Source: Xestospongia bergquistia
Lineage: Eukaryota; Porifera; Demospongiae; Haplosclerida; Petrosiidae
Length of the DNA stretch: 64,000 nt
Assembly: GCA_963965975.1 (NCBI GenBank)
Contig: OZ014413.1
Span: 7,013,501-7,077,500 of the forward strand
Direction of reading: 5' to 3'
Shown here: positions 1 through 64,000 of the stretch, in pieces
How positions within the stretch are numbered: the stretch's first letter is position 1
How the letters are laid out: each line of letters starts with the position of its first letter
Notes under the pieces: model-generated
What the model was told of the DNA's origin: nothing
Seen by the model: the letters and a program-made list of their open reading frames with translations, nothing else
The model's database searches: none
Position numbers and translations under genes: made by a program

Positions 1-1049
1 ATACATATAATTCCTTCTCTGTTGTTGAGACACAAATATGAAATCAATAAAAGGACTATTATCTACCAAAACGTTAAATTATTTTTGAAATGAAAAGCAA
101 TGAATTGAAAATCCTAATATATTTATTGTGTATACCATACTATTTGTACATTAAATAGTGTGTACTACTATAGACTATTTGAAAATGTTATATCATCTCA
201 TATTAAGAATATGCAAGATATTGTTTGAACAACCCTTCCTTATCAGAGTTGTCTATGCTATGTTATCACAATAAAAACATGTGTCATGGTTCTTAATTAC
301 CGTATTGTCATACATTCATAATTAATCATTATAGCCAGCATTAGTATAGTGAATTGTCTGCTTAATTTACTATGCATAATTATGTAAAGATACTACTATA
401 TAACATGTCTGGTATTATGATATATGTTGACTGACATTTTACTATGTTGTGCGCAGCATATTAAATAGCATATGTCTATCTTAACTACATTGACAAAACA
501 GGTAGTAATTAAATAAGTACTTTGGGAAGAGTGTGGATGATTATATAACGTCATTATAGCAATATAACCAAGGTATTGTATTAATACAAACTGCAAGGAG
601 ACATCTGTTCTTATACTATTACTTTAAATAAACAATCTAATTCGCTTGTCCCAAGATCTTCTGAGTGAAGGGACTGTGATAACAGATTATACAAAGGAGA
701 TTAGATGAAACGGTCTCTAACCATGCAATAAAATATACCTTGCTAACTGTTCTCTCTGGAGTCCTGATAATTAGGATGACTATCAGTAAGAACTCCAACT
801 CCCTTGTCAACATTTGAGATTCCTGATATTGGTTATGCAGGTATAAGTAATTTAATTGCATTCCATAGTAAGATTGCTACGTTGTCACGGATACTGAAAA
901 AGGTGTGAACAGTTGTCTATTAGCTTTTTTCATCTTTCACCATCAATTGATAGCTAGATTGACCTTCACACTAATGGATAGCTCAGGGAACATCAGGTAA
1001 TATTCTCTCTACGGATATATATATAATATATATACACATGTATTTATCT
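1..1049. other. AT-rich intergenic sequence, nothing recognised
   Basis: I see no coding signature here. The short open frames on the minus strand (around 396-596 and 637-861) have low-complexity composition and no recognisable motif. A short AT dinucleotide run lies near 1015-1034. I call it non-coding with moderate confidence. Confidence 0.5.
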
Positions 1050-1450
1050 CATTCCAAAGTTGTCCTTTATTTGGTTGCTGTGTATTATAGTTTCCTATTC
1101 TAATCTTGTTTTATGCTATGAAGTTGGTTGCTAGATAACATACTTTAGCAGTGAGATTGTACCTACATCTCTCCCTTTATCTCTTTCTTACTTTGTCCAT
1201 TGTAGTCTTGTTTTTATACTATGAAGTTTATTATTTGTCCTTTATTTGGTTGTTGGGTAATTAATATCATGTACTGTTGCATTGCATTTGTCTCTCTCTG
1301 CCCTTCCCTCCCTCTCTCTTCCTGTTCTTCCCCTTCATTTATCCTTTCCCGTCTGTCCTCCTGTCTCTCTCACTCTCTCTCCTTTGTAGTCTTATTTCAT
1401 ACTATAGACTTTGAATGTTGTCCTTTATTTGTTTTCTAAGTATCTAATAT
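1050..1450. repeat. Imperfect tandem repeat with CT-rich insert
   Basis: The phrase TGTCCTTTATTTG recurs near 1061, 1236 and 1416. It is followed or preceded by related phrases such as TACTATGAAGTT and TCTTGTTTTATACTATG, giving about three degenerate units of 175-180 bp. The second unit contains a pyrimidine-rich tract (about 1290-1385). The open frame at 1221-1439 translates this tract and is not gene-like. Confidence 0.55.
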
Positions 1451-1977
1451 CATGTATGATTAATATCTGGTTCAGCTACTGTCCTAATTAATGGTTCAAC
1501 AATCCATGCTAATTATTGCATGTGATTTTCTGTGATCTGTCAAAAGTCAAAATTGTCAAAATTGAAGGCCAAAACTATTGTGCTCATAATTTTTCATGAA
1601 TACTCTAAAGATTATAAACATAATTATTTATTCATGCTGAAACAGACAGGCAATAAAATTTATATGTAGAAATTAACCAGCTCTACATATAAACTGCATT
1701 CAATACATTTATAATTGATATCATGTAGTATTATATTCTCTAAAAATAACTTCATTTTCTAACGCATAATCTTACAAGTCCTCCTATACAAAAGAGATAT
1801 GATGTTGATAATTTCTTGCATACATCATTGTGGTTAAAGTGGTTCAGCAATTGTAAGTGTTGAAATAACAAAAGTACAACCAGTACTGGACTATGCTACA
1901 CTGTCATTTCTTTAAACCTTTTAAAGACTTTAAAATATCATTTGTAAGTCTAACTGTATAACAATTGTATTTAGCAA

Positions 1978-2650
1978 ATATAAACTTTGGAAAGTTGATC
2001 AGTATTGTAATTGGTTGTTGGGTAATTTATATTTGTATTGATAATCATAATATACACATGACTACTTAAGTCCCAATGTATACATAACAGATACATATTA
2101 GTACTACTGTTTAGGTTGATCTACTGAATAAATAGCTAATGTAAACTTGGGAGCATCAGTATTACTTGTTGGGTAATGTACATTTCTCTAAATAATCGCG
2201 ATTACCCTATGACCACTTATGTTCCAATGTATACGTAGCAGGTACATATTAGTATTACTGTTTAGGTTGCAAGTATGTATAAGTAGAATGTAATAGCTAC
2301 CACCAAAGTGACAGTAACATGAGCTGGAGTATAAAAAATTGTAGAAATGAGAGCAAAGGAGTCATCCAAAAATCTTTAGACAAAGCTTGAGAAGGATGTA
2401 TTAGTATTATTATAGCTGGTCAATTATCAACAGTTTATATTGTTTATTGTATCATTATCATTCATGGAAAAGTTGTAAAAAGTCATACACATTCACAACA
2501 TATAGTCAGTGTTTTATTGTACAGTTGCAAGTTGACAAGTCAAGATCAACAATTAATCATTTAATTATTTTTCATGATTACAATAGGGTATAAGTCTGCT
2601 ACATTAACAAAGTTATTAATTCATCTAAATTAACAATAGGACATGAATGC
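1978..2650. repeat. Flanking repeat block 1 (3' side of the beta-helix gene)
   Basis: This is the first of three related blocks of roughly 0.7-1 kb (others at about 6700-7555 and 7900-8975), all in the same orientation. Each has a 5' part made of sub-repeats with the phrases CCAATGTATACATA, ACTACTGTTTAGGTTG and GCTAATGTAAACTTGGGA. A 3' part follows with GGATGTATTAGTATT, ATAGTCAGTG and TTGTACAGTTGCAAGTTG. Block 1 lies downstream of the intact minus-strand gene. Block 2 lies in the equivalent position next to the truncated gene copy, so the blocks mark an old tandem gene duplication. Confidence 0.8.
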
Positions 2651-2790
2651 TACTACTGTGTGAATGCATTTGTCTTCTTAAAATTAGAAATTATGAGTTT
2701 CTGTAATTTCTAAAATTATTGGTTTTTAAAGTTTATCAGAAATGCACATAATACTGTTTAAGTTCTTATACTGCAAATTATAAACTTGAC

Positions 2791-5700
2791 TTAATCTTGA
2801 AATGCTATCAGAACTTTTCTCATTTCATCATCTTCGTCATCTGATGGGATAACCACATGACCACAATCATGGCTTCTCTCCTTGATGAACTTGCATTTAC
2901 ATTTTTCCCAACATTGACAAATTATAACACCAAAGAAAAGAATAGCAACAACATAGTTGTATGAGGCCATTATATAAGATAACCAGTAATACCTACTACC
3001 AAATACAATAGCTGACAAGAGCTGAATGATCAACATTGCTATACAAAATGAGTCAATGTGGTTTAATCTTGAACTTCGAAATGGTTTGATAGATGTTTGA
3101 ATGAGACATAATATAATAACTGATGTTAGTTGCATAAACAACATTAAGTTAACATTGTATCCTCTGAAGACTGCCCACATCAAATAGACATATACAACAG
3201 TTATCATCCTCACTCCATACCAATAACCTTGTCCTTGTTTGTATGGTCCTTGAAAAGCCTCTAGAAATGGTCGCAAGTACTTGTTAACACATCTCCATCT
3301 CATACAATATCTGCCCAAAGTAACAAATATTATGTAAGGTATAATGTACAACAACAAACTTGTCACAGCTACAGTAAACAGAGCAATATGTTGAGAACTA
3401 GAGAGATAGTTAACATTACCATCACCATACCACACTATTACTGTTCCATCTTGTGCTGTATGAACAGGAACATAAGCTATGATGTCTATACAAGTGATGA
3501 GGACTTTAGAGAAAGAGAGATGAATGAGACTAGCTAAGACTTGAACGGAGTAACTTGCTGTTTTGTTAGAGATTCGAGTTGAGTGTTGACTAAATACTAT
3601 GAATCCAATTACTAAAATCCACAAGTATACTGGATAAATAAATTGCATACCAGTTTTAACAGTTGGTGTCATTCCATTGTACAAACACATTGGAAAACCT
3701 AGATTAAGGTTCATGAGGGATACAAAGACACTAGCACTCTGTACAAACCAATTGCTATTGTTCAAATAGTCAATAGTTGAAACAGAAGTGATATTCATAG
3801 CTACTATAATACCAGCTAATGGTCCTTCTGATATAGTCAGTGGTAGTGCAAGCATTATTACTACCAGTAGCAGACCAGATAGAGTACATGCTACTATTGT
3901 AATTAACCATAGATGAGAACATGGTCTACATTCTGTACTACCAAATACAACACTTAGATTATGTTGACATTGTCCACAGAGTACACCCATCTTACTGGAC
4001 TCACAAATAGAGTGGGGCTCTGTCACATTGATTAGTAGAGTATCAGTCTTACAGTTACCGGGAGGACAAATAGAGGCAAAACCTAAATCACTCCTATTAT
4101 CAGAGAATATATAACCCAACCATTGACCAGAAGAAATAGAAATAGTTGTTGTAGTGATGTTACATATTGTTGTAGGTGAAATAGCTGTGATAAAACTATC
4201 ACACACACACTCATCTCCATTCAACATGAATCCCATTGGACAAGGATATACGTATATATTAGCTAACCAAGACGTTGGATATCCTGGTGTTGCAATATTT
4301 AATACCCCATGTTTGAATTCATTTAGTTTACTGAGGACATTGTAATTGATTTGAGTACATTTATTACCAAAGAGAGGTACAAGTGTTTGTCCTTGCTTTA
4401 AATATAAGATATCTGGAAACAACATTTCTTGTTTAAAGTAATTATGATTTGTGAATGAAGCTATTGCAGGAGAGTAAACAATGTTACCAAAATCATCAAT
4501 GGCACAAAGAGATGTGACTATTGTCTTACCAGGATAAGTTTTAATGATATGATGTAATGTTGAGCAGTGTATGGAAATCGTTCCATTTTTTGTAGGATCA
4601 TAGTGACATGAACATATTTTGACTGGTTGAGAAGAGATTTGTTTTAGGTCATTGTCAAGAGAGTTTGGTGGACCAAAATGTGTGATTGATCTCCAGTCAA
4701 TATAGACTGTTTTAAAATCATTTTGTGAATAGGGGAATAAGCACTTATAAAGAGAAGTGGCATAAATACTATTTCCTGCAAGTCCTGCTGTGTTCCCTTC
4801 AAATTTCAAAGTGATATTTAAATTGTGTAGATCTGTTTTATTACTATTGATTTGTATAGGACATCTACTGTGACCTGGTATAACTCCATTATCAACATAT
4901 ATAGCTCCACCATATAACAAAGCACTATTGTTACAGAATGTGGCAGTCAGTGGTTCTTGGAGAATAAGGAAGGAGTTGTAAAGTTGAATGGCAGCTCCTA
5001 TAGCTGCTTTGTTGTTTTTAAAGGATACATTTCCTATTATATGTAGGTTGCTGTGATATACTGCAATTGTTGGTGAGTTGTTATCTTGAAAATTACTATT
5101 TCCCCTGATAAAGATGTTATTCCAGTTCATTAACGTCAAAGATGGAACTGTAGTATACGCTGTATAACCAAGATGACCTTTACGGCTGAAATATACTTCA
5201 GTATCTTCTAACACAATGGAAATGTTGCTTTTTTTGCAGTTTCGAACTTGATCTGTCACGAATGCGTATAGACCAGAGCCAGATATATAAGCATAATGAT
5301 ATCTATATTTAACTCCTTTTAGGAATATATTAATAGACTTTGCACAGCATAATTCAAAAATGTTGAGATAGATATCTTGACCATACTTTACGTAAGGAAG
5401 CTCTGCAAGATATCCTCCTGTATGAGTCCCAATTGTTACATTATTGAATTCAATTGGTGTCCATTCATTTTTGGTGATTGAGTAACAGTTGTGACATAAT
5501 ATAGAAATAATAGTAATACATCCACCACCAATTTGTTTAGTTGATGGGATAACATATCCATCATATTCATAGGCATCTTTTAGTGAAAATTGAGAATTCA
5601 TCATACCATTATAAAATAATACTAGTAAGAACCCTGTTATTGTTCCACCATTATAGCCAACAGTAGTATTCTTACTTTCAAATTTAGCTGCATAAGACTG

Positions 5701-6516
5701 ATTATACAATACAGTTAACCCACCAGAACCAACTATAGGAAGATTACATATCTTATGTCCTATCAAAGTCAATGGTGGTACATCTGGTATATAATTTATG
5801 TTAAAATAAAGGATTAATTGTGACATCACAATATTAACAGATTCCATATCAGGAGACGTTTGTTGAGTGTCTTTAAATATTACAGCTATGCCACTACCAG
5901 CACAAGCAAAAATACCAGAATCAGTACACTGACTAGCACCAAATCCATATTGAACTTTAACATGCTCCATTAATGATGAGCCAAGAGGATTAAACATTAG
6001 TATAGCATATCCTACATAATGTGCAAAAATCACATGATGTATTGTTATATTGTAACAATGATTAAATACAAGCATAGCTTTCTGTTTATATCCTAAATGT
6101 GGATGTGTATCATTGAAGGATGTCACAGCTGTTTCTGTTATAGTTGCTCCACATCCAATGAACTCCAAATTTTCTAAAGTAATACTTGATATATTGACAA
6201 ACCCAAAACCAGTAGTTGAAGAGGAATTTCCATTTTTTAGACATTTAATTAATGAATTCCTGTCAGTGAGTCCTGTTAATGTAATATTACTGACATTTCC
6301 AATTAAGCAAAAGGTCATATTGTGAAGCACATAGTTCCTTTGTGTCAATTTAAAAACCAAGTTATTTCTTATTGATGCATTACCACTACATAACCAGTAC
6401 CACATTTGATCACTTGTATTAATTGGAACAATATGTGAAGAAAGTGGTTTGGCAGTGGTAAATAGTAAAATAACAATTATAAGTACAAACAATACTGGAA
6501 TATCCAATGATGTCAT
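2791..6516 (-). CDS. Beta-helix / Cys-rich / multi-pass membrane receptor-like protein (1241 aa)
   Basis: Single uninterrupted coding exon. The N-terminus (residues 1-26) is a signal peptide. Residues about 90-620 are rich in N-glycosylation sites and short beta-strand repeats with turns such as GGAIYVDNG and GAAIQLYNS, typical of right-handed parallel beta-helix (pectin-lyase-like) folds. A Cys-rich neck follows (CPMGFMLNGDECVC near residue 755, then GVLCGQCQHN and ECRPCSH). From about residue 870 come roughly nine hydrophobic segments with conserved loops GPLAGIIVAMNI, LNLGFPMCLYNGM, HLSFSKVL and RPFLEAFQGPYKQGQGYWY. The tail is short and acidic (PSDDEDDE). The gene at 12950-16723 shares the whole architecture and 47041-48837 shares the membrane part. 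Predicted location is the plasma membrane; ligand and activity are unknown. I do not recognise a named family. The ATG is chosen because the signal peptide starts there and a splice acceptor lies just upstream. Confidence 0.85.
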   Translation of the reverse strand: MTSLDIPVLFVLIIVILLFTTAKPLSSHIVPINTSDQMWYWLCSGNASIRNNLVFKLTQRNYVLHNMTFCLIGNVSNITLTGLTDRNSLIKCLKNGNSSSTTGFGFVNISSITLENLEFIGCGATITETAVTSFNDTHPHLGYKQKAMLVFNHCYNITIHHVIFAHYVGYAILMFNPLGSSLMEHVKVQYGFGASQCTDSGIFACAGSGIAVIFKDTQQTSPDMESVNIVMSQLILYFNINYIPDVPPLTLIGHKICNLPIVGSGGLTVLYNQSYAAKFESKNTTVGYNGGTITGFLLVLFYNGMMNSQFSLKDAYEYDGYVIPSTKQIGGGCITIISILCHNCYSITKNEWTPIEFNNVTIGTHTGGYLAELPYVKYGQDIYLNIFELCCAKSINIFLKGVKYRYHYAYISGSGLYAFVTDQVRNCKKSNISIVLEDTEVYFSRKGHLGYTAYTTVPSLTLMNWNNIFIRGNSNFQDNNSPTIAVYHSNLHIIGNVSFKNNKAAIGAAIQLYNSFLILQEPLTATFCNNSALLYGGAIYVDNGVIPGHSRCPIQINSNKTDLHNLNITLKFEGNTAGLAGNSIYATSLYKCLFPYSQNDFKTVYIDWRSITHFGPPNSLDNDLKQISSQPVKICSCHYDPTKNGTISIHCSTLHHIIKTYPGKTIVTSLCAIDDFGNIVYSPAIASFTNHNYFKQEMLFPDILYLKQGQTLVPLFGNKCTQINYNVLSKLNEFKHGVLNIATPGYPTSWLANIYVYPCPMGFMLNGDECVCDSFITAISPTTICNITTTTISISSGQWLGYIFSDNRSDLGFASICPPGNCKTDTLLINVTEPHSICESSKMGVLCGQCQHNLSVVFGSTECRPCSHLWLITIVACTLSGLLLVVIMLALPLTISEGPLAGIIVAMNITSVSTIDYLNNSNWFVQSASVFVSLMNLNLGFPMCLYNGMTPTVKTGMQFIYPVYLWILVIGFIVFSQHSTRISNKTASYSVQVLASLIHLSFSKVLITCIDIIAYVPVHTAQDGTVIVWYGDGNVNYLSSSQHIALFTVAVTSLLLYIIPYIIFVTLGRYCMRWRCVNKYLRPFLEAFQGPYKQGQGYWYGVRMITVVYVYLMWAVFRGYNVNLMLFMQLTSVIILCLIQTSIKPFRSSRLNHIDSFCIAMLIIQLLSAIVFGSRYYWLSYIMASYNYVVAILFFGVIICQCWEKCKCKFIKERSHDCGHVVIPSDDEDDEMRKVLIAFQD

Positions 6517-6527
6517 TTCTATAAATC

Positions 6528-6583
6528 CTGTAAGGAGTATAAAATGATATCTATAACTTTAGCTGTATAACAAAAATACTTAC
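6528..6583 (-). other. Probable 5'-UTR intron of the beta-helix gene
   Basis: On the minus strand a consensus donor GTAAGTATT begins at 6583 and an acceptor TTACAG ends at 6528, 11 nt before the ATG. The intron would be 56 nt, matching intron sizes elsewhere in the window. The same donor and acceptor are kept upstream of the truncated copy at 7539-7727, which supports it. Confidence 0.6.
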
Positions 6584-6699
6584 ATAAATGATGACAGAAT
6601 CACAACAATGTACTCTCCAAAGTTCTACAGTGAAGTCAAAATCATTAACTGCTGTATATGTCACGAAGAGTGTATCTAGACAATGAATTGTCTGTAGAT

Positions 6700-7555
6700 A
6701 GTACCACTTAATAAATAGCTATGTAAACTGGTGAATGATTGCTTGGTAATTCCAAATGATCACTTAAGTTCCAGTGTATACATAACAGATAGATACTAGT
6801 TCTACTGTTTAGGTTGATCTACTGAATAAACAGCTAATGTAAACTTGGGAATATAGATCAGTATTAGTTGTTTGGTAACTTATATTTATATTGATATTCC
6901 AAATGATCACTTAAGTTCCAATGTATACATAAAGATACATATTAGTACTACTGTTTAGGTTGATCTACTGAATATAAAAGTAATAATGTAAACTTGGGAG
7001 TATAATTTTGTTGTTGTTGAGTAACTTATATTTGTGTAGATAATCACGATATCCCCATGACCACTTTTGTCCCAATGTATACCTAGCAGGTACATATTCA
7101 TATTACTGTTTAGGTTGCAAGTATGTATAAGTAGAAATGTAATACCTACTACCAAAGTGACAATAAGGTGAGCTGGCATTTTAATAAATGTTAGACATTG
7201 AGAGTGAAAATGCTAAAAAATTTTAGACAAACCTTAGAAGGATGTATTAGTATTGTTATTATAGTTCATTGCTTATCAATAGTTTATAATGCTGTTTGTA
7301 ACATAGTTATCATTCATAGAATAATTGTAAAAAGTGGTACACATTCACAACTTATAGTCAGTGGTTGATTGTACAGTTGCAAGTTGAGAAGTCAAGGCAA
7401 ACAATTAAACAATAAGTATTAATTGTTTTTGATAATGACAATAGGATATTAATCTGCTACATTAAACAAGTATAGACAACATAATGAACTATTAATGTTA
7501 ATGAGAGAGTTATCATTGCAGAATGTACTGAAAGACAACTAGTGCAGAAATATGG
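6700..7555. repeat. Flanking repeat block 2
   Basis: Second block of the family described at 1978-2650. It has two copies of the CCAATGTATACATA...TAAACTTGGGA sub-repeat (about 6755-6850 and 6899-6995), a variant third copy with CCAATGTATACCTAGCAGG (about 7060-7180), then the GGATGTATTAGTATT...TGCAAGTTGAGAAG part. It lies between the promoter side of the intact gene and the remnant gene copy. Sequence 5' of the intact gene therefore equals sequence 3' of the lost one. Confidence 0.8.
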
Positions 7556-7559
7556 CATA

Positions 7560-7727
7560 AATGATATAAAAGTTATTTCTTATTGATGCATTACCACTAC
7601 ATAACCAGTGCCACATTTGATCACTTGTATTAATTGGAACAATATGTGAAGAAAGTGGTTCTGCAGTGGTAAGTAGAGAAATAACAATTATAAGTACAAA
7701 CAATACCGGAATATCCAATGATGTCAT
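7560..7727 (-). pseudogene. 5' remnant of a second copy of the beta-helix gene
   Basis: The first about 52 codons match the start of the gene at 2791-6516 with only a few substitutions: the signal peptide, the phrase SSHIVPINTSDQMW and then CSGNASIRNN. After that the frame runs into unrelated sequence and stops. About 200 bp upstream, including the 5'-UTR intron signals, also match the intact gene. The rest of the coding sequence has been deleted, joining codon 52 directly to the downstream repeat block. It could still direct a transcript from a duplicated promoter, but no functional protein is expected. Confidence 0.88.
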
Positions 7728-7899
7728 TTCTATAAATCCTGTAAAGACTATAAAACGTAACTACAACCGTATAACAAACATACTTACGTAAATGATAACA
7801 GAATCACAACTAAACACTACACAAAGATCTACAGTGAACTCGAAATAATCATTAACTGCTCTACTTGTCAAGAAGAACACATCTAAACAAAGTATAGTC

Positions 7900-8975
7900 T
7901 GTAGATAGTACCATTGAATAAATAGCTAATGTAACCTGGGGAGTATTGGTTGTTGGGTAGTTTATTTCTATATTGATATTTCAAATGATCACTTAAGTTC
8001 CAATGTATACATAACAGATACATATTAGTACTACTGTTTAGGTTGATCTACTGAATAAATAGCTAATGTAAACTTGGGAATGTAAATCAGTATTGGTTGT
8101 TGTGTAATTTATATTTATATTGATATTCCAAATGATCACTCAAGTTCCAATGTATACATAAAGATACACACTAGTAATACTGTTTAGGTTGATCTATTGG
8201 ATAAAAAACTTATAATGTAAACTTGGAAGTATCAGTTCTAGATCTGGTTGTTGAGTAATTTATATTTGTGTAGATAATCATGATATCCCCATGACCACTT
8301 ATGTCCCAATGTATATAATAGTAGGTACATATTAGTATTACTGTTTAGGTTGCAAGTATCTATAAGTAGAAATATAATACTGACCACCAAAGCAATAGTA
8401 ACATGACCTGTCTGTGATGTATAGACTCAGTTATGGTTAATAATTTTATTTGAGTACAAACACATTCGCATATGATATAACACTAACTCAAGACTCCAAA
8501 CAAAGATCCAACAATAACACAACATGAACATTTTATAAAGTATATTGCCTAGATCACTTATGGGACAGGAAGTATACACAATATAATGATATTCATAAGT
8601 ATTACAACACACTAATCAAATAGTAATACAGTACACTGCCATATTATTAATAAATGCTAAATATTGAGAGTGAAAATTTGTTCAAAAGCTTGGAAAGGAT
8701 GTATTAGTATTGTTATAGCTCATCGCTTATCAACAGTTTATAATGCTGATTGTAACATATTTATCATTTGTATTCACAATTTATAGTCAGTGGTTGATTG
8801 TACAGTTGCAAGTTAAGAAGTCAAGGCGTACAATTAATCAATTATGATAATGACAATAGGATATTAATCTGCTACAATAAACAAGTATAGACAACATAAT
8901 GAACTGTTAATGTTAATGACAGAATTATTATAGTAGAATATACTGAAAGATAACTAGTGCAGGAATATGGAAAAA
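7900..8975. repeat. Flanking repeat block 3
   Basis: Third block of the family. Sub-repeats lie at about 7985-8080, 8130-8230 and 8290-8370, interrupted by about 200 bp of unrelated sequence near 8410-8640, then the GGATGTATTAGTATT...ATAGTCAGTGG part with a small deletion. It implies a third ancestral gene unit to the right whose coding part is entirely gone. Confidence 0.75.
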
Positions 8976-10140
8976 TGATGTAGTTACTTATAAGATGATA
9001 CAAATCTATGGTATAGTTAATTGTGCCATGTTGAGAGTAGTCCATAATTTTGTAAGCATATGCTGATCCTCAAACTAATGATATGATAGAATTTTATCCC
9101 ATGTCATAGCTCAGCGTCTCAATTTAGTGAGGTAGCGTCATCATTTTTTGAATTATTCCAGGCTAGATACATTGTGGAATTGCAGCCTCACTACATATAA
9201 AGCTCTCATAATGACTCAGTGTGTAATGGTGTCTGCAATGCTTTTAGCCTTTTGGAGTCTCTTCCTGTTGTGGGACTTGCATGAGTACTGACTCATGAGG
9301 CTATACGACTTTCCAGGTTAGGTAAGTAATGTAACTTGTCCTTCTTCATCATGTGATTGTCATGTGGACAAGATGTTTTAGTTACGGGATAATCGTTTTT
9401 GCCATATGATCACTATCTGATTGAAATACGATTTGTTGGTTCTAATTATTTTATGATTGTACGATAGTGTGTCTTTATTCTCATATTATTAAGAATTGAT
9501 CATATATTTAAACAACAACAGATAATATCGTTGTTAAACTTTTTAAACTATTATCAATTAAATAATTAATTATAGTGTCGTTTGTTCTTAAATGATTTAA
9601 GTGGTGCTTGTAAACTACTTTACCATGTTTTGTGGCATAGATAAATAGACTGTTGTAAATCAAAATTTTTCTTATATGTTTTAAATATTAGTATATTTTG
9701 AGCTCTCTCTCTCTCTTGAGCTCCCCATATACATTGATACGTGACAAACATTTTGCCACAGATTTGATGACAATTTTAGGACTATACTGAGATGTGAAGA
9801 TGAAAAAACTATATATATAATGAATGAATATATTGTGTTAGAATCTGATTTGTTAAAGATAATAAATAAGCTATTGGGAAACGAAGAAGTCCATTAATAA
9901 CTCTATACAAATAAATGAAATATAAAAGATATATACATGTACTTTATTATTTCGTACCGGTTCCTGGGTTATTTGAAGGTGATGGGTTCACTACACTAAT
10001 GACATATTGTAAGAAGATCCACAGAAAGAAGGACTTATGTCACATTCATTTGAAAAACTTTATAAATTTACGCATAAACCTATAAGAAGTCTATTTTACT
10101 ATGATCCATAATTATATCAAAGAAGTACACATTATTACAA
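8976..10140. other. Intergenic sequence, nothing recognised
   Basis: Mostly AT-rich with a slightly GC-richer stretch at about 9080-9320 that I cannot assign. A short CTCTCTCT run sits near 9703-9715. No convincing open frame or RNA gene. Confidence 0.45.
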
Positions 10141-10141
10141 T

Positions 10142-10312
10142 ATTCAGTACCGGGATATGATGCTAGTGGTCATGTTGATCTCTCAGATCAACAAGGTAAA
10201 CAGTGTACATCTCTTGCTATAGGATCTTGTTATGTTTACTACACAAGTTATATTAGGTCTCCAAAGAAAAAAAATGATATGTTTAAAGCACCATTCACTT
10301 TATGAAGTCAGG
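10142..10312 (+). pseudogene. Fragment with an OTU/tegument-like cysteine-protease motif
   Basis: One frame reads SVPGYDASGHVDLSDQQGKQ followed by CTSLAIGSC and stops after about 55 codons. The G-K-Q-C-T-S-x-A pattern resembles the catalytic-Cys region of OTU-like or herpes-tegument-like cysteine proteases carried by some invertebrate mobile elements. This is motif resemblance only; no His/Asp partner is visible. It runs directly into the beta-helix pseudogene fragment that follows. Confidence 0.25.
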
Positions 10313-10319
10313 ACTAAAC

Positions 10320-11230
10320 ACTTCTTCACATCAGTTTCTCAACAATTCTATAGAAAGCTTTATAGAAGGTGCCTACATACAACCTCCATATCAAATACAT
10401 ATATATATCCAGGACAGGAAATTTATTATTATATTTCAACTATTGATGCTCTTTGCAGAAATGTTTATTCTACAGTAATTATTTATTTTGTCAGAAATTG
10501 CTCTTATCGCAACACCAATTCTTCCCAACCTAATTTTTCTAAAAGAACAATACCCTGGTTGTCTTTTAAGAACTGATTACAAAGGCACATATTGTACCGC
10601 CTGTTGTGTTGACTGTATATACAAATGATGAACTCAATATTATAGATGTAGTGATTATGTTTTCCCTATACAAGCTAACATCAAGTTTGCAAAAAAATTC
10701 AATATATATCCATGTCCAATAGGGTTTGATTTTAATAATGTCTTCATTATCCTTACTTTTTTTGTATTTGACTTTCCAACAGAATGGCTGTTTTTTTAAT
10801 TGATTAATTTGTATTTATGTTCTATGGTTTATACAGCCAATATGATACATTGTGTTTAGTATTTTATAGGACTGTAGAATATGGAGGACACTCCCTTTTT
10901 TCTTCTAATTATATGACTCTGATAGTAGTTCTTGGTCTACTGTTACAATATGTTCTTCTACTTCTCTTTGCTAAACACTTAGACCACTAGCATGTACCAA
11001 CAAGTACTTCCAACCTCTTCTAGAAACTATCCATGCTACATTTGAAGAAGGTAAGCAATATTAGTTCATATTGCGTCTTCTCTTTCTATTTGCTTTGTAT
11101 GACATATATGCTAAATATAGAGCTACTGATGTTTATGCTCTTTTTGTAGCAACAAATCTAATGTTGGTAATATTCCTTGTCTTTCAAGCATAAATTAAAG
11201 AATAATTTGAAAGTAAATTAATTAACATTT
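10320..11230 (+). pseudogene. Decayed copy of the 1257-aa beta-helix receptor gene
   Basis: Three separated stretches match the gene at 12950-16723 in order. About 10400-10490 encodes YPGQEIYYYISTIDALCRNV (gene: YPGQKIKIYMASIDSLNRNV). About 10700-10735 keeps the phrase for YPCPIGFDF (gene: HCPLGFVW). About 10990-11190 encodes a CTNKYFQPLLETIHATFEEG-like loop (gene: LNKYIRPLLEAIHAPYKEG) and the next two membrane segments. Frameshifts and stops separate them and the intervening sequence is deleted. Confidence 0.8.
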
Positions 11231-12140
11231 TTAATAGTGGTTTTATAATGGACATAATATTTATACACTTCACTTCTTGACAACAGTCTGGCTTAACTAA
11301 TAAAAGTTCTGATATTGACCTTGTTATAACCAAATGGTCAAATAGTTACAAGGAGCTACTTCTAGTCAAAATATGTATGTAATATTGATGGAATCATATG
11401 ACATTATGTTGTATATCCAATTAATGCTATAATTAATATAATGTATAATATAACATAATCACATGTCATTGAAATATCATGCAATACTTAGTTATTGGCA
11501 TTCCAACTATAGAATAAACCTGTCCTATACTTTACAGAATATGTTAGATCTATTTATTAGTATGCTATGTTTGGTATGCTATGTCCTTTTTTAGGATCCA
11601 GTAGCCCATGTGACGACATAGTTGGGTCATTTAATTGTGCATTGTTGTGCACTGAGCTAATTCATATCCCCAAATTAACTATTATGGCTAAATCTGGATT
11701 CAATTATATTTGATGTATTAACTCCAAATAAAGATTTTACAAGATTAGTCTCCTTACAATATCATGTTAAAAACATTGCATTATATAAGCAAACTCTATT
11801 AACCTTCATTGTATGCTAATGTCTGTTCAGTGTCTCAACTTAATATCCTTTTGCAATGATTTCTTTTGCAGTCCTACAACTCATGATATATACACTTTAA
11901 TTAATATAACTTCACTGTGAAAATTGATACGTTATTTTAACATTTAATTTGTATTGTACATGGCTCAAATATTATGGAATCCAGAAGTTATGTTAACTAC
12001 TCACTCTATGATTTGTTGCTACGTAAAATATTATTCCATACTAACAAACTGTATAAAGAGTAATTCACATGAATTTAAGGTTCTATAGTAATTCTCCAAT
12101 GTAAGCTACAAAGTGGGTTTTTAAAATAACTGAAGAATTT
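11231..12140. other. Intergenic, possibly eroded remnants
   Basis: AT-rich sequence between two decayed copies of the same gene. I could not align any part of it to the coding sequence, so I record it as unassigned. Confidence 0.4.
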
Positions 12141-12149
12141 TTACAATAT

Positions 12150-12745
12150 TGTGGAACTTGGGAATTATTGTGTTTACATCATTGTATATGTCTATTATGT
12201 GATAGTTGTAGTAAGCTTAAAATAGGTCAAAATGTAGTATGGTATTTGGTTATACAGAATGAAAAATGTACTAATTTGCGGTTGCAGACACCAGTTCTCT
12301 ATGCAGTAGCTGCTTCTTTCTTCATTTATATGTTTTATGCTCTCAGACTCACATTATACACTCAATAGAATTATATTTTAAGCTACTAATTGTGAAATCA
12401 TAGATCTATTTTTATTAAATCTTATCAACAGCCATGTTCAATGTTTTGTCTTATTTTTATGTCTATATTGAATCTGAATCTAACTTTTTCTCTATTTTCA
12501 ACAATAGAATGGCAAAGTTTGGAAAACTGATCTGAGTTTAGTATTTTCACTTATCTCTTGACAATAGTTCTTATCTTCAGTATCCTCAGTCATTGAATAG
12601 AAAGCTTTCTAAAACAATTGTTCATTCATTGTGGTTTCCTCAGAAGGAATCTTTTATGATTCAGATACTAATGATTATGTTTGGTGTTGGGCTGGATTGA
12701 TAGAATATGGTGATGGATCATTTCTCATACATTGGTAAATGTCAT
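12150..12745 (+). pseudogene. Second decayed copy of the beta-helix receptor membrane domain
   Basis: Fragments match the membrane half of the 12950-16723 gene. Near 12210-12280 the neck is recognisable (VVWYLVIQNEKCTN for VVFGSTECKQCSN). Near 12295-12365 there is VLYAVAASFFIYMFYALRL for VLYAIAGPLLIFLLYALRL. Near 12425-12600 the CLIFMSILNLNL segment and the following helix remain. Near 12655-12720 FYDSDTNDYVWCWAGLIEYG matches the last large loop. Stops and small deletions interrupt all of it, and the copy ends about 200 bp before the intact gene. Confidence 0.8.
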
Positions 12746-12949
12746 TTAAGGTATTGCCAGCAATGACTGATTTTGAAAATCGGAAAGGTCAACTTGAATT
12801 TGCGTTATTATAAAATCACATCTAAGTTTACTTTCAACGTTATTGTAATAAGAATATCCAGTTATTTCAAGAGATAACAAAAACAGCTAAAATATCAATA
12901 CTTAAGGAGTTAATTCCTGCGTTGTTTAGTTCAGTCAAACTCTTAAAAA

Positions 12950-15900
12950 ATGCTCTTACTTTCAACACTACTGGTGCTTTTTTTCCTGGTAAATTGTTTT
13001 GAAACATATCATGTTAACTCGTCATCAGATTTGGAGAAGTACCTGTGTGACAAAACATGGTCCTCTCAACAACTTGTTTTATCATTAAACAGCTCTGTCA
13101 ATTTTACCTTCTCGCGTGGTATCTTCTGTCAAGTGACAAGTAACCAAACTAGTAAGGTTAGCATATGCAGTGATTCTCTCACAGAAATGGCAACTATAAC
13201 ATGTGTTCATAGCGACACATCAGACATTCCTCCACAATCTAGAAGAGGTCTGGCTTTCTTTAACACTACAGTGACTCTTGAACGATTGATATTTAAGGAT
13301 TGTGGTACTTATCTCGCTACTATACAAGATTCTACAATGACTGACTACCTCAATAGTTCATCTCTGTATTACACTTCATCTCATGCTGCTGCATTAGTCT
13401 TTGTTCATTGTCAGGTCAATATAACTCAACTTAACATCTATTACTCATATGGGTTTGCTATGATTGGTATAAATTTATATAACTCTAGTATCAGTGAAGT
13501 TAATGTATCTAATTCAAGTCTTAGTAATGTTCTACATCATCATACTGAACACAAAAGAAGAACAATTGGTTGTGGTGCTCTTCTACATTTTTTTGATCAT
13601 CAACTAATGATGTATCCTAGATATGTTACTGTCAACTATGCACGTTTTAGAAATAACTATGATTTGCATAAAACATATAGCTATATCACTGAGTTCTCTA
13701 AAGATAACTTGAATATTGTTAATGCTGCTGGTCTGACTGTACTCTATACTCAACAAAAATATTTTGCTAGTGTTACTATTAACAATACAGAATTTACATC
13801 TAATGTGGGAAGTTCTAGTTCACCAGGTGGTCTGCTTGTTCTTCATTACAACAGTTCTCTTAATACAAGCACAATTGTTAATAACTGTCTGTTTTCTAAT
13901 AATTCTAATGGTCCTAAGTCATTATTACATGGAGCAGGTCTTAGTTTATATTGGATTAAAGTAACAGATTTATCAATGACTCAACACCAAATATTGTTAA
14001 TTCAAAATACAAAGTTTTATAATCACACAGGACATGGTCATAATTGTTTACCTACTGGTGCTATGTATGTTGCTGTAACTGAACTAGGAAATACTGTTAA
14101 AATAGATATTCATTTAAAAAACTGCAGCTTTCATAATAACTTAGTACAGCAGACTGGAGCTTGTATTTTTATGTCAGTCTATGATACTGCTAAGAAGTTT
14201 GCAAACATCTCCGTTGTTCTCGAAGACACATATGCAACGAATAACTCTCAAAAGTTAAGATTTAAGCCTCTTTCAACTGCTGGAATCTTCTTTTTTAGTA
14301 ATGTAGCAAATGTATCTATTACTGGAACGTCAACCTTCACTAACAACTATGGATCTGTGATTGATGCTCTCAACTCCAATGTTTATTTATCTAAATATGC
14401 CAATGTGACTTTTAGCAACAATGTTGGATCAAGAGGTGCTGCTATTAGATTACTAGGTAATGGATATCTTTATTTTATTGGAGGAGCTGTAGTTAATTTT
14501 ACTAATAATCAAGCTCAGGAATTTGGTGGAGCAATATATGCAAATTCTGGTATAAGAAATAGTTTACTACTAAAAGAACAATGTATCATAAAATTAATTG
14601 ATATCACAAAAGAAAAGAATATTTCTTTTACAGAAAATGTAGCTATCTATGCTGGTAATTCAATATATGCTTATCCACTCTTTTCATGCAAATTAAAGCA
14701 AAAACTTTCTAATAATACAGCATTGCTAGAATTTTATAGGAATCACTTTCATTTTATTGAAAACAAGAAAGTGAATAAACTTCACATCATATCAACTTCA
14801 GCTTCAAAACTAACTTTGTGTTATCCTAATGGTACACACAGAAATTCCATCAAATCAATTAATACCTATCCAGGTCAGAAGATCAAGATCTACATGGCAT
14901 CTATAGATTCTCTAAACAGAAATGTCTATTCAACTGTTGCAATCACCATTGCTACAAAAAGAAGCATTTTAGAACTAAATAAAAACCAAGAACAAATGCT
15001 TTATGAAGGTAATAAATGTACCTCATTTAAGCTTAAAATATATAGCAAAGACTCTAATACCACAGAAGGAACGTTAGTATTTTCTCTACCTAGTTTCCCA
15101 GCTGCTTTAGTTGTCAATGTTACAGTACAACATTGTCCTTTAGGTTTTGTTTGGCATAATAAAACACAAAAATGTGTGTGCTCATCAGCTTTTTATAATG
15201 AAGACTTCTCTTTGGTTTATGGTTATAGGGCTGATTGTGACATTGATTACCTGTCAATGGCAAGACCAGGTTTAACCTCTTATGCCTGGGCTGGTTATAT
15301 GAATGCATCCGCATGTTTCGGAGTATCAAAACAATGTCCACTTGGCTATTGTAATGGTAATGGAGCCTTTTTTTGCAGTTCAACTAACAATATGGCAATA
15401 TCAACTAACAAGACTTGTGACAAAGGAACTCTCCATTCACTCTGTCTACATCATCGGGAAGGTCCATTGTGTGGTAGTTGTGGTAGGCTAAATGAAGATC
15501 AAAAATTAAGTGTGGTATTTGGTTCTACAGAATGTAAACAGTGTAGTAATTGGTGGTTGTTGACATTAGTCCTCTATGCAATAGCTGGTCCCCTCCTCAT
15601 TTTCTTGTTATATGCTCTCAGACTTACATTGACAACTGGTACACTCAATGGAATTATATTCTATGCTCATATATCTAATTGTGGAATCATAGATCTTTTA
15701 TCATTGAAAATTTATCAAGACCCCTACTCAAAATTTTGTCTTATTTTTTTGTCTACGTTGAATCTGAATCTTGGTTTTCCACTATGTTTTTATGATGGGA
15801 TGACAGAGTTATGGAAAGCTGGTCTCAGTTTACTATTTCCATTTTATTTGTTGACAATAGTTGTTGTTCTTATTATCCTCAGTCACATTTATGTAAGGCT

Positions 15901-16723
15901 TTCTAACAGAATAGCCCACTCCTCAGTTCAAGTACTGGTTACTGTTGTACATCTCTCATTCTCAAAACTATTACTAGCAATTATTAATGTCTTTACTTCA
16001 GCAAGAATCTATTATGATTCAGATAGTAGTTACAAAGTTTGGTATTGGGATGGGTCAATACAATATGGTAGTGGATCACATCTCATTCTAATGATCATCA
16101 CATTGGTAATTGTCATTTCTCTCTTGCTACCCTATGTCCTTATTCTCATCTTTGCTAGACCAATACGACACACAAGTTTAAACAAATACATTCGACCTCT
16201 ACTAGAAGCTATCCATGCTCCATATAAGGAGGGGAAGGAGTACTGGTTTGTAGCTCGACTTGTTTTCTTGGTTGGAATATGTGCCATCTATGCATCAATG
16301 AGAGCTAGGAATGTTCTTGAAATAAATGTTATAACAACTCCCTTGTTCTTTCTTTTACTGCTCTTACACGTTTATTTCAAACCATATAAGAACAAAGTTA
16401 TATACTTCCTTGACTGTTGGCTCATACTTAACATTGTAATGATAGACACAACAACTTGGTTTTTCTTTATAGAAAGTAATTATCAAGCTATTGCAGTGTT
16501 TGTGTCTGTTATGGTCTTTATGGTATTTCTTACATTCTTGGTAATATTGTTGTATCATATTCTACTGGTAACTGGAAAGATATATTCAATAACAAAAATG
16601 TTTCATTTGATACAGAACAGTTATAAGCAGAAAATGCTTTCATACAAACCATTGCTGCAAGCTAATGACTCGTTTTACAATTCATGTGAATACAGAGAAC
16701 CTTTATTAAGTTCTAGTAAATAA
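12950..16723 (+). CDS. Beta-helix / Cys-rich / multi-pass membrane receptor-like protein (1257 aa)
   Basis: Single-exon gene. Signal peptide in residues 1-17. Residues about 80-600 form an Asn-rich ectodomain of short beta repeats (GGLLVLHYNSS, GAAIRLLGNGY, GGAIYANSG) expected to build a right-handed parallel beta-helix. Residues about 630-860 are a Cys-rich neck with CPLGFVWHNKTQKCVC, CPLGYCNGNG, GPLCGSCG and ECKQCSNWW. About nine membrane segments follow with signature loops GTLNGIIFYAHI, LNLGFPLCFYDGM, HLSFSKLLLAI, VWYWDGSIQYGSGSH and RPLLEAIHAPYKEGKEYWF. The tail is about 60 residues. It is the intact survivor of a local array with two dead copies upstream. Function unknown; the architecture suggests a cell-surface receptor or channel-like protein (inference). 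I do not recognise a named family. Confidence 0.87.
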   Translation: MLLLSTLLVLFFLVNCFETYHVNSSSDLEKYLCDKTWSSQQLVLSLNSSVNFTFSRGIFCQVTSNQTSKVSICSDSLTEMATITCVHSDTSDIPPQSRRGLAFFNTTVTLERLIFKDCGTYLATIQDSTMTDYLNSSSLYYTSSHAAALVFVHCQVNITQLNIYYSYGFAMIGINLYNSSISEVNVSNSSLSNVLHHHTEHKRRTIGCGALLHFFDHQLMMYPRYVTVNYARFRNNYDLHKTYSYITEFSKDNLNIVNAAGLTVLYTQQKYFASVTINNTEFTSNVGSSSSPGGLLVLHYNSSLNTSTIVNNCLFSNNSNGPKSLLHGAGLSLYWIKVTDLSMTQHQILLIQNTKFYNHTGHGHNCLPTGAMYVAVTELGNTVKIDIHLKNCSFHNNLVQQTGACIFMSVYDTAKKFANISVVLEDTYATNNSQKLRFKPLSTAGIFFFSNVANVSITGTSTFTNNYGSVIDALNSNVYLSKYANVTFSNNVGSRGAAIRLLGNGYLYFIGGAVVNFTNNQAQEFGGAIYANSGIRNSLLLKEQCIIKLIDITKEKNISFTENVAIYAGNSIYAYPLFSCKLKQKLSNNTALLEFYRNHFHFIENKKVNKLHIISTSASKLTLCYPNGTHRNSIKSINTYPGQKIKIYMASIDSLNRNVYSTVAITIATKRSILELNKNQEQMLYEGNKCTSFKLKIYSKDSNTTEGTLVFSLPSFPAALVVNVTVQHCPLGFVWHNKTQKCVCSSAFYNEDFSLVYGYRADCDIDYLSMARPGLTSYAWAGYMNASACFGVSKQCPLGYCNGNGAFFCSSTNNMAISTNKTCDKGTLHSLCLHHREGPLCGSCGRLNEDQKLSVVFGSTECKQCSNWWLLTLVLYAIAGPLLIFLLYALRLTLTTGTLNGIIFYAHISNCGIIDLLSLKIYQDPYSKFCLIFLSTLNLNLGFPLCFYDGMTELWKAGLSLLFPFYLLTIVVVLIILSHIYVRLSNRIAHSSVQVLVTVVHLSFSKLLLAIINVFTSARIYYDSDSSYKVWYWDGSIQYGSGSHLILMIITLVIVISLLLPYVLILIFARPIRHTSLNKYIRPLLEAIHAPYKEGKEYWFVARLVFLVGICAIYASMRARNVLEINVITTPLFFLLLLLHVYFKPYKNKVIYFLDCWLILNIVMIDTTTWFFFIESNYQAIAVFVSVMVFMVFLTFLVILLYHILLVTGKIYSITKMFHLIQNSYKQKMLSYKPLLQANDSFYNSCEYREPLLSSSK

Positions 16724-16876
16724 TGCGAAATAACAAATTATTATTTTATACTTGTCTCTTTAAAGAATATATACGTATTATTATGTAAAGTCAATTTGAT
16801 ATACTAAAGCTGTATTGTTAATACACTGAAGTTTGTTTACTTTTAATACATATTTGTTTGACATCAGGTTCTGTTA

Positions 16877-16882
16877 AATAAA
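16877..16882 (+). terminator. Poly(A) signal of the 1257-aa gene
   Basis: AATAAA about 150 nt after the stop codon, in an AT-rich 3' flank. Confidence 0.45.
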
Positions 16883-17448
16883 TTTATTTTAAAATGTCTA
16901 CCTTCTCACTTTAATAACTTTTCTACTAATAGCATAGTAACTGAGGTTATCTAATGATAACCACATCAAATAATTAATGCTATGATTTTGATATTGGTTG
17001 TTATAACCACATATTATTTCTTAACATAAGTTAAATGATTTATGATATGTACCATTAAATTGTCTTTAACAATAGCTAAGAATAATATAGTATATAATAC
17101 AACTCTTTAATTTCAAGACACCAGAAATTCTTAACTATATGATTATTTTATTTCAACTGGATGCATTTATATGTGTAGTTCATATCAGTTATGAGTCATT
17201 ACGTTCTGATATTTAATGATATTTTTTTCTGAATATTAATAAAGTTATTCCCAAGAGTCCAGCAATAAATGACTAAGGAAAAACTGAAATATAAACTTGC
17301 ATTGTGTTATATTTATCAAATTACATCTATACTCTATTTTCAATATCATTGTAAAAACAATACCAGTTATTCAAATAGAATAATGAAAACAACAACAATA
17401 TCAATACTTGGATGTTCTTTTTATGTATAATTTATTCATATATAATAT
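16883..17448. other. Intergenic sequence, nothing recognised
   Basis: AT-rich, no coding signature, ends exactly at the left boundary of the 4.84-kb tandem duplication. Confidence 0.5.
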
Positions 17449-17730
17449 CATATATAGGTATCTACCTTCTAAATCCTTACCTTTGAGCCCCTGCCCTGGA
17501 TTGAAACTAACCTCATAAAAATATTTGCCATAGTCTCAGCTACTCATATGTGTCATGAACTTTATGAGAGCTAGATTATACATGTTATTGACATGGTTAC
17601 ATGCTACTATAGAAGAGATTATATTTTACTCAACTTGACCGGGATAAAAAATAAGCTAGTAATCTCTATGTCTGACTGTTTTTTTCTCTCTCTTTCTCTC
17701 ACATACACACGCAGGCTCACTCAAACTCAT

Positions 17731-17935
17731 CTTCTATATCATTTGCTATTAGAAATAAATTTAATGTGTCTGATTTATATATGGCTTCTGATACTTTGGA
17801 TACAGGATTAGATGCAGTAGCTCAAGGGTATACTAAATTACCACCAGATAAAGTACCATGGAGTGTATTTGAGATTTACTCTCACAATGCATATAAGGTG
17901 GATGCATTGCTATAACTTTGATCAGATAAGATATG
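17731..17935 (+). CDS. Putative exon of an unidentified gene (copy 1)
   Basis: After a splice-acceptor-like CTCACATACACACGCAG there is an open frame of about 67 codons with balanced amino-acid composition (it includes SDLYMASDTLDTGLDAVAQG and PPDKVPWSVFEIYSHNAY), ending in TAA. I do not recognise the protein. It may be an exon of a gene captured or broken by the duplication, or part of a mobile element. An identical copy lies at 22577-22781. Confidence 0.3.
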
Positions 17936-18167
17936 ACATAGTCTGATCTAGAGTGAATATTACTTCTAATTCTGCAACTATTTAACAAGATAGCATATGG
18001 TCATGAAATGACCCAAGTTTTTAATCAAAAGTCCACTTATTCATTTATAATGTCATGCCCTTACAATTATTTTATAATCTTGTAAAATAGGACACTGAAT
18101 ATTTATATAGCAACTCAAGAGTATATTTTTAATTGTTATTTTATATTCTCTATTATGTATTATAACT

Positions 18168-18368
18168 ATGAATTATAAACATTATACAATACATACTGTT
18201 CTTACTGAATTTAAGTGGGTAGCTGATTTTAGGCAAGTTGTTGCAGAAACTAAGTCATGGTTGCTTGAAAAATTATTTGGTGATGTTTATGTTGGATATA
18301 AAGTATTACACATACAGCCATATTGTGATCATCTTGTAGCTCAAAGTCCTAATCTGAGCTTTTGTTAG
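18168..18368 (+). CDS. Short open frame, unidentified (copy 1)
   Basis: 66 codons with non-repetitive composition, including FKWVADFRQVVAETKSWLLE and GDVYVGYKVLHIQPYCDH. It lies about 230 bp after the exon-like frame at 17731-17935 on the same strand, so both could belong to one broken gene. No family recognised. Identical copy at 23014-23214. Confidence 0.25.
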   Translation: MNYKHYTIHTVLTEFKWVADFRQVVAETKSWLLEKLFGDVYVGYKVLHIQPYCDHLVAQSPNLSFC

Positions 18369-18996
18369 TAGTAAGATATTGTTCCTGTCACATATAATAT
18401 ATATACTAATGTCTTGTATTGTGTTATTACTATCACACAATAACATGCTTGAGAACAAACATATATGACTTATCCACTAGTGTTACTATAATGTATAGAT
18501 TACGTTATATCTCATGTTGCTATTTATAGTACTGATTATCATATAGGGTAAACTAGATACCTGTAGCAATGAAGGTAATGTTTTCAGATTACAAGGAGTT
18601 AAATTTATAAATAATAAACTACTACCATCTTACAGAGCCACTATTAATTAACAAGGTTATAAATAATATGAGTTAAGCTTACTGAGATGTCAAAACATAT
18701 TTAGTAAAGGTTAGTGTACTTGATAAAACATTATATCGTTATGGCATCACATCTTAGGTCACACTCCCAGTGTATTTGAACCAGGGTAACTGAAACCCAA
18801 AATTTTTGTTTGTAATTTGTTTGTGATGAAGTACTATTACCTGCAAAAATATCCTAAATTGCCAAAACGCGCTAATTCTACTCGAAATTTTGGATCAAAA
18901 GTTGCAAATTTCTAGCAATCCGCCATTTTGTCAAAAATACTTCCGTTAGTGGGGGTGGTCAATCGGTGACGTACAAGGGGGAACACGTTTATACAT

Positions 18997-19200
18997 GTGA
19001 TAACAGTAAGAATGGGAAAAAGATGTGTAGAAGCCAACTGTAGCAGTACCCACAATGATAAAGTTAGCCTGTTTACATTCCCAAATAATGCTCAACTGAG
19101 AGCAAGGTGGAACAGGCAGATAAAGACCACTAGAACTGACTGGCATTCTCCTTCTGAGTACTCATGTGTGTGTAGTAATTTTTACAGATACTCAACCTAG
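18997..19200 (+). pseudogene. THAP-domain exon, left arm (copy 1)
   Basis: Encodes MGKRCVEANCSS, the C-x4-C start of a THAP zinc finger, then FTFPNNAQLRARWNRQI and SPSEYSCVCSNFY. The usual C-x2-H end of the C2CH zinc site reads CSNF here, so the zinc-binding His is replaced by Asn. The frame stops soon after. The Met start and the aromatic core are kept; the zinc site is broken. Confidence 0.75.
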
Positions 19201-19534
19201 TGACAAACTTGTATCCATAATCAAGAACAAATATTTGGTGGGTAGTATTTTTAATTCATCACACACGTATCAAACATCACGGCTTGAGGCATTCCACAGC
19301 TTAGTTTTACAATATGCTCCAAAGCATACAGCATTCTCTTATGAAGGGATAAATTCAAGGTCATTAGAGACTGACTACACATGCATAAATTTCAATAATC
19401 TTGTCTTAAATTTTAGGTTACAATTAGCTGCACTGCATTATAACACCAACAATAAACGAAAACAAGCCCCTACTGGAAATGGGTCTAAAGGTTTAGCATT
19501 GCCTTCCCTAACTATAAAAAAGGAGGATACATAG
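19190..19534 (+). pseudogene. C-terminal transposase segment with a 57-nt intron (copy 1)
   Basis: The frame contains RLEAFHSLVLQYAPKH and FSYEGINSR, then after a 57-nt GT-AG intron (19360-19416) the phrase LQLAALHYN. Removing the intron restores a continuous NSR-LQLAALHYN reading, typical of the C-terminus of THAP-linked transposase-like proteins. The first half of the catalytic region is absent. The intron length is a multiple of three and contains no stop, so the unspliced frame also reads through. Confidence 0.7.
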
Positions 19535-19689
19535 TGCGGAAGATAAAGGAAAAGAGTTGTTACTGTAAGCACATGTACATGTGTAGTGGTGAATATTGAT
19601 GATTGATGACTGGTGTTAATACATTCTGATATAATCTACTATTACAATAATTTTAAAACTTGATATTAAAGTGTATATTAATTAATATT

Positions 19690-20130
19690 TGATATTAAAG
19701 TGTAAATATTACCCTTGAGTGCTCTCTCTTTTCAAAGGCAGCTGATCTCCTTCTGGGTCTAATGCTGGTGTGACATGATGAAGCAGGCTTTGGAAATATT
19801 GTTGGTACTGCTCCTGGCTTTAGCAGCTGCTTTCTTCGTAATCCAAGTTGCCCTGAGAAACAAAAGAACACAAAGTCAAAACCTAACATAATACTGTTAA
19901 TGTCATACCTGAAACAACAGACTGTGATTCAAAATTGTCTTGAGTAAAGTGCTTACTACACACATATGAGTACTCAGAAGGAGAATGTCAGTCAGCTCTA
20001 GTGGTCTTTATCTGCCTGTTCCACGTTGCTCTCAATTGAGCATTCTTTGGGAATGTAAACAGGCTAACTTTATCTTTGTGGGTACTGCTACAGTTGGCTT
20101 CTACACATCTTACTCTTACCACATGTATAA
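19690..20130 (-). pseudogene. THAP exons 1-2, right arm, reverse strand (copy 1)
   Basis: On the minus strand the THAP exon reads RCVEANCSSTHKDKVSLFTF and ends with CSKHFTQDNF, so the C-x2-H end is intact here. The ATG is lost, and a TGA replaces the Trp that reads TDWHSP in the left arm. After a GTATGA...TTCTCAG intron a second exon encodes RRKQLLKPGAVPTIFPKP, the basic stretch that normally follows a THAP domain. The two arms carry different damage. Confidence 0.7.
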
Positions 20131-20332
20131 ATGTGTTCCCCCTTGTACGTCACCGATTGACCACGCCCACTAACGGAAGTATTTTCGCTAAATGGCGGAT
20201 TGCTAGAAATTTGCAACGTTTGATCCAAAATTTCGAGTAGAGTAGCGCGTTTTGGCAATTTAAGATATTTTTGCAGGTAATACTACTTCATCACAAACAA
20301 ATTGCAAACAAAAAAATTTGGGGGTTCAGTTA

Positions 20333-21940
20333 TCATTTATGCAAAATTATTTTTCACACTGATTTTTAAACCTGAAGTTTGTCTTCAAGTGGTGATCACT
20401 TGCATATGATGAAAAAGATGTAGTTATAGTGAGTTGGCATACACCTTTAATCAGTGACTTATTATTAATTTTTAGTAGAGAATTGTTAGTGAGCAAGTGT
20501 AAAGTTAGGAATGTTATTAGGAAATGGTGTAGATTTTTGAGGTTTATCTATTATTTATACAGAGATTTGATTAGTTGTATTCAAAAATAATCACTGTCTA
20601 TGTAGCATCAGTTGATATGATTAACTCATGATCAATTTGTGTACACATTTGAATGTCCTTGTTTCTTACTACTTGTATATATATTGTTAACTGATTCCAC
20701 TATAGAGTATTTGAGGCTATGAACTAGACCTGAAGGAATCTTATTTTCTGCTCATCACAAGATATTGTATACACTCACAACAATTTATAACTGCTATGGT
20801 ACTTGCTTGACTTAACAACCTAATTTTTATGACTGGTTTGTCAGTCTGCATCCAGTTTTGATTTTGTCATATAATAAGAAAAGATGACAAATCCAACGAT
20901 ATACCTGTTCTCTTGACAGGTTTGTTCTAGCTGTTGAACTCACGTGGTGGGTGCCTTACTATTCAACTACATAATATACAGTATTTTAACTGTACACAAA
21001 GACAGAAGAAATGCATAAATACCCATATTATACGTAAAAAGGACACTATTAATTTTCAATTAATAGACATACCCCCTCAGATATAGTGATTTTGGGTCGT
21101 GATATTAATTCATCCTATGTAACTAGTTGGAACTACTACCAACTTGATCCAATATAGCATATAGTTTCATTTTTGGTAGAAATATCAAACAGACAAATGT
21201 TGGAAGCAATGTCAAAACCTGTCACATATCATACCCGTGTGTGTAGTGCCATTTTTATGCATATTCAGTAAGTTTTGAAAATAATTGGACACACAGATTA
21301 CCAAATTCAAGGAATCATGTAAGCGATATAAAATACTAACAACACAAATATCACCATAAACAGTGAATGACCATTCTTTACTTTATATGCATCAATGGCG
21401 AGTTTTTCCTTAATACATTTTCTACAAAACGGAAAAAAAAGTCTCATTTATTGCTATAACTTCACAAAATTTGTTGTAAACAATACTAAAACTTACTAAA
21501 TGTTGAATTTTATATGTGTTATTCAGTTTCCATGTAAAATAAAAAGATTTCAATATTGACACAATTTTCTATCAAAATTGAAAGAATTTAGTCACATTGC
21601 CCATTTTCTGTAATCATTTTGTGCACTCATGTACACTAGACCTACCTTGATAAAAGATAATTATGGTTCTTGTTTTGCTAGAGACAATTGTGACTTTTTC
21701 TAATAACAAAACTATACAATTTATTACAAAAATGTGTGAAACTAAAAGTATTCATTATTGAGTCTATTATTTAAAACATCATAATGGATTACTTCCTTTT
21801 ATAACACTCAAAATTTGTCATGCTTACCACGTCTGTCTTACATAAATTATTAATGTTAAAAGTTATAAGCAAGTGAAGTTTTTAACAATTTTAGTCTCCT
21901 TACTTGATTGCAATCACAGTTGAAGATATTTTGTCTGGAG
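20333..21940. other. Non-coding part of the tandem unit
   Basis: About 1.6 kb of AT-rich sequence without a recognisable frame between the THAP element and the transporter-like pseudogene. It is repeated at 25179-26786. Confidence 0.5.
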
Positions 21941-21949
21941 GTATGGCTC

Positions 21950-22292
21950 AATGTGTTAGTTCTCAAACAGTAATATTGATTATCTCCTGGGATATTTTAA
22001 TGTATCTTCATACAAATTTAATATGATATTTTCTGGCAACAAGCTATCACAGCTAAGTTAAATGTGCATACTATTGAAGTTGTCAGTGTGTATATACTGA
22101 GTTTTTTATCTTTTCCTCTCTTTGGTCTACTTGCGGATATAAAGAGAGGTTGACATAATACTATTATTAGTATATTTGTCATATGTATCTTGGATAATTT
22201 GTGGTGTTGAAACTATTGTCAATTAAGATTTTTTGAATTTGACATAGTTTACTCGATAGTTTTGGTTGTTGTATGCATTTTAAAGTACTTGG
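21950..22292 (+). pseudogene. POT-like transporter pseudogene, truncated at the duplication junction
   Basis: Translation gives VSSQTVILIISWDILMYLH, matching TSRSVKFIIIWDILMFVH of the transporter at 51386-52933. It is followed by SFLSFPLFGLLADIKRG for SFPLFGLLADVKTG. Stops and frameshifts interrupt it. The copy breaks off exactly at the end of tandem copy 1. Confidence 0.8.
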
Positions 22293-22576
22293 TACATATA
22301 TAGGTATCTACCTTCTAAATCCTTACCTTTGAGCCCCTGCCCTGGATTGAAACTAACCTCATAAAAATATTTGCCATAGTCTCAGCTACTCATATGTGTC
22401 ATGAACTTTATGAGAGCTAGATTATACATGTTATTGACATGGTTACATGCTACTATAGAAGAGATTATATTTTACTCAACTTGACCGGGATAAAAAATAA
22501 GCTAGTAATCTCTATGTCTGACTGTTTTTTTCTCTCTCTTTCTCTCACATACACACGCAGGCTCACTCAAACTCAT

Positions 22577-22781
22577 CTTCTATATCATTTGCTATTAGAA
22601 ATAAATTTAATGTGTCTGATTTATATATGGCTTCTGATACTTTGGATACAGGATTAGATGCAGTAGCTCAAGGGTATACTAAATTACCACCAGATAAAGT
22701 ACCATGGAGTGTATTTGAGATTTACTCTCACAATGCATATAAGGTGGATGCATTGCTATAACTTTGATCAGATAAGATATG
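22577..22781 (+). CDS. Putative exon of an unidentified gene (copy 2)
   Basis: Identical to 17731-17935; see that entry. Family unknown. Confidence 0.3.
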
Positions 22782-23013
22782 ACATAGTCTGATCTAGAGT
22801 GAATATTACTTCTAATTCTGCAACTATTTAACAAGATAGCATATGGTCATGAAATGACCCAAGTTTTTAATCAAAAGTCCACTTATTCATTTATAATGTC
22901 ATGCCCTTACAATTATTTTATAATCTTGTAAAATAGGACACTGAATATTTATATAGCAACTCAAGAGTATATTTTTAATTGTTATTTTATATTCTCTATT
23001 ATGTATTATAACT

Positions 23014-23214
23014 ATGAATTATAAACATTATACAATACATACTGTTCTTACTGAATTTAAGTGGGTAGCTGATTTTAGGCAAGTTGTTGCAGAAACTAAG
23101 TCATGGTTGCTTGAAAAATTATTTGGTGATGTTTATGTTGGATATAAAGTATTACACATACAGCCATATTGTGATCATCTTGTAGCTCAAAGTCCTAATC
23201 TGAGCTTTTGTTAG
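23014..23214 (+). CDS. Short open frame, unidentified (copy 2)
   Basis: Identical to 18168-18368; 66 codons, family unknown. Confidence 0.25.
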   Translation: MNYKHYTIHTVLTEFKWVADFRQVVAETKSWLLEKLFGDVYVGYKVLHIQPYCDHLVAQSPNLSFC

Positions 23215-23632
23215 TAGTAAGATATTGTTCCTGTCACATATAATATATATACTAATGTCTTGTATTGTGTTATTACTATCACACAATAACATGCTTGAGA
23301 ACAAACATATATGACTTATCCACTAGTGTTACTATAATGTATAGATTACGTTATATCTCATGTTGCTATTTATAGTACTGATTATCATATAGGGTAAACT
23401 AGATACCTGTAGCAATGAAGGTAATGTTTTCAGATTACAAGGAGTTAAATTTATAAATAATAAACTACTACCATCTTACAGAGCCACTATTAATTAACAA
23501 GGTTATAAATAATATGAGTTAAGCTTACTGAGATGTCAAAACATATTTAGTAAAGGTTAGTGTACTTGATAAAACATTATATCGTTATGGCATCACATCT
23601 TAGGTCACACTCCCAGTGTATTTGAACCAGGG

Positions 23633-25178
23633 TAACTGAAACCCAAAATTTTTGTTTGTAATTTGTTTGTGATGAAGTACTATTACCTGCAAAAATATCC
23701 TAAATTGCCAAAACGCGCTAATTCTACTCGAAATTTTGGATCAAAAGTTGCAAATTTCTAGCAATCCGCCATTTTGTCAAAAATACTTCCGTTAGTGGGG
23801 GTGGTCAATCGGTGACGTACAAGGGGGAACACGTTTATACATGTGATAACAGTAAGAATGGGAAAAAGATGTGTAGAAGCCAACTGTAGCAGTACCCACA
23901 ATGATAAAGTTAGCCTGTTTACATTCCCAAATAATGCTCAACTGAGAGCAAGGTGGAACAGGCAGATAAAGACCACTAGAACTGACTGGCATTCTCCTTC
24001 TGAGTACTCATGTGTGTGTAGTAATTTTTACAGATACTCAACCTAGTGACAAACTTGTATCCATAATCAAGAACAAATATTTGGTGGGTAGTATTTTTAA
24101 TTCATCACACACGTATCAAACATCACGGCTTGAGGCATTCCACAGCTTAGTTTTACAATATGCTCCAAAGCATACAGCATTCTCTTATGAAGGGATAAAT
24201 TCAAGGTCATTAGAGACTGACTACACATGCATAAATTTCAATAATCTTGTCTTAAATTTTAGGTTACAATTAGCTGCACTGCATTATAACACCAACAATA
24301 AACGAAAACAAGCCCCTACTGGAAATGGGTCTAAAGGTTTAGCATTGCCTTCCCTAACTATAAAAAAGGAGGATACATAGTGCGGAAGATAAAGGAAAAG
24401 AGTTGTTACTGTAAGCACATGTACATGTGTAGTGGTGAATATTGATGATTGATGACTGGTGTTAATACATTCTGATATAATCTACTATTACAATAATTTT
24501 AAAACTTGATATTAAAGTGTATATTAATTAATATTTGATATTAAAGTGTAAATATTACCCTTGAGTGCTCTCTCTTTTCAAAGGCAGCTGATCTCCTTCT
24601 GGGTCTAATGCTGGTGTGACATGATGAAGCAGGCTTTGGAAATATTGTTGGTACTGCTCCTGGCTTTAGCAGCTGCTTTCTTCGTAATCCAAGTTGCCCT
24701 GAGAAACAAAAGAACACAAAGTCAAAACCTAACATAATACTGTTAATGTCATACCTGAAACAACAGACTGTGATTCAAAATTGTCTTGAGTAAAGTGCTT
24801 ACTACACACATATGAGTACTCAGAAGGAGAATGTCAGTCAGCTCTAGTGGTCTTTATCTGCCTGTTCCACGTTGCTCTCAATTGAGCATTCTTTGGGAAT
24901 GTAAACAGGCTAACTTTATCTTTGTGGGTACTGCTACAGTTGGCTTCTACACATCTTACTCTTACCACATGTATAAATGTGTTCCCCCTTGTACGTCACC
25001 GATTGACCACGCCCACTAACGGAAGTATTTTCGCTAAATGGCGGATTGCTAGAAATTTGCAACGTTTGATCCAAAATTTCGAGTAGAGTAGCGCGTTTTG
25101 GCAATTTAAGATATTTTTGCAGGTAATACTACTTCATCACAAACAAATTGCAAACAAAAAAATTTGGGGGTTCAGTTA
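23633..25178. mobile_element. Foldback THAP-transposase element (copy 2)
   Basis: Identical to the element at 18787-20332. The left-arm THAP exon is at 23843-24046, the C-terminal segment at 24036-24380 (intron 24206-24262) and the right-arm reverse-strand THAP exons at about 24536-24976. It moved with the tandem duplication, not by a separate insertion, because its flanks are also identical. Confidence 0.8.
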
Positions 25179-26795
25179 TCATTTATGCAAAATTATTTTT
25201 CACACTGATTTTTAAACCTGAAGTTTGTCTTCAAGTGGTGATCACTTGCATATGATGAAAAAGATGTAGTTATAGTGAGTTGGCATACACCTTTAATCAG
25301 TGACTTATTATTAATTTTTAGTAGAGAATTGTTAGTGAGCAAGTGTAAAGTTAGGAATGTTATTAGGAAATGGTGTAGATTTTTGAGGTTTATCTATTAT
25401 TTATACAGAGATTTGATTAGTTGTATTCAAAAATAATCACTGTCTATGTAGCATCAGTTGATATGATTAACTCATGATCAATTTGTGTACACATTTGAAT
25501 GTCCTTGTTTCTTACTACTTGTATATATATTGTTAACTGATTCCACTATAGAGTATTTGAGGCTATGAACTAGACCTGAAGGAATCTTATTTTCTGCTCA
25601 TCACAAGATATTGTATACACTCACAACAATTTATAACTGCTATGGTACTTGCTTGACTTAACAACCTAATTTTTATGACTGGTTTGTCAGTCTGCATCCA
25701 GTTTTGATTTTGTCATATAATAAGAAAAGATGACAAATCCAACGATATACCTGTTCTCTTGACAGGTTTGTTCTAGCTGTTGAACTCACGTGGTGGGTGC
25801 CTTACTATTCAACTACATAATATACAGTATTTTAACTGTACACAAAGACAGAAGAAATGCATAAATACCCATATTATACGTAAAAAGGACACTATTAATT
25901 TTCAATTAATAGACATACCCCCTCAGATATAGTGATTTTGGGTCGTGATATTAATTCATCCTATGTAACTAGTTGGAACTACTACCAACTTGATCCAATA
26001 TAGCATATAGTTTCATTTTTGGTAGAAATATCAAACAGACAAATGTTGGAAGCAATGTCAAAACCTGTCACATATCATACCCGTGTGTGTAGTGCCATTT
26101 TTATGCATATTCAGTAAGTTTTGAAAATAATTGGACACACAGATTACCAAATTCAAGGAATCATGTAAGCGATATAAAATACTAACAACACAAATATCAC
26201 CATAAACAGTGAATGACCATTCTTTACTTTATATGCATCAATGGCGAGTTTTTCCTTAATACATTTTCTACAAAACGGAAAAAAAAGTCTCATTTATTGC
26301 TATAACTTCACAAAATTTGTTGTAAACAATACTAAAACTTACTAAATGTTGAATTTTATATGTGTTATTCAGTTTCCATGTAAAATAAAAAGATTTCAAT
26401 ATTGACACAATTTTCTATCAAAATTGAAAGAATTTAGTCACATTGCCCATTTTCTGTAATCATTTTGTGCACTCATGTACACTAGACCTACCTTGATAAA
26501 AGATAATTATGGTTCTTGTTTTGCTAGAGACAATTGTGACTTTTTCTAATAACAAAACTATACAATTTATTACAAAAATGTGTGAAACTAAAAGTATTCA
26601 TTATTGAGTCTATTATTTAAAACATCATAATGGATTACTTCCTTTTATAACACTCAAAATTTGTCATGCTTACCACGTCTGTCTTACATAAATTATTAAT
26701 GTTAAAAGTTATAAGCAAGTGAAGTTTTTAACAATTTTAGTCTCCTTACTTGATTGCAATCACAGTTGAAGATATTTTGTCTGGAGGTATGGCTC

Positions 26796-27310
26796 AATGT
26801 GTTAGTTCTCAAACAGTAATATTGATTATCTCCTGGGATATTTTAATGTATCTTCATACAAATTTAATATGATATTTTCTGGCAACAAGCTATCACAGCT
26901 AAGTTAAATGTGCATACTATTGAAGTTGTCAGTGTGTATATACTGAGTTTTTTATCTTTTCCTCTCTTTGGTCTACTTGCGGATATAAAGAGAGGTTGAC
27001 ATAATACTATTATTAGTATATTTGTCATATGTATCTTGGATAATTTGTGGTGTTGAAACTATTGTCAATTAAGATTTTTTGAATTTGACATAGTTTACTC
27101 GATAGTTTTGGTTGTTGTATGCATTTTAAAGTACTTGGCTACTGTTACATTCACTCTAATATTATCAAATTCAATTTCAATAAATTAATTATAGAGAATC
27201 TGCTGATAGACCAAGTGCTGTTATTTATTGGTGCTCTCTTAGCATACCTAGGGTTTACATCTTCATTGAAGTTGTTTAATCAAGCAATTTGTCATTGTAT
27301 CCTATAAATA
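26796..27310 (+). pseudogene. POT-like transporter pseudogene, longer copy
   Basis: It starts like 21950-22292 and continues past the duplication end. GYCYIHSNIIKF matches GYCSFRSNIVQF, and in another frame SADRPSAVIYWCSLSIP matches SADELSAIIYWHSTSVP of the intact transporters at 51386-52933 and 55638-57185. At least two frameshifts and several stops are present. It corresponds to roughly the first 190 residues of the 515-residue family and lies on the opposite strand to the intact genes. Confidence 0.82.
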
Positions 27311-27660
27311 TGAGAGCAAGTTAATTTGCTGCCAATTTTTGAAGGAAACTATTTATTACAGTAACTTTACAAGTCTGTCAAAAGCAATATCAATATTTTC
27401 CATATATTATTATTACAGTGACTTCCATCTTCTGTCTAGGATAAAGACTTGTCAATGATAGATTGCATCTTCACTCATTTTTAGTAGTGTAATGAGATTT
27501 TTTATGCCTATTGAAGCAGTTTCAAGTACATTGCTAGCTAACAGACAGACAGCCACACAAACCAAGTATTTCAACACTTGCCCATGCAGTCAGCTGATAT
27601 ATAAAAAGACAATGCATATCCTTACAGAGAAGACAAATTCGAAAGCTGTGCTTGAGGCTG
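27311..27660. other. Intergenic, short unassigned frame
   Basis: A 74-codon frame at 27492-27716 overlaps the start of the MITE and has no recognisable motif. Otherwise nothing is seen. Confidence 0.4.
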
Positions 27661-27664
27661 AAAT

Positions 27665-28025
27665 CTACGGAAGCCTCAGACGGATATTCCAATTCCTATT
27701 TCCAATTTCAGTATAACAGGGTTATACGGATTTTAATGTCCGTTCTCGGCCTCTCTAAATAATCGAACTACAATATACAACCAAAGTCAGGGACCCAACC
27801 TAACTGGAAACATCTCACTGACGCTCGATTCTAAGAGACGGCTCGTGGTACTCGCACTCCGTGTTTTATTAAGTAACAACAAAAGCCTAGAAATGGCGCA
27901 CATGCCAAAATTGGAATTAGGAATGAGAAATTGGACTCATCAACTGGATCGTTAATTGGAATTTTTAAATACGCCAAGGTTCGCGGAAGAAATAAGAATA
28001 GAATGTCCGTCTGCGGCTTCCGTAG
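27665..28025. mobile_element. MITE with about 20-45-bp terminal inverted repeats and 4-bp target duplication
   Basis: The left end CTACGGAAGCCTCAGACGGA is the reverse complement of the right end with one mismatch. Subterminal sequence (ATTCCAATTCCTATTTCC versus GGAAGAAATAAGAATAGAAT) extends the symmetry to about 45 bp. Direct AAAT flanks the element on both sides (27661-27664 and 28026-28029). The 361-bp interior is GC-richer than its surroundings and has no open frame. It is a non-autonomous DNA transposon; superfamily not assigned. Confidence 0.82.
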
Positions 28026-28190
28026 AAATCACTTAGGAAGTCTTTGTTACAATTAAGCATGTTTGTATGACGTCATACTTAAATTTATGAAACTACTACT
28101 TCAAAATCAAAATACAACACAAACACACTAAAGTTAATGCTACAAAAACATTGTTTATGAGTTCTTAGTGATAGATTTGCTCTATGACTA

Positions 28191-29435
28191 TTACTGTTTC
28201 TCTTCTATTGCCAGTATTTCCTTTTCATCAATATCTTCAATGAATGTTGTCTCAGCTGACGTAATGCATTCTATCTTTGACTCTGTCTTAATACAATCTA
28301 TAGCTGTAACAGTAACAATCTCTTTTTCCAGCTTAGTAGAAGCCATAGCTGTACATGAATTGTCAGTTACCTTAAAGACAGGTTTATTGCGTTTAGAGGC
28401 AAATACATATGATGTAAGTTCATTAAAGTCTTTGCCTGAAACATTAAAGAACCATCGCTTCCAAATAATCCTTACTTCCCTGGAGCGAAGACAATGCATT
28501 ATAAAGATGAATAGACCATGAAAGGCAGTAATGATCACAAATAATGCAGCAAAGAGATCTCATATTGTCCTATTGGTATGGATATCTTGAGTGGCTAACA
28601 CTCCAATACCCCATCCCAGACCAAACATGACAGACAATGTTATAACAATAACAAGTTGCTCACGAACAAATTTTACATTAACAATGTTTTTTGATTTGAT
28701 ATCTGATGGAAATTTTTTTCGTAGAAGAGAGACAATAATGATGAGAAATACTGCCCAATTAAATATATATATCATTAGAAATGGAACTACCATACCAATA
28801 TAATATGGTTCATTAAAAGCACGACAACTATAAATAAAATGCAAAATTTTTTATATACAAATCTAATTAATATACTTACAAATGATCACTCAAGTAGTTT
28901 TTATAATTGGGAGCAAAACAGAACAAGACAATGAACAATGGAGTAACTACAAGTAAGAAATGACTATCTAGTACATATTGATATTAAGTACTCACTCCAT
29001 GATAATACTGTTGCTTTTAAAACAAAATGATGAATTTTCTTCCCAAGAACAATCACTAAATTCATATACAAGTTGATCGCTTCAGCAGCCATGACCATAA
29101 ACGTAACAAGAAAAAAATACTGCAAGACAGCAGCAGTAAGAACACAAAGACCAGGGACAGTTTGACTGTGTACTGCAAAGATGAAGGCAATGTAGAGACC
29201 AGATAAAGCTAAACACAAATTAAGAAGAAGTTGTCCATGATCAGAAGTACGTAGTTTTCTATCAGACAACATAATGAAATGAGAATAAATCAATAATATA
29301 CTTGTTAGCAAGATAAGAGATGACAGTAATCGTTAGACAAAAAAGAGAGACAATGATACCAATATAGGTCACAGAATCCAATAACAATGTTAGTCCAGTT
29401 TGCTCTGCTGGTTCATCAATAACAGGAGACACATC
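28191..29435 (-). other. 7TM domain and cytoplasmic tail of the giant receptor
   Basis: Exons 29302-29435, 28996-29258, 28880-28946 and 28191-28827. TM1 [18 protein letters not shown]2 [20 protein letters not shown]3 after the conserved Cys of [17 protein letters not shown]4 [15 protein letters not shown]; the ECL2 Cys in [11 protein letters not shown]5; TM6 [13 protein letters not shown], typical of adhesion GPCRs. A TGA (28560-28562) then interrupts ECL3, and TM7 [20 protein letters not shown] continues in the same frame with a tail ending in EEKQ. Literal translation would lose TM7 and the tail. Confidence 0.85.
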
Positions 29436-32400
29436 CTATAATATATGATAATTATAATTAATAATTTTTTTCCACTTACAAGTAATATAGCAAAGTTAGT
29501 GAGATGATTACATTCACATACAACTTCTGTTTTCTTATTAGTAGTGTTATAACATCCTTTCTTAGACCAGTCTCCATATCCATCTATTTGAAATGTTATA
29601 TTTAAACATCAAGTACCACAACTTACTGTCTAAAGATTGATTCCAGAATGAACATTGTGGAAATGATCCATTTAATGTCTATAGGAAGTAAGACATCAAA
29701 TACATGCTATAATAATAGTTACTTACTGGATTGACCAGGAATCTTAGATTTACTGGAGTACTCAGTTTATTTATCATATCTACTCCTACAACAGTAGTTG
29801 AGATAATGACACTAGCTACTTCTAAATTATAATTTTTTCTCCTCAAGAATAAAGAGTCAGTAGTAAAAACTGAATGAGTGATTCTAGTGTTATTTTTAGT
29901 AAGATGTGTAAGTCCATTCAGTAAAGTGTTTGGTAAGTTGATAGCTCCAGTTGGCTGTTTAAGAGGTGATCCAAATACTAAATCATTAGAATTAAGAGTT
30001 TGACTGTCATCTGAAAATCCTCTATAATTTACACTGAATGTTTGACCAAATTGTATGAATTCATCAGAATCCACTAGTTGTACAGATACAGCAAATGATT
30101 TCTGTGTTAAAATTATGGGTTCAGAAATATTAGTAATTGGTAATGTCTCTACAACTGAATCAATAGCTTCTAGCATTCTGTGTAAAGAAACAATACTAAT
30201 CTAAAAAGGAGAACAAAGTTAACTGACTTAGCTGATGTGTTAGATGTTTCTTGGCTAGTCTGTAAAGTATCTTGATTGACATCTAAGATATTACCAACCA
30301 CTTCCAAAAAAGTAACAGACAACTAAAAATAAGAAAATAGATACTTAATCAGAACAGAGGACTTCTTACACTAATATTTCCTGACACATCTTCTGTAGCT
30401 GTGATCAGAACAATAACACTTGCAATTACTTCAGTAGAGCCTAATCTATTGCTATCACTAGTAAGGTTTTCTAGCCGTTCTACCTTTTTTGCAGCTGGTG
30501 CCTAAAAATTACGGTAGTTATAATCAAAATTTTCAAGTATGTTCACAAACATTTATTAGGTCACAAATCTCACGAGTTAAGTCACTAAAATTACAAGCTG
30601 CTATATTTGCTTCAGCCCACATAGCTCCATTGGTAAAGTCTCCTCCACAATATCTAGTAGCTTCAAGTATTCCTCCATCTTCTGAACTCTTACTACCACA
30701 AGGACAGCTTCTTATGACTTGCACTCCAATGTTAGTTTCAGGCCACAATATAGTAATATTAAGATCTTGTCTACCAGAATATGATGGTATTGTAGTATTG
30801 GTAGCAGGACAACCATCTTGATGAACATTAAGTAATTATGTAAATTATATTAATAAACTCAATATATTGACATACCAAATCTATCCACTTCAACTAATGA
30901 GATATTAATATTAATTTGTTTACTTAGTCCAGCCAATTCTTGTTGTACTCTAACTCTGAGTTGTTCAGTAGCTCTATCTTTTGTTACCAAAGTAATAACA
31001 ATAGGAATAATCTTGAGTTGTTCAGTGTAACTACATTAATTGAATTGTAGTCACTTAATAATATTATTTTTAAACATGTACACACTTTATGTTATTTGCA
31101 GGTTGTATAAAGAAAAATGTACTTGAAGTGTTAGATAAATTGCTGCCAGAAAGTAAACTGTTAGCCTACCAAGTAAATTTAGATATTCTATTCTAGTCAT
31201 CTTACTGATGATGAACAATACCTGACTAATAAGACTATTAACTACTTCTGATAAATTCCTACTTGCTATCTCTTCAGTTATGTGCATCTCAGCTGTATAT
31301 TGAACAACATCTATAATGAATGTTAATACAATAAAGTAAACAATTCTATTAATACTTGAAATGTTTAGTATAACATGTGAAGAGTTCACTGAGGTAATAT
31401 TTCCTCTAATTAAACTTCTAGCTTCACAATGATAAAATCCTCTGTCATTCAGATCCAGTTCAGAAAATATCAATACAGAAGGATCATTGTTGTCATTTGG
31501 AATTAACACATTATCTTTATACCACAAAATAGTAGGAATAGGATTACCAGTAGCTCTACAAGTAAGGTTAACATTGGAGTAGAGATTTCCTGAAGTGTTT
31601 GCAGGTTGTTGTGTGATTTTGGGCAAAATGTAGATTGTGACAACTATAGTTAAAGGTAATTGATAATGTAACATAATATGAATTGATTCATATAAACTTG
31701 CCTTGTTCACAATTAATACCAGTATATCCACTAGAACAATTGCACACATATCCATTACTTAAACTCTGACATTTACCATGTTTACCACAAGGAGAATTTA
31801 AACAGTAGTTTGTTGGTAAGGCTGATAAAAGACATGTGGTAACCATTGAATTCCTTCATTGAGGCACTTACATTCAATTACATGTAGTACATATGGTGTC
31901 ATTAATACAGCTTCAATTTTATCTACATTTTTAATTCTACAGGAGTAGCTACCATTATCACTTCCTCTCAAGTCTGTTATGTGTAGCACACTTGTAGTAG
32001 GAAAATAGTTAGAATGAAATCCATTAGAGTGTTCTGATGAAACAATTGCTCTTCTATTTGTGTTCAGTAAAAGTTGTCCATTTTTTCTCCACACAATAAC
32101 AGGTCTTGGAATACCATCTGCAGTACAGTTGAATGATACACTTTGTGCCTTTCGTTTGGATGTATACCCTCCACTCTTGCTTAATAAAACTGCAATAGCT
32201 AAAAAATAACCATTTTGGGATGAGTACAATATGCACATATGAATGTGTTAATTCAATATATTTCCTACAACCTTTAAACGTTTGCAGTCATCATGTATCT
32301 ACAACTTTGTTGCAATTCATGTTATTTGTATGAGTTTACACAAATATTCAGTAATAACCTGCTTTCTTAGTAATGGTAAGGGATTTTGGCTAGTAGTTAA

Positions 32401-35400
32401 GTTTGCAATAATGAGTTTAGTTTTATCTTAGAGACAGAATGATATAGAAAATTGACTACTTGCATAGTGTATTTGTACAAACTAGTTAATTCATCCCTAA
32501 CTAGCTCTTGTTAACCCTACTTCTGTCTTTATATTTAACTTTCGTTACAAATAATTAAGGTTGTCATCTAAAGTTTGAAATACCACTATTAAACGAATTA
32601 CAAATATATATATAGCTTTAAAACAACAGCTACTCAAAATAATCTTACCTTCACATTGAACACCAGCTATTTCATTGTTTTCACAGTTTAACAAACTACT
32701 ATAAGACTTTGAACAATTGATCAATGAATTTTCAGATCCAGAACAAGAAAATGTTCCATATAAATATGGAGGATTGTTAGAAACTCCAAAATGATTACGA
32801 TAATAGTATTTATGAGATCCTGAAAATAATTATTAAAGGTCATTATAATGACACAAATATGTCGTACCAAAAGGTTGAAATCCAAGCTGTCGACAGACCA
32901 CATTGGAGTCAGCTTTTCCCCAGTTATCATCACATACTGAGCCCCAGGCATTGTTGTAACATATCTGTACATTGCCTTCATTATCTGTATTCCCTCCTAC
33001 AAGTCTGATATCACCATCAGAACAATTAATATACACAGTTGTTTTTGCTATTGTTATAATAAATAAAAGATCTTTCAATTATTTTGCATGTGTAAGTTAT
33101 AGAAACTTACACATGCAAAATACGGAAGCATCATTGTGTTGTCCACAGTTCTGTCCTTCGTAAGATACTTTGTATGAACAGTCCCAAATGCTAGCTTCAT
33201 GAACAGAACATTTTAGCTCAAACAGACCAATAGGCCATTCATCATTAAGGAATATGTTTTTAGTTGCCATTGCACCTATAAGACATACCAGTTGCACAAC
33301 TATTAATTATTTTGTCTTGTACCATATGGTGAGTATCCCAGATGAGAACAGATTACACTAGCTTCTTGTCATGTCCAGTGATGATCACAGATTGTACCCC
33401 ATGTACTATTAATACAAACCTCTACTCTTCCCCTCAACACTGCACCATCTCCTAGCCTAATATCACCATCAGTGCAAGGTGCTATGTGTGTGAATATGAA
33501 TTGAAGAAAGTTGCAATATGACTTACATTCACATACAACTCCAGCATCATTACTATGTGTACAGCTAGTAACACCACATGATTGCTGATTACATTCTAAC
33601 AAAGATGACTCAGTGCCAGTGCAGTAAAGATTAGATAAGAGAATTGGACCAGTTCCTGAACCAAAGTATCTCACTCTTGCTCCTAAATTAGATATAAATT
33701 ATTATTAATATTCTGATACTAAAGCAAACCTATTGGTAAATATCCCTGCTGTTTACAAACAACATTGGCATCATCAGTATCCCAACTGGTAGAACAAACT
33801 GTTCCCCAAGCCTCATTAATGCAGATTTCAACTCTCCCCTCATGTGGACCACTACCACCCACTAGTCTGATTTCACCATTACTACAATTAGCTTGTTTGG
33901 CAGACACTACTATATTATAAAATTACTGTTTTAAATCAAACTATTATTACTTTGACATACAACTCCAGCATCATTGTGAGAATTACAATTGTATAAGACA
34001 GCATTGCTATGTGAACAGTTCACAAGATGTTCTTCAGAACCAGTACAATTGATATCAGTGATACCAAATGATAGTTGACCTTCAGTATAACAGTTATAAG
34101 TTGGAACAGCACCTATAAAATAAAAAAAAACAATTACAGAATATACATTACAAAAGTTGTAATACCATAAGTAGAATATCCTAATTCTTTACAGACAACT
34201 TGAGCATCTTTGAAATCCCAGCTCTGATCACAAAGTGGAGTCCATGTTGTCTCTATACAAATTTCAACACGACCAGCATATTTCACAGTAGAACCACTCA
34301 ACCTTACAGCATTATTCATACAAGACCCTGCATGTTATTAAAAACAAATGATATTCATTAAACATTATATTACCATGGCAAATTACACTTGCTACTGCAC
34401 TATCTCCACAATACATTGCAGCATATACAGCATCATAAGAACATTGCAAGAGAGAGTTATAACTACCAGATAAGGAACATCCAACATAAGAAATAATTTG
34501 AGGTGCTTGCCTATGACCAAAATAACTATACCAAAATGCTTTTGCACCTTTAATACAAATAAATAAGTAGTCATTGCTTTATGCAAATATCTACCTGTAG
34601 GTTGATATCCAAGTTGTTTACATACTACATTAGCATCATACGTACTCCAGGAATTATGACATACAGATCCCCAGATCTTATTATAACATATCTCCACTCT
34701 ACCTTCTTCTTCATTGATACCACCAACCAAACGTACATCACCATTGTTACAAGATCTATCCACTGTATTATTGGTATCTATAAATAGATGGATTATAGAT
34801 AGCTTGCATTATATCTGTACTTACATTGACATACAACAACTGCATCTTGATGGTAGCTACAATAATGGTAGCTATCATTATAAGAACAGTCCCATATGTT
34901 ACTTCTATACCAGTACAGTTCAAATCATATATATATGTAGGACTATAATAGCTGTAGTAGTAGTAGTAGTAATAGGTAGTAGACTGTGAAATTGCACCTA
35001 CCAATGTACTATTTAAAGCAATCATTTTATCTATTATATTTACCATATGGAGAGTATCCTAACTGTTTACAAACAACACTGGCATCTTTGTCATCAAAAC
35101 TTTTATTACAGATAGTGCCCCAAGTTCCATTACGACACACCTCTACTCTACCTATTGTACTATAACTCGTACCAGCAAGATGTAAATCACCATCATTACA
35201 TTTAGCTGTACAATATCAACAATAAAACAACAAAGATGTTTAAAGTTTTAGAACCTTGACATGTAACTCCTCCATAGTTATAAGAGTTCAAAGAATTATA
35301 ACTATAACAGCTAATTGGATATTTAGAGCAATCTAGTAGAGACTGTTTAGTGCCATTACATATAAACTCATATGGGATTAAAGGTAGTGTAGGTAAGTCC

Positions 35401-38104
35401 AAAAATGAACTGGAGTATCCTGAACCAGTACCACCTGCAATAATTCTATGAGGATGATGTTACATTTATATACAAAATAATTACCTTTATTTGAGAATCC
35501 CAGGATTCGACAAATAGTATTTACTTTATTGTAGTTGTTGTAATTATCAGCACATATTCCAAACCACACATTGTTGTAACATATTTCAGTCCGTCCATTC
35601 ATTGAAGATAATCCACCAGACAGCTTCATCTCACCATTATCGCAGTTAGAATATTTAACTTCATAGTCTGAATAAATTACATAAATATTAACAGAGGACA
35701 TGTATGTATAGTCAAATATTAATTTTAGTATGTATTACCATTAAAACAAGCTACTGCTGCATCATGTAATGAATGACATGTGTAATGAATCATTCCATTA
35801 TGAGGACAATCAGAGAGTCTTAGTTCATTTCCAATACAATTAACATCAATAAAATGATGGGGAAGAAAATATTCATACTTAATGTTACCCATTGGCACAG
35901 AACCTGTGAAAACATTAGGTGTAGGTTAACAACACAATACTTATCTCTTACCTAAGTGAGAATATCCCAGTTGTCTACATGCAACTTTGGCATCATTATC
36001 ATCAAAGAAGTCACTACATACAGTGCCCCATGTTCCATTAACACACACTTCAATACGGCCAATGTGTTTGTTGTTATTGTTATAGGAAATGATCTGTATG
36101 TCTCCATCAGTACAGTCTATAAATGTACATAATAAAACAATGCTCACCATTGATATACTTTAACTTACTGTGACATTTTATTGCAGCTATACTTTTACTA
36201 TCACAAGAAGAGGTCTTAGTGAAGTGGCTAAAGGTACATTCAGATAGAGTAGTAGCAGTGTTAGAACAAGTAATATCAGTAACCAGCAATATGTTAATAG
36301 CAGCATTAGGAAATTGACCAGTGTAGACTGTACCTCCTAAAATGAGAATTGATATGAGTTTTAAAATGTTCATGCATAACCTGCTTGATATCCCAGTTCA
36401 TGACATATAACTTTAACATCATTATAATCAATACCACTATTACAAAGTGTTCCCCAGACTCCATTGATACATAATAGAACTCTTCCTTCATTAAGACTGG
36501 GTCCATCTACTAGTTGAACATCATAATCAGTACAGTTTGAACGAGTGACACTTAAGTCTATAAGTAAAACAAAGAATGGACATTTGTAAAAATGCTTTTC
36601 TATGATTAAGTCAATAACCTTGGCAAATAACACCAGCATCTTCATTGCTATAACAGTTTGATCCAACACTAACTACTTCACTATACACACAATTATACAA
36701 AGTATCTTCATTTCCTTTACAACTCATATTGAACATCGTGTGTGGAAGAATAGTCTCTGTATAAAATGAGGTCTTGGCAATAGCACCTATAAAATGTTGT
36801 TTACAATATATGTATAAAATTTGAAGCAATTTACCATAAGGAGAAAAATTTAGCTGTCTACAGACCACACTGGCATCAATATTGTTCCAGTAGTCATCAC
36901 AAATAGTACCCCATGTACCATTAATGCAAACCTCAACTCGACCAAAGTCGTTGTACTTGCTGTCACCCTTTAAACGAACATCTCCATGTGTACAGGGAGC
37001 TGAGAAAAATTAGACATTAGAATTAAGGTACTTGAAAGTAAAATGTCGCTATTACCTTCACATTTAACACCAGCATGATATGAACACTGTGAGTAAGTGT
37101 AATAGATACAACTCAGTAGATTGTTCTCACTTCCAGAGCAATGAAAATAAGAGAAATGAACTGGTCCAAATCCTTTTCCAAATGTTGAAACTGGAACTGC
37201 TCCTACAGAACATAATTCCTTTATATTGTAGGAAGATGTTAACAAATCATTAACTTTCCAGTAGTACAATAATAAGGGGGACTCCATCCATAATCAAAAA
37301 ATAGTCCATATAAATTAACAGTGTTTACTACTGTAACAAGAGCCCATTCCTTTAGCCTTTAACTTAAATGATAAACTGTGAACCTGTGGCATTACTTGAC
37401 AAGTGTCACGTATCCTACTAACCAATGGTAATGTATCCTAGTTGTCTGCATACAACTTTAGCTTCTTTACTGTCCCATGAAGTAGAACACACAGATCCCC
37501 AGACACTATTATAACATACTTCAACCCTACCCTCATGCTTTGTTCCTCCATTCACCAATCTGATCTCACCATTAGTACAGTTATCAGTTGTATTTGGAGC
37601 TGTATGTATAGAATGTCTCATTATTTTAGTCATTATTAAAATATTATCTAAAATACCTAGGCACTGAACATAAGCATCTTCATAATAATAACAGCTATGT
37701 TGTTGAATATTGTTATAAGGACAATTAAATATACTATTTTCAGTTCCATCACAGTTGAGGTCAATAATATGAAATGATTTATGACTCTCAGTGTATGAAC
37801 CGGTACCAGCACTAGCACCTATTAACAACATCAACATAATTATGTAGAAATAACACAAACCTTCTCCTGGAAATCCCAGTTGTCTACATACTACACTGGC
37901 ATCATTGTTATCCCAGTAATCATCACATATAGTACCCCATGTGTTATTGACACATACTTCAACTCGTCCTATCAGTGGATTATTACTACCTACTAATCTG
38001 ATATCACCATGTTGACAAAATGCTGAAATGAATAACATAACACTTGCTATATTTTATGACCTCAAACTCACGTTGACATCTTACTCCACCATCATCATTG
38101 TGAT

Positions 38105-38140
<36 letters not shown>

Positions 38141-41100
38141 TAATATTGCAGTCTAGAAGTGAAAATTTTGGAGTTGAACAATACACATTATGGAGTGGAC
38201 CAGTTCCTTCACCAAAGTAAGCATTATATAAACTTTGAGCACCTGTTAAGTAATAAGAACAGTATTTAGTGCTTCAATACACTCCTGCTTTCATACCTGG
38301 GGTGGTGTATCCTAATGCGTTGCAGATTGTCTGAGCTTCTTCATATCCCCAACCATAGTCAGATATAGTACCTCAAGCATTATTGATACAAATCTCTACA
38401 GTGCCTTCGTAATCTGTGGAGCCTCCAAATAGTCTGACATGTCCATCGGTACAGTTAGAATAAGTAGAACCATGAACTAAATTTAATATAATTATAATGC
38501 ACATATGTATAGATATAGTCATTACTAACCAGGACATATGACATTAGCATCATATCTAGTAGAATAGCAAGCTGGAGCACTGGTATTGATTGTACAGTTA
38601 AACAAGTGATCCTCAGATCCACTACAATTTAAACCAGTAAAAAATGTGGGATCATAATAATTATTATAATAGATTGATGTAATTGCAAGTGACCCTTGAA
38701 AATTGGAAAAAGTTAGGACAATGTTATTATAATACATACCATATGAAGAAAATCCCAACTGTTTACAGACAACACTGGCATCATTGTTATCCCAAAAGCT
38801 ATCTCTACACACTGAACCCCATACTCCTCCAACACAAACCTGTACTGCACCATAGTAATAAGTACCACCATACAGACGAATATCTCCAGTAGTGCAAGCT
38901 TCTATAAGAGAATATATAAATCAGATTCATTAGTTAGAGCTAATGAATATTAAAATACTTTATAATTTTATTACTTTTATTCTAATTAATGAACCTGCAT
39001 GTAATTTGGGACCGGATAAAATCAACTGTGCACAGTTACTTTTAAAATAAAATTATGTAAAACTAGAATAACTTATGTTCAACTTTACAAAGTAATTTTC
39101 TCACAGGTTATGGTAATATTGTATGTAGGTACATACAATATTTCAACTAATACTGACCTTCACATGTAAGATTAACAACTTCATTGTTAGAACAATATTG
39201 AATGTTTGAGTTAACTGATGGACTACAAGAACTCAGTCTAGTATCACTGCGAGAACAATAAAATCTAGTGAAAATGATGGGATACTTCTCATTTGTCCAC
39301 CCCTTTTCATAGATATTGCCTACAGATATAATAATTAAATGAAACCACTTTATAAACAATTTTGTAATTAAACAAACCATATATGGAATAACCAAGTTCA
39401 TGACAAGCAACATAAGCTTCATTATACCTCCAATAGGAATTTAAACAAACTGTACCCCAAGCTCCATTAGTACACATATGAAGTATTCCCTTATTTGGTT
39501 TTGAGCCACCATAGAGTCTGATCTCTCCTTCAGTACAATTAACTGGAGCTTCAATGGTAGCTATAAAATATAATACAGTAACTGCAACTAGTGTGTTCAA
39601 TCACACTTACTCTTTTGGCAAAATACAGCAACAGCACCATAATAATAATAATAATAATAATAATTATAATAATTATAACAATATGAAGAGGATGATATCT
39701 CATAATGACAGTCTGTAAACTTTGTTTCATTTCCATAACATTGTACATTGGTGATATTTAAAGGATAGTTGCTATCATACCATACATTGTAGGAACTTTT
39801 AGCACCTAAAGAAATAAGGTGAAAATCATTAGAGGACATTTATATTATCAATTTACCATATGGTGAATATCCTAGTTCAGAACAAATTACACTAGCAAGA
39901 TTATCGTCAACTACAGAATTGCCATATCCACAGATTTTATTCCAAGTACCATTGATACAGACACGTACATTACCATGACGACTGGAGACACCAGAGTATA
40001 AACTTATCTCACCATCAGTACATGGAGCTAGATTTCAGACAATAATAATGTCATATGTTAATGACATCGAACAACTCACGTTCACATTTAACTCCAGATT
40101 CTTGATAATTGTTACATTGAGGATAGGAATACGGGAACTGATTTATATAGCATTTGAAAAGACTATTTTGATAACTTGAACAAGATGTATAGTAGATAAG
40201 AATAGGATTAGTGCTAATACCAAAATGAGAATTGACAAAATATCCAGCACCTATAGGTATAATGTATATGTTACATTTATAAAATATTATATTATTAATT
40301 TATACCTTGGTATCCTAACTGATGACAGACAGCATATGCTTCTCTAGCATCCCAATGCCTATCACAGACAGTTCCCCAGACTCCATTGATACACACTTCT
40401 ACTCTTCCTTCATATTGTGTTATTCCATCTGTTAGTCTGATCTCCCCAGTAGTACAGTTAGAAAATGATACATGAAGCACTGCATAAAAACATCATAATA
40501 GAATTATCAGTTACTGGATACTAGAGGCCAATTATTTTAACACTAACAGGAGCTGTAAATATGTTATGTTTTAATAAACATTTGTTGAGCATTTTCAGTG
40601 TTAGCTAAATACAACACTAATCCAAAATCCATGGTAACCTACTTACATTGACATATTACTGAAGCATCATGATAGTGATTACAAGAATAGTTACTCAATT
40701 GATTTTGTGGACAGTCCCAAATTGACTCTTCATTTCCAGTACAGTTCAAGTCATTGATATGAATATACCAAGTTCCCTCAGTTAATGCATTAGTCTGTGC
40801 TGATGCTCCTAAAACAAATTTCCTATAAACATATAACAGTATATATTATGCCATATCTACCATGAGGTGAATATCCTAACATTCTACAGACTACACTGGC
40901 ATCTTTGTCATCCCAGAAGTCATCACACACAGTACCCCAGACATTATTAACACAAACTTGTACTCGACCATATCTCCTGAAGTAACTGCCTGACTCACTA
41001 TATAGACGAACTGTCCCATTCTCACAGGGAGCTAAAATTAAAATATATATACTTTAAGAGTATGTATGCACATATAAACATTTAATAGTTCAAACATGCC

Positions 41101-42064
41101 TTCACATATAACAGCTCCATCATAATAATGACTTCGACATCTAGAGTAAACATTAGTATACTTAAAGTTCTGATTGCACTTCACTAAGCTAGCTTCTGTT
41201 CCACTACAATACAAATACCCAAGTAGAATGGGTCCTGTACCCTGTGAGAATCCAAAATTTCTAGCATAGCCATATGAATAGCCTACAACAATTAAATGCC
41301 AATATAATAATGAAACCTTAGAATATACCTATTGTCAATGCACCAATCTGTCTACAAACAATTTTTGCTTCCTGACTACCCCAACCACTGAATGCACAGA
41401 CTGTCCCCCATGCTCTATTGAAACACACTTCAACTCTTCCTTGATATTGTGATACTCCACCTACTAAACGAACATCTCCATGATTACATTTGCTATAGTT
41501 AGCAAAACCTAGATCTACAAAAATTTCAAAATTAAGACAAATAATTATTTCACCAAACTAATAAAACACTCACATTCGCAAAATATATTAGCATCTTTAC
41601 TCAGAAAACAAGAGTAGTCAGAGAGATCATTGTAAGGACAGTCCAGTATTGTGTTCTCATTACCAGTACAGTTTAAATCAAGTATGTTGTGTAGAGTGGT
41701 AGATGAGGAGTAGTACACTATAGAAGATCCTATTGCACCTATAAGAGATGGAAAATTTAAGCCAATGATATAATATATGTATAAATATTATACCATAAGG
41801 CGAATATCCGAGTTGTTTACAGACCACGCTGGCATCATTGTTATCCCAGAAGTCAGCACAAATACTACCCCAAGTATTATTCAAACATATTTCAACAGCT
41901 CCATAGTAAGATGATGAGGACTATAAAATCAATAAACATGTATGGATTCAAATATTCCTGTTTAAACATACCACACGAACTGAACCATGTGAACATGTTT
42001 GAGCAACCACTGTATCTCTTAGAGATAAGCAGAGCAAGAGTTTTAACAAATGGGCAAGCAACAT
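28191..42064 (-). CDS. Giant SRCR-array adhesion GPCR, 56 exons, about 3,340 aa, with disabling lesions
   Basis: I phased 56 exons from ATG at 42064 to TAA at 28191-28193. They total 10,028 nt, one short of a multiple of three, the missing base being in the exon 34825-34997. Order: signal peptide (residues 1-22), 20 SRCR domains each coded by two exons, Ig, EGF, Ig, HRM, GAIN with canonical GPS, 7TM, about 100-residue cytoplasmic tail. Most introns are 40-60 nt. All inter-exon phases agree. Lesions are in-frame TGA at 38373-38375, 33369-33371 and 28560-28562, plus the 1-nt deletion in SRCR15. The family is known: adhesion GPCRs self-cleave at the GPS and signal through a tethered agonist. The SRCR array suggests binding of extracellular ligands (inference). 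Whether it is a young pseudogene, a damaged allele, an assembly error or a recoded gene cannot be told from sequence. Component domains are listed separately. Confidence 0.85.
28560..28562 (-). other. In-frame TGA between TM6 and TM7
   Basis: Minus-strand TGA between codons for HTNRTI and DLFAALF, inside exon 28191-28827. CGA to TGA is the simplest change. Unlike the two SRCR stops, this one cannot be bypassed by skipping a frame-neutral internal exon. Confidence 0.85.
29480..31310 (-). other. HRM and GAIN domains with GPS cleavage site
   Basis: Exons: 31222-31310, about 30876-31011, 30551-30816, 30370-30501, 30228-30322, 29727-30177, 29627-29678, 29480-29583. The 30551-30816 exon holds an HRM-like module with Cys/Trp spacing of hormone-receptor domains ([30 protein letters not shown]). 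The GAIN fold follows, and the GPS is canonical: [16 protein letters not shown], then [13 protein letters not shown]. The HL|T cleavage triad is intact, so autoproteolysis is predicted. The acceptor of the second exon is the least certain junction. Confidence 0.85.
31356..32198 (-). other. Ig - EGF - Ig segment of the giant receptor
   Basis: Exon 31872-32198 is an Ig domain ([19 protein letters not shown], then DNGSYSCRI). Exon 31702-31821 is an EGF module with six Cys ([12 protein letters not shown]...[12 protein letters not shown]) and ends at a GC donor (GCAAGT). Exon 31356-31643 is a second Ig domain ([19 protein letters not shown], then DRGFYHCEA). Phase 1 junctions link them to SRCR20 on one side and to the HRM/GAIN part on the other. 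A roughly 450-bp intron separates SRCR20 from the first Ig, so a separate promoter is possible, but the phases agree with one gene. Confidence 0.85.
33080..33120. repeat. Perfect 18-bp inverted repeat over a splice donor
   Basis: ATTTTGCATGTGTAAGTT, a 5-nt spacer, then its exact reverse complement. On the minus strand the first-transcribed arm spans the last bases of exon 33111-33275 and the donor GTAAGT, and the second arm lies inside the following intron. In the transcript the arms would form a hairpin that buries this donor site. Confidence 0.85.
33369..33371 (-). other. In-frame TGA in SRCR19
   Basis: Minus-strand TGA between codons for HHWT and QEASVIC. Both flanks are clearly SRCR in the same frame. 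The exon is 159 nt and frame-neutral if skipped. Confidence 0.85.
34825..36999 (-). other. SRCR domains 11-15
   Basis: Exons: SRCR11 36835-36999 + 36619-36786; SRCR12 36381-36557 + 36169-36336; SRCR13 35952-36116 + 35739-35903; SRCR14 35485-35667 + 35255-35434; SRCR15 35044-35205 + 34825-34997. The last exon is 173 nt, while every other SRCR exon after the first is a multiple of three. After the CTGIE phrase the reading shifts by one base, and the expected WDCSYND...DAVVVC continues in the other frame. The exon also begins with a run of six Tyr codons. SRCR13 and SRCR12 are more diverged than the others. Confidence 0.85.
38107..38142 (-). repeat. Coding (TAT)n microsatellite, Tyr run in SRCR8
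   Basis: Plus-strand (AAT/TAA)n reads on the minus strand as eleven consecutive Tyr codons between CNIN and [10 protein letters not shown]. The tract keeps the frame. Confidence 0.85.
38373..38375 (-). other. In-frame TGA in SRCR8
   Basis: Minus-strand TGA between codons for NNA and GTISDYGW. The conserved residue at this site of SRCR domains is Trp, so TGG to TGA is likely. The exon (38297-38476) is 180 nt, phase 1 at both ends, and could be skipped without shifting the frame. Confidence 0.85.
39611..41920 (-). other. SRCR domains 1-5
   Basis: Each domain is split into an N-half exon (pattern GxVEVCxNxxWGTxCDDxWDxxDAxVVCxQLGY) and a C-half exon (LxCxGxExxLxxC...DAxVxC). Exons (N-half + C-half): SRCR1 41794-41920 + 41574-41738; SRCR2 41329-41514 + 41100-41282; SRCR3 40861-41031 + 40647-40808; SRCR4 40306-40479 + 40080-40250; SRCR5 39857-40027 + 39611-39805. 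The SRCR2 C-half ends at a GC donor (GCATGT). SRCR5 has an in-frame (TAT)n tract encoding a run of Tyr just before its final Cys. Confidence 0.85.
39641..39675 (-). repeat. Coding (TAT)n microsatellite, Tyr run in SRCR5
   Basis: On the minus strand it encodes [20 protein letters not shown] just before the last Cys of the domain, nearly the same loop position as in SRCR8. Confidence 0.85.
41972..42064 (-). other. Exon 1: signal peptide of the giant receptor
   Basis: 93 nt, 31 codons, beginning [15 protein letters not shown] and ending in TCSHGSVRV, with donor GTATGT. It ends in phase 0; every later SRCR exon junction is phase 1. A decayed copy of this exon lies near 50160-50245. Confidence 0.85.
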
Positions 42065-45000
42065 CTTGCTGTTGAACAATAGTCAACACAATAGTAGCAA
42101 TATTTATACTCAGAATTAGCAGGAAGTCAAGGTATTAGTTCATGGAGAATGGGCTATTACTAACTAATTATAACTACACACACACACACACACACATATA
42201 TATGTATTGCTCACATGACATAATATATATTATATATGTGTGTGTGTGTGTATGCATTATATTATATATATATATACTCCTTGTAAAAGTGTACAACAAT
42301 TATAGCTGTAATGTTGCATGCTAGCAAAATGTACTGATATTGATGTACTCTTTTAAATATCAATATACTGTACAATTGACTGTTGATGTACAAATATTAG
42401 AGAATTAGCTACATAAACTATCAATGACATAGTACATTAGTAATGAAAACAATATGATATTTACTACTTAGAATAGATAACTGAATAATAAACATTTGAG
42501 TTGCATACATGCCAACAACACACACAAAATAGCATTCACAATAATTTATATACACTTTTTATATAAGAGTTCATGAAGGGATCATTTGCAATCACCAGCC
42601 AGATATTCATCTTTCTGTCTGTGTATAGAATATACATCTGTCATCAATCCATTCATTCATCATCTATATCCATAACAACAACCTGTATGTACCAGTTAAG
42701 AAGAAGAAGATGTTATTGTTATTGCATTATTGCTATTATTGAGCTTAATTTTAAACTAATTACTGAAAGTCTTAAGTATTGAAGTAATAGATACACAGCA
42801 AGCATTAGAAGGAAAGCTATATACAACTATAGGTGTGACTACATCTCTAGATAATATTGATTGGTTATTGTATAGTATATAATGCTTTGTTTGTTTGATG
42901 ATCTTTACGATTGGTTGTCCTGAAAAAATAAAATTTTAAATGTCCTTTAACATATTTTGTAACAGTTTACTCAGCTATTAGAATAATAATGTTTCATGTG
43001 TATTAAGAACCTGTCAGACAGACCTATAGTGTTTGTGTACAACCCTATATATTGTATGAACTATATTGTGATAAAATGATCATGTTTCATATATATATCG
43101 AAGAGTGCATTTCTGATGACAACAATTGTATCTTAAATAAATAATAAACATCTGTTAGCATTACATATAGTGTTTGTGTGTTATTTACGAGGATTGGATA
43201 TCTGTCAAACTCATTAGAGGATTTGTTTATCAGTAATGATCCAGCAATTATAATGATAATGTTTACATCTATACTTTGAGATCACATCAGCTAAAACTGA
43301 CATAATGTCAAACCATCTGTCAACATTACTTATAGTGTTCGTGTTTCATTAATGATTATGTTATTATAGAGATGATATCATTACAAGTTATAGTTGCAAT
43401 TGCCTTGTAGCTCTATAAGGTGGATATAAGACACCACTTCTGTTATACAACTGACTACATCCATGCTATAATATTCACATTGACATCATTGCAACTTTGC
43501 AGTTACATCAACTGATACTTTATTTGTGGAAGCTTCAAATCTTTAGAATGTCCTAACAACTACATACTCATTTTACTACTTTTTACTAAAAAGACTTTTT
43601 AATAACAGGTCAGTAAGCAAACGAGAAAAGTACATTTACCTAATATGATTTATCTATATTTTCCTAGCATACATAATGTACATAAAGGTATAAATCCACG
43701 ATTCCTTTACTAGTTTGCATTCTTTATTTGATATTGGTTCAGAAGGAGACAAAGCTAAAACAAAATACTAATGTAGTTAAATTTATAATATAAAATGTAA
43801 TGCTTTATATCAACCTAAGTATTAATTATTAAAATTGGTGTCGGTCATCAGACAACAACAACTCTGACTATGTCATCTTTATAATGATGATCACTAAACA
43901 GTACACAAACAATGTAGGTTGGTCTGACAGGTGTTCAACATTTGTCTATGTTGTTTGCTATGATATGAAATACACTTTGTATTAACATAAAGTATTAATA
44001 CATTATAGAAATAGCTGGGAAAAGGTATAATTAGTTAAATAAGCATTGTGTAAGCTCAATAAACAACATAAAGAGGTTAAAAACTACTACTTCCAAACAT
44101 GATCTATGTTATTATACCAATAGAGATATAGATGGATAAATAAATGGATTGAAGGATGTATAAATGTATGGAAAAAACAGACAAATGGATGGACATATGA
44201 CTATAATATGATACAAATTTATAATTATATGTATCACACAATATACATTAAAAGTTTATTGGTTGTTAAATTTGATCATATTATATTTTATGAATATAAT
44301 GTGTTTTTTTCCAAAAACTATTTTGTTTTCTTAATCATATTATATGGTATTACTCTAGCAGGAACTCCATATTATGTTGCATAATAAATTTATTCTCACC
44401 ATGCAAACTTTAAACTAACTATATACAGCAAAATTGAACTTTTATTGGACCACAGGCACAACTGCCTATTACAGCTGTATTATTTACATGTCGTTACTTC
44501 ATAATCTAGATACTGATTGTCTAATTAGATGTAATTTCAATATGTATTGACAATTTAAATGAAGAATCAACAAACAACAAATAGTTTATATATATATATC
44601 TTTAAGAAGTCTAGTTTAATAGATTATTTTTTTAGCTATTATATATTTTGTGTGTTGTTATATAATATTGATCAATACAACATGCATGATAAAGTCTAAA
44701 ATGAGATTTTTTCCTTTGGTTCTAAAATTAATTTTTTAAAACTAGTTACTAGTTTTCAGCCAATCATTGCTTTTCTTTTATCTTCACATTGTCAACTATG
44801 CTTGAAAGTAGCGTCATGGGACAGTCTTTTTTCAAAACGTTGTGGCATATTTTAAAAGTAATATTATATTTCTGTTAGCTTTTTTAATGAATTCTTCAAA
44901 TGTAGCTAGTGGAGGGAACCCAAACTTTCTACAAAAAATCATTGAATTAACTTAAATAGTGTCATATTTTAAAGGAAGTGCTGGTATTTTGTATATATTT

Positions 45001-46502
45001 GTTCACAATACATTACAAAAAGATATATAATACCCAAAATTATGTGATGAAATGTTATATAATTATATTGATTCATGATATCAATTGATGACATACATGA
45101 TGACACTTTTTATGATCAACTAGTAGTAATATCAGTGAATTATTTGTTGCTATGGAATGTGCCATTCTCAGTTGCTTACATTGATAGTTGTTTTACTAAA
45201 AAATTCTCCTTGACTTTGAGATCAGTGATTTTATTGAGATTAATTTTTTATGGATGTGTGAAAGTTAAGAGAGCGGGAACAGAATACACGACAAAGACAA
45301 TCGAATACTGGAGCTTGTTTCATCTCAACAATTTCATGACTTCTCAAGGAACGCCCCTGACATGTGTAGATGTTGTTATCATATTCACAGGAAGTAGTTT
45401 TGTAATTATTTCTGTGTGTAAATGCTAAGTTAATACTATTCCACATATATTAGGCTAATTAAAAAATAAATGTAAAATATACTCTCCTTACTTTTGCGTA
45501 TCATTTCCTGGAGATGTGAATATAGAGTAGTAGGTATATATTTGTGATAAAGAAAAACAAATGAAGGAAGTTTATGAACAAATATAGTGAACAGCGTCAT
45601 TCTATTTATACACTCTAATTAGTTTATATTTATTGGTCCGTTCAAACATGCCAATTGTGTTTAAAGTTTGACGTTAGATACTGAGGACAAAAATCAATCA
45701 GTAGAATGAAAGATAACGTGTCTTAAATTTCTTGTCATCATTGGAGTGAGAGATCCTGACGGTTGTTTGATGGATATTACAGGTTCTGCTAATCATTGTC
45801 ATGTGGTAAAATTTTACACAGAGAGCTTACATATTAACAATTGACTCTGAAATATAAATGTAAAAAAGTCTGTGATGGTGACTGGCTTCAAAAAAAGGTA
45901 GTAAACATGGTCATTTAAGAAAAAAAACTTTGAAATCACCTCTGTTAGATCTGAGATATGTTTCGATCATATTAGTTCTGGGGATGAAGCCATAACAAGT
46001 AGATTCAAGACAAGATTATTTTATATGATAGTCTTGTTTTTAATGTATGGTGATGATATTGGAGTTGATAGCTTTTGATGTAAGCATGTTTTCAAATCAC
46101 TTACCTACAATTCTTTATTATTTATTTATGCCTTTACTAATATTATATATGTAGGAATAATAGTATTTCCTTTTTTCTATATTTAATATAATTGCATAAT
46201 ACAATTATATAATATCAAAAAAGTTAAAATGAAGATATGCATATGACAATCAATAGCCTCTACAGATTCCTTTGAGAATGATTATTGCTTTCATGTAAAA
46301 TAATTATAACTTATGAATAGATGCAGGAGTGAATGAGCAACTCTTCACAAACTTCTAGATATTGATATATCATTAACATAAATTTACTTGAATTTATACA
46401 TATAGCCAGGCTATCTGATAGCTCATTTAACTATTTGTACATTAACTCATTATGAAATATAATAGCCTGACTTGACTTGTAAATTTCTAGAACATTTATG
46501 TA
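42065..46502. other. Long intergenic region
   Basis: 4.4 kb with no convincing gene. It contains (CA)n and (TG)n microsatellites near 42175-42195 and 42237-42252, a GGAT-type simple repeat near 44130-44200, and unassigned open frames at 45075-45428 (117 codons, plus) and 45240-45446 (minus). Neither frame has a recognisable motif. The stretch around 45260-45370 is GC-richer than its surroundings and could be a mobile-element scrap. The left part should contain the promoter of the giant receptor. Confidence 0.5.
43000..43345. repeat. Degenerate tandem repeat, period about 155-165 bp
   Basis: The phrase TATAGTGTTTGTGT (third copy TATAGTGTTCGTGT) recurs near 43026, 43168 and 43331. It is preceded by CATCTGTTAGCATTACA in one copy and CATCTGTCAACATTACT in another. 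The rest of each unit is poorly conserved. Confidence 0.45.
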
Positions 46503-47040
46503 AGTGATATATTATCACCTAGTAGTACATGAAAGATTGCTAATGCATTCACTCCTACATCTTCTCAAAGGTTATACTCAGCTTGTATTGTATGAAAGCA
46601 ATAAGAAATCTCAAGAGAGTCTAATGTTTATGTTGACATCTTTCACTATAGGTGAATGCATTATCATTGTTTTCTTAGTTGATCTAATTAACCACATGCT
46701 ATCACAACTCACCTACTATATGTTTTCCTTCTTTGGTAACTGTTAACAACATCAGCAAGTCAAACCAACTCAAGCAAGTGATATATTATCACCTAGTAGT
46801 ACATGAAAGATTGCTAATGCATTCACTCCTACATCTTCTCAAAGGTTATACTCAGCTTGCAATTGTATGAAAGCAATAAGAAATCTCAAGAGAGTCTAAT
46901 GTTTATGCTGACATCTTTCACTATAGGTGAATGCATTATCATTGTTATCTTAATTAACCACATGCTATCACAACTCACCTACTATGTTTTCCTTCTTTGG
47001 TAACTGTTAACAACATCAGCAAGTCAAACAAACTCAAGCA
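46503..47040 (+). repeat. Tandemly duplicated leader directly upstream of the 598-aa gene
   Basis: A unit of about 274 bp beginning AGTGATATATTATCACC and ending CAACTCAAGCA or AAACTCAAGCA occurs twice, at 46503-46776 and 46777-47040. The second copy ends exactly at the ATG at 47041. In the first copy the position of that ATG is occupied by the start of the second unit. The copies differ by a few substitutions and a roughly 10-bp deletion. The 80-codon frame at 46504-46746 translates this unit and is disrupted in the second copy, so I read it as promoter and 5' UTR. Confidence 0.85.
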
Positions 47041-48837
47041 ATGTCTCTGAAAGTTTTCCTTTACTTAAATTTGCTTGTTGTACTAGGTTGTGTCTGTAAA
47101 GCAACAGAGATACGTGAAAGTCTATTAATTATGGACATTCGTGACAAACCTTTGATGAATCAAGCAAGAGAACATTGTGATTTAGGTCTTCACGTTGACC
47201 AAAATAGAAACTGTGTGTGTCCAACAAGCAATTTTGGTGGTCTTTTGAAGTGTGAAACTTCCAACACCAATCACACACCTATAGTTTTCTTAAAACGAAG
47301 TTATTGGCTTGGCTATATTAACAACAGAACACTAGTAGCTGGTTTATGTAAGTTTTGTGACAGCTTTTATGCCAACACTACTGGCAAGTATATTCAATTG
47401 GAACATAACCATATACAATGTATAGGTTATCGAAATGAGTCTTCTAGTTTGTGTAGTAAGTGTAACAAACATTTTGCTGTCTCTATGAATTCTGAGAAGT
47501 TTGAATGTACTAAAGACTGTAAGAATATACCTAAAAATATTTCCATTTATTTGTTTACACAAATATTTCCTATAACTTTGCTCTTTCTTGGCCTATTTTT
47601 CACAAACTTTGGATTAGTCACAGGTCCTTTAAATGCTGTCATTTTCTTTGCTCAACTTTTTGATAAAGTCTTTGACCTTAGTGGTTTAGGACTAATTCCT
47701 GTTAACAATGCAAGTAAGCATTGGGCAAACATCCATGAAGCTCATTCAATTATTTACGGTATATGGAATTTACATTTCTTTTGGCCAGTGCTTCCTAATT
47801 TCTGTTTTTCAGAGGATATGTCAACAATCAGTATACTTGCGCTGAACTATATAGTTGCTGCATACCCTTTATTACTAATAGGAATAGCTGTTTTCATCCA
47901 CTGGATTGGAAAACAAGTCAACTGGACTGAATGCTGTCATCAAATACCACTATGTTGGCCCAACATTGACTACAATACTTCTCTTGGTAATGTAATAGCT
48001 TCTTTTATTCTCCTATCATATACACAATTTGCTGTTGTTACATTTTACTTGCTTATTCCAACCCCATTGTACAATGCAGACGGTTTCATTATGGCATATA
48101 AAGCATACTATGATGGTTCTATGTCTTACTTTGGTAAAGAGCATGCTCCATATGTCGCAGGGGCATTACTTGTGTCTGTTTTTCTTATTATATTTCCTAT
48201 TATTTTGCTCTTCTTTCGACCACAAGGATCACACATCTTTGACAAAGTACTAAAACCATTTCAAGCTGATTTTCGATGTGGTTGTTTATGTAATTTCTGT
48301 AGAAGTTGTGAAGTTTGGAAATGTTCTCTTAGTATTGGGTTACATGACTATCGCTGGGTAGCTGGCAAATACTTTATACTGCGTCTTTTCTTTCTGTGTT
48401 TGTTTACTGTGTCTCCAGGGTCTGTTGAAGTTTTTCTCATTGAAAGCTTCCTTTGTATGATAGAATCACTTTTCTTTTTAATTTTCAGACCATATAAACA
48501 TTTCTTTTATAACTATCTAGATGGGATTGTGTTTGCTCTACTTGCTTTTATTTCTCTTCTCAATATGTACCAGTATTACCTGACAACTAACAACATGCCT
48601 CTTTCTGAAACTGCTCTGGTCTTCCAATGTGTCTTTCTTTATATACCATTAGTATGGATTATTGGATACATAATTTTTAGAATAAAAAGAAAGATACGTT
48701 GTTGTCAACCACAAAGACATCAACGAAACCTTGTAATAGAACTGAAGGAAGATAACTTTTCTTACAGTAGTACTGATACCAAACAGCTATTTACACAAAG
48801 CATGCCAGAATATGGAACAACACAAAAAATTAACTAG
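47041..48837 (+). CDS. Short multi-pass membrane paralogue of the beta-helix receptors (598 aa)
   Basis: Single-exon gene with a signal peptide (residues 1-21). No beta-helix ectodomain is present. Residues 45-165 are the Cys-rich neck (HCDLGLHVDQNRNCVCPT, YWLGYI, SSLCSKCNKHF, FECTKDC), equivalent to the neck of the 1241- and 1257-aa proteins. The same membrane domain follows: FGLVTGPLNAVIFFAQLFD, WPVLPNFCFSEDM, AYYDGSMSYFGKEHAPY, KPFQADFRCG...YRWVAGKYFILRL and FRPYKHFFYNYLDG. About nine membrane segments. The tail ends in TQSMPEYGTTQKIN with a Tyr that could be phosphorylated (inference). It defines the neck plus membrane domain as the core of this family. I do not recognise a named family. 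Confidence 0.85.
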   Translation: MSLKVFLYLNLLVVLGCVCKATEIRESLLIMDIRDKPLMNQAREHCDLGLHVDQNRNCVCPTSNFGGLLKCETSNTNHTPIVFLKRSYWLGYINNRTLVAGLCKFCDSFYANTTGKYIQLEHNHIQCIGYRNESSSLCSKCNKHFAVSMNSEKFECTKDCKNIPKNISIYLFTQIFPITLLFLGLFFTNFGLVTGPLNAVIFFAQLFDKVFDLSGLGLIPVNNASKHWANIHEAHSIIYGIWNLHFFWPVLPNFCFSEDMSTISILALNYIVAAYPLLLIGIAVFIHWIGKQVNWTECCHQIPLCWPNIDYNTSLGNVIASFILLSYTQFAVVTFYLLIPTPLYNADGFIMAYKAYYDGSMSYFGKEHAPYVAGALLVSVFLIIFPIILLFFRPQGSHIFDKVLKPFQADFRCGCLCNFCRSCEVWKCSLSIGLHDYRWVAGKYFILRLFFLCLFTVSPGSVEVFLIESFLCMIESLFFLIFRPYKHFFYNYLDGIVFALLAFISLLNMYQYYLTTNNMPLSETALVFQCVFLYIPLVWIIGYIIFRIKRKIRCCQPQRHQRNLVIELKEDNFSYSSTDTKQLFTQSMPEYGTTQKIN

Positions 48838-48932
48838 TTATTATGTTGTGGTTACTTTCATTTGTTTACTCGTTTGTTATAGTTTAGTGGTGTTGTATGT
48901 ATTTTGTATTTCTAAAAGCTGCTTTGTGATGT

Positions 48933-48938
48933 AATAAA
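48933..48938 (+). terminator. Poly(A) signal of the 598-aa gene
   Basis: AATAAA 96 nt after the stop codon, with a second AATAAA about 25 nt further on. Confidence 0.5.
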
Positions 48939-49129
48939 CTATTTTCAATTAAACATAATGAATAAAGTGGAGTTCTATTCTGATTGCACACAAATATGTG
49001 CAGATATGTACAGTTCAAATCAATATTATTAAAAGGCCATTGGTATAGTTAGTATAATAACCTGATGCCATAATGGCACTTGTATATAAGAAAGTACGTT
49101 ATAATATACAAGACAAAAGAATGATAATA

Positions 49130-50245
49130 TACCATATGACGAGAGTCCAAATTTGACTACAGACAACACTGACATCTTCATATTCTCAAATGTCACTACA
49201 TATTGTTTCACAAATATTCTTATATAAATCTAACAATATCATTCTCACACAGAATTGAAAAATTAATGATATAGATGATAAAGATATAATAGGATGAATA
49301 AGTTAGAAACTAATATAATTGCAATATTTATTACTTTCACATATAATAGCTCCATCATAAGATTGACTTTGACACATAGAAAACATGAGAAGAATGATAG
49401 TTGTGGTTATGCTTTACGAAATTAGTTTTTGTTCCATTGCAGCAAAATATCCAAGTAGAATGGGTCCAGTGCCTTGTGAGAATCCTAAATTTCCAACATT
49501 GTCATATGAATATACCGTAAAACACAGTATACTTAAATGTCTACGTAGTTAAAACTCATATAAAATACTGATTGTCAATGGCCATGGAGCAAAAAGACTA
49601 CAGACAATTTTAGCTTCCTTATTATTCCAACTACTGCATGTACAGACTGTGTTCTATTGAGACACATCTCAACTCTTCCTTGATATCATGACGCGTCTCC
49701 ATCAGTATAACTACTGTAAGTAGCAAAACGCAGAGCTATTGAATGATAGAGCAGGTATTGATACTGACAATTTAGCACTCAAATTCCACAAAACAGATTA
49801 GCATCTTTACTCACAGAACAATACAAGTCAGCGAGATTATTATAGGACAGTCCAGTACATCACCGGTACAGTTCAAATCAAGGATGTTGTGTTTGATTGT
49901 ATATGAAGAGTAATCAACTACAGATGACACTACTGCACTTAGAATATGTGTACTTACATAAACAAGAAATAGAATTGCTTGAATTTACTATATGGAGAAT
50001 ATTCTATTGTATACAGTCACAACACAACTACAGTCACAGCTACCATCTTTGTTATCCCAGAAGTCAACACAAATACTACCATGTGTTATTCAAGCAGACT
50101 TCAACAGCTCCATGAGAATATGATGACTAGAAAGTGAGCATTAATACATTCTGTCACAATGATATTTTGCCGCATGAACTGAGCCATGTGTAAATGCTTG
50201 AGCAACCACAATGTTTTTACCACAGAGATATTCTAAATATTACAG
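49130..50245 (-). pseudogene. Decayed duplicate of the first exons of the SRCR receptor
   Basis: On the minus strand, from right to left, I can match the signal-peptide exon (about 50160-50245), SRCR1 N-half (about 50030-50125), SRCR1 C-half (about 49775-49930), SRCR2 N-half (about 49565-49740), SRCR2 C-half (about 49335-49515) and SRCR3 N-half (about 49130-49210) of the gene at 28191-42064. Exons are shortened, frameshifted and hold stops. The order and orientation are the same as in the intact gene. The 598-aa gene lies between the two. Confidence 0.85.
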
Positions 50246-51385
50246 AATGATTCATCACAATAGGCTTTATTACATATTTACGTATATAGTAATTTATTTC
50301 AACATGTTCTACCTTGAACAGTGAGCTTTTAAAATATTATAGACTATTTTGCACATCAAAAAGCCAGAAAAGCACAGTTGTGATGATAAATGTCAAGGTA
50401 GAGGCCTGTTCAAACTATTACAATATTAACAATTAAAATGAAAATATTATTATTGAGATTTAACATTGTGCATAATCATGATTATGTCTACTGTCATTAT
50501 TATTATTAATAAATTTATTTGAGGCTGAATGAATATTAGAATGTAAATAGGCCCATGGAAAATATCACCTGGTCTCTCGCTTACACTAACAATAAATAAC
50601 ATATCAATTCTGACTTAACTAATTAATTCATGATCATTGTTTAATTCATCATACATTTTTCCATCTATTCCTCAATGCTTAACTAATACTATTTTAAAAA
50701 AGTCGTTGTGTTTTGTAAAGTTTTGTTTGCCAATGACAACCAAAAATTTGAGTAATTATACTGAAATAATTAAAATAAAATACTAAAATAGTTTATACAG
50801 ATCTGACAATAGAGGACTTCATTATAGCTACCATTATTATTAGTAGTAGTATATACTGACAAATTGGATATCTGTGTAAAAATGTTTACATTCCTTCTCT
50901 TCACATATCACCAAATATATTCCTCTATCTATTAATTTATCTATCCATCCATCCATCCAACAATTCATCTAATCATTCAATTTATACATTCATCAATCCA
51001 ACAAACAACTTGTTCCTTAATTAATTCAATTCACTTTCATATACTATGTTAATATAATATGAACATTGATGAATAAACAACACATATTATTTGTTTACTT
51101 TGTCATGACTAAATAAATTCACATAAAAAGTATAGTTGCATTTTGTATAAAATAATCTACGAAAAATTTACATAAGAAGCTATAACTTGTTTAACATTAT
51201 GCAAACAGTATTTAATTGCAGACTATAAAATACTTTAATTATCAACGTATTTATTATCATGATATAATATGAGAAATGTTACTGTGTTCGTATGTACTAA
51301 ACCTTTAATCGTGTGTAGTCAAAATTTATTAAAATAAAGGTCTTAATAATTGTCAATTATTATTTTATTTTAAAAGTAAACTATC
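50246..51385. other. Intergenic sequence, nothing recognised
   Basis: AT-rich, with a short (CATC)n run near 50944-50960. No gene seen. Confidence 0.5.
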
Positions 51386-52933
51386 TCAATCCGTGGATTC
51401 AAATGATAGTCCTAATTCTCTCCTGAACTCTTCTTCCTGGTCAATATATCTTTCAAAATGTTCCTCAGTTATAAAATGCATGTTAAATTCATTTTCCCTC
51501 ACTCGTAACTTGTATCGCTTTGCTAGTATAACAAATAGTATAAGAATAATGACAATAACTGCACTCTTCATAACATAGTAATAAATATTTTGACAGACAA
51601 TGTCTTCTTTACAATTAAATGGATATTTCCCATTGATATCAATAACATAACCAAGTCCCATAGCTGCATACCATAGGCCAACCATTAAACCTCTCATTTC
51701 ATGAGGAGATTGAGCTATTATGAACTCCAAGGATACAGGGAAAATCAAAGCATATGAAATTCCGAATAATACTTCAGGTATGATCATAGTCTTGTACGAA
51801 GTTGTATCCAGGTAGAAATGTTCTTTACAAACAAAAATAATGACATAATAAATAGTACTAAAAAATGCAAAAAGGAGACCTATTCCAATTCTCTTTAGCA
51901 TACTTGGAATGTAATTGTAGAAACAGGGATATATAACAAACTGATATATTAGGATGGCAAGTCCAGATACTAGAGAGGTCATTGTTCGATTTAATATAAA
52001 GTTTGCAAAGAAATTGAGATCCTTGGTATGAGTATTGAATGCATTCCATGATATTTCCTGACCACAAGATAACCCCACCAGACTTACTAACAGTGGTGTT
52101 AACCTCAAAATAGTCTTGACATCTTGTACCTCTTCTTCTGAGAATGGTCCTCCATATTTTTCCATACCCAGACTTAGTCGTGATGGGTAATCGTCCTCCC
52201 AGTAAGTCAAAGCGCTACGATTACCTGGGTACTTATTCTTTCTGGAATAATTGAGTACTTTAGCAATTAATTTGACTGGATTGATTTTATGAGATGTAGT
52301 GTCCAACCAGTGTTTGAAAAATGAGTTACTAATAATGACAGTAGACACAGCCACACCTGATAATACATAAGACACTATTGAAAACTGTTTGATTAGAATC
52401 TGTCCAAATTGAATAACAACATAGGCAATAGGTATACTTGCAGAGTGGCAGTAAATTATAGCACTCAATTCATCAGCTGAAGCTCCCACAGATTGATCAA
52501 TACTAAATTGAACAATATTGGAACGAAAACTACAATATCCAATGACTTGTAAAATGTAACCAGCAGACATTAATATCAAAAAAGAGAGTGTGGAATCTGA
52601 CAATGTCTTAACAATGACTGCTAAGCCTGCAAATATCCAAGATAAAAATGAGAAATGCACTCCAGTAATGATTGTGTTATATCTACCTGTCTTTACATCA
52701 GCAAGTAGACCAAATAAAGGGAATGAGAGAAACACCAGACAATATGCAATATCAAAGACAAAGTCATATCTGAATTGATGTTGAGTATGACTATGTATAT
52801 AGTTGATTGCTGCAAAAGATTGAAGTAAACTTAAATGAACAAACATTAAGATATCCCATATTATAATAAACTTTACGGAGCGTGAAGTGATACACTGGAT
52901 CCTTCTTCTCCAAGTTGTCAGCTGCTTCATCAT
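51386..52933 (-). CDS. POT/PTR2-like major-facilitator transporter (515 aa), copy 1
   Basis: Single-exon gene with about 12 hydrophobic segments. LFGLLADVKTGRYNTI resembles the loop after TM2 in proton-coupled oligopeptide transporters (SLC15/PTR2). EFIIAQSPHEMRGLMVGLWY matches the POT signature EFxYxQxPxxMxGxxxG in the C-terminal half. A long central loop (KLIAKVLNYSRKNKYPGNRS...EEEVQDVKTILRL) is typical of the family. The TM1 ExxERF proton-coupling motif of POT proteins is not visible, so the mechanism may differ. The substrate is unknown. The C-terminus is acidic (DQEEEFRRELGLSFESTD). A close paralogue lies at 55638-57185 with the same length, strand and no intron. Confidence 0.85.
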   Translation of the reverse strand: MMKQLTTWRRRIQCITSRSVKFIIIWDILMFVHLSLLQSFAAINYIHSHTQHQFRYDFVFDIAYCLVFLSFPLFGLLADVKTGRYNTIITGVHFSFLSWIFAGLAVIVKTLSDSTLSFLILMSAGYILQVIGYCSFRSNIVQFSIDQSVGASADELSAIIYCHSASIPIAYVVIQFGQILIKQFSIVSYVLSGVAVSTVIISNSFFKHWLDTTSHKINPVKLIAKVLNYSRKNKYPGNRSALTYWEDDYPSRLSLGMEKYGGPFSEEEVQDVKTILRLTPLLVSLVGLSCGQEISWNAFNTHTKDLNFFANFILNRTMTSLVSGLAILIYQFVIYPCFYNYIPSMLKRIGIGLLFAFFSTIYYVIIFVCKEHFYLDTTSYKTMIIPEVLFGISYALIFPVSLEFIIAQSPHEMRGLMVGLWYAAMGLGYVIDINGKYPFNCKEDIVCQNIYYYVMKSAVIVIILILFVILAKRYKLRVRENEFNMHFITEEHFERYIDQEEEFRRELGLSFESTD

Positions 52934-55637
52934 CTAAACCTCTTAATCTATGTTATAATGATGTTATTATTTTAAAACAGTTTTTTGGTTAGTTTCAACT
53001 TGTATACTTTATCAAAACGAACATTGTTGTTCATTAATTAGCTTTCAGTTTGTTATAATGTTTGTTTTATAACTGTATAAAGTGTAATATGATATAACTG
53101 TATTTCAAATAACAGTACAGTGTAATAAATTAAACACAATAATAATTAATTATCTTGTTCTACTTGTAACAGTTATTATAATATGTCATATTGAAAATCA
53201 TTACATGGCTGTATGATGAATGTCACAGAAACAAAATACCTGTGAAACATAAATAAGCACTCTATCACAGCTTCTATAGACACAGTTTATGTTGTGTGTG
53301 CTTTGTGAACTACACATGTTCTGTTTAATAAACATGAATCATAGATAAAACAAATGTGATTGGATACAATATTGAATTAATTTATACAAGCAATGTCCAA
53401 TCTTATGTAAGTTGGCTAATATAATCTGTGAACTTAATGACAGTCCTATATCTCAACTGATGTACATTCTTCATAATCAACATATCACTTATATACAATG
53501 GTTCTTGAATCTATAATAGTATAGTTTATAAATGAAAAAGCAAATGGTTTGACAAAATGTCTCTAACATTCAGTATATAAATACTAATAAAATATATTAT
53601 ATTTAGTGGATCAAACTGAGTCCTGTTACTGTAAGGCATCTTGAGTAATAATAAATTTTCTTTCTGAGTGTAATTTTCAAGCTTTTCCACAGTTTCCTTC
53701 ATTTCCTTTGTTTCTCTGTACCAGCTTATTCATAAGTAATATTAATTATTTCATAATATCTATATATGGAAATATGCTGAAACTATACGCAATTCTAGTG
53801 GCACAACAGAATATACAAAGTACTTTTCAATATAATATTCATAGTACATTAAAAGAAGATTATAGTAATAGAACTACTATCATGTATATTATCTGACTAC
53901 AAATGTTGAAGGTTAGTGAGTATTTAAGTAAGAAACAGTTGAACTTGACTTACAGGAGACACACCTCATACCCAATATATATGTGACCCTACCCATCTAT
54001 TTAGTATATATTGCTGCTTATGGCCCTTATTATTCATTTAAATGCACATTACTAGAAATCAGATTCTCATAGATTAACTAATGTCATTGTGGAATTAACA
54101 AAACTTTGATTTTACAGCACATAATATGCTAAGTAGTTCTTAAAGAATCAGTTCATTTTTAACAATTTAAAGGCAGTTTGCTATAGGCTATATGCTAAAC
54201 AAATAAAGTAGAGTTAGATTTGTTTCAATGTTTGGTAAAGAAGAATAACAACATAAAATTTTAATACTATGACACAAGTCAGTAAGTAATTGACATATCA
54301 ATACAAAGTATGTAATTGAGTTGCAAATAAATAAATGGAAGAAGTAGCTTTAATATCTTTGTAAATCTAATAGCTTAATACTTCTTATTGTATGTAAAGA
54401 AATATATATGTTCATAATTAGCCAACATGCTAACAACGACCTTCTTATTTTGTGGAGATTGAGCTATTATTGCAAATTAAAGAGATGATAAAAATACCGT
54501 ATATATGAATTTACGAGAAGGAGCTAATTTTAGGAAACTAAACTTACCCAATTCCATGACAACATAGAGACATACGCTTGGCGTGTGTGTGTATGTGTGT
54601 AGCAATAAGGATCACGAAAATTAAAATTCGCAATGCCCAAAAAATAAAAAAATATTCCCCCTCGAAATTTTCCTAGTAAACAATACATACATGTGACAAT
54701 ATTACTATGACCAAATCTCAGAAAAGGCATCATTTTGACAATTTTGATAATGTGATGTATATAGCATAAATTGTGTGCCTTAAAAAAGATTTATCACCAA
54801 ATTATTTATATAGTATGTACTTAATCTATTACCAAATACTCAGACTGATTACTGAATAGGACAAAATCTAGACAAAACAATATTGCTCTCTACGTTAAAT
54901 ATATTACTTCAGCTACACAAAGAATCAAAGTAGCTCTTAAAAGTTATCTTATATTATATTAATATGATAGCAAATCAAAGCGTTTACACGAATTTAAAGC
55001 AACAGACCTGGCTAAGCATTTTATATTTCTAAGAATTAAAAATCTTTATTATCTATATAAACAATTGAATTCATAGTACATAAAAAAATTAAGTTTACTT
55101 TTTGTATCAATTTTAATATATCACTTCATTACATGTATGCATCCTGTTTAACCATATCTTGGTTTAATTTATCAATATACACTAGTACTCCTGAACACTA
55201 CCTTCTACAATGTTATAGTGATAATGAAAGTTTATGTACTATTAATATCAACTACTCACTCACCACACAAGGAAACTTTTATTCTATCTTAAACTATAAT
55301 TGCAATATCATTAGTTTGCTACTATAATGCCAAAATATATCTGCTAAAATATATGTTCATTAGTGTTTGATTAGATTCTTTGAGGTCAAGATTGAAATGT
55401 TTAAAACCAACTCTTTTATACAATTCCCTCTTACAAGCTAATGAATAATTTACACATACAAATATTAATATATACTACAACAAGTCATTTACTAAAAAAT
55501 TAAATCAGAAGCTAAAATTAAATATTAACAACCAGTGAACTAACTAAAATTAAAGCAAAACATTTTTAAAGAAACTACATGTATTGATGACAAAATTTAA
55601 TAAAAAGGTCTTAATTCATTAGTTTAAGTAAACTGTC
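52934..55637. other. Intergenic sequence between the two transporter genes
   Basis: 2.7 kb of AT-rich sequence. Small frames at 53708-53896, 54530-54733 and 55133-55327 have no recognisable motif. A short (GT)n run lies near 54580-54600. Confidence 0.5.
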
Positions 55638-57185
55638 TCAATATGTGGATTCAAATGATAGTCCCATTTCTCTCCTGAACTCCTCTTCCTGATCCATATA
55701 TCTTTCATAATGTTCCTCAGCTATCAAATGTATGTTAATTTCATTTTCCCTCACTCGTAACTTGTATCGTTTTGCTATTATAACAAATAGTAAAAGAATA
55801 ATGACAATAACTGCACTCTTCATGACATAGTAATAAATGTTTTGACAGACGATGTCTTCTTTACAATTAAATGGATATTTTCCATTGATATCAATAACAT
55901 AACCAAGTCCCATAGCTGCATACCATAGGCCAACCATTAAACCTCTCATTTCATGAGGAGATTGAGCTATTATGAACTCCAAAGATGTAGGGAAAACTAT
56001 TGCATAGGAAATTCCATACAATATTTCAGGCACAATCATAGCTTTATATGAAGTTGAGTCCAAATGGAAATGTTCTTTACAAGCGAAAATGATAACATAA
56101 TAAGTAGTAGTGAAAAAAGCCAAAAGTAAGCCCAATCCAATTCTCTTTAGCATACTGGGAATGTAATTGTAGAAACAGGGATATATAACAAACTGATATA
56201 ATAGCAGGGCAACTACAGATACTAAAGAGGACATTGTTCGATCTAATATAAAGTTTGTAAGGAAGCTGAATTCATCTTTATGAGCATTGAATGCTTTCCA
56301 TGACAATTCCTGTCCACATGAAAAACCAACTACACTTATTAACAGTGGTATTAAACGTAGCATTGTCTTGACATCTTGTACCTCCTCTTCTGAGAAAGGT
56401 CCTCCATATTTTTCCATACCTAGATCAAGACGTGATGGGTAGTCCTCCTCCCAGTAAGTCAGTGCACTACGATTACTTGGGTACTTGTTCTTTCTGGAAT
56501 AATTGAGTACTTTAGCAATTAATTTGACAGGATTGATTTTATGAGGTGTAGTGTCCAACCAGTGTTTGAACAATGAGTTGGTAATAATGACAATAGATAC
56601 GGCCACACCTGATAATACAAAATATACTATTGCATATTGCTTGATTATAATTTGTCCAATATGAATAATGACAAATATAACAGGCACACTTGTAGAGTGC
56701 CAGTAAATTATAGCACTCAGTTCATCAGCTGAAGCTCCCACAGATTGATCAATACTAAATTGGACAATATTAGAATGAAAACTAGCATATCCAATGACTT
56801 GTAAAATGTAACCAACACATAATAATATTAAGAAAAAGAGTGTGGAATCTGAGAATGTCTTAACAATGACTGCCAAGCCACCAATCATCCAAGATAAAAA
56901 TGAGAAATACACTCCAGTAATGATTGTATTATATCTACCTGTCTTGACATCAGCAAATAGACCAAACAAAGGATAGGAGAGATATATCAGACAAGATGCA
57001 ATATCAAAGACAAAGTCGTATCTGAATTGGTGTTGAGTCTGACTATGTATATAGCTCATTGCTGCAAAAGAATGAAGTAAACTTAAATGAACAAACATTA
57101 AGATATCCCATATTATGATGAACTTTACAGAGCGTGAACTGATACACTGGATCCTTCTTCTCCAAATCTTCAGCTGCTTCATCAT
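55638..57185 (-). CDS. POT/PTR2-like major-facilitator transporter (515 aa), copy 2
   Basis: Same length and architecture as the gene at 51386-52933, and clearly a tandem duplicate. The C-terminal third is nearly identical (IIAQSPHEMRGLMVGLWYAA, then YPFNCKEDIVCQNIYYYVMK). The membrane segments around residues 60-230 and 280-370 are more diverged, where substrate contacts would be expected (inference). The ExxERF motif is again missing in TM1. No intron. Upstream lies a third, truncated copy on the same strand. Confidence 0.85.
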   Translation of the reverse strand: MMKQLKIWRRRIQCISSRSVKFIIIWDILMFVHLSLLHSFAAMSYIHSQTQHQFRYDFVFDIASCLIYLSYPLFGLFADVKTGRYNTIITGVYFSFLSWMIGGLAVIVKTFSDSTLFFLILLCVGYILQVIGYASFHSNIVQFSIDQSVGASADELSAIIYWHSTSVPVIFVIIHIGQIIIKQYAIVYFVLSGVAVSIVIITNSLFKHWLDTTPHKINPVKLIAKVLNYSRKNKYPSNRSALTYWEEDYPSRLDLGMEKYGGPFSEEEVQDVKTMLRLIPLLISVVGFSCGQELSWKAFNAHKDEFSFLTNFILDRTMSSLVSVVALLLYQFVIYPCFYNYIPSMLKRIGLGLLLAFFTTTYYVIIFACKEHFHLDSTSYKAMIVPEILYGISYAIVFPTSLEFIIAQSPHEMRGLMVGLWYAAMGLGYVIDINGKYPFNCKEDIVCQNIYYYVMKSAVIVIILLLFVIIAKRYKLRVRENEINIHLIAEEHYERYMDQEEEFRREMGLSFESTY

Positions 57186-57384
57186 TTGAATTTCTTTATG
57201 TATATGTTCTAAAATGATGTTAGTATTCCAAAATAGTTGCTTTTATTTTGTTAGTTTACTGATATATTACAGCTTGTATACTAGATCAAAACTAACATTG
57301 ATGTTCTTTAATTAGCTTTCAGTTTTGTCATAATGTTTTTATTACAATAGTATCAAAGTGTACTATAATATAACTGTACAGCAG

Positions 57385-57890
57385 TGGTACTAATCGTAAC
57401 ATAATCTTGACATCTTGTACCTCCTCTTCTCAGAAAGGTCCTCCATATTTTTCCATATCCATATCAAGTTGTGCTGGGTAGTCCTCCTCCCAGAAAGTTA
57501 AAGCATTACAATTACCCCTTTTATTTGTTTTTCTGGAATAATTGAGTACTTTTGCAATTAATTTGACTGGATTGATTTTATGAGGTGTAGTTTCCAACAA
57601 GTGTTTAAAGAATGAGTTGATAATAATGACAATAAATACAGCACACCTGATAATATATAATACACTATTACATATTGTTTGACTATAATTTGTCCAATAT
57701 GAATAGTGACAAATATAACAGGCACATTTATAGAGTGCAAGTAAATTATAATTTTCATTACTATTATCAGCCCATGAATTTGATTCAACTAGCATGTTAA
57801 AAGTTTTTTCCTTTGTTGTTGAATAGCAGACTTGACTTTTTTTGAGCATCTTGTAATTCAACAGATTGGAATAGCTCAAACAATGTTAGT
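57385..57890 (-). pseudogene. Fragment of a third POT-like transporter gene
   Basis: It matches residues of about 150-280 of the 515-aa paralogues: NSFFKHLLETTPHKINPVKL, then LNYSRKTNKRGNCNALTFWE and DMEKYGGPF. A TGA follows at the Ser of GGPFSEEE, after which EEEV continues in frame for a few codons. Both ends of the gene are absent. Confidence 0.85.
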
Positions 57891-59167
57891 CTTTATGTTT
57901 AAAACAAGACATTATCAAAAGAAATAAATAGTATAAAGGTAATACATAATTTCCTGTGAAAGATATGAAATTACATTGAGTTAAACCTATAAAAACTTGT
58001 CTGAAAACAATTGTAAAATAAAACGTATTTTTTTCAAAATCTCCTGTTATGCATCACAGGTAAACTAGTTTAGTAATTTTTCCAAAAATCTTGCTATATT
58101 CCCGATAGATTGCCCATAATAGCTGCTATGACTGAAAAGTATCAATCTCAATAGTATAAGGGAACCTGGGTCTGTGTGTTTTCCTTTCTGCTTTTTCATA
58201 TTCAACTAAGAAAATCATTGTGACTCCTTGGACATATATTGGATGACTGATCATTAAAAAAATTAAAGTCTGTGAGAAAGTATTAAAACATTCCACATTT
58301 AAAAAGTGTATGGATGTCAATATCAGCACTCATGGTATATTATAACTTGAGTATATGGAAAATTGTTTATAACCTTTTGTTGATTATTAGATCATACTTA
58401 TAATATTTGATACATTAGCCAGATTTTAAAAGGGCTATTGTGTTTGTATTATCATACAGTTTCATTACCACCAAAAACAGTTGCTTTATTTTATAATCTA
58501 ACAACTAACTAAATTACACAATAGAGTGTAGGATGGACTGATTTTTTATTTCTTTTATAGTTGCTCCTGTTGATGGGTGCTTCACAATTTGTCTTTATTC
58601 ACAAGCTCAAGTTTATAAAATTCATCAAAAAATTGACATTGAATAAGATATATATTTTTACTGTTTTTCATTCCGTATATTATAATAATTATAAAAAAAT
58701 GTTGTTAATGTGTTCAGTATGATAGTAATGGAGTTAGTTGAAACTGGTATTCCTGCATGACTGTCATACCAGCTATCCTTCCTTTTTAACCTAGTGTATC
58801 ATAATAGCAATATTAATAGCACGGTCACTTAAACCAAGGTGATATAATCAACATTAACTCTAACTGATATCAAGAGCACACATAATGAAAGAAAGAACAC
58901 TAATTGCCGATGTGTTAATAAAATATTTTGAAGGTACTATATATACTCCATACTAGGTAATCTGAATTATTAGCTATTAACAATATAGTTAAGGGTTTGT
59001 TATATTAAATATATCTAGATATTGTAGCTATTAAAGCTGATTATCTAATGTCCTATAGTGATATTGATTTAGGGACTCATGTGACCAGTTTGGATATCAT
59101 ACCTAGTGACACCAGTATAGATGAGGCAAGCTCTACTCTAGTATGTACACATGTTTTATATTAAGAC
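57891..59167. other. Intergenic sequence, nothing recognised
   Basis: AT-rich. A 67-codon minus-strand frame at 58126-58329 has ordinary composition but no recognisable motif. Confidence 0.45.
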
Positions 59168-59366
59168 AATAATGTGGGTGGTTCTTGGTGTAACTTCACT
59201 CTGATGACATCATCATTAAATGACAGTAGTGATGTCATCATATATGATGACATCATCTAAATCCATCACCTACACCCTAAACCAAACCTTATGACACTAG
59301 TGATGTCATCATCATAGTACAAGTTACATCATCATAGAAGTTACACCAAGAAGGACCCAATAATGT
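59168..59366. mobile_element. 183-bp MITE with perfect 8-bp target-site duplication
   Basis: The element 59176-59358 starts GGGTGGTTCTTGGTGTAACT and ends with its near-perfect inverse (ACACCAAGAAGGACCC). AATAATGT flanks it directly on both sides (59168-59175 and 59359-59366). The interior contains repeated TGATGTCATCAT/ATGATGACATCA palindromes. The 8-bp duplication suggests a hAT- or P-type transposase in trans. The perfect duplication suggests a fairly recent insertion. Confidence 0.88.
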
Positions 59367-59771
59367 ATTAATATTACAGAAACTAGTAAGGTGCAGAAAA
59401 TAATATGAATAACTTATCTTCGTTTATTAAGATTGCATAGATTCATTTTGATTCCCAATTATCACATAATGATACAAACCACTTGAAACAACCTACCACA
59501 AAATAATTTATTCTCTAGACTATATGATTAATATTAAGACATGCATAAAGCTTTTAGTATGCATGCAAAAAAGGAAGGAAACCAAACATGTTCGTTATAA
59601 GTTATTTTTTAGAGCATAGAATAGTGCTAGTATTGCTAGAAATGTATATTAACTCAATAAAACATCACCAATAATATTAGTTATAGAAAGTAACTTTGGT
59701 AAGGATTCGATTGATACAGTATTGTCAATATACTCAATTAAAATACAGATATAAGAAAATTCTTTTTTATT

Positions 59772-60743
59772 CATTGGCAGAGATATAGGGGGGGGGAGGG
59801 GCCTTGAGACCCCACTTTACAAATTGGGGGGGGGGGGATGCCCCCCACTTTGCAAAGAAGCCAATTATATAAGTGGGTGGGATATAGTCAGTTGCATTGT
59901 CTGACAGCTGCAAATTCACTTTTTACACTAAAATAATATACTAATTATACACACATGTATGCAATAGTTAAGAGTTAGCACCTGGAGTGTAGGACTCAGT
60001 TCAGTAGTGAGTGATGACAACCAAGAGGAAAGCAACTCTTGATCTGTTTACTGTATTCAGGGAAGAAACTGATACTGTTGAAATAAATGAAATGAATCTT
60101 TCATCTAATGAAGAAAATTCTGTGAGTTTAGAGTCTAGTGAAGAAACTGTTAGCCATGTAGTTCTAGCTTGGTCAATTAAAAGTGAGGTGAAAAAGATGC
60201 AAAAGTCATGGTTTTCAAAAGATATTGCCTTTTCAAAGCTAAGTAGGCAACTTCCACTTCTTCATAATATGGTGAAAACTGCCTTGCCAACTGTGAAGTT
60301 GGTCACTTCAATTAATATTATATGTGATGCAATTAACATAAATGATATCTTTAAGGACATATTCTCTTCAGTACATCTTGTTCTTCGTTTAACATTAACT
60401 TCACCAATAATGTCTGAAAGAACATTTTCAGCTCTGAAGCACCTTTATACTTATGTTCAATCAACAATGACAGAAAAATGACTAAATAACTGCCTATTGC
60501 TGCACATCCATAAGGAACTCACAGATTTATTAGATTTACCTTCCATTGCACGAGAATTTGTTTCAAAATATGATGAATGAAAAAAGCACTTTGATAACTT
60601 TTTGGACTCACGAAGATGTATACTGTGTTCTTTTAAATGTATTTTCAAGATATCCTTTTTTCTTTAAAAAATATTGTTTAATTCTACATATAAGAATTTT
60701 TTTTACTGAGCCCCCCACATTTTGACTGGTGTCTCTGCCACTG
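59772..60743 (+). mobile_element. Internally deleted hAT element with terminal G/C runs
   Basis: The ends CATTGGCAGAGA (left) and TCTCTGCCACTG (right) are inverted repeats of hAT type. Just inside the left end are runs of 9 and about 12 G, and just inside the right end CCCCCC. The interior encodes the N- and C-terminal pieces of a hAT transposase (see 60011-60585). No clear 8-bp duplication remains, so the insertion is old or the ends are slightly mis-set. Confidence 0.75.
60011..60585 (+). pseudogene. hAT transposase remnant (N-terminus joined to dimerisation domain)
   Basis: The frame starts MMTTKRKATLDLFTVF and soon reaches the C-terminal hAT dimerisation motif: MSERTFSALKHLYTYVQSTM, then after a TGA LNNCLLLHIHKELTDLLDLP in the same frame. 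In intact ZMYM1-like hAT proteins this region reads ERxFSALxxLKTYLRSTMTxxRLN, so CGA to TGA removed the Arg. The DNA-binding and catalytic middle is missing, which makes it a deletion derivative. No evidence of domestication is visible. Confidence 0.8.
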
Positions 60744-61283
60744 ATATTACATAGTTAACATCAATTATTGAGTATCCCTCATGCATAATTATACATATTG
60801 TAATGCATATATGAGTGTGTGTGTGTGTGTGTAAGTATGTCATAAAAACCCCGATACCACACCCTTAATTTAAATATATAGACTGTTAATATTGTAACAA
60901 CATGGTCTCCAAGATTAGGGGTTTAAATAATAAACACTTACCATAATTATACATGAGTAAGCTGAGTAGCATACACGTAAAAAAGCAAATAGCTTCCATT
61001 CTTTTTCCTTTTCAAATAAACATAGAAAAGCTGTTAAAAGTGAGACCTACCATGTCGTTGCTATAAATAAAATTACATGATAATTATTTTTAGTAGAAGT
61101 AGCTGACACATGACTGAGGAAAACCCTTCAATCAGTCTAATAAAATACTTTCGAAAAACTTTGACAATTACAATGAGTGCATAATACAATTAAGTGAGTA
61201 TAAAACAACAACAGATCTACCACTATTAAAATTAACATATGTAATAAGATGGCTACAATAATTCTGATGTAGTGTAGTGTTTT
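60744..61283. other. Intergenic sequence
   Basis: Contains a (GT)n microsatellite near 60812-60832. No gene seen. It should hold the 3' end of the minus-strand SRCR gene. Confidence 0.5.
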
Positions 61284-64000
61284 TCAATTTTCAAAGAGGT
61301 CAGCATAACTCGGAGGAGGAAGAGTCCTCAATGTTTCTATCTGATTGTAGGGTTCAGCTGATGTGTTACGTTCTCTGCCTTGATTCATCTCAAGAGTGGT
61401 AAATGCATGAGATTCGTATGGTTGTGGTGGAGCGGATGAGTACATTGATGGTGGTTGAGGTACCAGATGATGACCTGATTGCTGTTGGTAAGGAGGTAAT
61501 TGTTGCTGTGGATAAGGCGCAACAGTTGGCATTTCATGTGATCCAATAGTATTACTACTTTCATTATAGAGTGGTGGTTGTCTATGATTGGCTATTGGGT
61601 AATTTGCTGAATGTGTTACATGACCAGGATATCGGGTCTGTCTTTGTGGTATAGTATTGAAGGTGGTATTAGGAAGTGGTCTAGATGGACCTCTTTGATT
61701 TGTTCTTTGAGTCGTTTCAGGAGATCTAATAGTTTGTAGTTCAACTTGTTGGGTGTTGAAACTTGTAACATTTTGTCTCTTGTGTTTTTTTCGTACAGCT
61801 ATGCAGCAAACGAATGCCATAACCATTACTACCGAAATAGAACCAGTTGTACCACCAACTGGTCCAGCTATGTTTGATGCTAGAAAACAATAAGTAATTA
61901 TAACATTATAGACTTATAGCATTGCTCTAGTGAAGGATTTAATCAATACACACACACACACACACACATATATAGTTACTTACTAATGTCATATATCATA
62001 GTTTGTGCTTTAGTATTGACTTACAGGCAGCGGTAGGAGGAGCAGGAGTAACACCACGACAAGTAGTCCTTAATGTTGATACTGATGACAAACTCCTTGA
62101 ATTACCTATAAATGTACTGTGACTTCATTAGAAAAAGAAATATGTACAGTTATGTTAAAATACATTTGAGTAATTTTTAACTATAAATCAAATAAATTAA
62201 TCCAGAACAAGTAGTCTTTGAATTAGAAGGCTTTGAATATAAACTGCTATAAACTAAAAAATACAATAATAATAATTAGTAAACCTTAGTAATTATATCA
62301 TATAACAAAGTATACTAATTGCTTAATATAACAACTTACTACATGTGACAGTTATATCTTCATAGTGGTTACAACTAGTTACTGAAGTTGATGGACAACT
62401 ATTTCTAGTTCCATAACATGTGTCAGAGGAAGAACTAGACATGTATGTACTCCAAATTGGTTGACTTGAAGTACCAGACCTAAATAATAGTCAAATAATG
62501 TGTTGTTTGAAATGCCATTGTGACAGTCGCATTGTAAATACTTAACTACTTGTTAAACATTTAAAAATAATTTTTTCTGTTTTTCAATATAGAAAAATGG
62601 AGACACAACATAATGCTAAATGGTAAGCCAACCTTCAAACTTAATAAGTGATAACCATTATGGCAAGGTTCACAGTGATGCCTAAATGAAATTAGTAATT
62701 GTCTTATGTGTTGGCAGTGACATATGTGGATTGTACTTCATATTGTTTAATACAACAATAGAATAAGAACAATAGTAGTGGACATATAAAGATAAGACAT
62801 GATCCAAAACAAATTATTATAGGATTGACAGGCAAGCAAAGAAAAAATAATTTTATTGAAGTAAATAAACAGTTTCATACCTAAACAATTACTGTAGATA
62901 GTAACTAGATTTATACTACTTACAGACTTAAGTGACCATATCTATGGTAATAATTATATCCCAGTTGTTTACAGATAGTTCGAGCATCAGTAGAACTAAA
63001 TCCATCATCACATATTGTTCCCCACTGTCCATTACAATAGACCTCAACACGTCCTTCATTAGAATAATTTCCTCCTTGAAGACGTATCATACCAGAGAAA
63101 GGATTACTGTTCCAGATCCTAGTGTAATCTATAACAAAAATCATATGCTAAAGTAAATATTTGTACTTACAGCAATATACAGTAGCATCATAAGAGTTAG
63201 CATTAGTACATCCACTATCAATGATAGTAGAGAATGAACACTGAAATATAGTGAGGTAGCTGCTACTAGCACAGTTGAGGTCATCTATTTTCATTGATAA
63301 AGTGTCAGTGCCATAACTAGACAGAGATAATGGAGAGCATCTTCATTTGATAACTCTAACCTCACTAATCCAGCTCTAGAGTAACTTGATGCTCCAGTAT
63401 ATCCCAGTTGATGACAGATCACATTAGCTTCAGTAGAGCTATAGTAGTAATCATCACAGATATTACCCCATCCATTATTGTAATAGACCCTAACAATACC
63501 ATAGTAATAGGATGATGAGGTATATCCATTACGAGATAGAATAATAGCACCATTTTGAGCAACATTAGCTAAATGATAAACATTATCATATTCTAATTGC
63601 AAATTTAATAAGGATTGGCATATATAGTCAATACATCTATTAATCAATCTAATAATACTTACCTAATAAAATATATAATTACTTACATATTAATCCAGAA
63701 CAAGTAGTCTTTGAATTATAAGTCTTTGAATATGAAGTGCTGTAAACTAAAGAATATAACATTGATAATGAGTTAAGTAATTAGATTACTTTAGAAAAAT
63801 AAAATGACTTACTACATGTGACAGTAACGTCTTCAGAGTGTGTACAAGTAGTTATTGAAGTTGACGGACAGGAATTTCTAGTACCATAACATGTGTCAGA
63901 AGAAGAACTAGACATGTATGTACTCCAAATTGATTGATTGGATGTACCTGATCTAAATCAATGACAAATAATGTATCACATTATTAATACATGATAGCAA
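61284..64000 (-). CDS. SRCR membrane protein with proline-rich PPxY tail (3' part; 5' end beyond window)
   Basis: Phased exons from right to left: 63813-63952 (SRCR C-half), 63687-63746 (20-residue Ser/Thr linker), 63361-63568 (SRCR N-half), 63171-63316 (C-half), 62924-63128 (N-half), 62340-62479 (C-half), 62025-62105 (Ser/Thr stalk) and 61284-61879 (transmembrane helix and 170-residue tail). N-half motifs: NNGWGNICDDYYYSSTEANV and GQWGTICDDGFSSTDARTIC. The helix is GGTTGSISVVMVMAFVCCIA followed by RKKHKR, giving type I orientation. The tail is rich in Pro, Gln and Tyr (PYPQQQLPPYQQQ, APPQPYESH) and ends with LPPPSYADLFEN, a PPxY motif that binds WW domains. It is distinct from the giant receptor. 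Introns are 44-70 nt in part. Function: probably a scavenger-type recognition receptor (inference). Confidence 0.82.
62195..62253 (-). pseudogene. Dead duplicate of the linker exon
   Basis: It matches the exon 63687-63746 (Y-S-x-x-Y-S-K...NSKTTCSGL) and keeps its acceptor, but the donor GTAAGT has become TTATTT. Reading through meets a stop within a few codons. The flanking exons join in phase 1 without it. Confidence 0.7.

Follow-up and report, generated by a model that had tools for sequence, protein, structure and literature searches.

Adhesion G-protein-coupled receptors (GPCRs) with SRCR domains are already known. An amphioxus adhesion GPCR with SRCR in its N-terminus was reported in 2008 (Nordstrom et al., 2008, PMC2246102), and the adhesion GPCRs Aq712029 and Aq715659 of the sponge Amphimedon queenslandica were reported in 2014 to carry multiple SRCR repeats (Krishnan et al., 2014, PMC4302439). 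In placozoans, 28 of 36 CTLD receptors join the recognition domain to a secretin/adhesion seven-transmembrane (7TM) region, according to the excerpt available (PMC6321704). The original prediction for the sponge locus analysed here held that no described receptor has exactly its layout. As to the exact layout this stands, as we found no printed description of a receptor combining 20 SRCR domains with Ig-EGF-Ig in the open-licence literature searched, but the available parts of the two earlier papers place SRCR-bearing adhesion GPCRs among known proteins (PMC4302439, PMC2246102).

In the window, by which we mean the whole 64,000-nucleotide stretch of DNA analysed, a curated model places 57 exons, rather than the 56 first proposed, at 42064-28191 on the minus strand, with a total length of 10,127 nt, or 2 mod 3 (Table 1). 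Read in order, these exons encode a signal peptide, 20 SRCR domains, Ig, EGF, Ig, an HRM-like domain, a putative GAIN region, GPS, 7TM and a tail; the exon model and Pfam bear out the predicted domain order, including the HL/T cleavage motif (the slash marks the cut). The predicted single open gene model did not hold. As assembled, the copy is interrupted by three in-frame TGA codons, one each in SRCR8, in SRCR19 and in the stretch from TM6 to TM7, and SRCR15 has lost one base (exon 34997-34825); all four lesions are known from one assembled sequence. The one-base shortfall in summed exon length that had been noted is real and corresponds to the loss in exon 31, but it argues against an open frame; similarly, the inter-exon phases agree as claimed only when the frame break in exon 31 is ignored. 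Most likely, this four-lesion copy, recently inactivated or null, belongs to an otherwise intact family. A purely ab initio exon model masked two of the stops with invented introns of 36 and 120 nt, omitted most of the exon half that precedes the first stop and passed over exon 31. We discarded it, as the coding sequence continues without a break at those sites in paralogs and outside homologues.

Table 1. Positions of the gene copy, its main parts and its lesions in the window.
Feature	Positions	Strand	Evidence
Entire 57-exon gene copy, disabled in the assembly	28191..42064	-	Curated exon model and ab initio model
Exon 1: start codon, signal peptide, beginning of SRCR1	41972..42064	-	Exon model; paralogs g and d start similarly
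Exons 1-41: 20-SRCR array	32649..42064	-	Exon models, Pfam, intact paralog g
Longest intron (450 nt), between SRCR array and Ig exon	32199..32648	-	Exon model
Exon 42: first Ig domain	31872..32198	-	Pfam; conserved core common with Amphimedon P0019 and P0020 begins here
Exon 43: EGF domain	31702..31821	-	Exon model, Pfam
Exon 44: second Ig domain	31356..31643	-	Exon model, Pfam
Exon 48: HRM (hormone-receptor-like) domain with 6 cysteines, under Pfam cut-off	30551..30816	-	Pfam, cysteine count
Exons 49-53: GAIN region, ending in GPS motif	29480..30501	-	Exon model, Pfam, P0001 model
Exons 52-53: GPS motif	29480..29678	-	
Exons 54-57: end of the stalk, the 7TM helices and the cytoplasmic tail	28191..29435	-	Exon model, Pfam, alignment to P0001-P0004
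Lesion 1: in-frame TGA, SRCR8, exon 16	38373..38375	-	TGG (Trp) in g, d, l and c (4/4)
Lesion 2: exon 31, second half of SRCR15, 173 nt, one base short	34825..34997	-	Extra base there in 4/4 paralogs
Lesion 3: in-frame TGA, SRCR19, exon 38	33369..33371	-	CAA (Gln) in g, l and c (3/3 with the exon); d lacks the exon
Lesion 4: in-frame TGA between TM6 and TM7, exon 57	28560..28562	-	CGA (Arg) in g, d, l and c (4/4)

For the window reading, Pfam was run on two of its parts. GPS (E = 9.1e-17, motif CNHL/T; 1.1e-17 in the intact paralog g), 7tm_2 (1.1e-23, with X at the stop; 8.6e-25 in g) and Ig_3 (1.1e-27, two stretches) were recovered, and TM7 of the window copy lies behind a stop. EGF fell just under its cut-off (3.1e-4; 21.4 versus 21.5 bits). 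HRM was further below its own (6.9e-4; 20.4 versus 26.2 bits), with six cysteines present in the window reading and nothing reported for g at E 0.01, and Pfam's GAIN model gave no reported match to the window reading. The predicted structure of a homologue, P0001 (not the window protein; mean pLDDT 65.9), matched the GAIN-HormR structure of BAI3 (4dlo_A; TM 0.67 by target) and, in its 7TM part, the 7TM of ADGRG2. By sequence comparison, the core also matches solved ADGRG2, ADGRG6 and ADGRL3. With both a 7tm_2 domain and a GPS cleavage motif present, the encoded protein can be classed from its sequence as a putative adhesion GPCR (class B2).

SRCR domains of group A have 6 cysteines and are encoded by two exons, and those of group B have 8 cysteines and are encoded by one. 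The array in the window mixes these features: two exons encode each domain (three in SRCR1), yet 17 of the 20 domains have 8 cysteines, with 9 in two domains and 6 in SRCR8, given the domain borders that we set. Every domain is interrupted by an intron after an 'LGY..' motif, and these introns are in phase 1 except for the first, which is in phase 0. Pfam reported SRCR at 1.9e-132 over residues 1-857 of the window reading (7 stretches) and 20 SRCR stretches (1249 bits) in g, both above the curated cut-off.

Four paralogs (g, d, l and c) lie ~0.85-1.4 Mb from the window copy on the same contig. Homology models of g and d absorbed insert-like sequence and unspliced introns, and exon projection was used instead; by eye, and for g also by the assembled model, the stops in the homology models were in inserts, in retained introns or beyond the true end. 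The projected codons numbered 2157 (g), 1947 (d), 1866 (l) and 1485 (c) for the SRCR part, with exon 31 outside the count, and 1050, 1049, 1045 and 1001, respectively, for the core; l and c were checked in part, from exon 6 and exon 14 onwards, respectively, as their earlier exons could not be recognised in the sequence retrieved. None of these codons was a premature stop, compared to three in the window copy, and the only stops were the terminal TAA codons of g and c. Paralog g (C3:8007106-8024033) provides the uninterrupted reading frame that the window copy lacks, with 57 exons, 10,083 nt, 3,360 aa and no internal stop; it is 81.0% identical to the window reading, and Pfam reports 20 SRCR, 2 Ig, GPS and 7tm_2 in it. 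The GC donor of exon 43 also occurs in all four paralogs. At the last lesion, Arg is present in the outside homologues P0002, P0003 and P0004, and Ser in P0001, in the alignment. By eye, we counted at least 54 family loci among the matches listed. The N-terminal blocks upstream of the core vary among the gene clusters sampled, and no N-terminal module was recognised upstream of the core on contigs C2 and C10.

Very probably, the window copy was inactivated recently and may be a polymorphic null; the sponge family of SRCR adhesion GPCRs to which it belongs has expanded by tandem duplication. Its terminal-branch dN/dS relative to g, d and l was 0.24 for the SRCR part and 0.43 for the core, the latter barely above the range of the paralogs (0.26-0.39), and the three nonsense changes correspond to ~0.006 neutral changes per site (0.001-0.019) compared to a branch dS of 0.15-0.21; these values fit a recent inactivation. 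The lesions, known from one assembled sequence, may also stem from a null allele or from errors in the local assembly. Counting against inactivation, the window copy resembles a working gene in its low dN/dS and in its splice sites, nearly all of which are well kept.

The array and the core might instead belong to two adjacent genes, but we consider this unlikely. The first would encode the 20 SRCR domains and close after exon 41, and the second, opening near exon 42, would encode an Ig-EGF-Ig-GAIN-7TM receptor of its own. The intron that would separate them, at 32199..32648, was named in advance as the possible split point; it is the longest of the gene and its equivalent in g (447 nt) is ~77% identical. 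Amphimedon P0077, with the same 20 SRCRs in 2,276 aa, stops exactly at that point, although its end may have arisen because the exon-41 donor was read through. SRCR is likewise not listed for P0019 and P0020, the Amphimedon receptors closest to the window copy, although the counterpart of exon 42 is internal in both. An in-frame ATG directly precedes exon 42 in the window copy and in l, whereas g and d have no ATG between the upstream in-frame stop and this exon; read-through of exon 41 yields short hydrophobic tails in the window copy, g and c, whereas in l it ends within ~5 codons. Moreover, splice sites and phase are kept in g, and array and core occur together, in the same order and on the same strand, in 4/4 paralogs examined. 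A single architecture of 20 SRCR domains on a GAIN-7TM receptor, as originally predicted, is thus retained, with g as an intact example.

Two further explanations accept one gene. In one, which we regard as very unlikely, the gene works: either its lesions are assembly errors, or RNA editing, readthrough or the skipping of SRCR exons that are symmetrical in phase gets past its stops. The low dN/dS fits this explanation, as do exons 16 and 38, which begin and end in phase 1 so that skipping preserves the frame, and exon 31, whose skipping eliminates the frame break. The stop is also TGA at all three sites; ~35% of random new stops in the coding sequence of g would be TGA, and the chance of three out of three is ~4%. 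However, the paralogs have W, Q and R at these positions, and no single recoding fits because these residues differ. In addition, four lesions in 10.1 kb compare with none in the projected exons of the paralogs in the same assembly, and the stop between TM6 and TM7 sits in the final exon, the one that carries TM5 to TM7. In the other explanation, the broken copy gives a useful product, either a soluble SRCR decoy ending at the first stop or, if the SRCR lesions were spliced out, a six-helix decoy, because the last-exon stop would escape decay. The symmetrical exons and the position of the last stop are consistent with such decoys, but splicing would have to avoid all three SRCR lesions in a coordinated way; we judge this explanation extremely improbable.

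If the window copy is an inactivated family member, as we favour, its mRNA would mostly undergo nonsense-mediated decay, and it could not give rise to a seven-helix receptor because the last stop precedes TM7 in the final exon. In intact members, the SRCR array would bind particles, microbes or matrix, and the GAIN domain would cut itself at HL/T. Removal of the N-terminal fragment would then bare the tethered agonist TNFAILL, which would activate the 7TM region and a G protein; pattern recognition would in this way be coupled to G-protein signalling. A bolder proposal, which we consider unlikely, starts from a fixed 20-SRCR array whose individual domains correspond position by position between two sponge species. 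This array would have been fused in one piece with a self-cleaving 7TM core before the whole multiplied in tandem; open, shortened (18-SRCR) and broken copies would together form a fast-turning, individually variable system of self/non-self or microbe recognition that signals via G proteins, with the window copy as a segregating null allele. A family with a complete 20-SRCR member and a conserved Ig-EGF-Ig-GAIN-7TM core makes direct sensing of particles or microbes via G-protein-coupled scavenger receptors testable in sponges. The window copy should not be taken as a working receptor for this; the open paralog is the starting point for expression or structural work.

Among known systems, the core has counterparts in Amphimedon. 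P0019 (annotated hemicentin-1-like, 2386 aa) and P0020 (LOC109590854, 1459 aa) share the Ig-EGF-Ig-HRM-GAIN-GPS-7TM core at 56.5% over 1039 and 51.0% over 1079 alignment columns, respectively; the P0019 alignment begins at window exon 42 and that of P0020 some 20 columns earlier. Both differ upstream, where they have Ig/EGF or FN3 modules, and SRCR is absent from their Pfam lists. The array is matched by P0077 (A0A1X7TYN8), in which the same 20 SRCRs occur in the same order (20/20 best matches colinear, 42-78% identity per domain), but this protein terminates after SRCR20 and 7tm_2 is not listed for it. SRCR plus EGF domains, again without 7tm_2, are listed for Amphimedon P0074 (3069 aa). DMBT1-type proteins, among the best matches listed for the region around SRCR20, also have long SRCR arrays and differ in that their Pfam lists, as shown, contain neither 7tm_2 nor GPS. 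Among the matches listed in protein searches restricted by length (18/18, 53/53 and the best 120 of 137), no protein had both SRCR and 7tm_2 in its Pfam list as shown. Aq712029 and Aq715659 resemble the window family in carrying several SRCR repeats on an adhesion GPCR, according to their published description (PMC4302439). The amphioxus SRCR adhesion GPCRs differ in that no array of the length of the window copy's is described in the available part of that report (PMC2246102), and the placozoan C-type-lectin adhesion GPCRs, with CTLD instead of SRCR, offer an analogy in the way they would work (PMC6321704). As read from sequence, what is new here is the tandem family, the variation of N-termini between clusters on one core, and the 20-SRCR array in the order of the Amphimedon protein.

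After an ab initio start and exon-by-exon curation, the minus-strand gene at 42064-28191 of the window, which covers 7013501-7077500 on contig C3 of the sponge's 146-Mb, 21-contig genome, resolved into 57 exons totaling 10,127 nt. The predicted layout of signal peptide, 20 SRCR domains, Ig, EGF, Ig, HRM-like domain, GAIN/GPS, 7TM, and tail was found in this curated model, and Pfam was consistent with the domain order, with HRM below the cut-off and EGF just below it. The gene had also been taken to be a single open frame, which was not borne out: three in-frame TGA codons and a one-base deficit interrupt it, and the total coding length of 2 mod 3, read in the original prediction as support because it is one base short of a multiple of three, counts against an open frame. 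The window holds a broken copy, from which no complete receptor is expected; an open sister gene lies elsewhere on C3. At the end of exon 5 (41100-41106), the window has GCATGT or a weak GTGAAG, whereas the sister has a GTAAGT donor; the window donor is possibly decaying.

Domains and lesions of the receptor gene, and MFS-like frames in the window
Feature	Position	Strand	Basis
Array of 20 SRCR domains behind a signal peptide, every domain intron-split	exons 1-41	minus	curated model
Ig	exon 42	minus	curated model, Pfam
EGF (GC-AG donor)	exon 43	minus	curated model; Pfam score just under cut-off
Ig	exon 44	minus	curated model, Pfam
Stretch running into HRM-like domain	exons 45-48	minus	curated model; HRM below Pfam cut-off
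GAIN and GPS	exons 49-53	minus	curated model; Pfam for GPS
7TM and tail	exons 54-57	minus	curated model, Pfam
In-frame TGA, SRCR8	38375-38373	minus	SRCR/7TM frames read through
One-base deficit, SRCR15	exon 34997-34825	minus	SRCR/7TM frames read through
In-frame TGA, SRCR19	33371-33369	minus	SRCR/7TM frames read through
In-frame TGA between TM6 and TM7	28562-28560	minus	SRCR/7TM frames read through
MFS-like single-exon ORF, below Pfam cut-off	51389-52933		ORF scan, Pfam
MFS-like single-exon ORF, in tandem with the preceding	55641-57242	minus	ORF scan, Pfam
Third similar-looking fragment	57433-57885		judged by eye

The HRM-GAIN-7TM part had 191 genome matches; those listed represent at least 54 loci (at least 13 on C3 with the window counted, 17 on C2, 11 on C7, 8 on C5, 4 on C10, and 1 on C4). 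The closest relatives among them form a cluster of 12 loci at 7.86-8.42 Mb of C3, and at least nine of these have a same-strand SRCR match, among the SRCR matches listed, upstream of the core (exons 42-57). We examined four cluster loci, paralogs g, d, l, and c, picked on similarity and position rather than intactness; in all four, an SRCR array and then the core follow each other on a single strand, arranged as in the window. Projection recovered all 57 exons in g, all but four (53) in d, 51 of the 52 sought in l, and, in c, all 28 SRCR exons sought plus 16 core exons, one partial. The open sister, g (C3:8007106-8024033), encodes 3,360 aa without a stop, with 81.0% identity to the window reading and 20 SRCR stretches in Pfam. 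Paralog d (G000:C3:7926001-7945410; loci L033, L034, L023, and L002) lacks exons 38-41 (SRCR19-20), has no stop in its projected codons, and represents a natural 18-SRCR version. Further 7tm_2 matches at C3 8307104-8315978, not included in the window-core matches listed, share a strand with SRCR matches at 8332705-8358802 (region 8.305-8.360 Mb); this region perhaps holds a second SRCR-GPCR lineage.

At the window's stops, the paralogs have TGG (SRCR8), CAA (SRCR19; exon absent in d), and CGA (TM6-TM7), the last site aligning with Arg in outside homologues P0002, P0003, and P0004 and Ser in P0001. The base missing from exon 31 is present in all four paralogs, and their projected codons contain no stop apart from the terminal one. 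Sequencing error is a weak alternative for these lesions, as the paralogs' projected exons come from the same assembly without any of them. Terminal-branch dN/dS, calculated over 1626 SRCR and 1019 core codons shared by the window copy, g, d, and l (c left out), was 0.24 and 0.43, respectively, for the window copy, compared to 0.29-0.41 and 0.26-0.39 for the paralogs. These low values, the core slightly above its paralogs', indicate that the window copy was constrained during most of its history. In a simple model giving transitions double weight, ~65 neutral changes (0.0064 per site; range 0.0013-0.0187) would accompany three nonsense changes. Compared with the 0.15-0.21 dS of the branch, this puts inactivation within about the final 3-4% of it (wide range, about 1-13%), an estimate rather than a date. 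That all three stops are TGA (35% expected per random new stop; chance about 4%) counts against this simple decay picture.

No intron of the locus is longer than the SRCR-Ig one, and the array might encode one protein and exon 42 onward a separate receptor. We consider two genes unlikely. An ATG precedes exon 42 in the window and l, but g and d offer no usable start codon there, and the counterpart of exon 42 is internal in two Amphimedon queenslandica proteins, P0019 (hemicentin-1-like, 2386 aa) and P0020 (LOC109590854, 1459 aa). Short hydrophobic tails result from read-through past exon 41 in the window, g, and c, but in l a stop follows within about five codons. A 20-SRCR Amphimedon protein, P0077 (A0A1X7TYN8, 2276 aa), terminates at the same exon boundary, yet array and core adjoin in every paralog examined.

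In intact members, the N-terminal array would offer a recognition surface, GAIN would cleave itself at HL|T, and the tethered agonist TNFAILL would drive the 7TM; we infer binding, cleavage, and coupling from the adhesion GPCR family. The GPS motif and 7TM are evident in the sequence. A moderate-confidence model (mean pLDDT 65.9) of P0001, a homologue rather than the window protein, matches BAI3 GAIN-HormR, lending support to a putative GAIN fold, and its 7TM matches ADGRG2.

A direct repeat (17449-21500 / 22295-26346; period 4,846 bp), its copies 100% identical across 4,052 bp or more, lies immediately past the receptor's 3' end; it reflects either tandem duplication of very recent date or duplication in the assembly. 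A 136-aa ORF occurs in both copies, and the one tested has no Pfam match. A pair of long, oppositely oriented single-exon ORFs (2794-6558 and 12947-16720; about 1,255 aa each) and another single-exon ORF, of 608 aa and containing hydrophobic stretches (47011-48834), had no Pfam match at E 0.001.

P0019 and P0020, Amphimedon relatives of the core, share Ig-EGF-Ig-HRM-GAIN-7TM with it from exon 42 onward (51-57%). Ahead of this part they carry Ig/EGF or FN3 modules, and their Pfam lists name no SRCR. Within the window's genome, Ig/EGF matches precede the core in one C7 stretch, Ig and weak FN3 matches in one C5 stretch, and no recognized module in one C2 and one C10 stretch. All 20 SRCR domains of P0077 match the window's in the same order at 42-78% identity, compared to 36-54% for best matches between different window domains; the array thus seems to predate the divergence of the two sponges. 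Because the core also occurs with non-SRCR modules and the array has a counterpart in P0077, the two appear to have been combined differently, with exon shuffling via phase-1 introns the natural reading; an incomplete Amphimedon gene model is an alternative.

The architecture is real and notable, and known already in kind. Two Amphimedon adhesion GPCRs have multiple SRCR repeats (Krishnan et al., 2014; PMC4302439), an adhesion GPCR of amphioxus carries SRCR (Nordstrom et al., 2008; PMC2246102), and 7tm_2 is among the top SRCR-accompanying domains in one species, A. planci by column order (PMC10855680, Table 1). The parts seen of work on sponge/choanoflagellate GPCR or SRCR repertoires (PMC8242945, PMC12716839, PMC4704026) contain no 20-SRCR receptor. 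In A. aerophoba, the genes that respond to microbial patterns include one with SRCR and, given as a distinct gene, a GPCR bearing a GPS (PMC6208332), and placozoan CTLD receptors (PMC6321704) offer a functional parallel.
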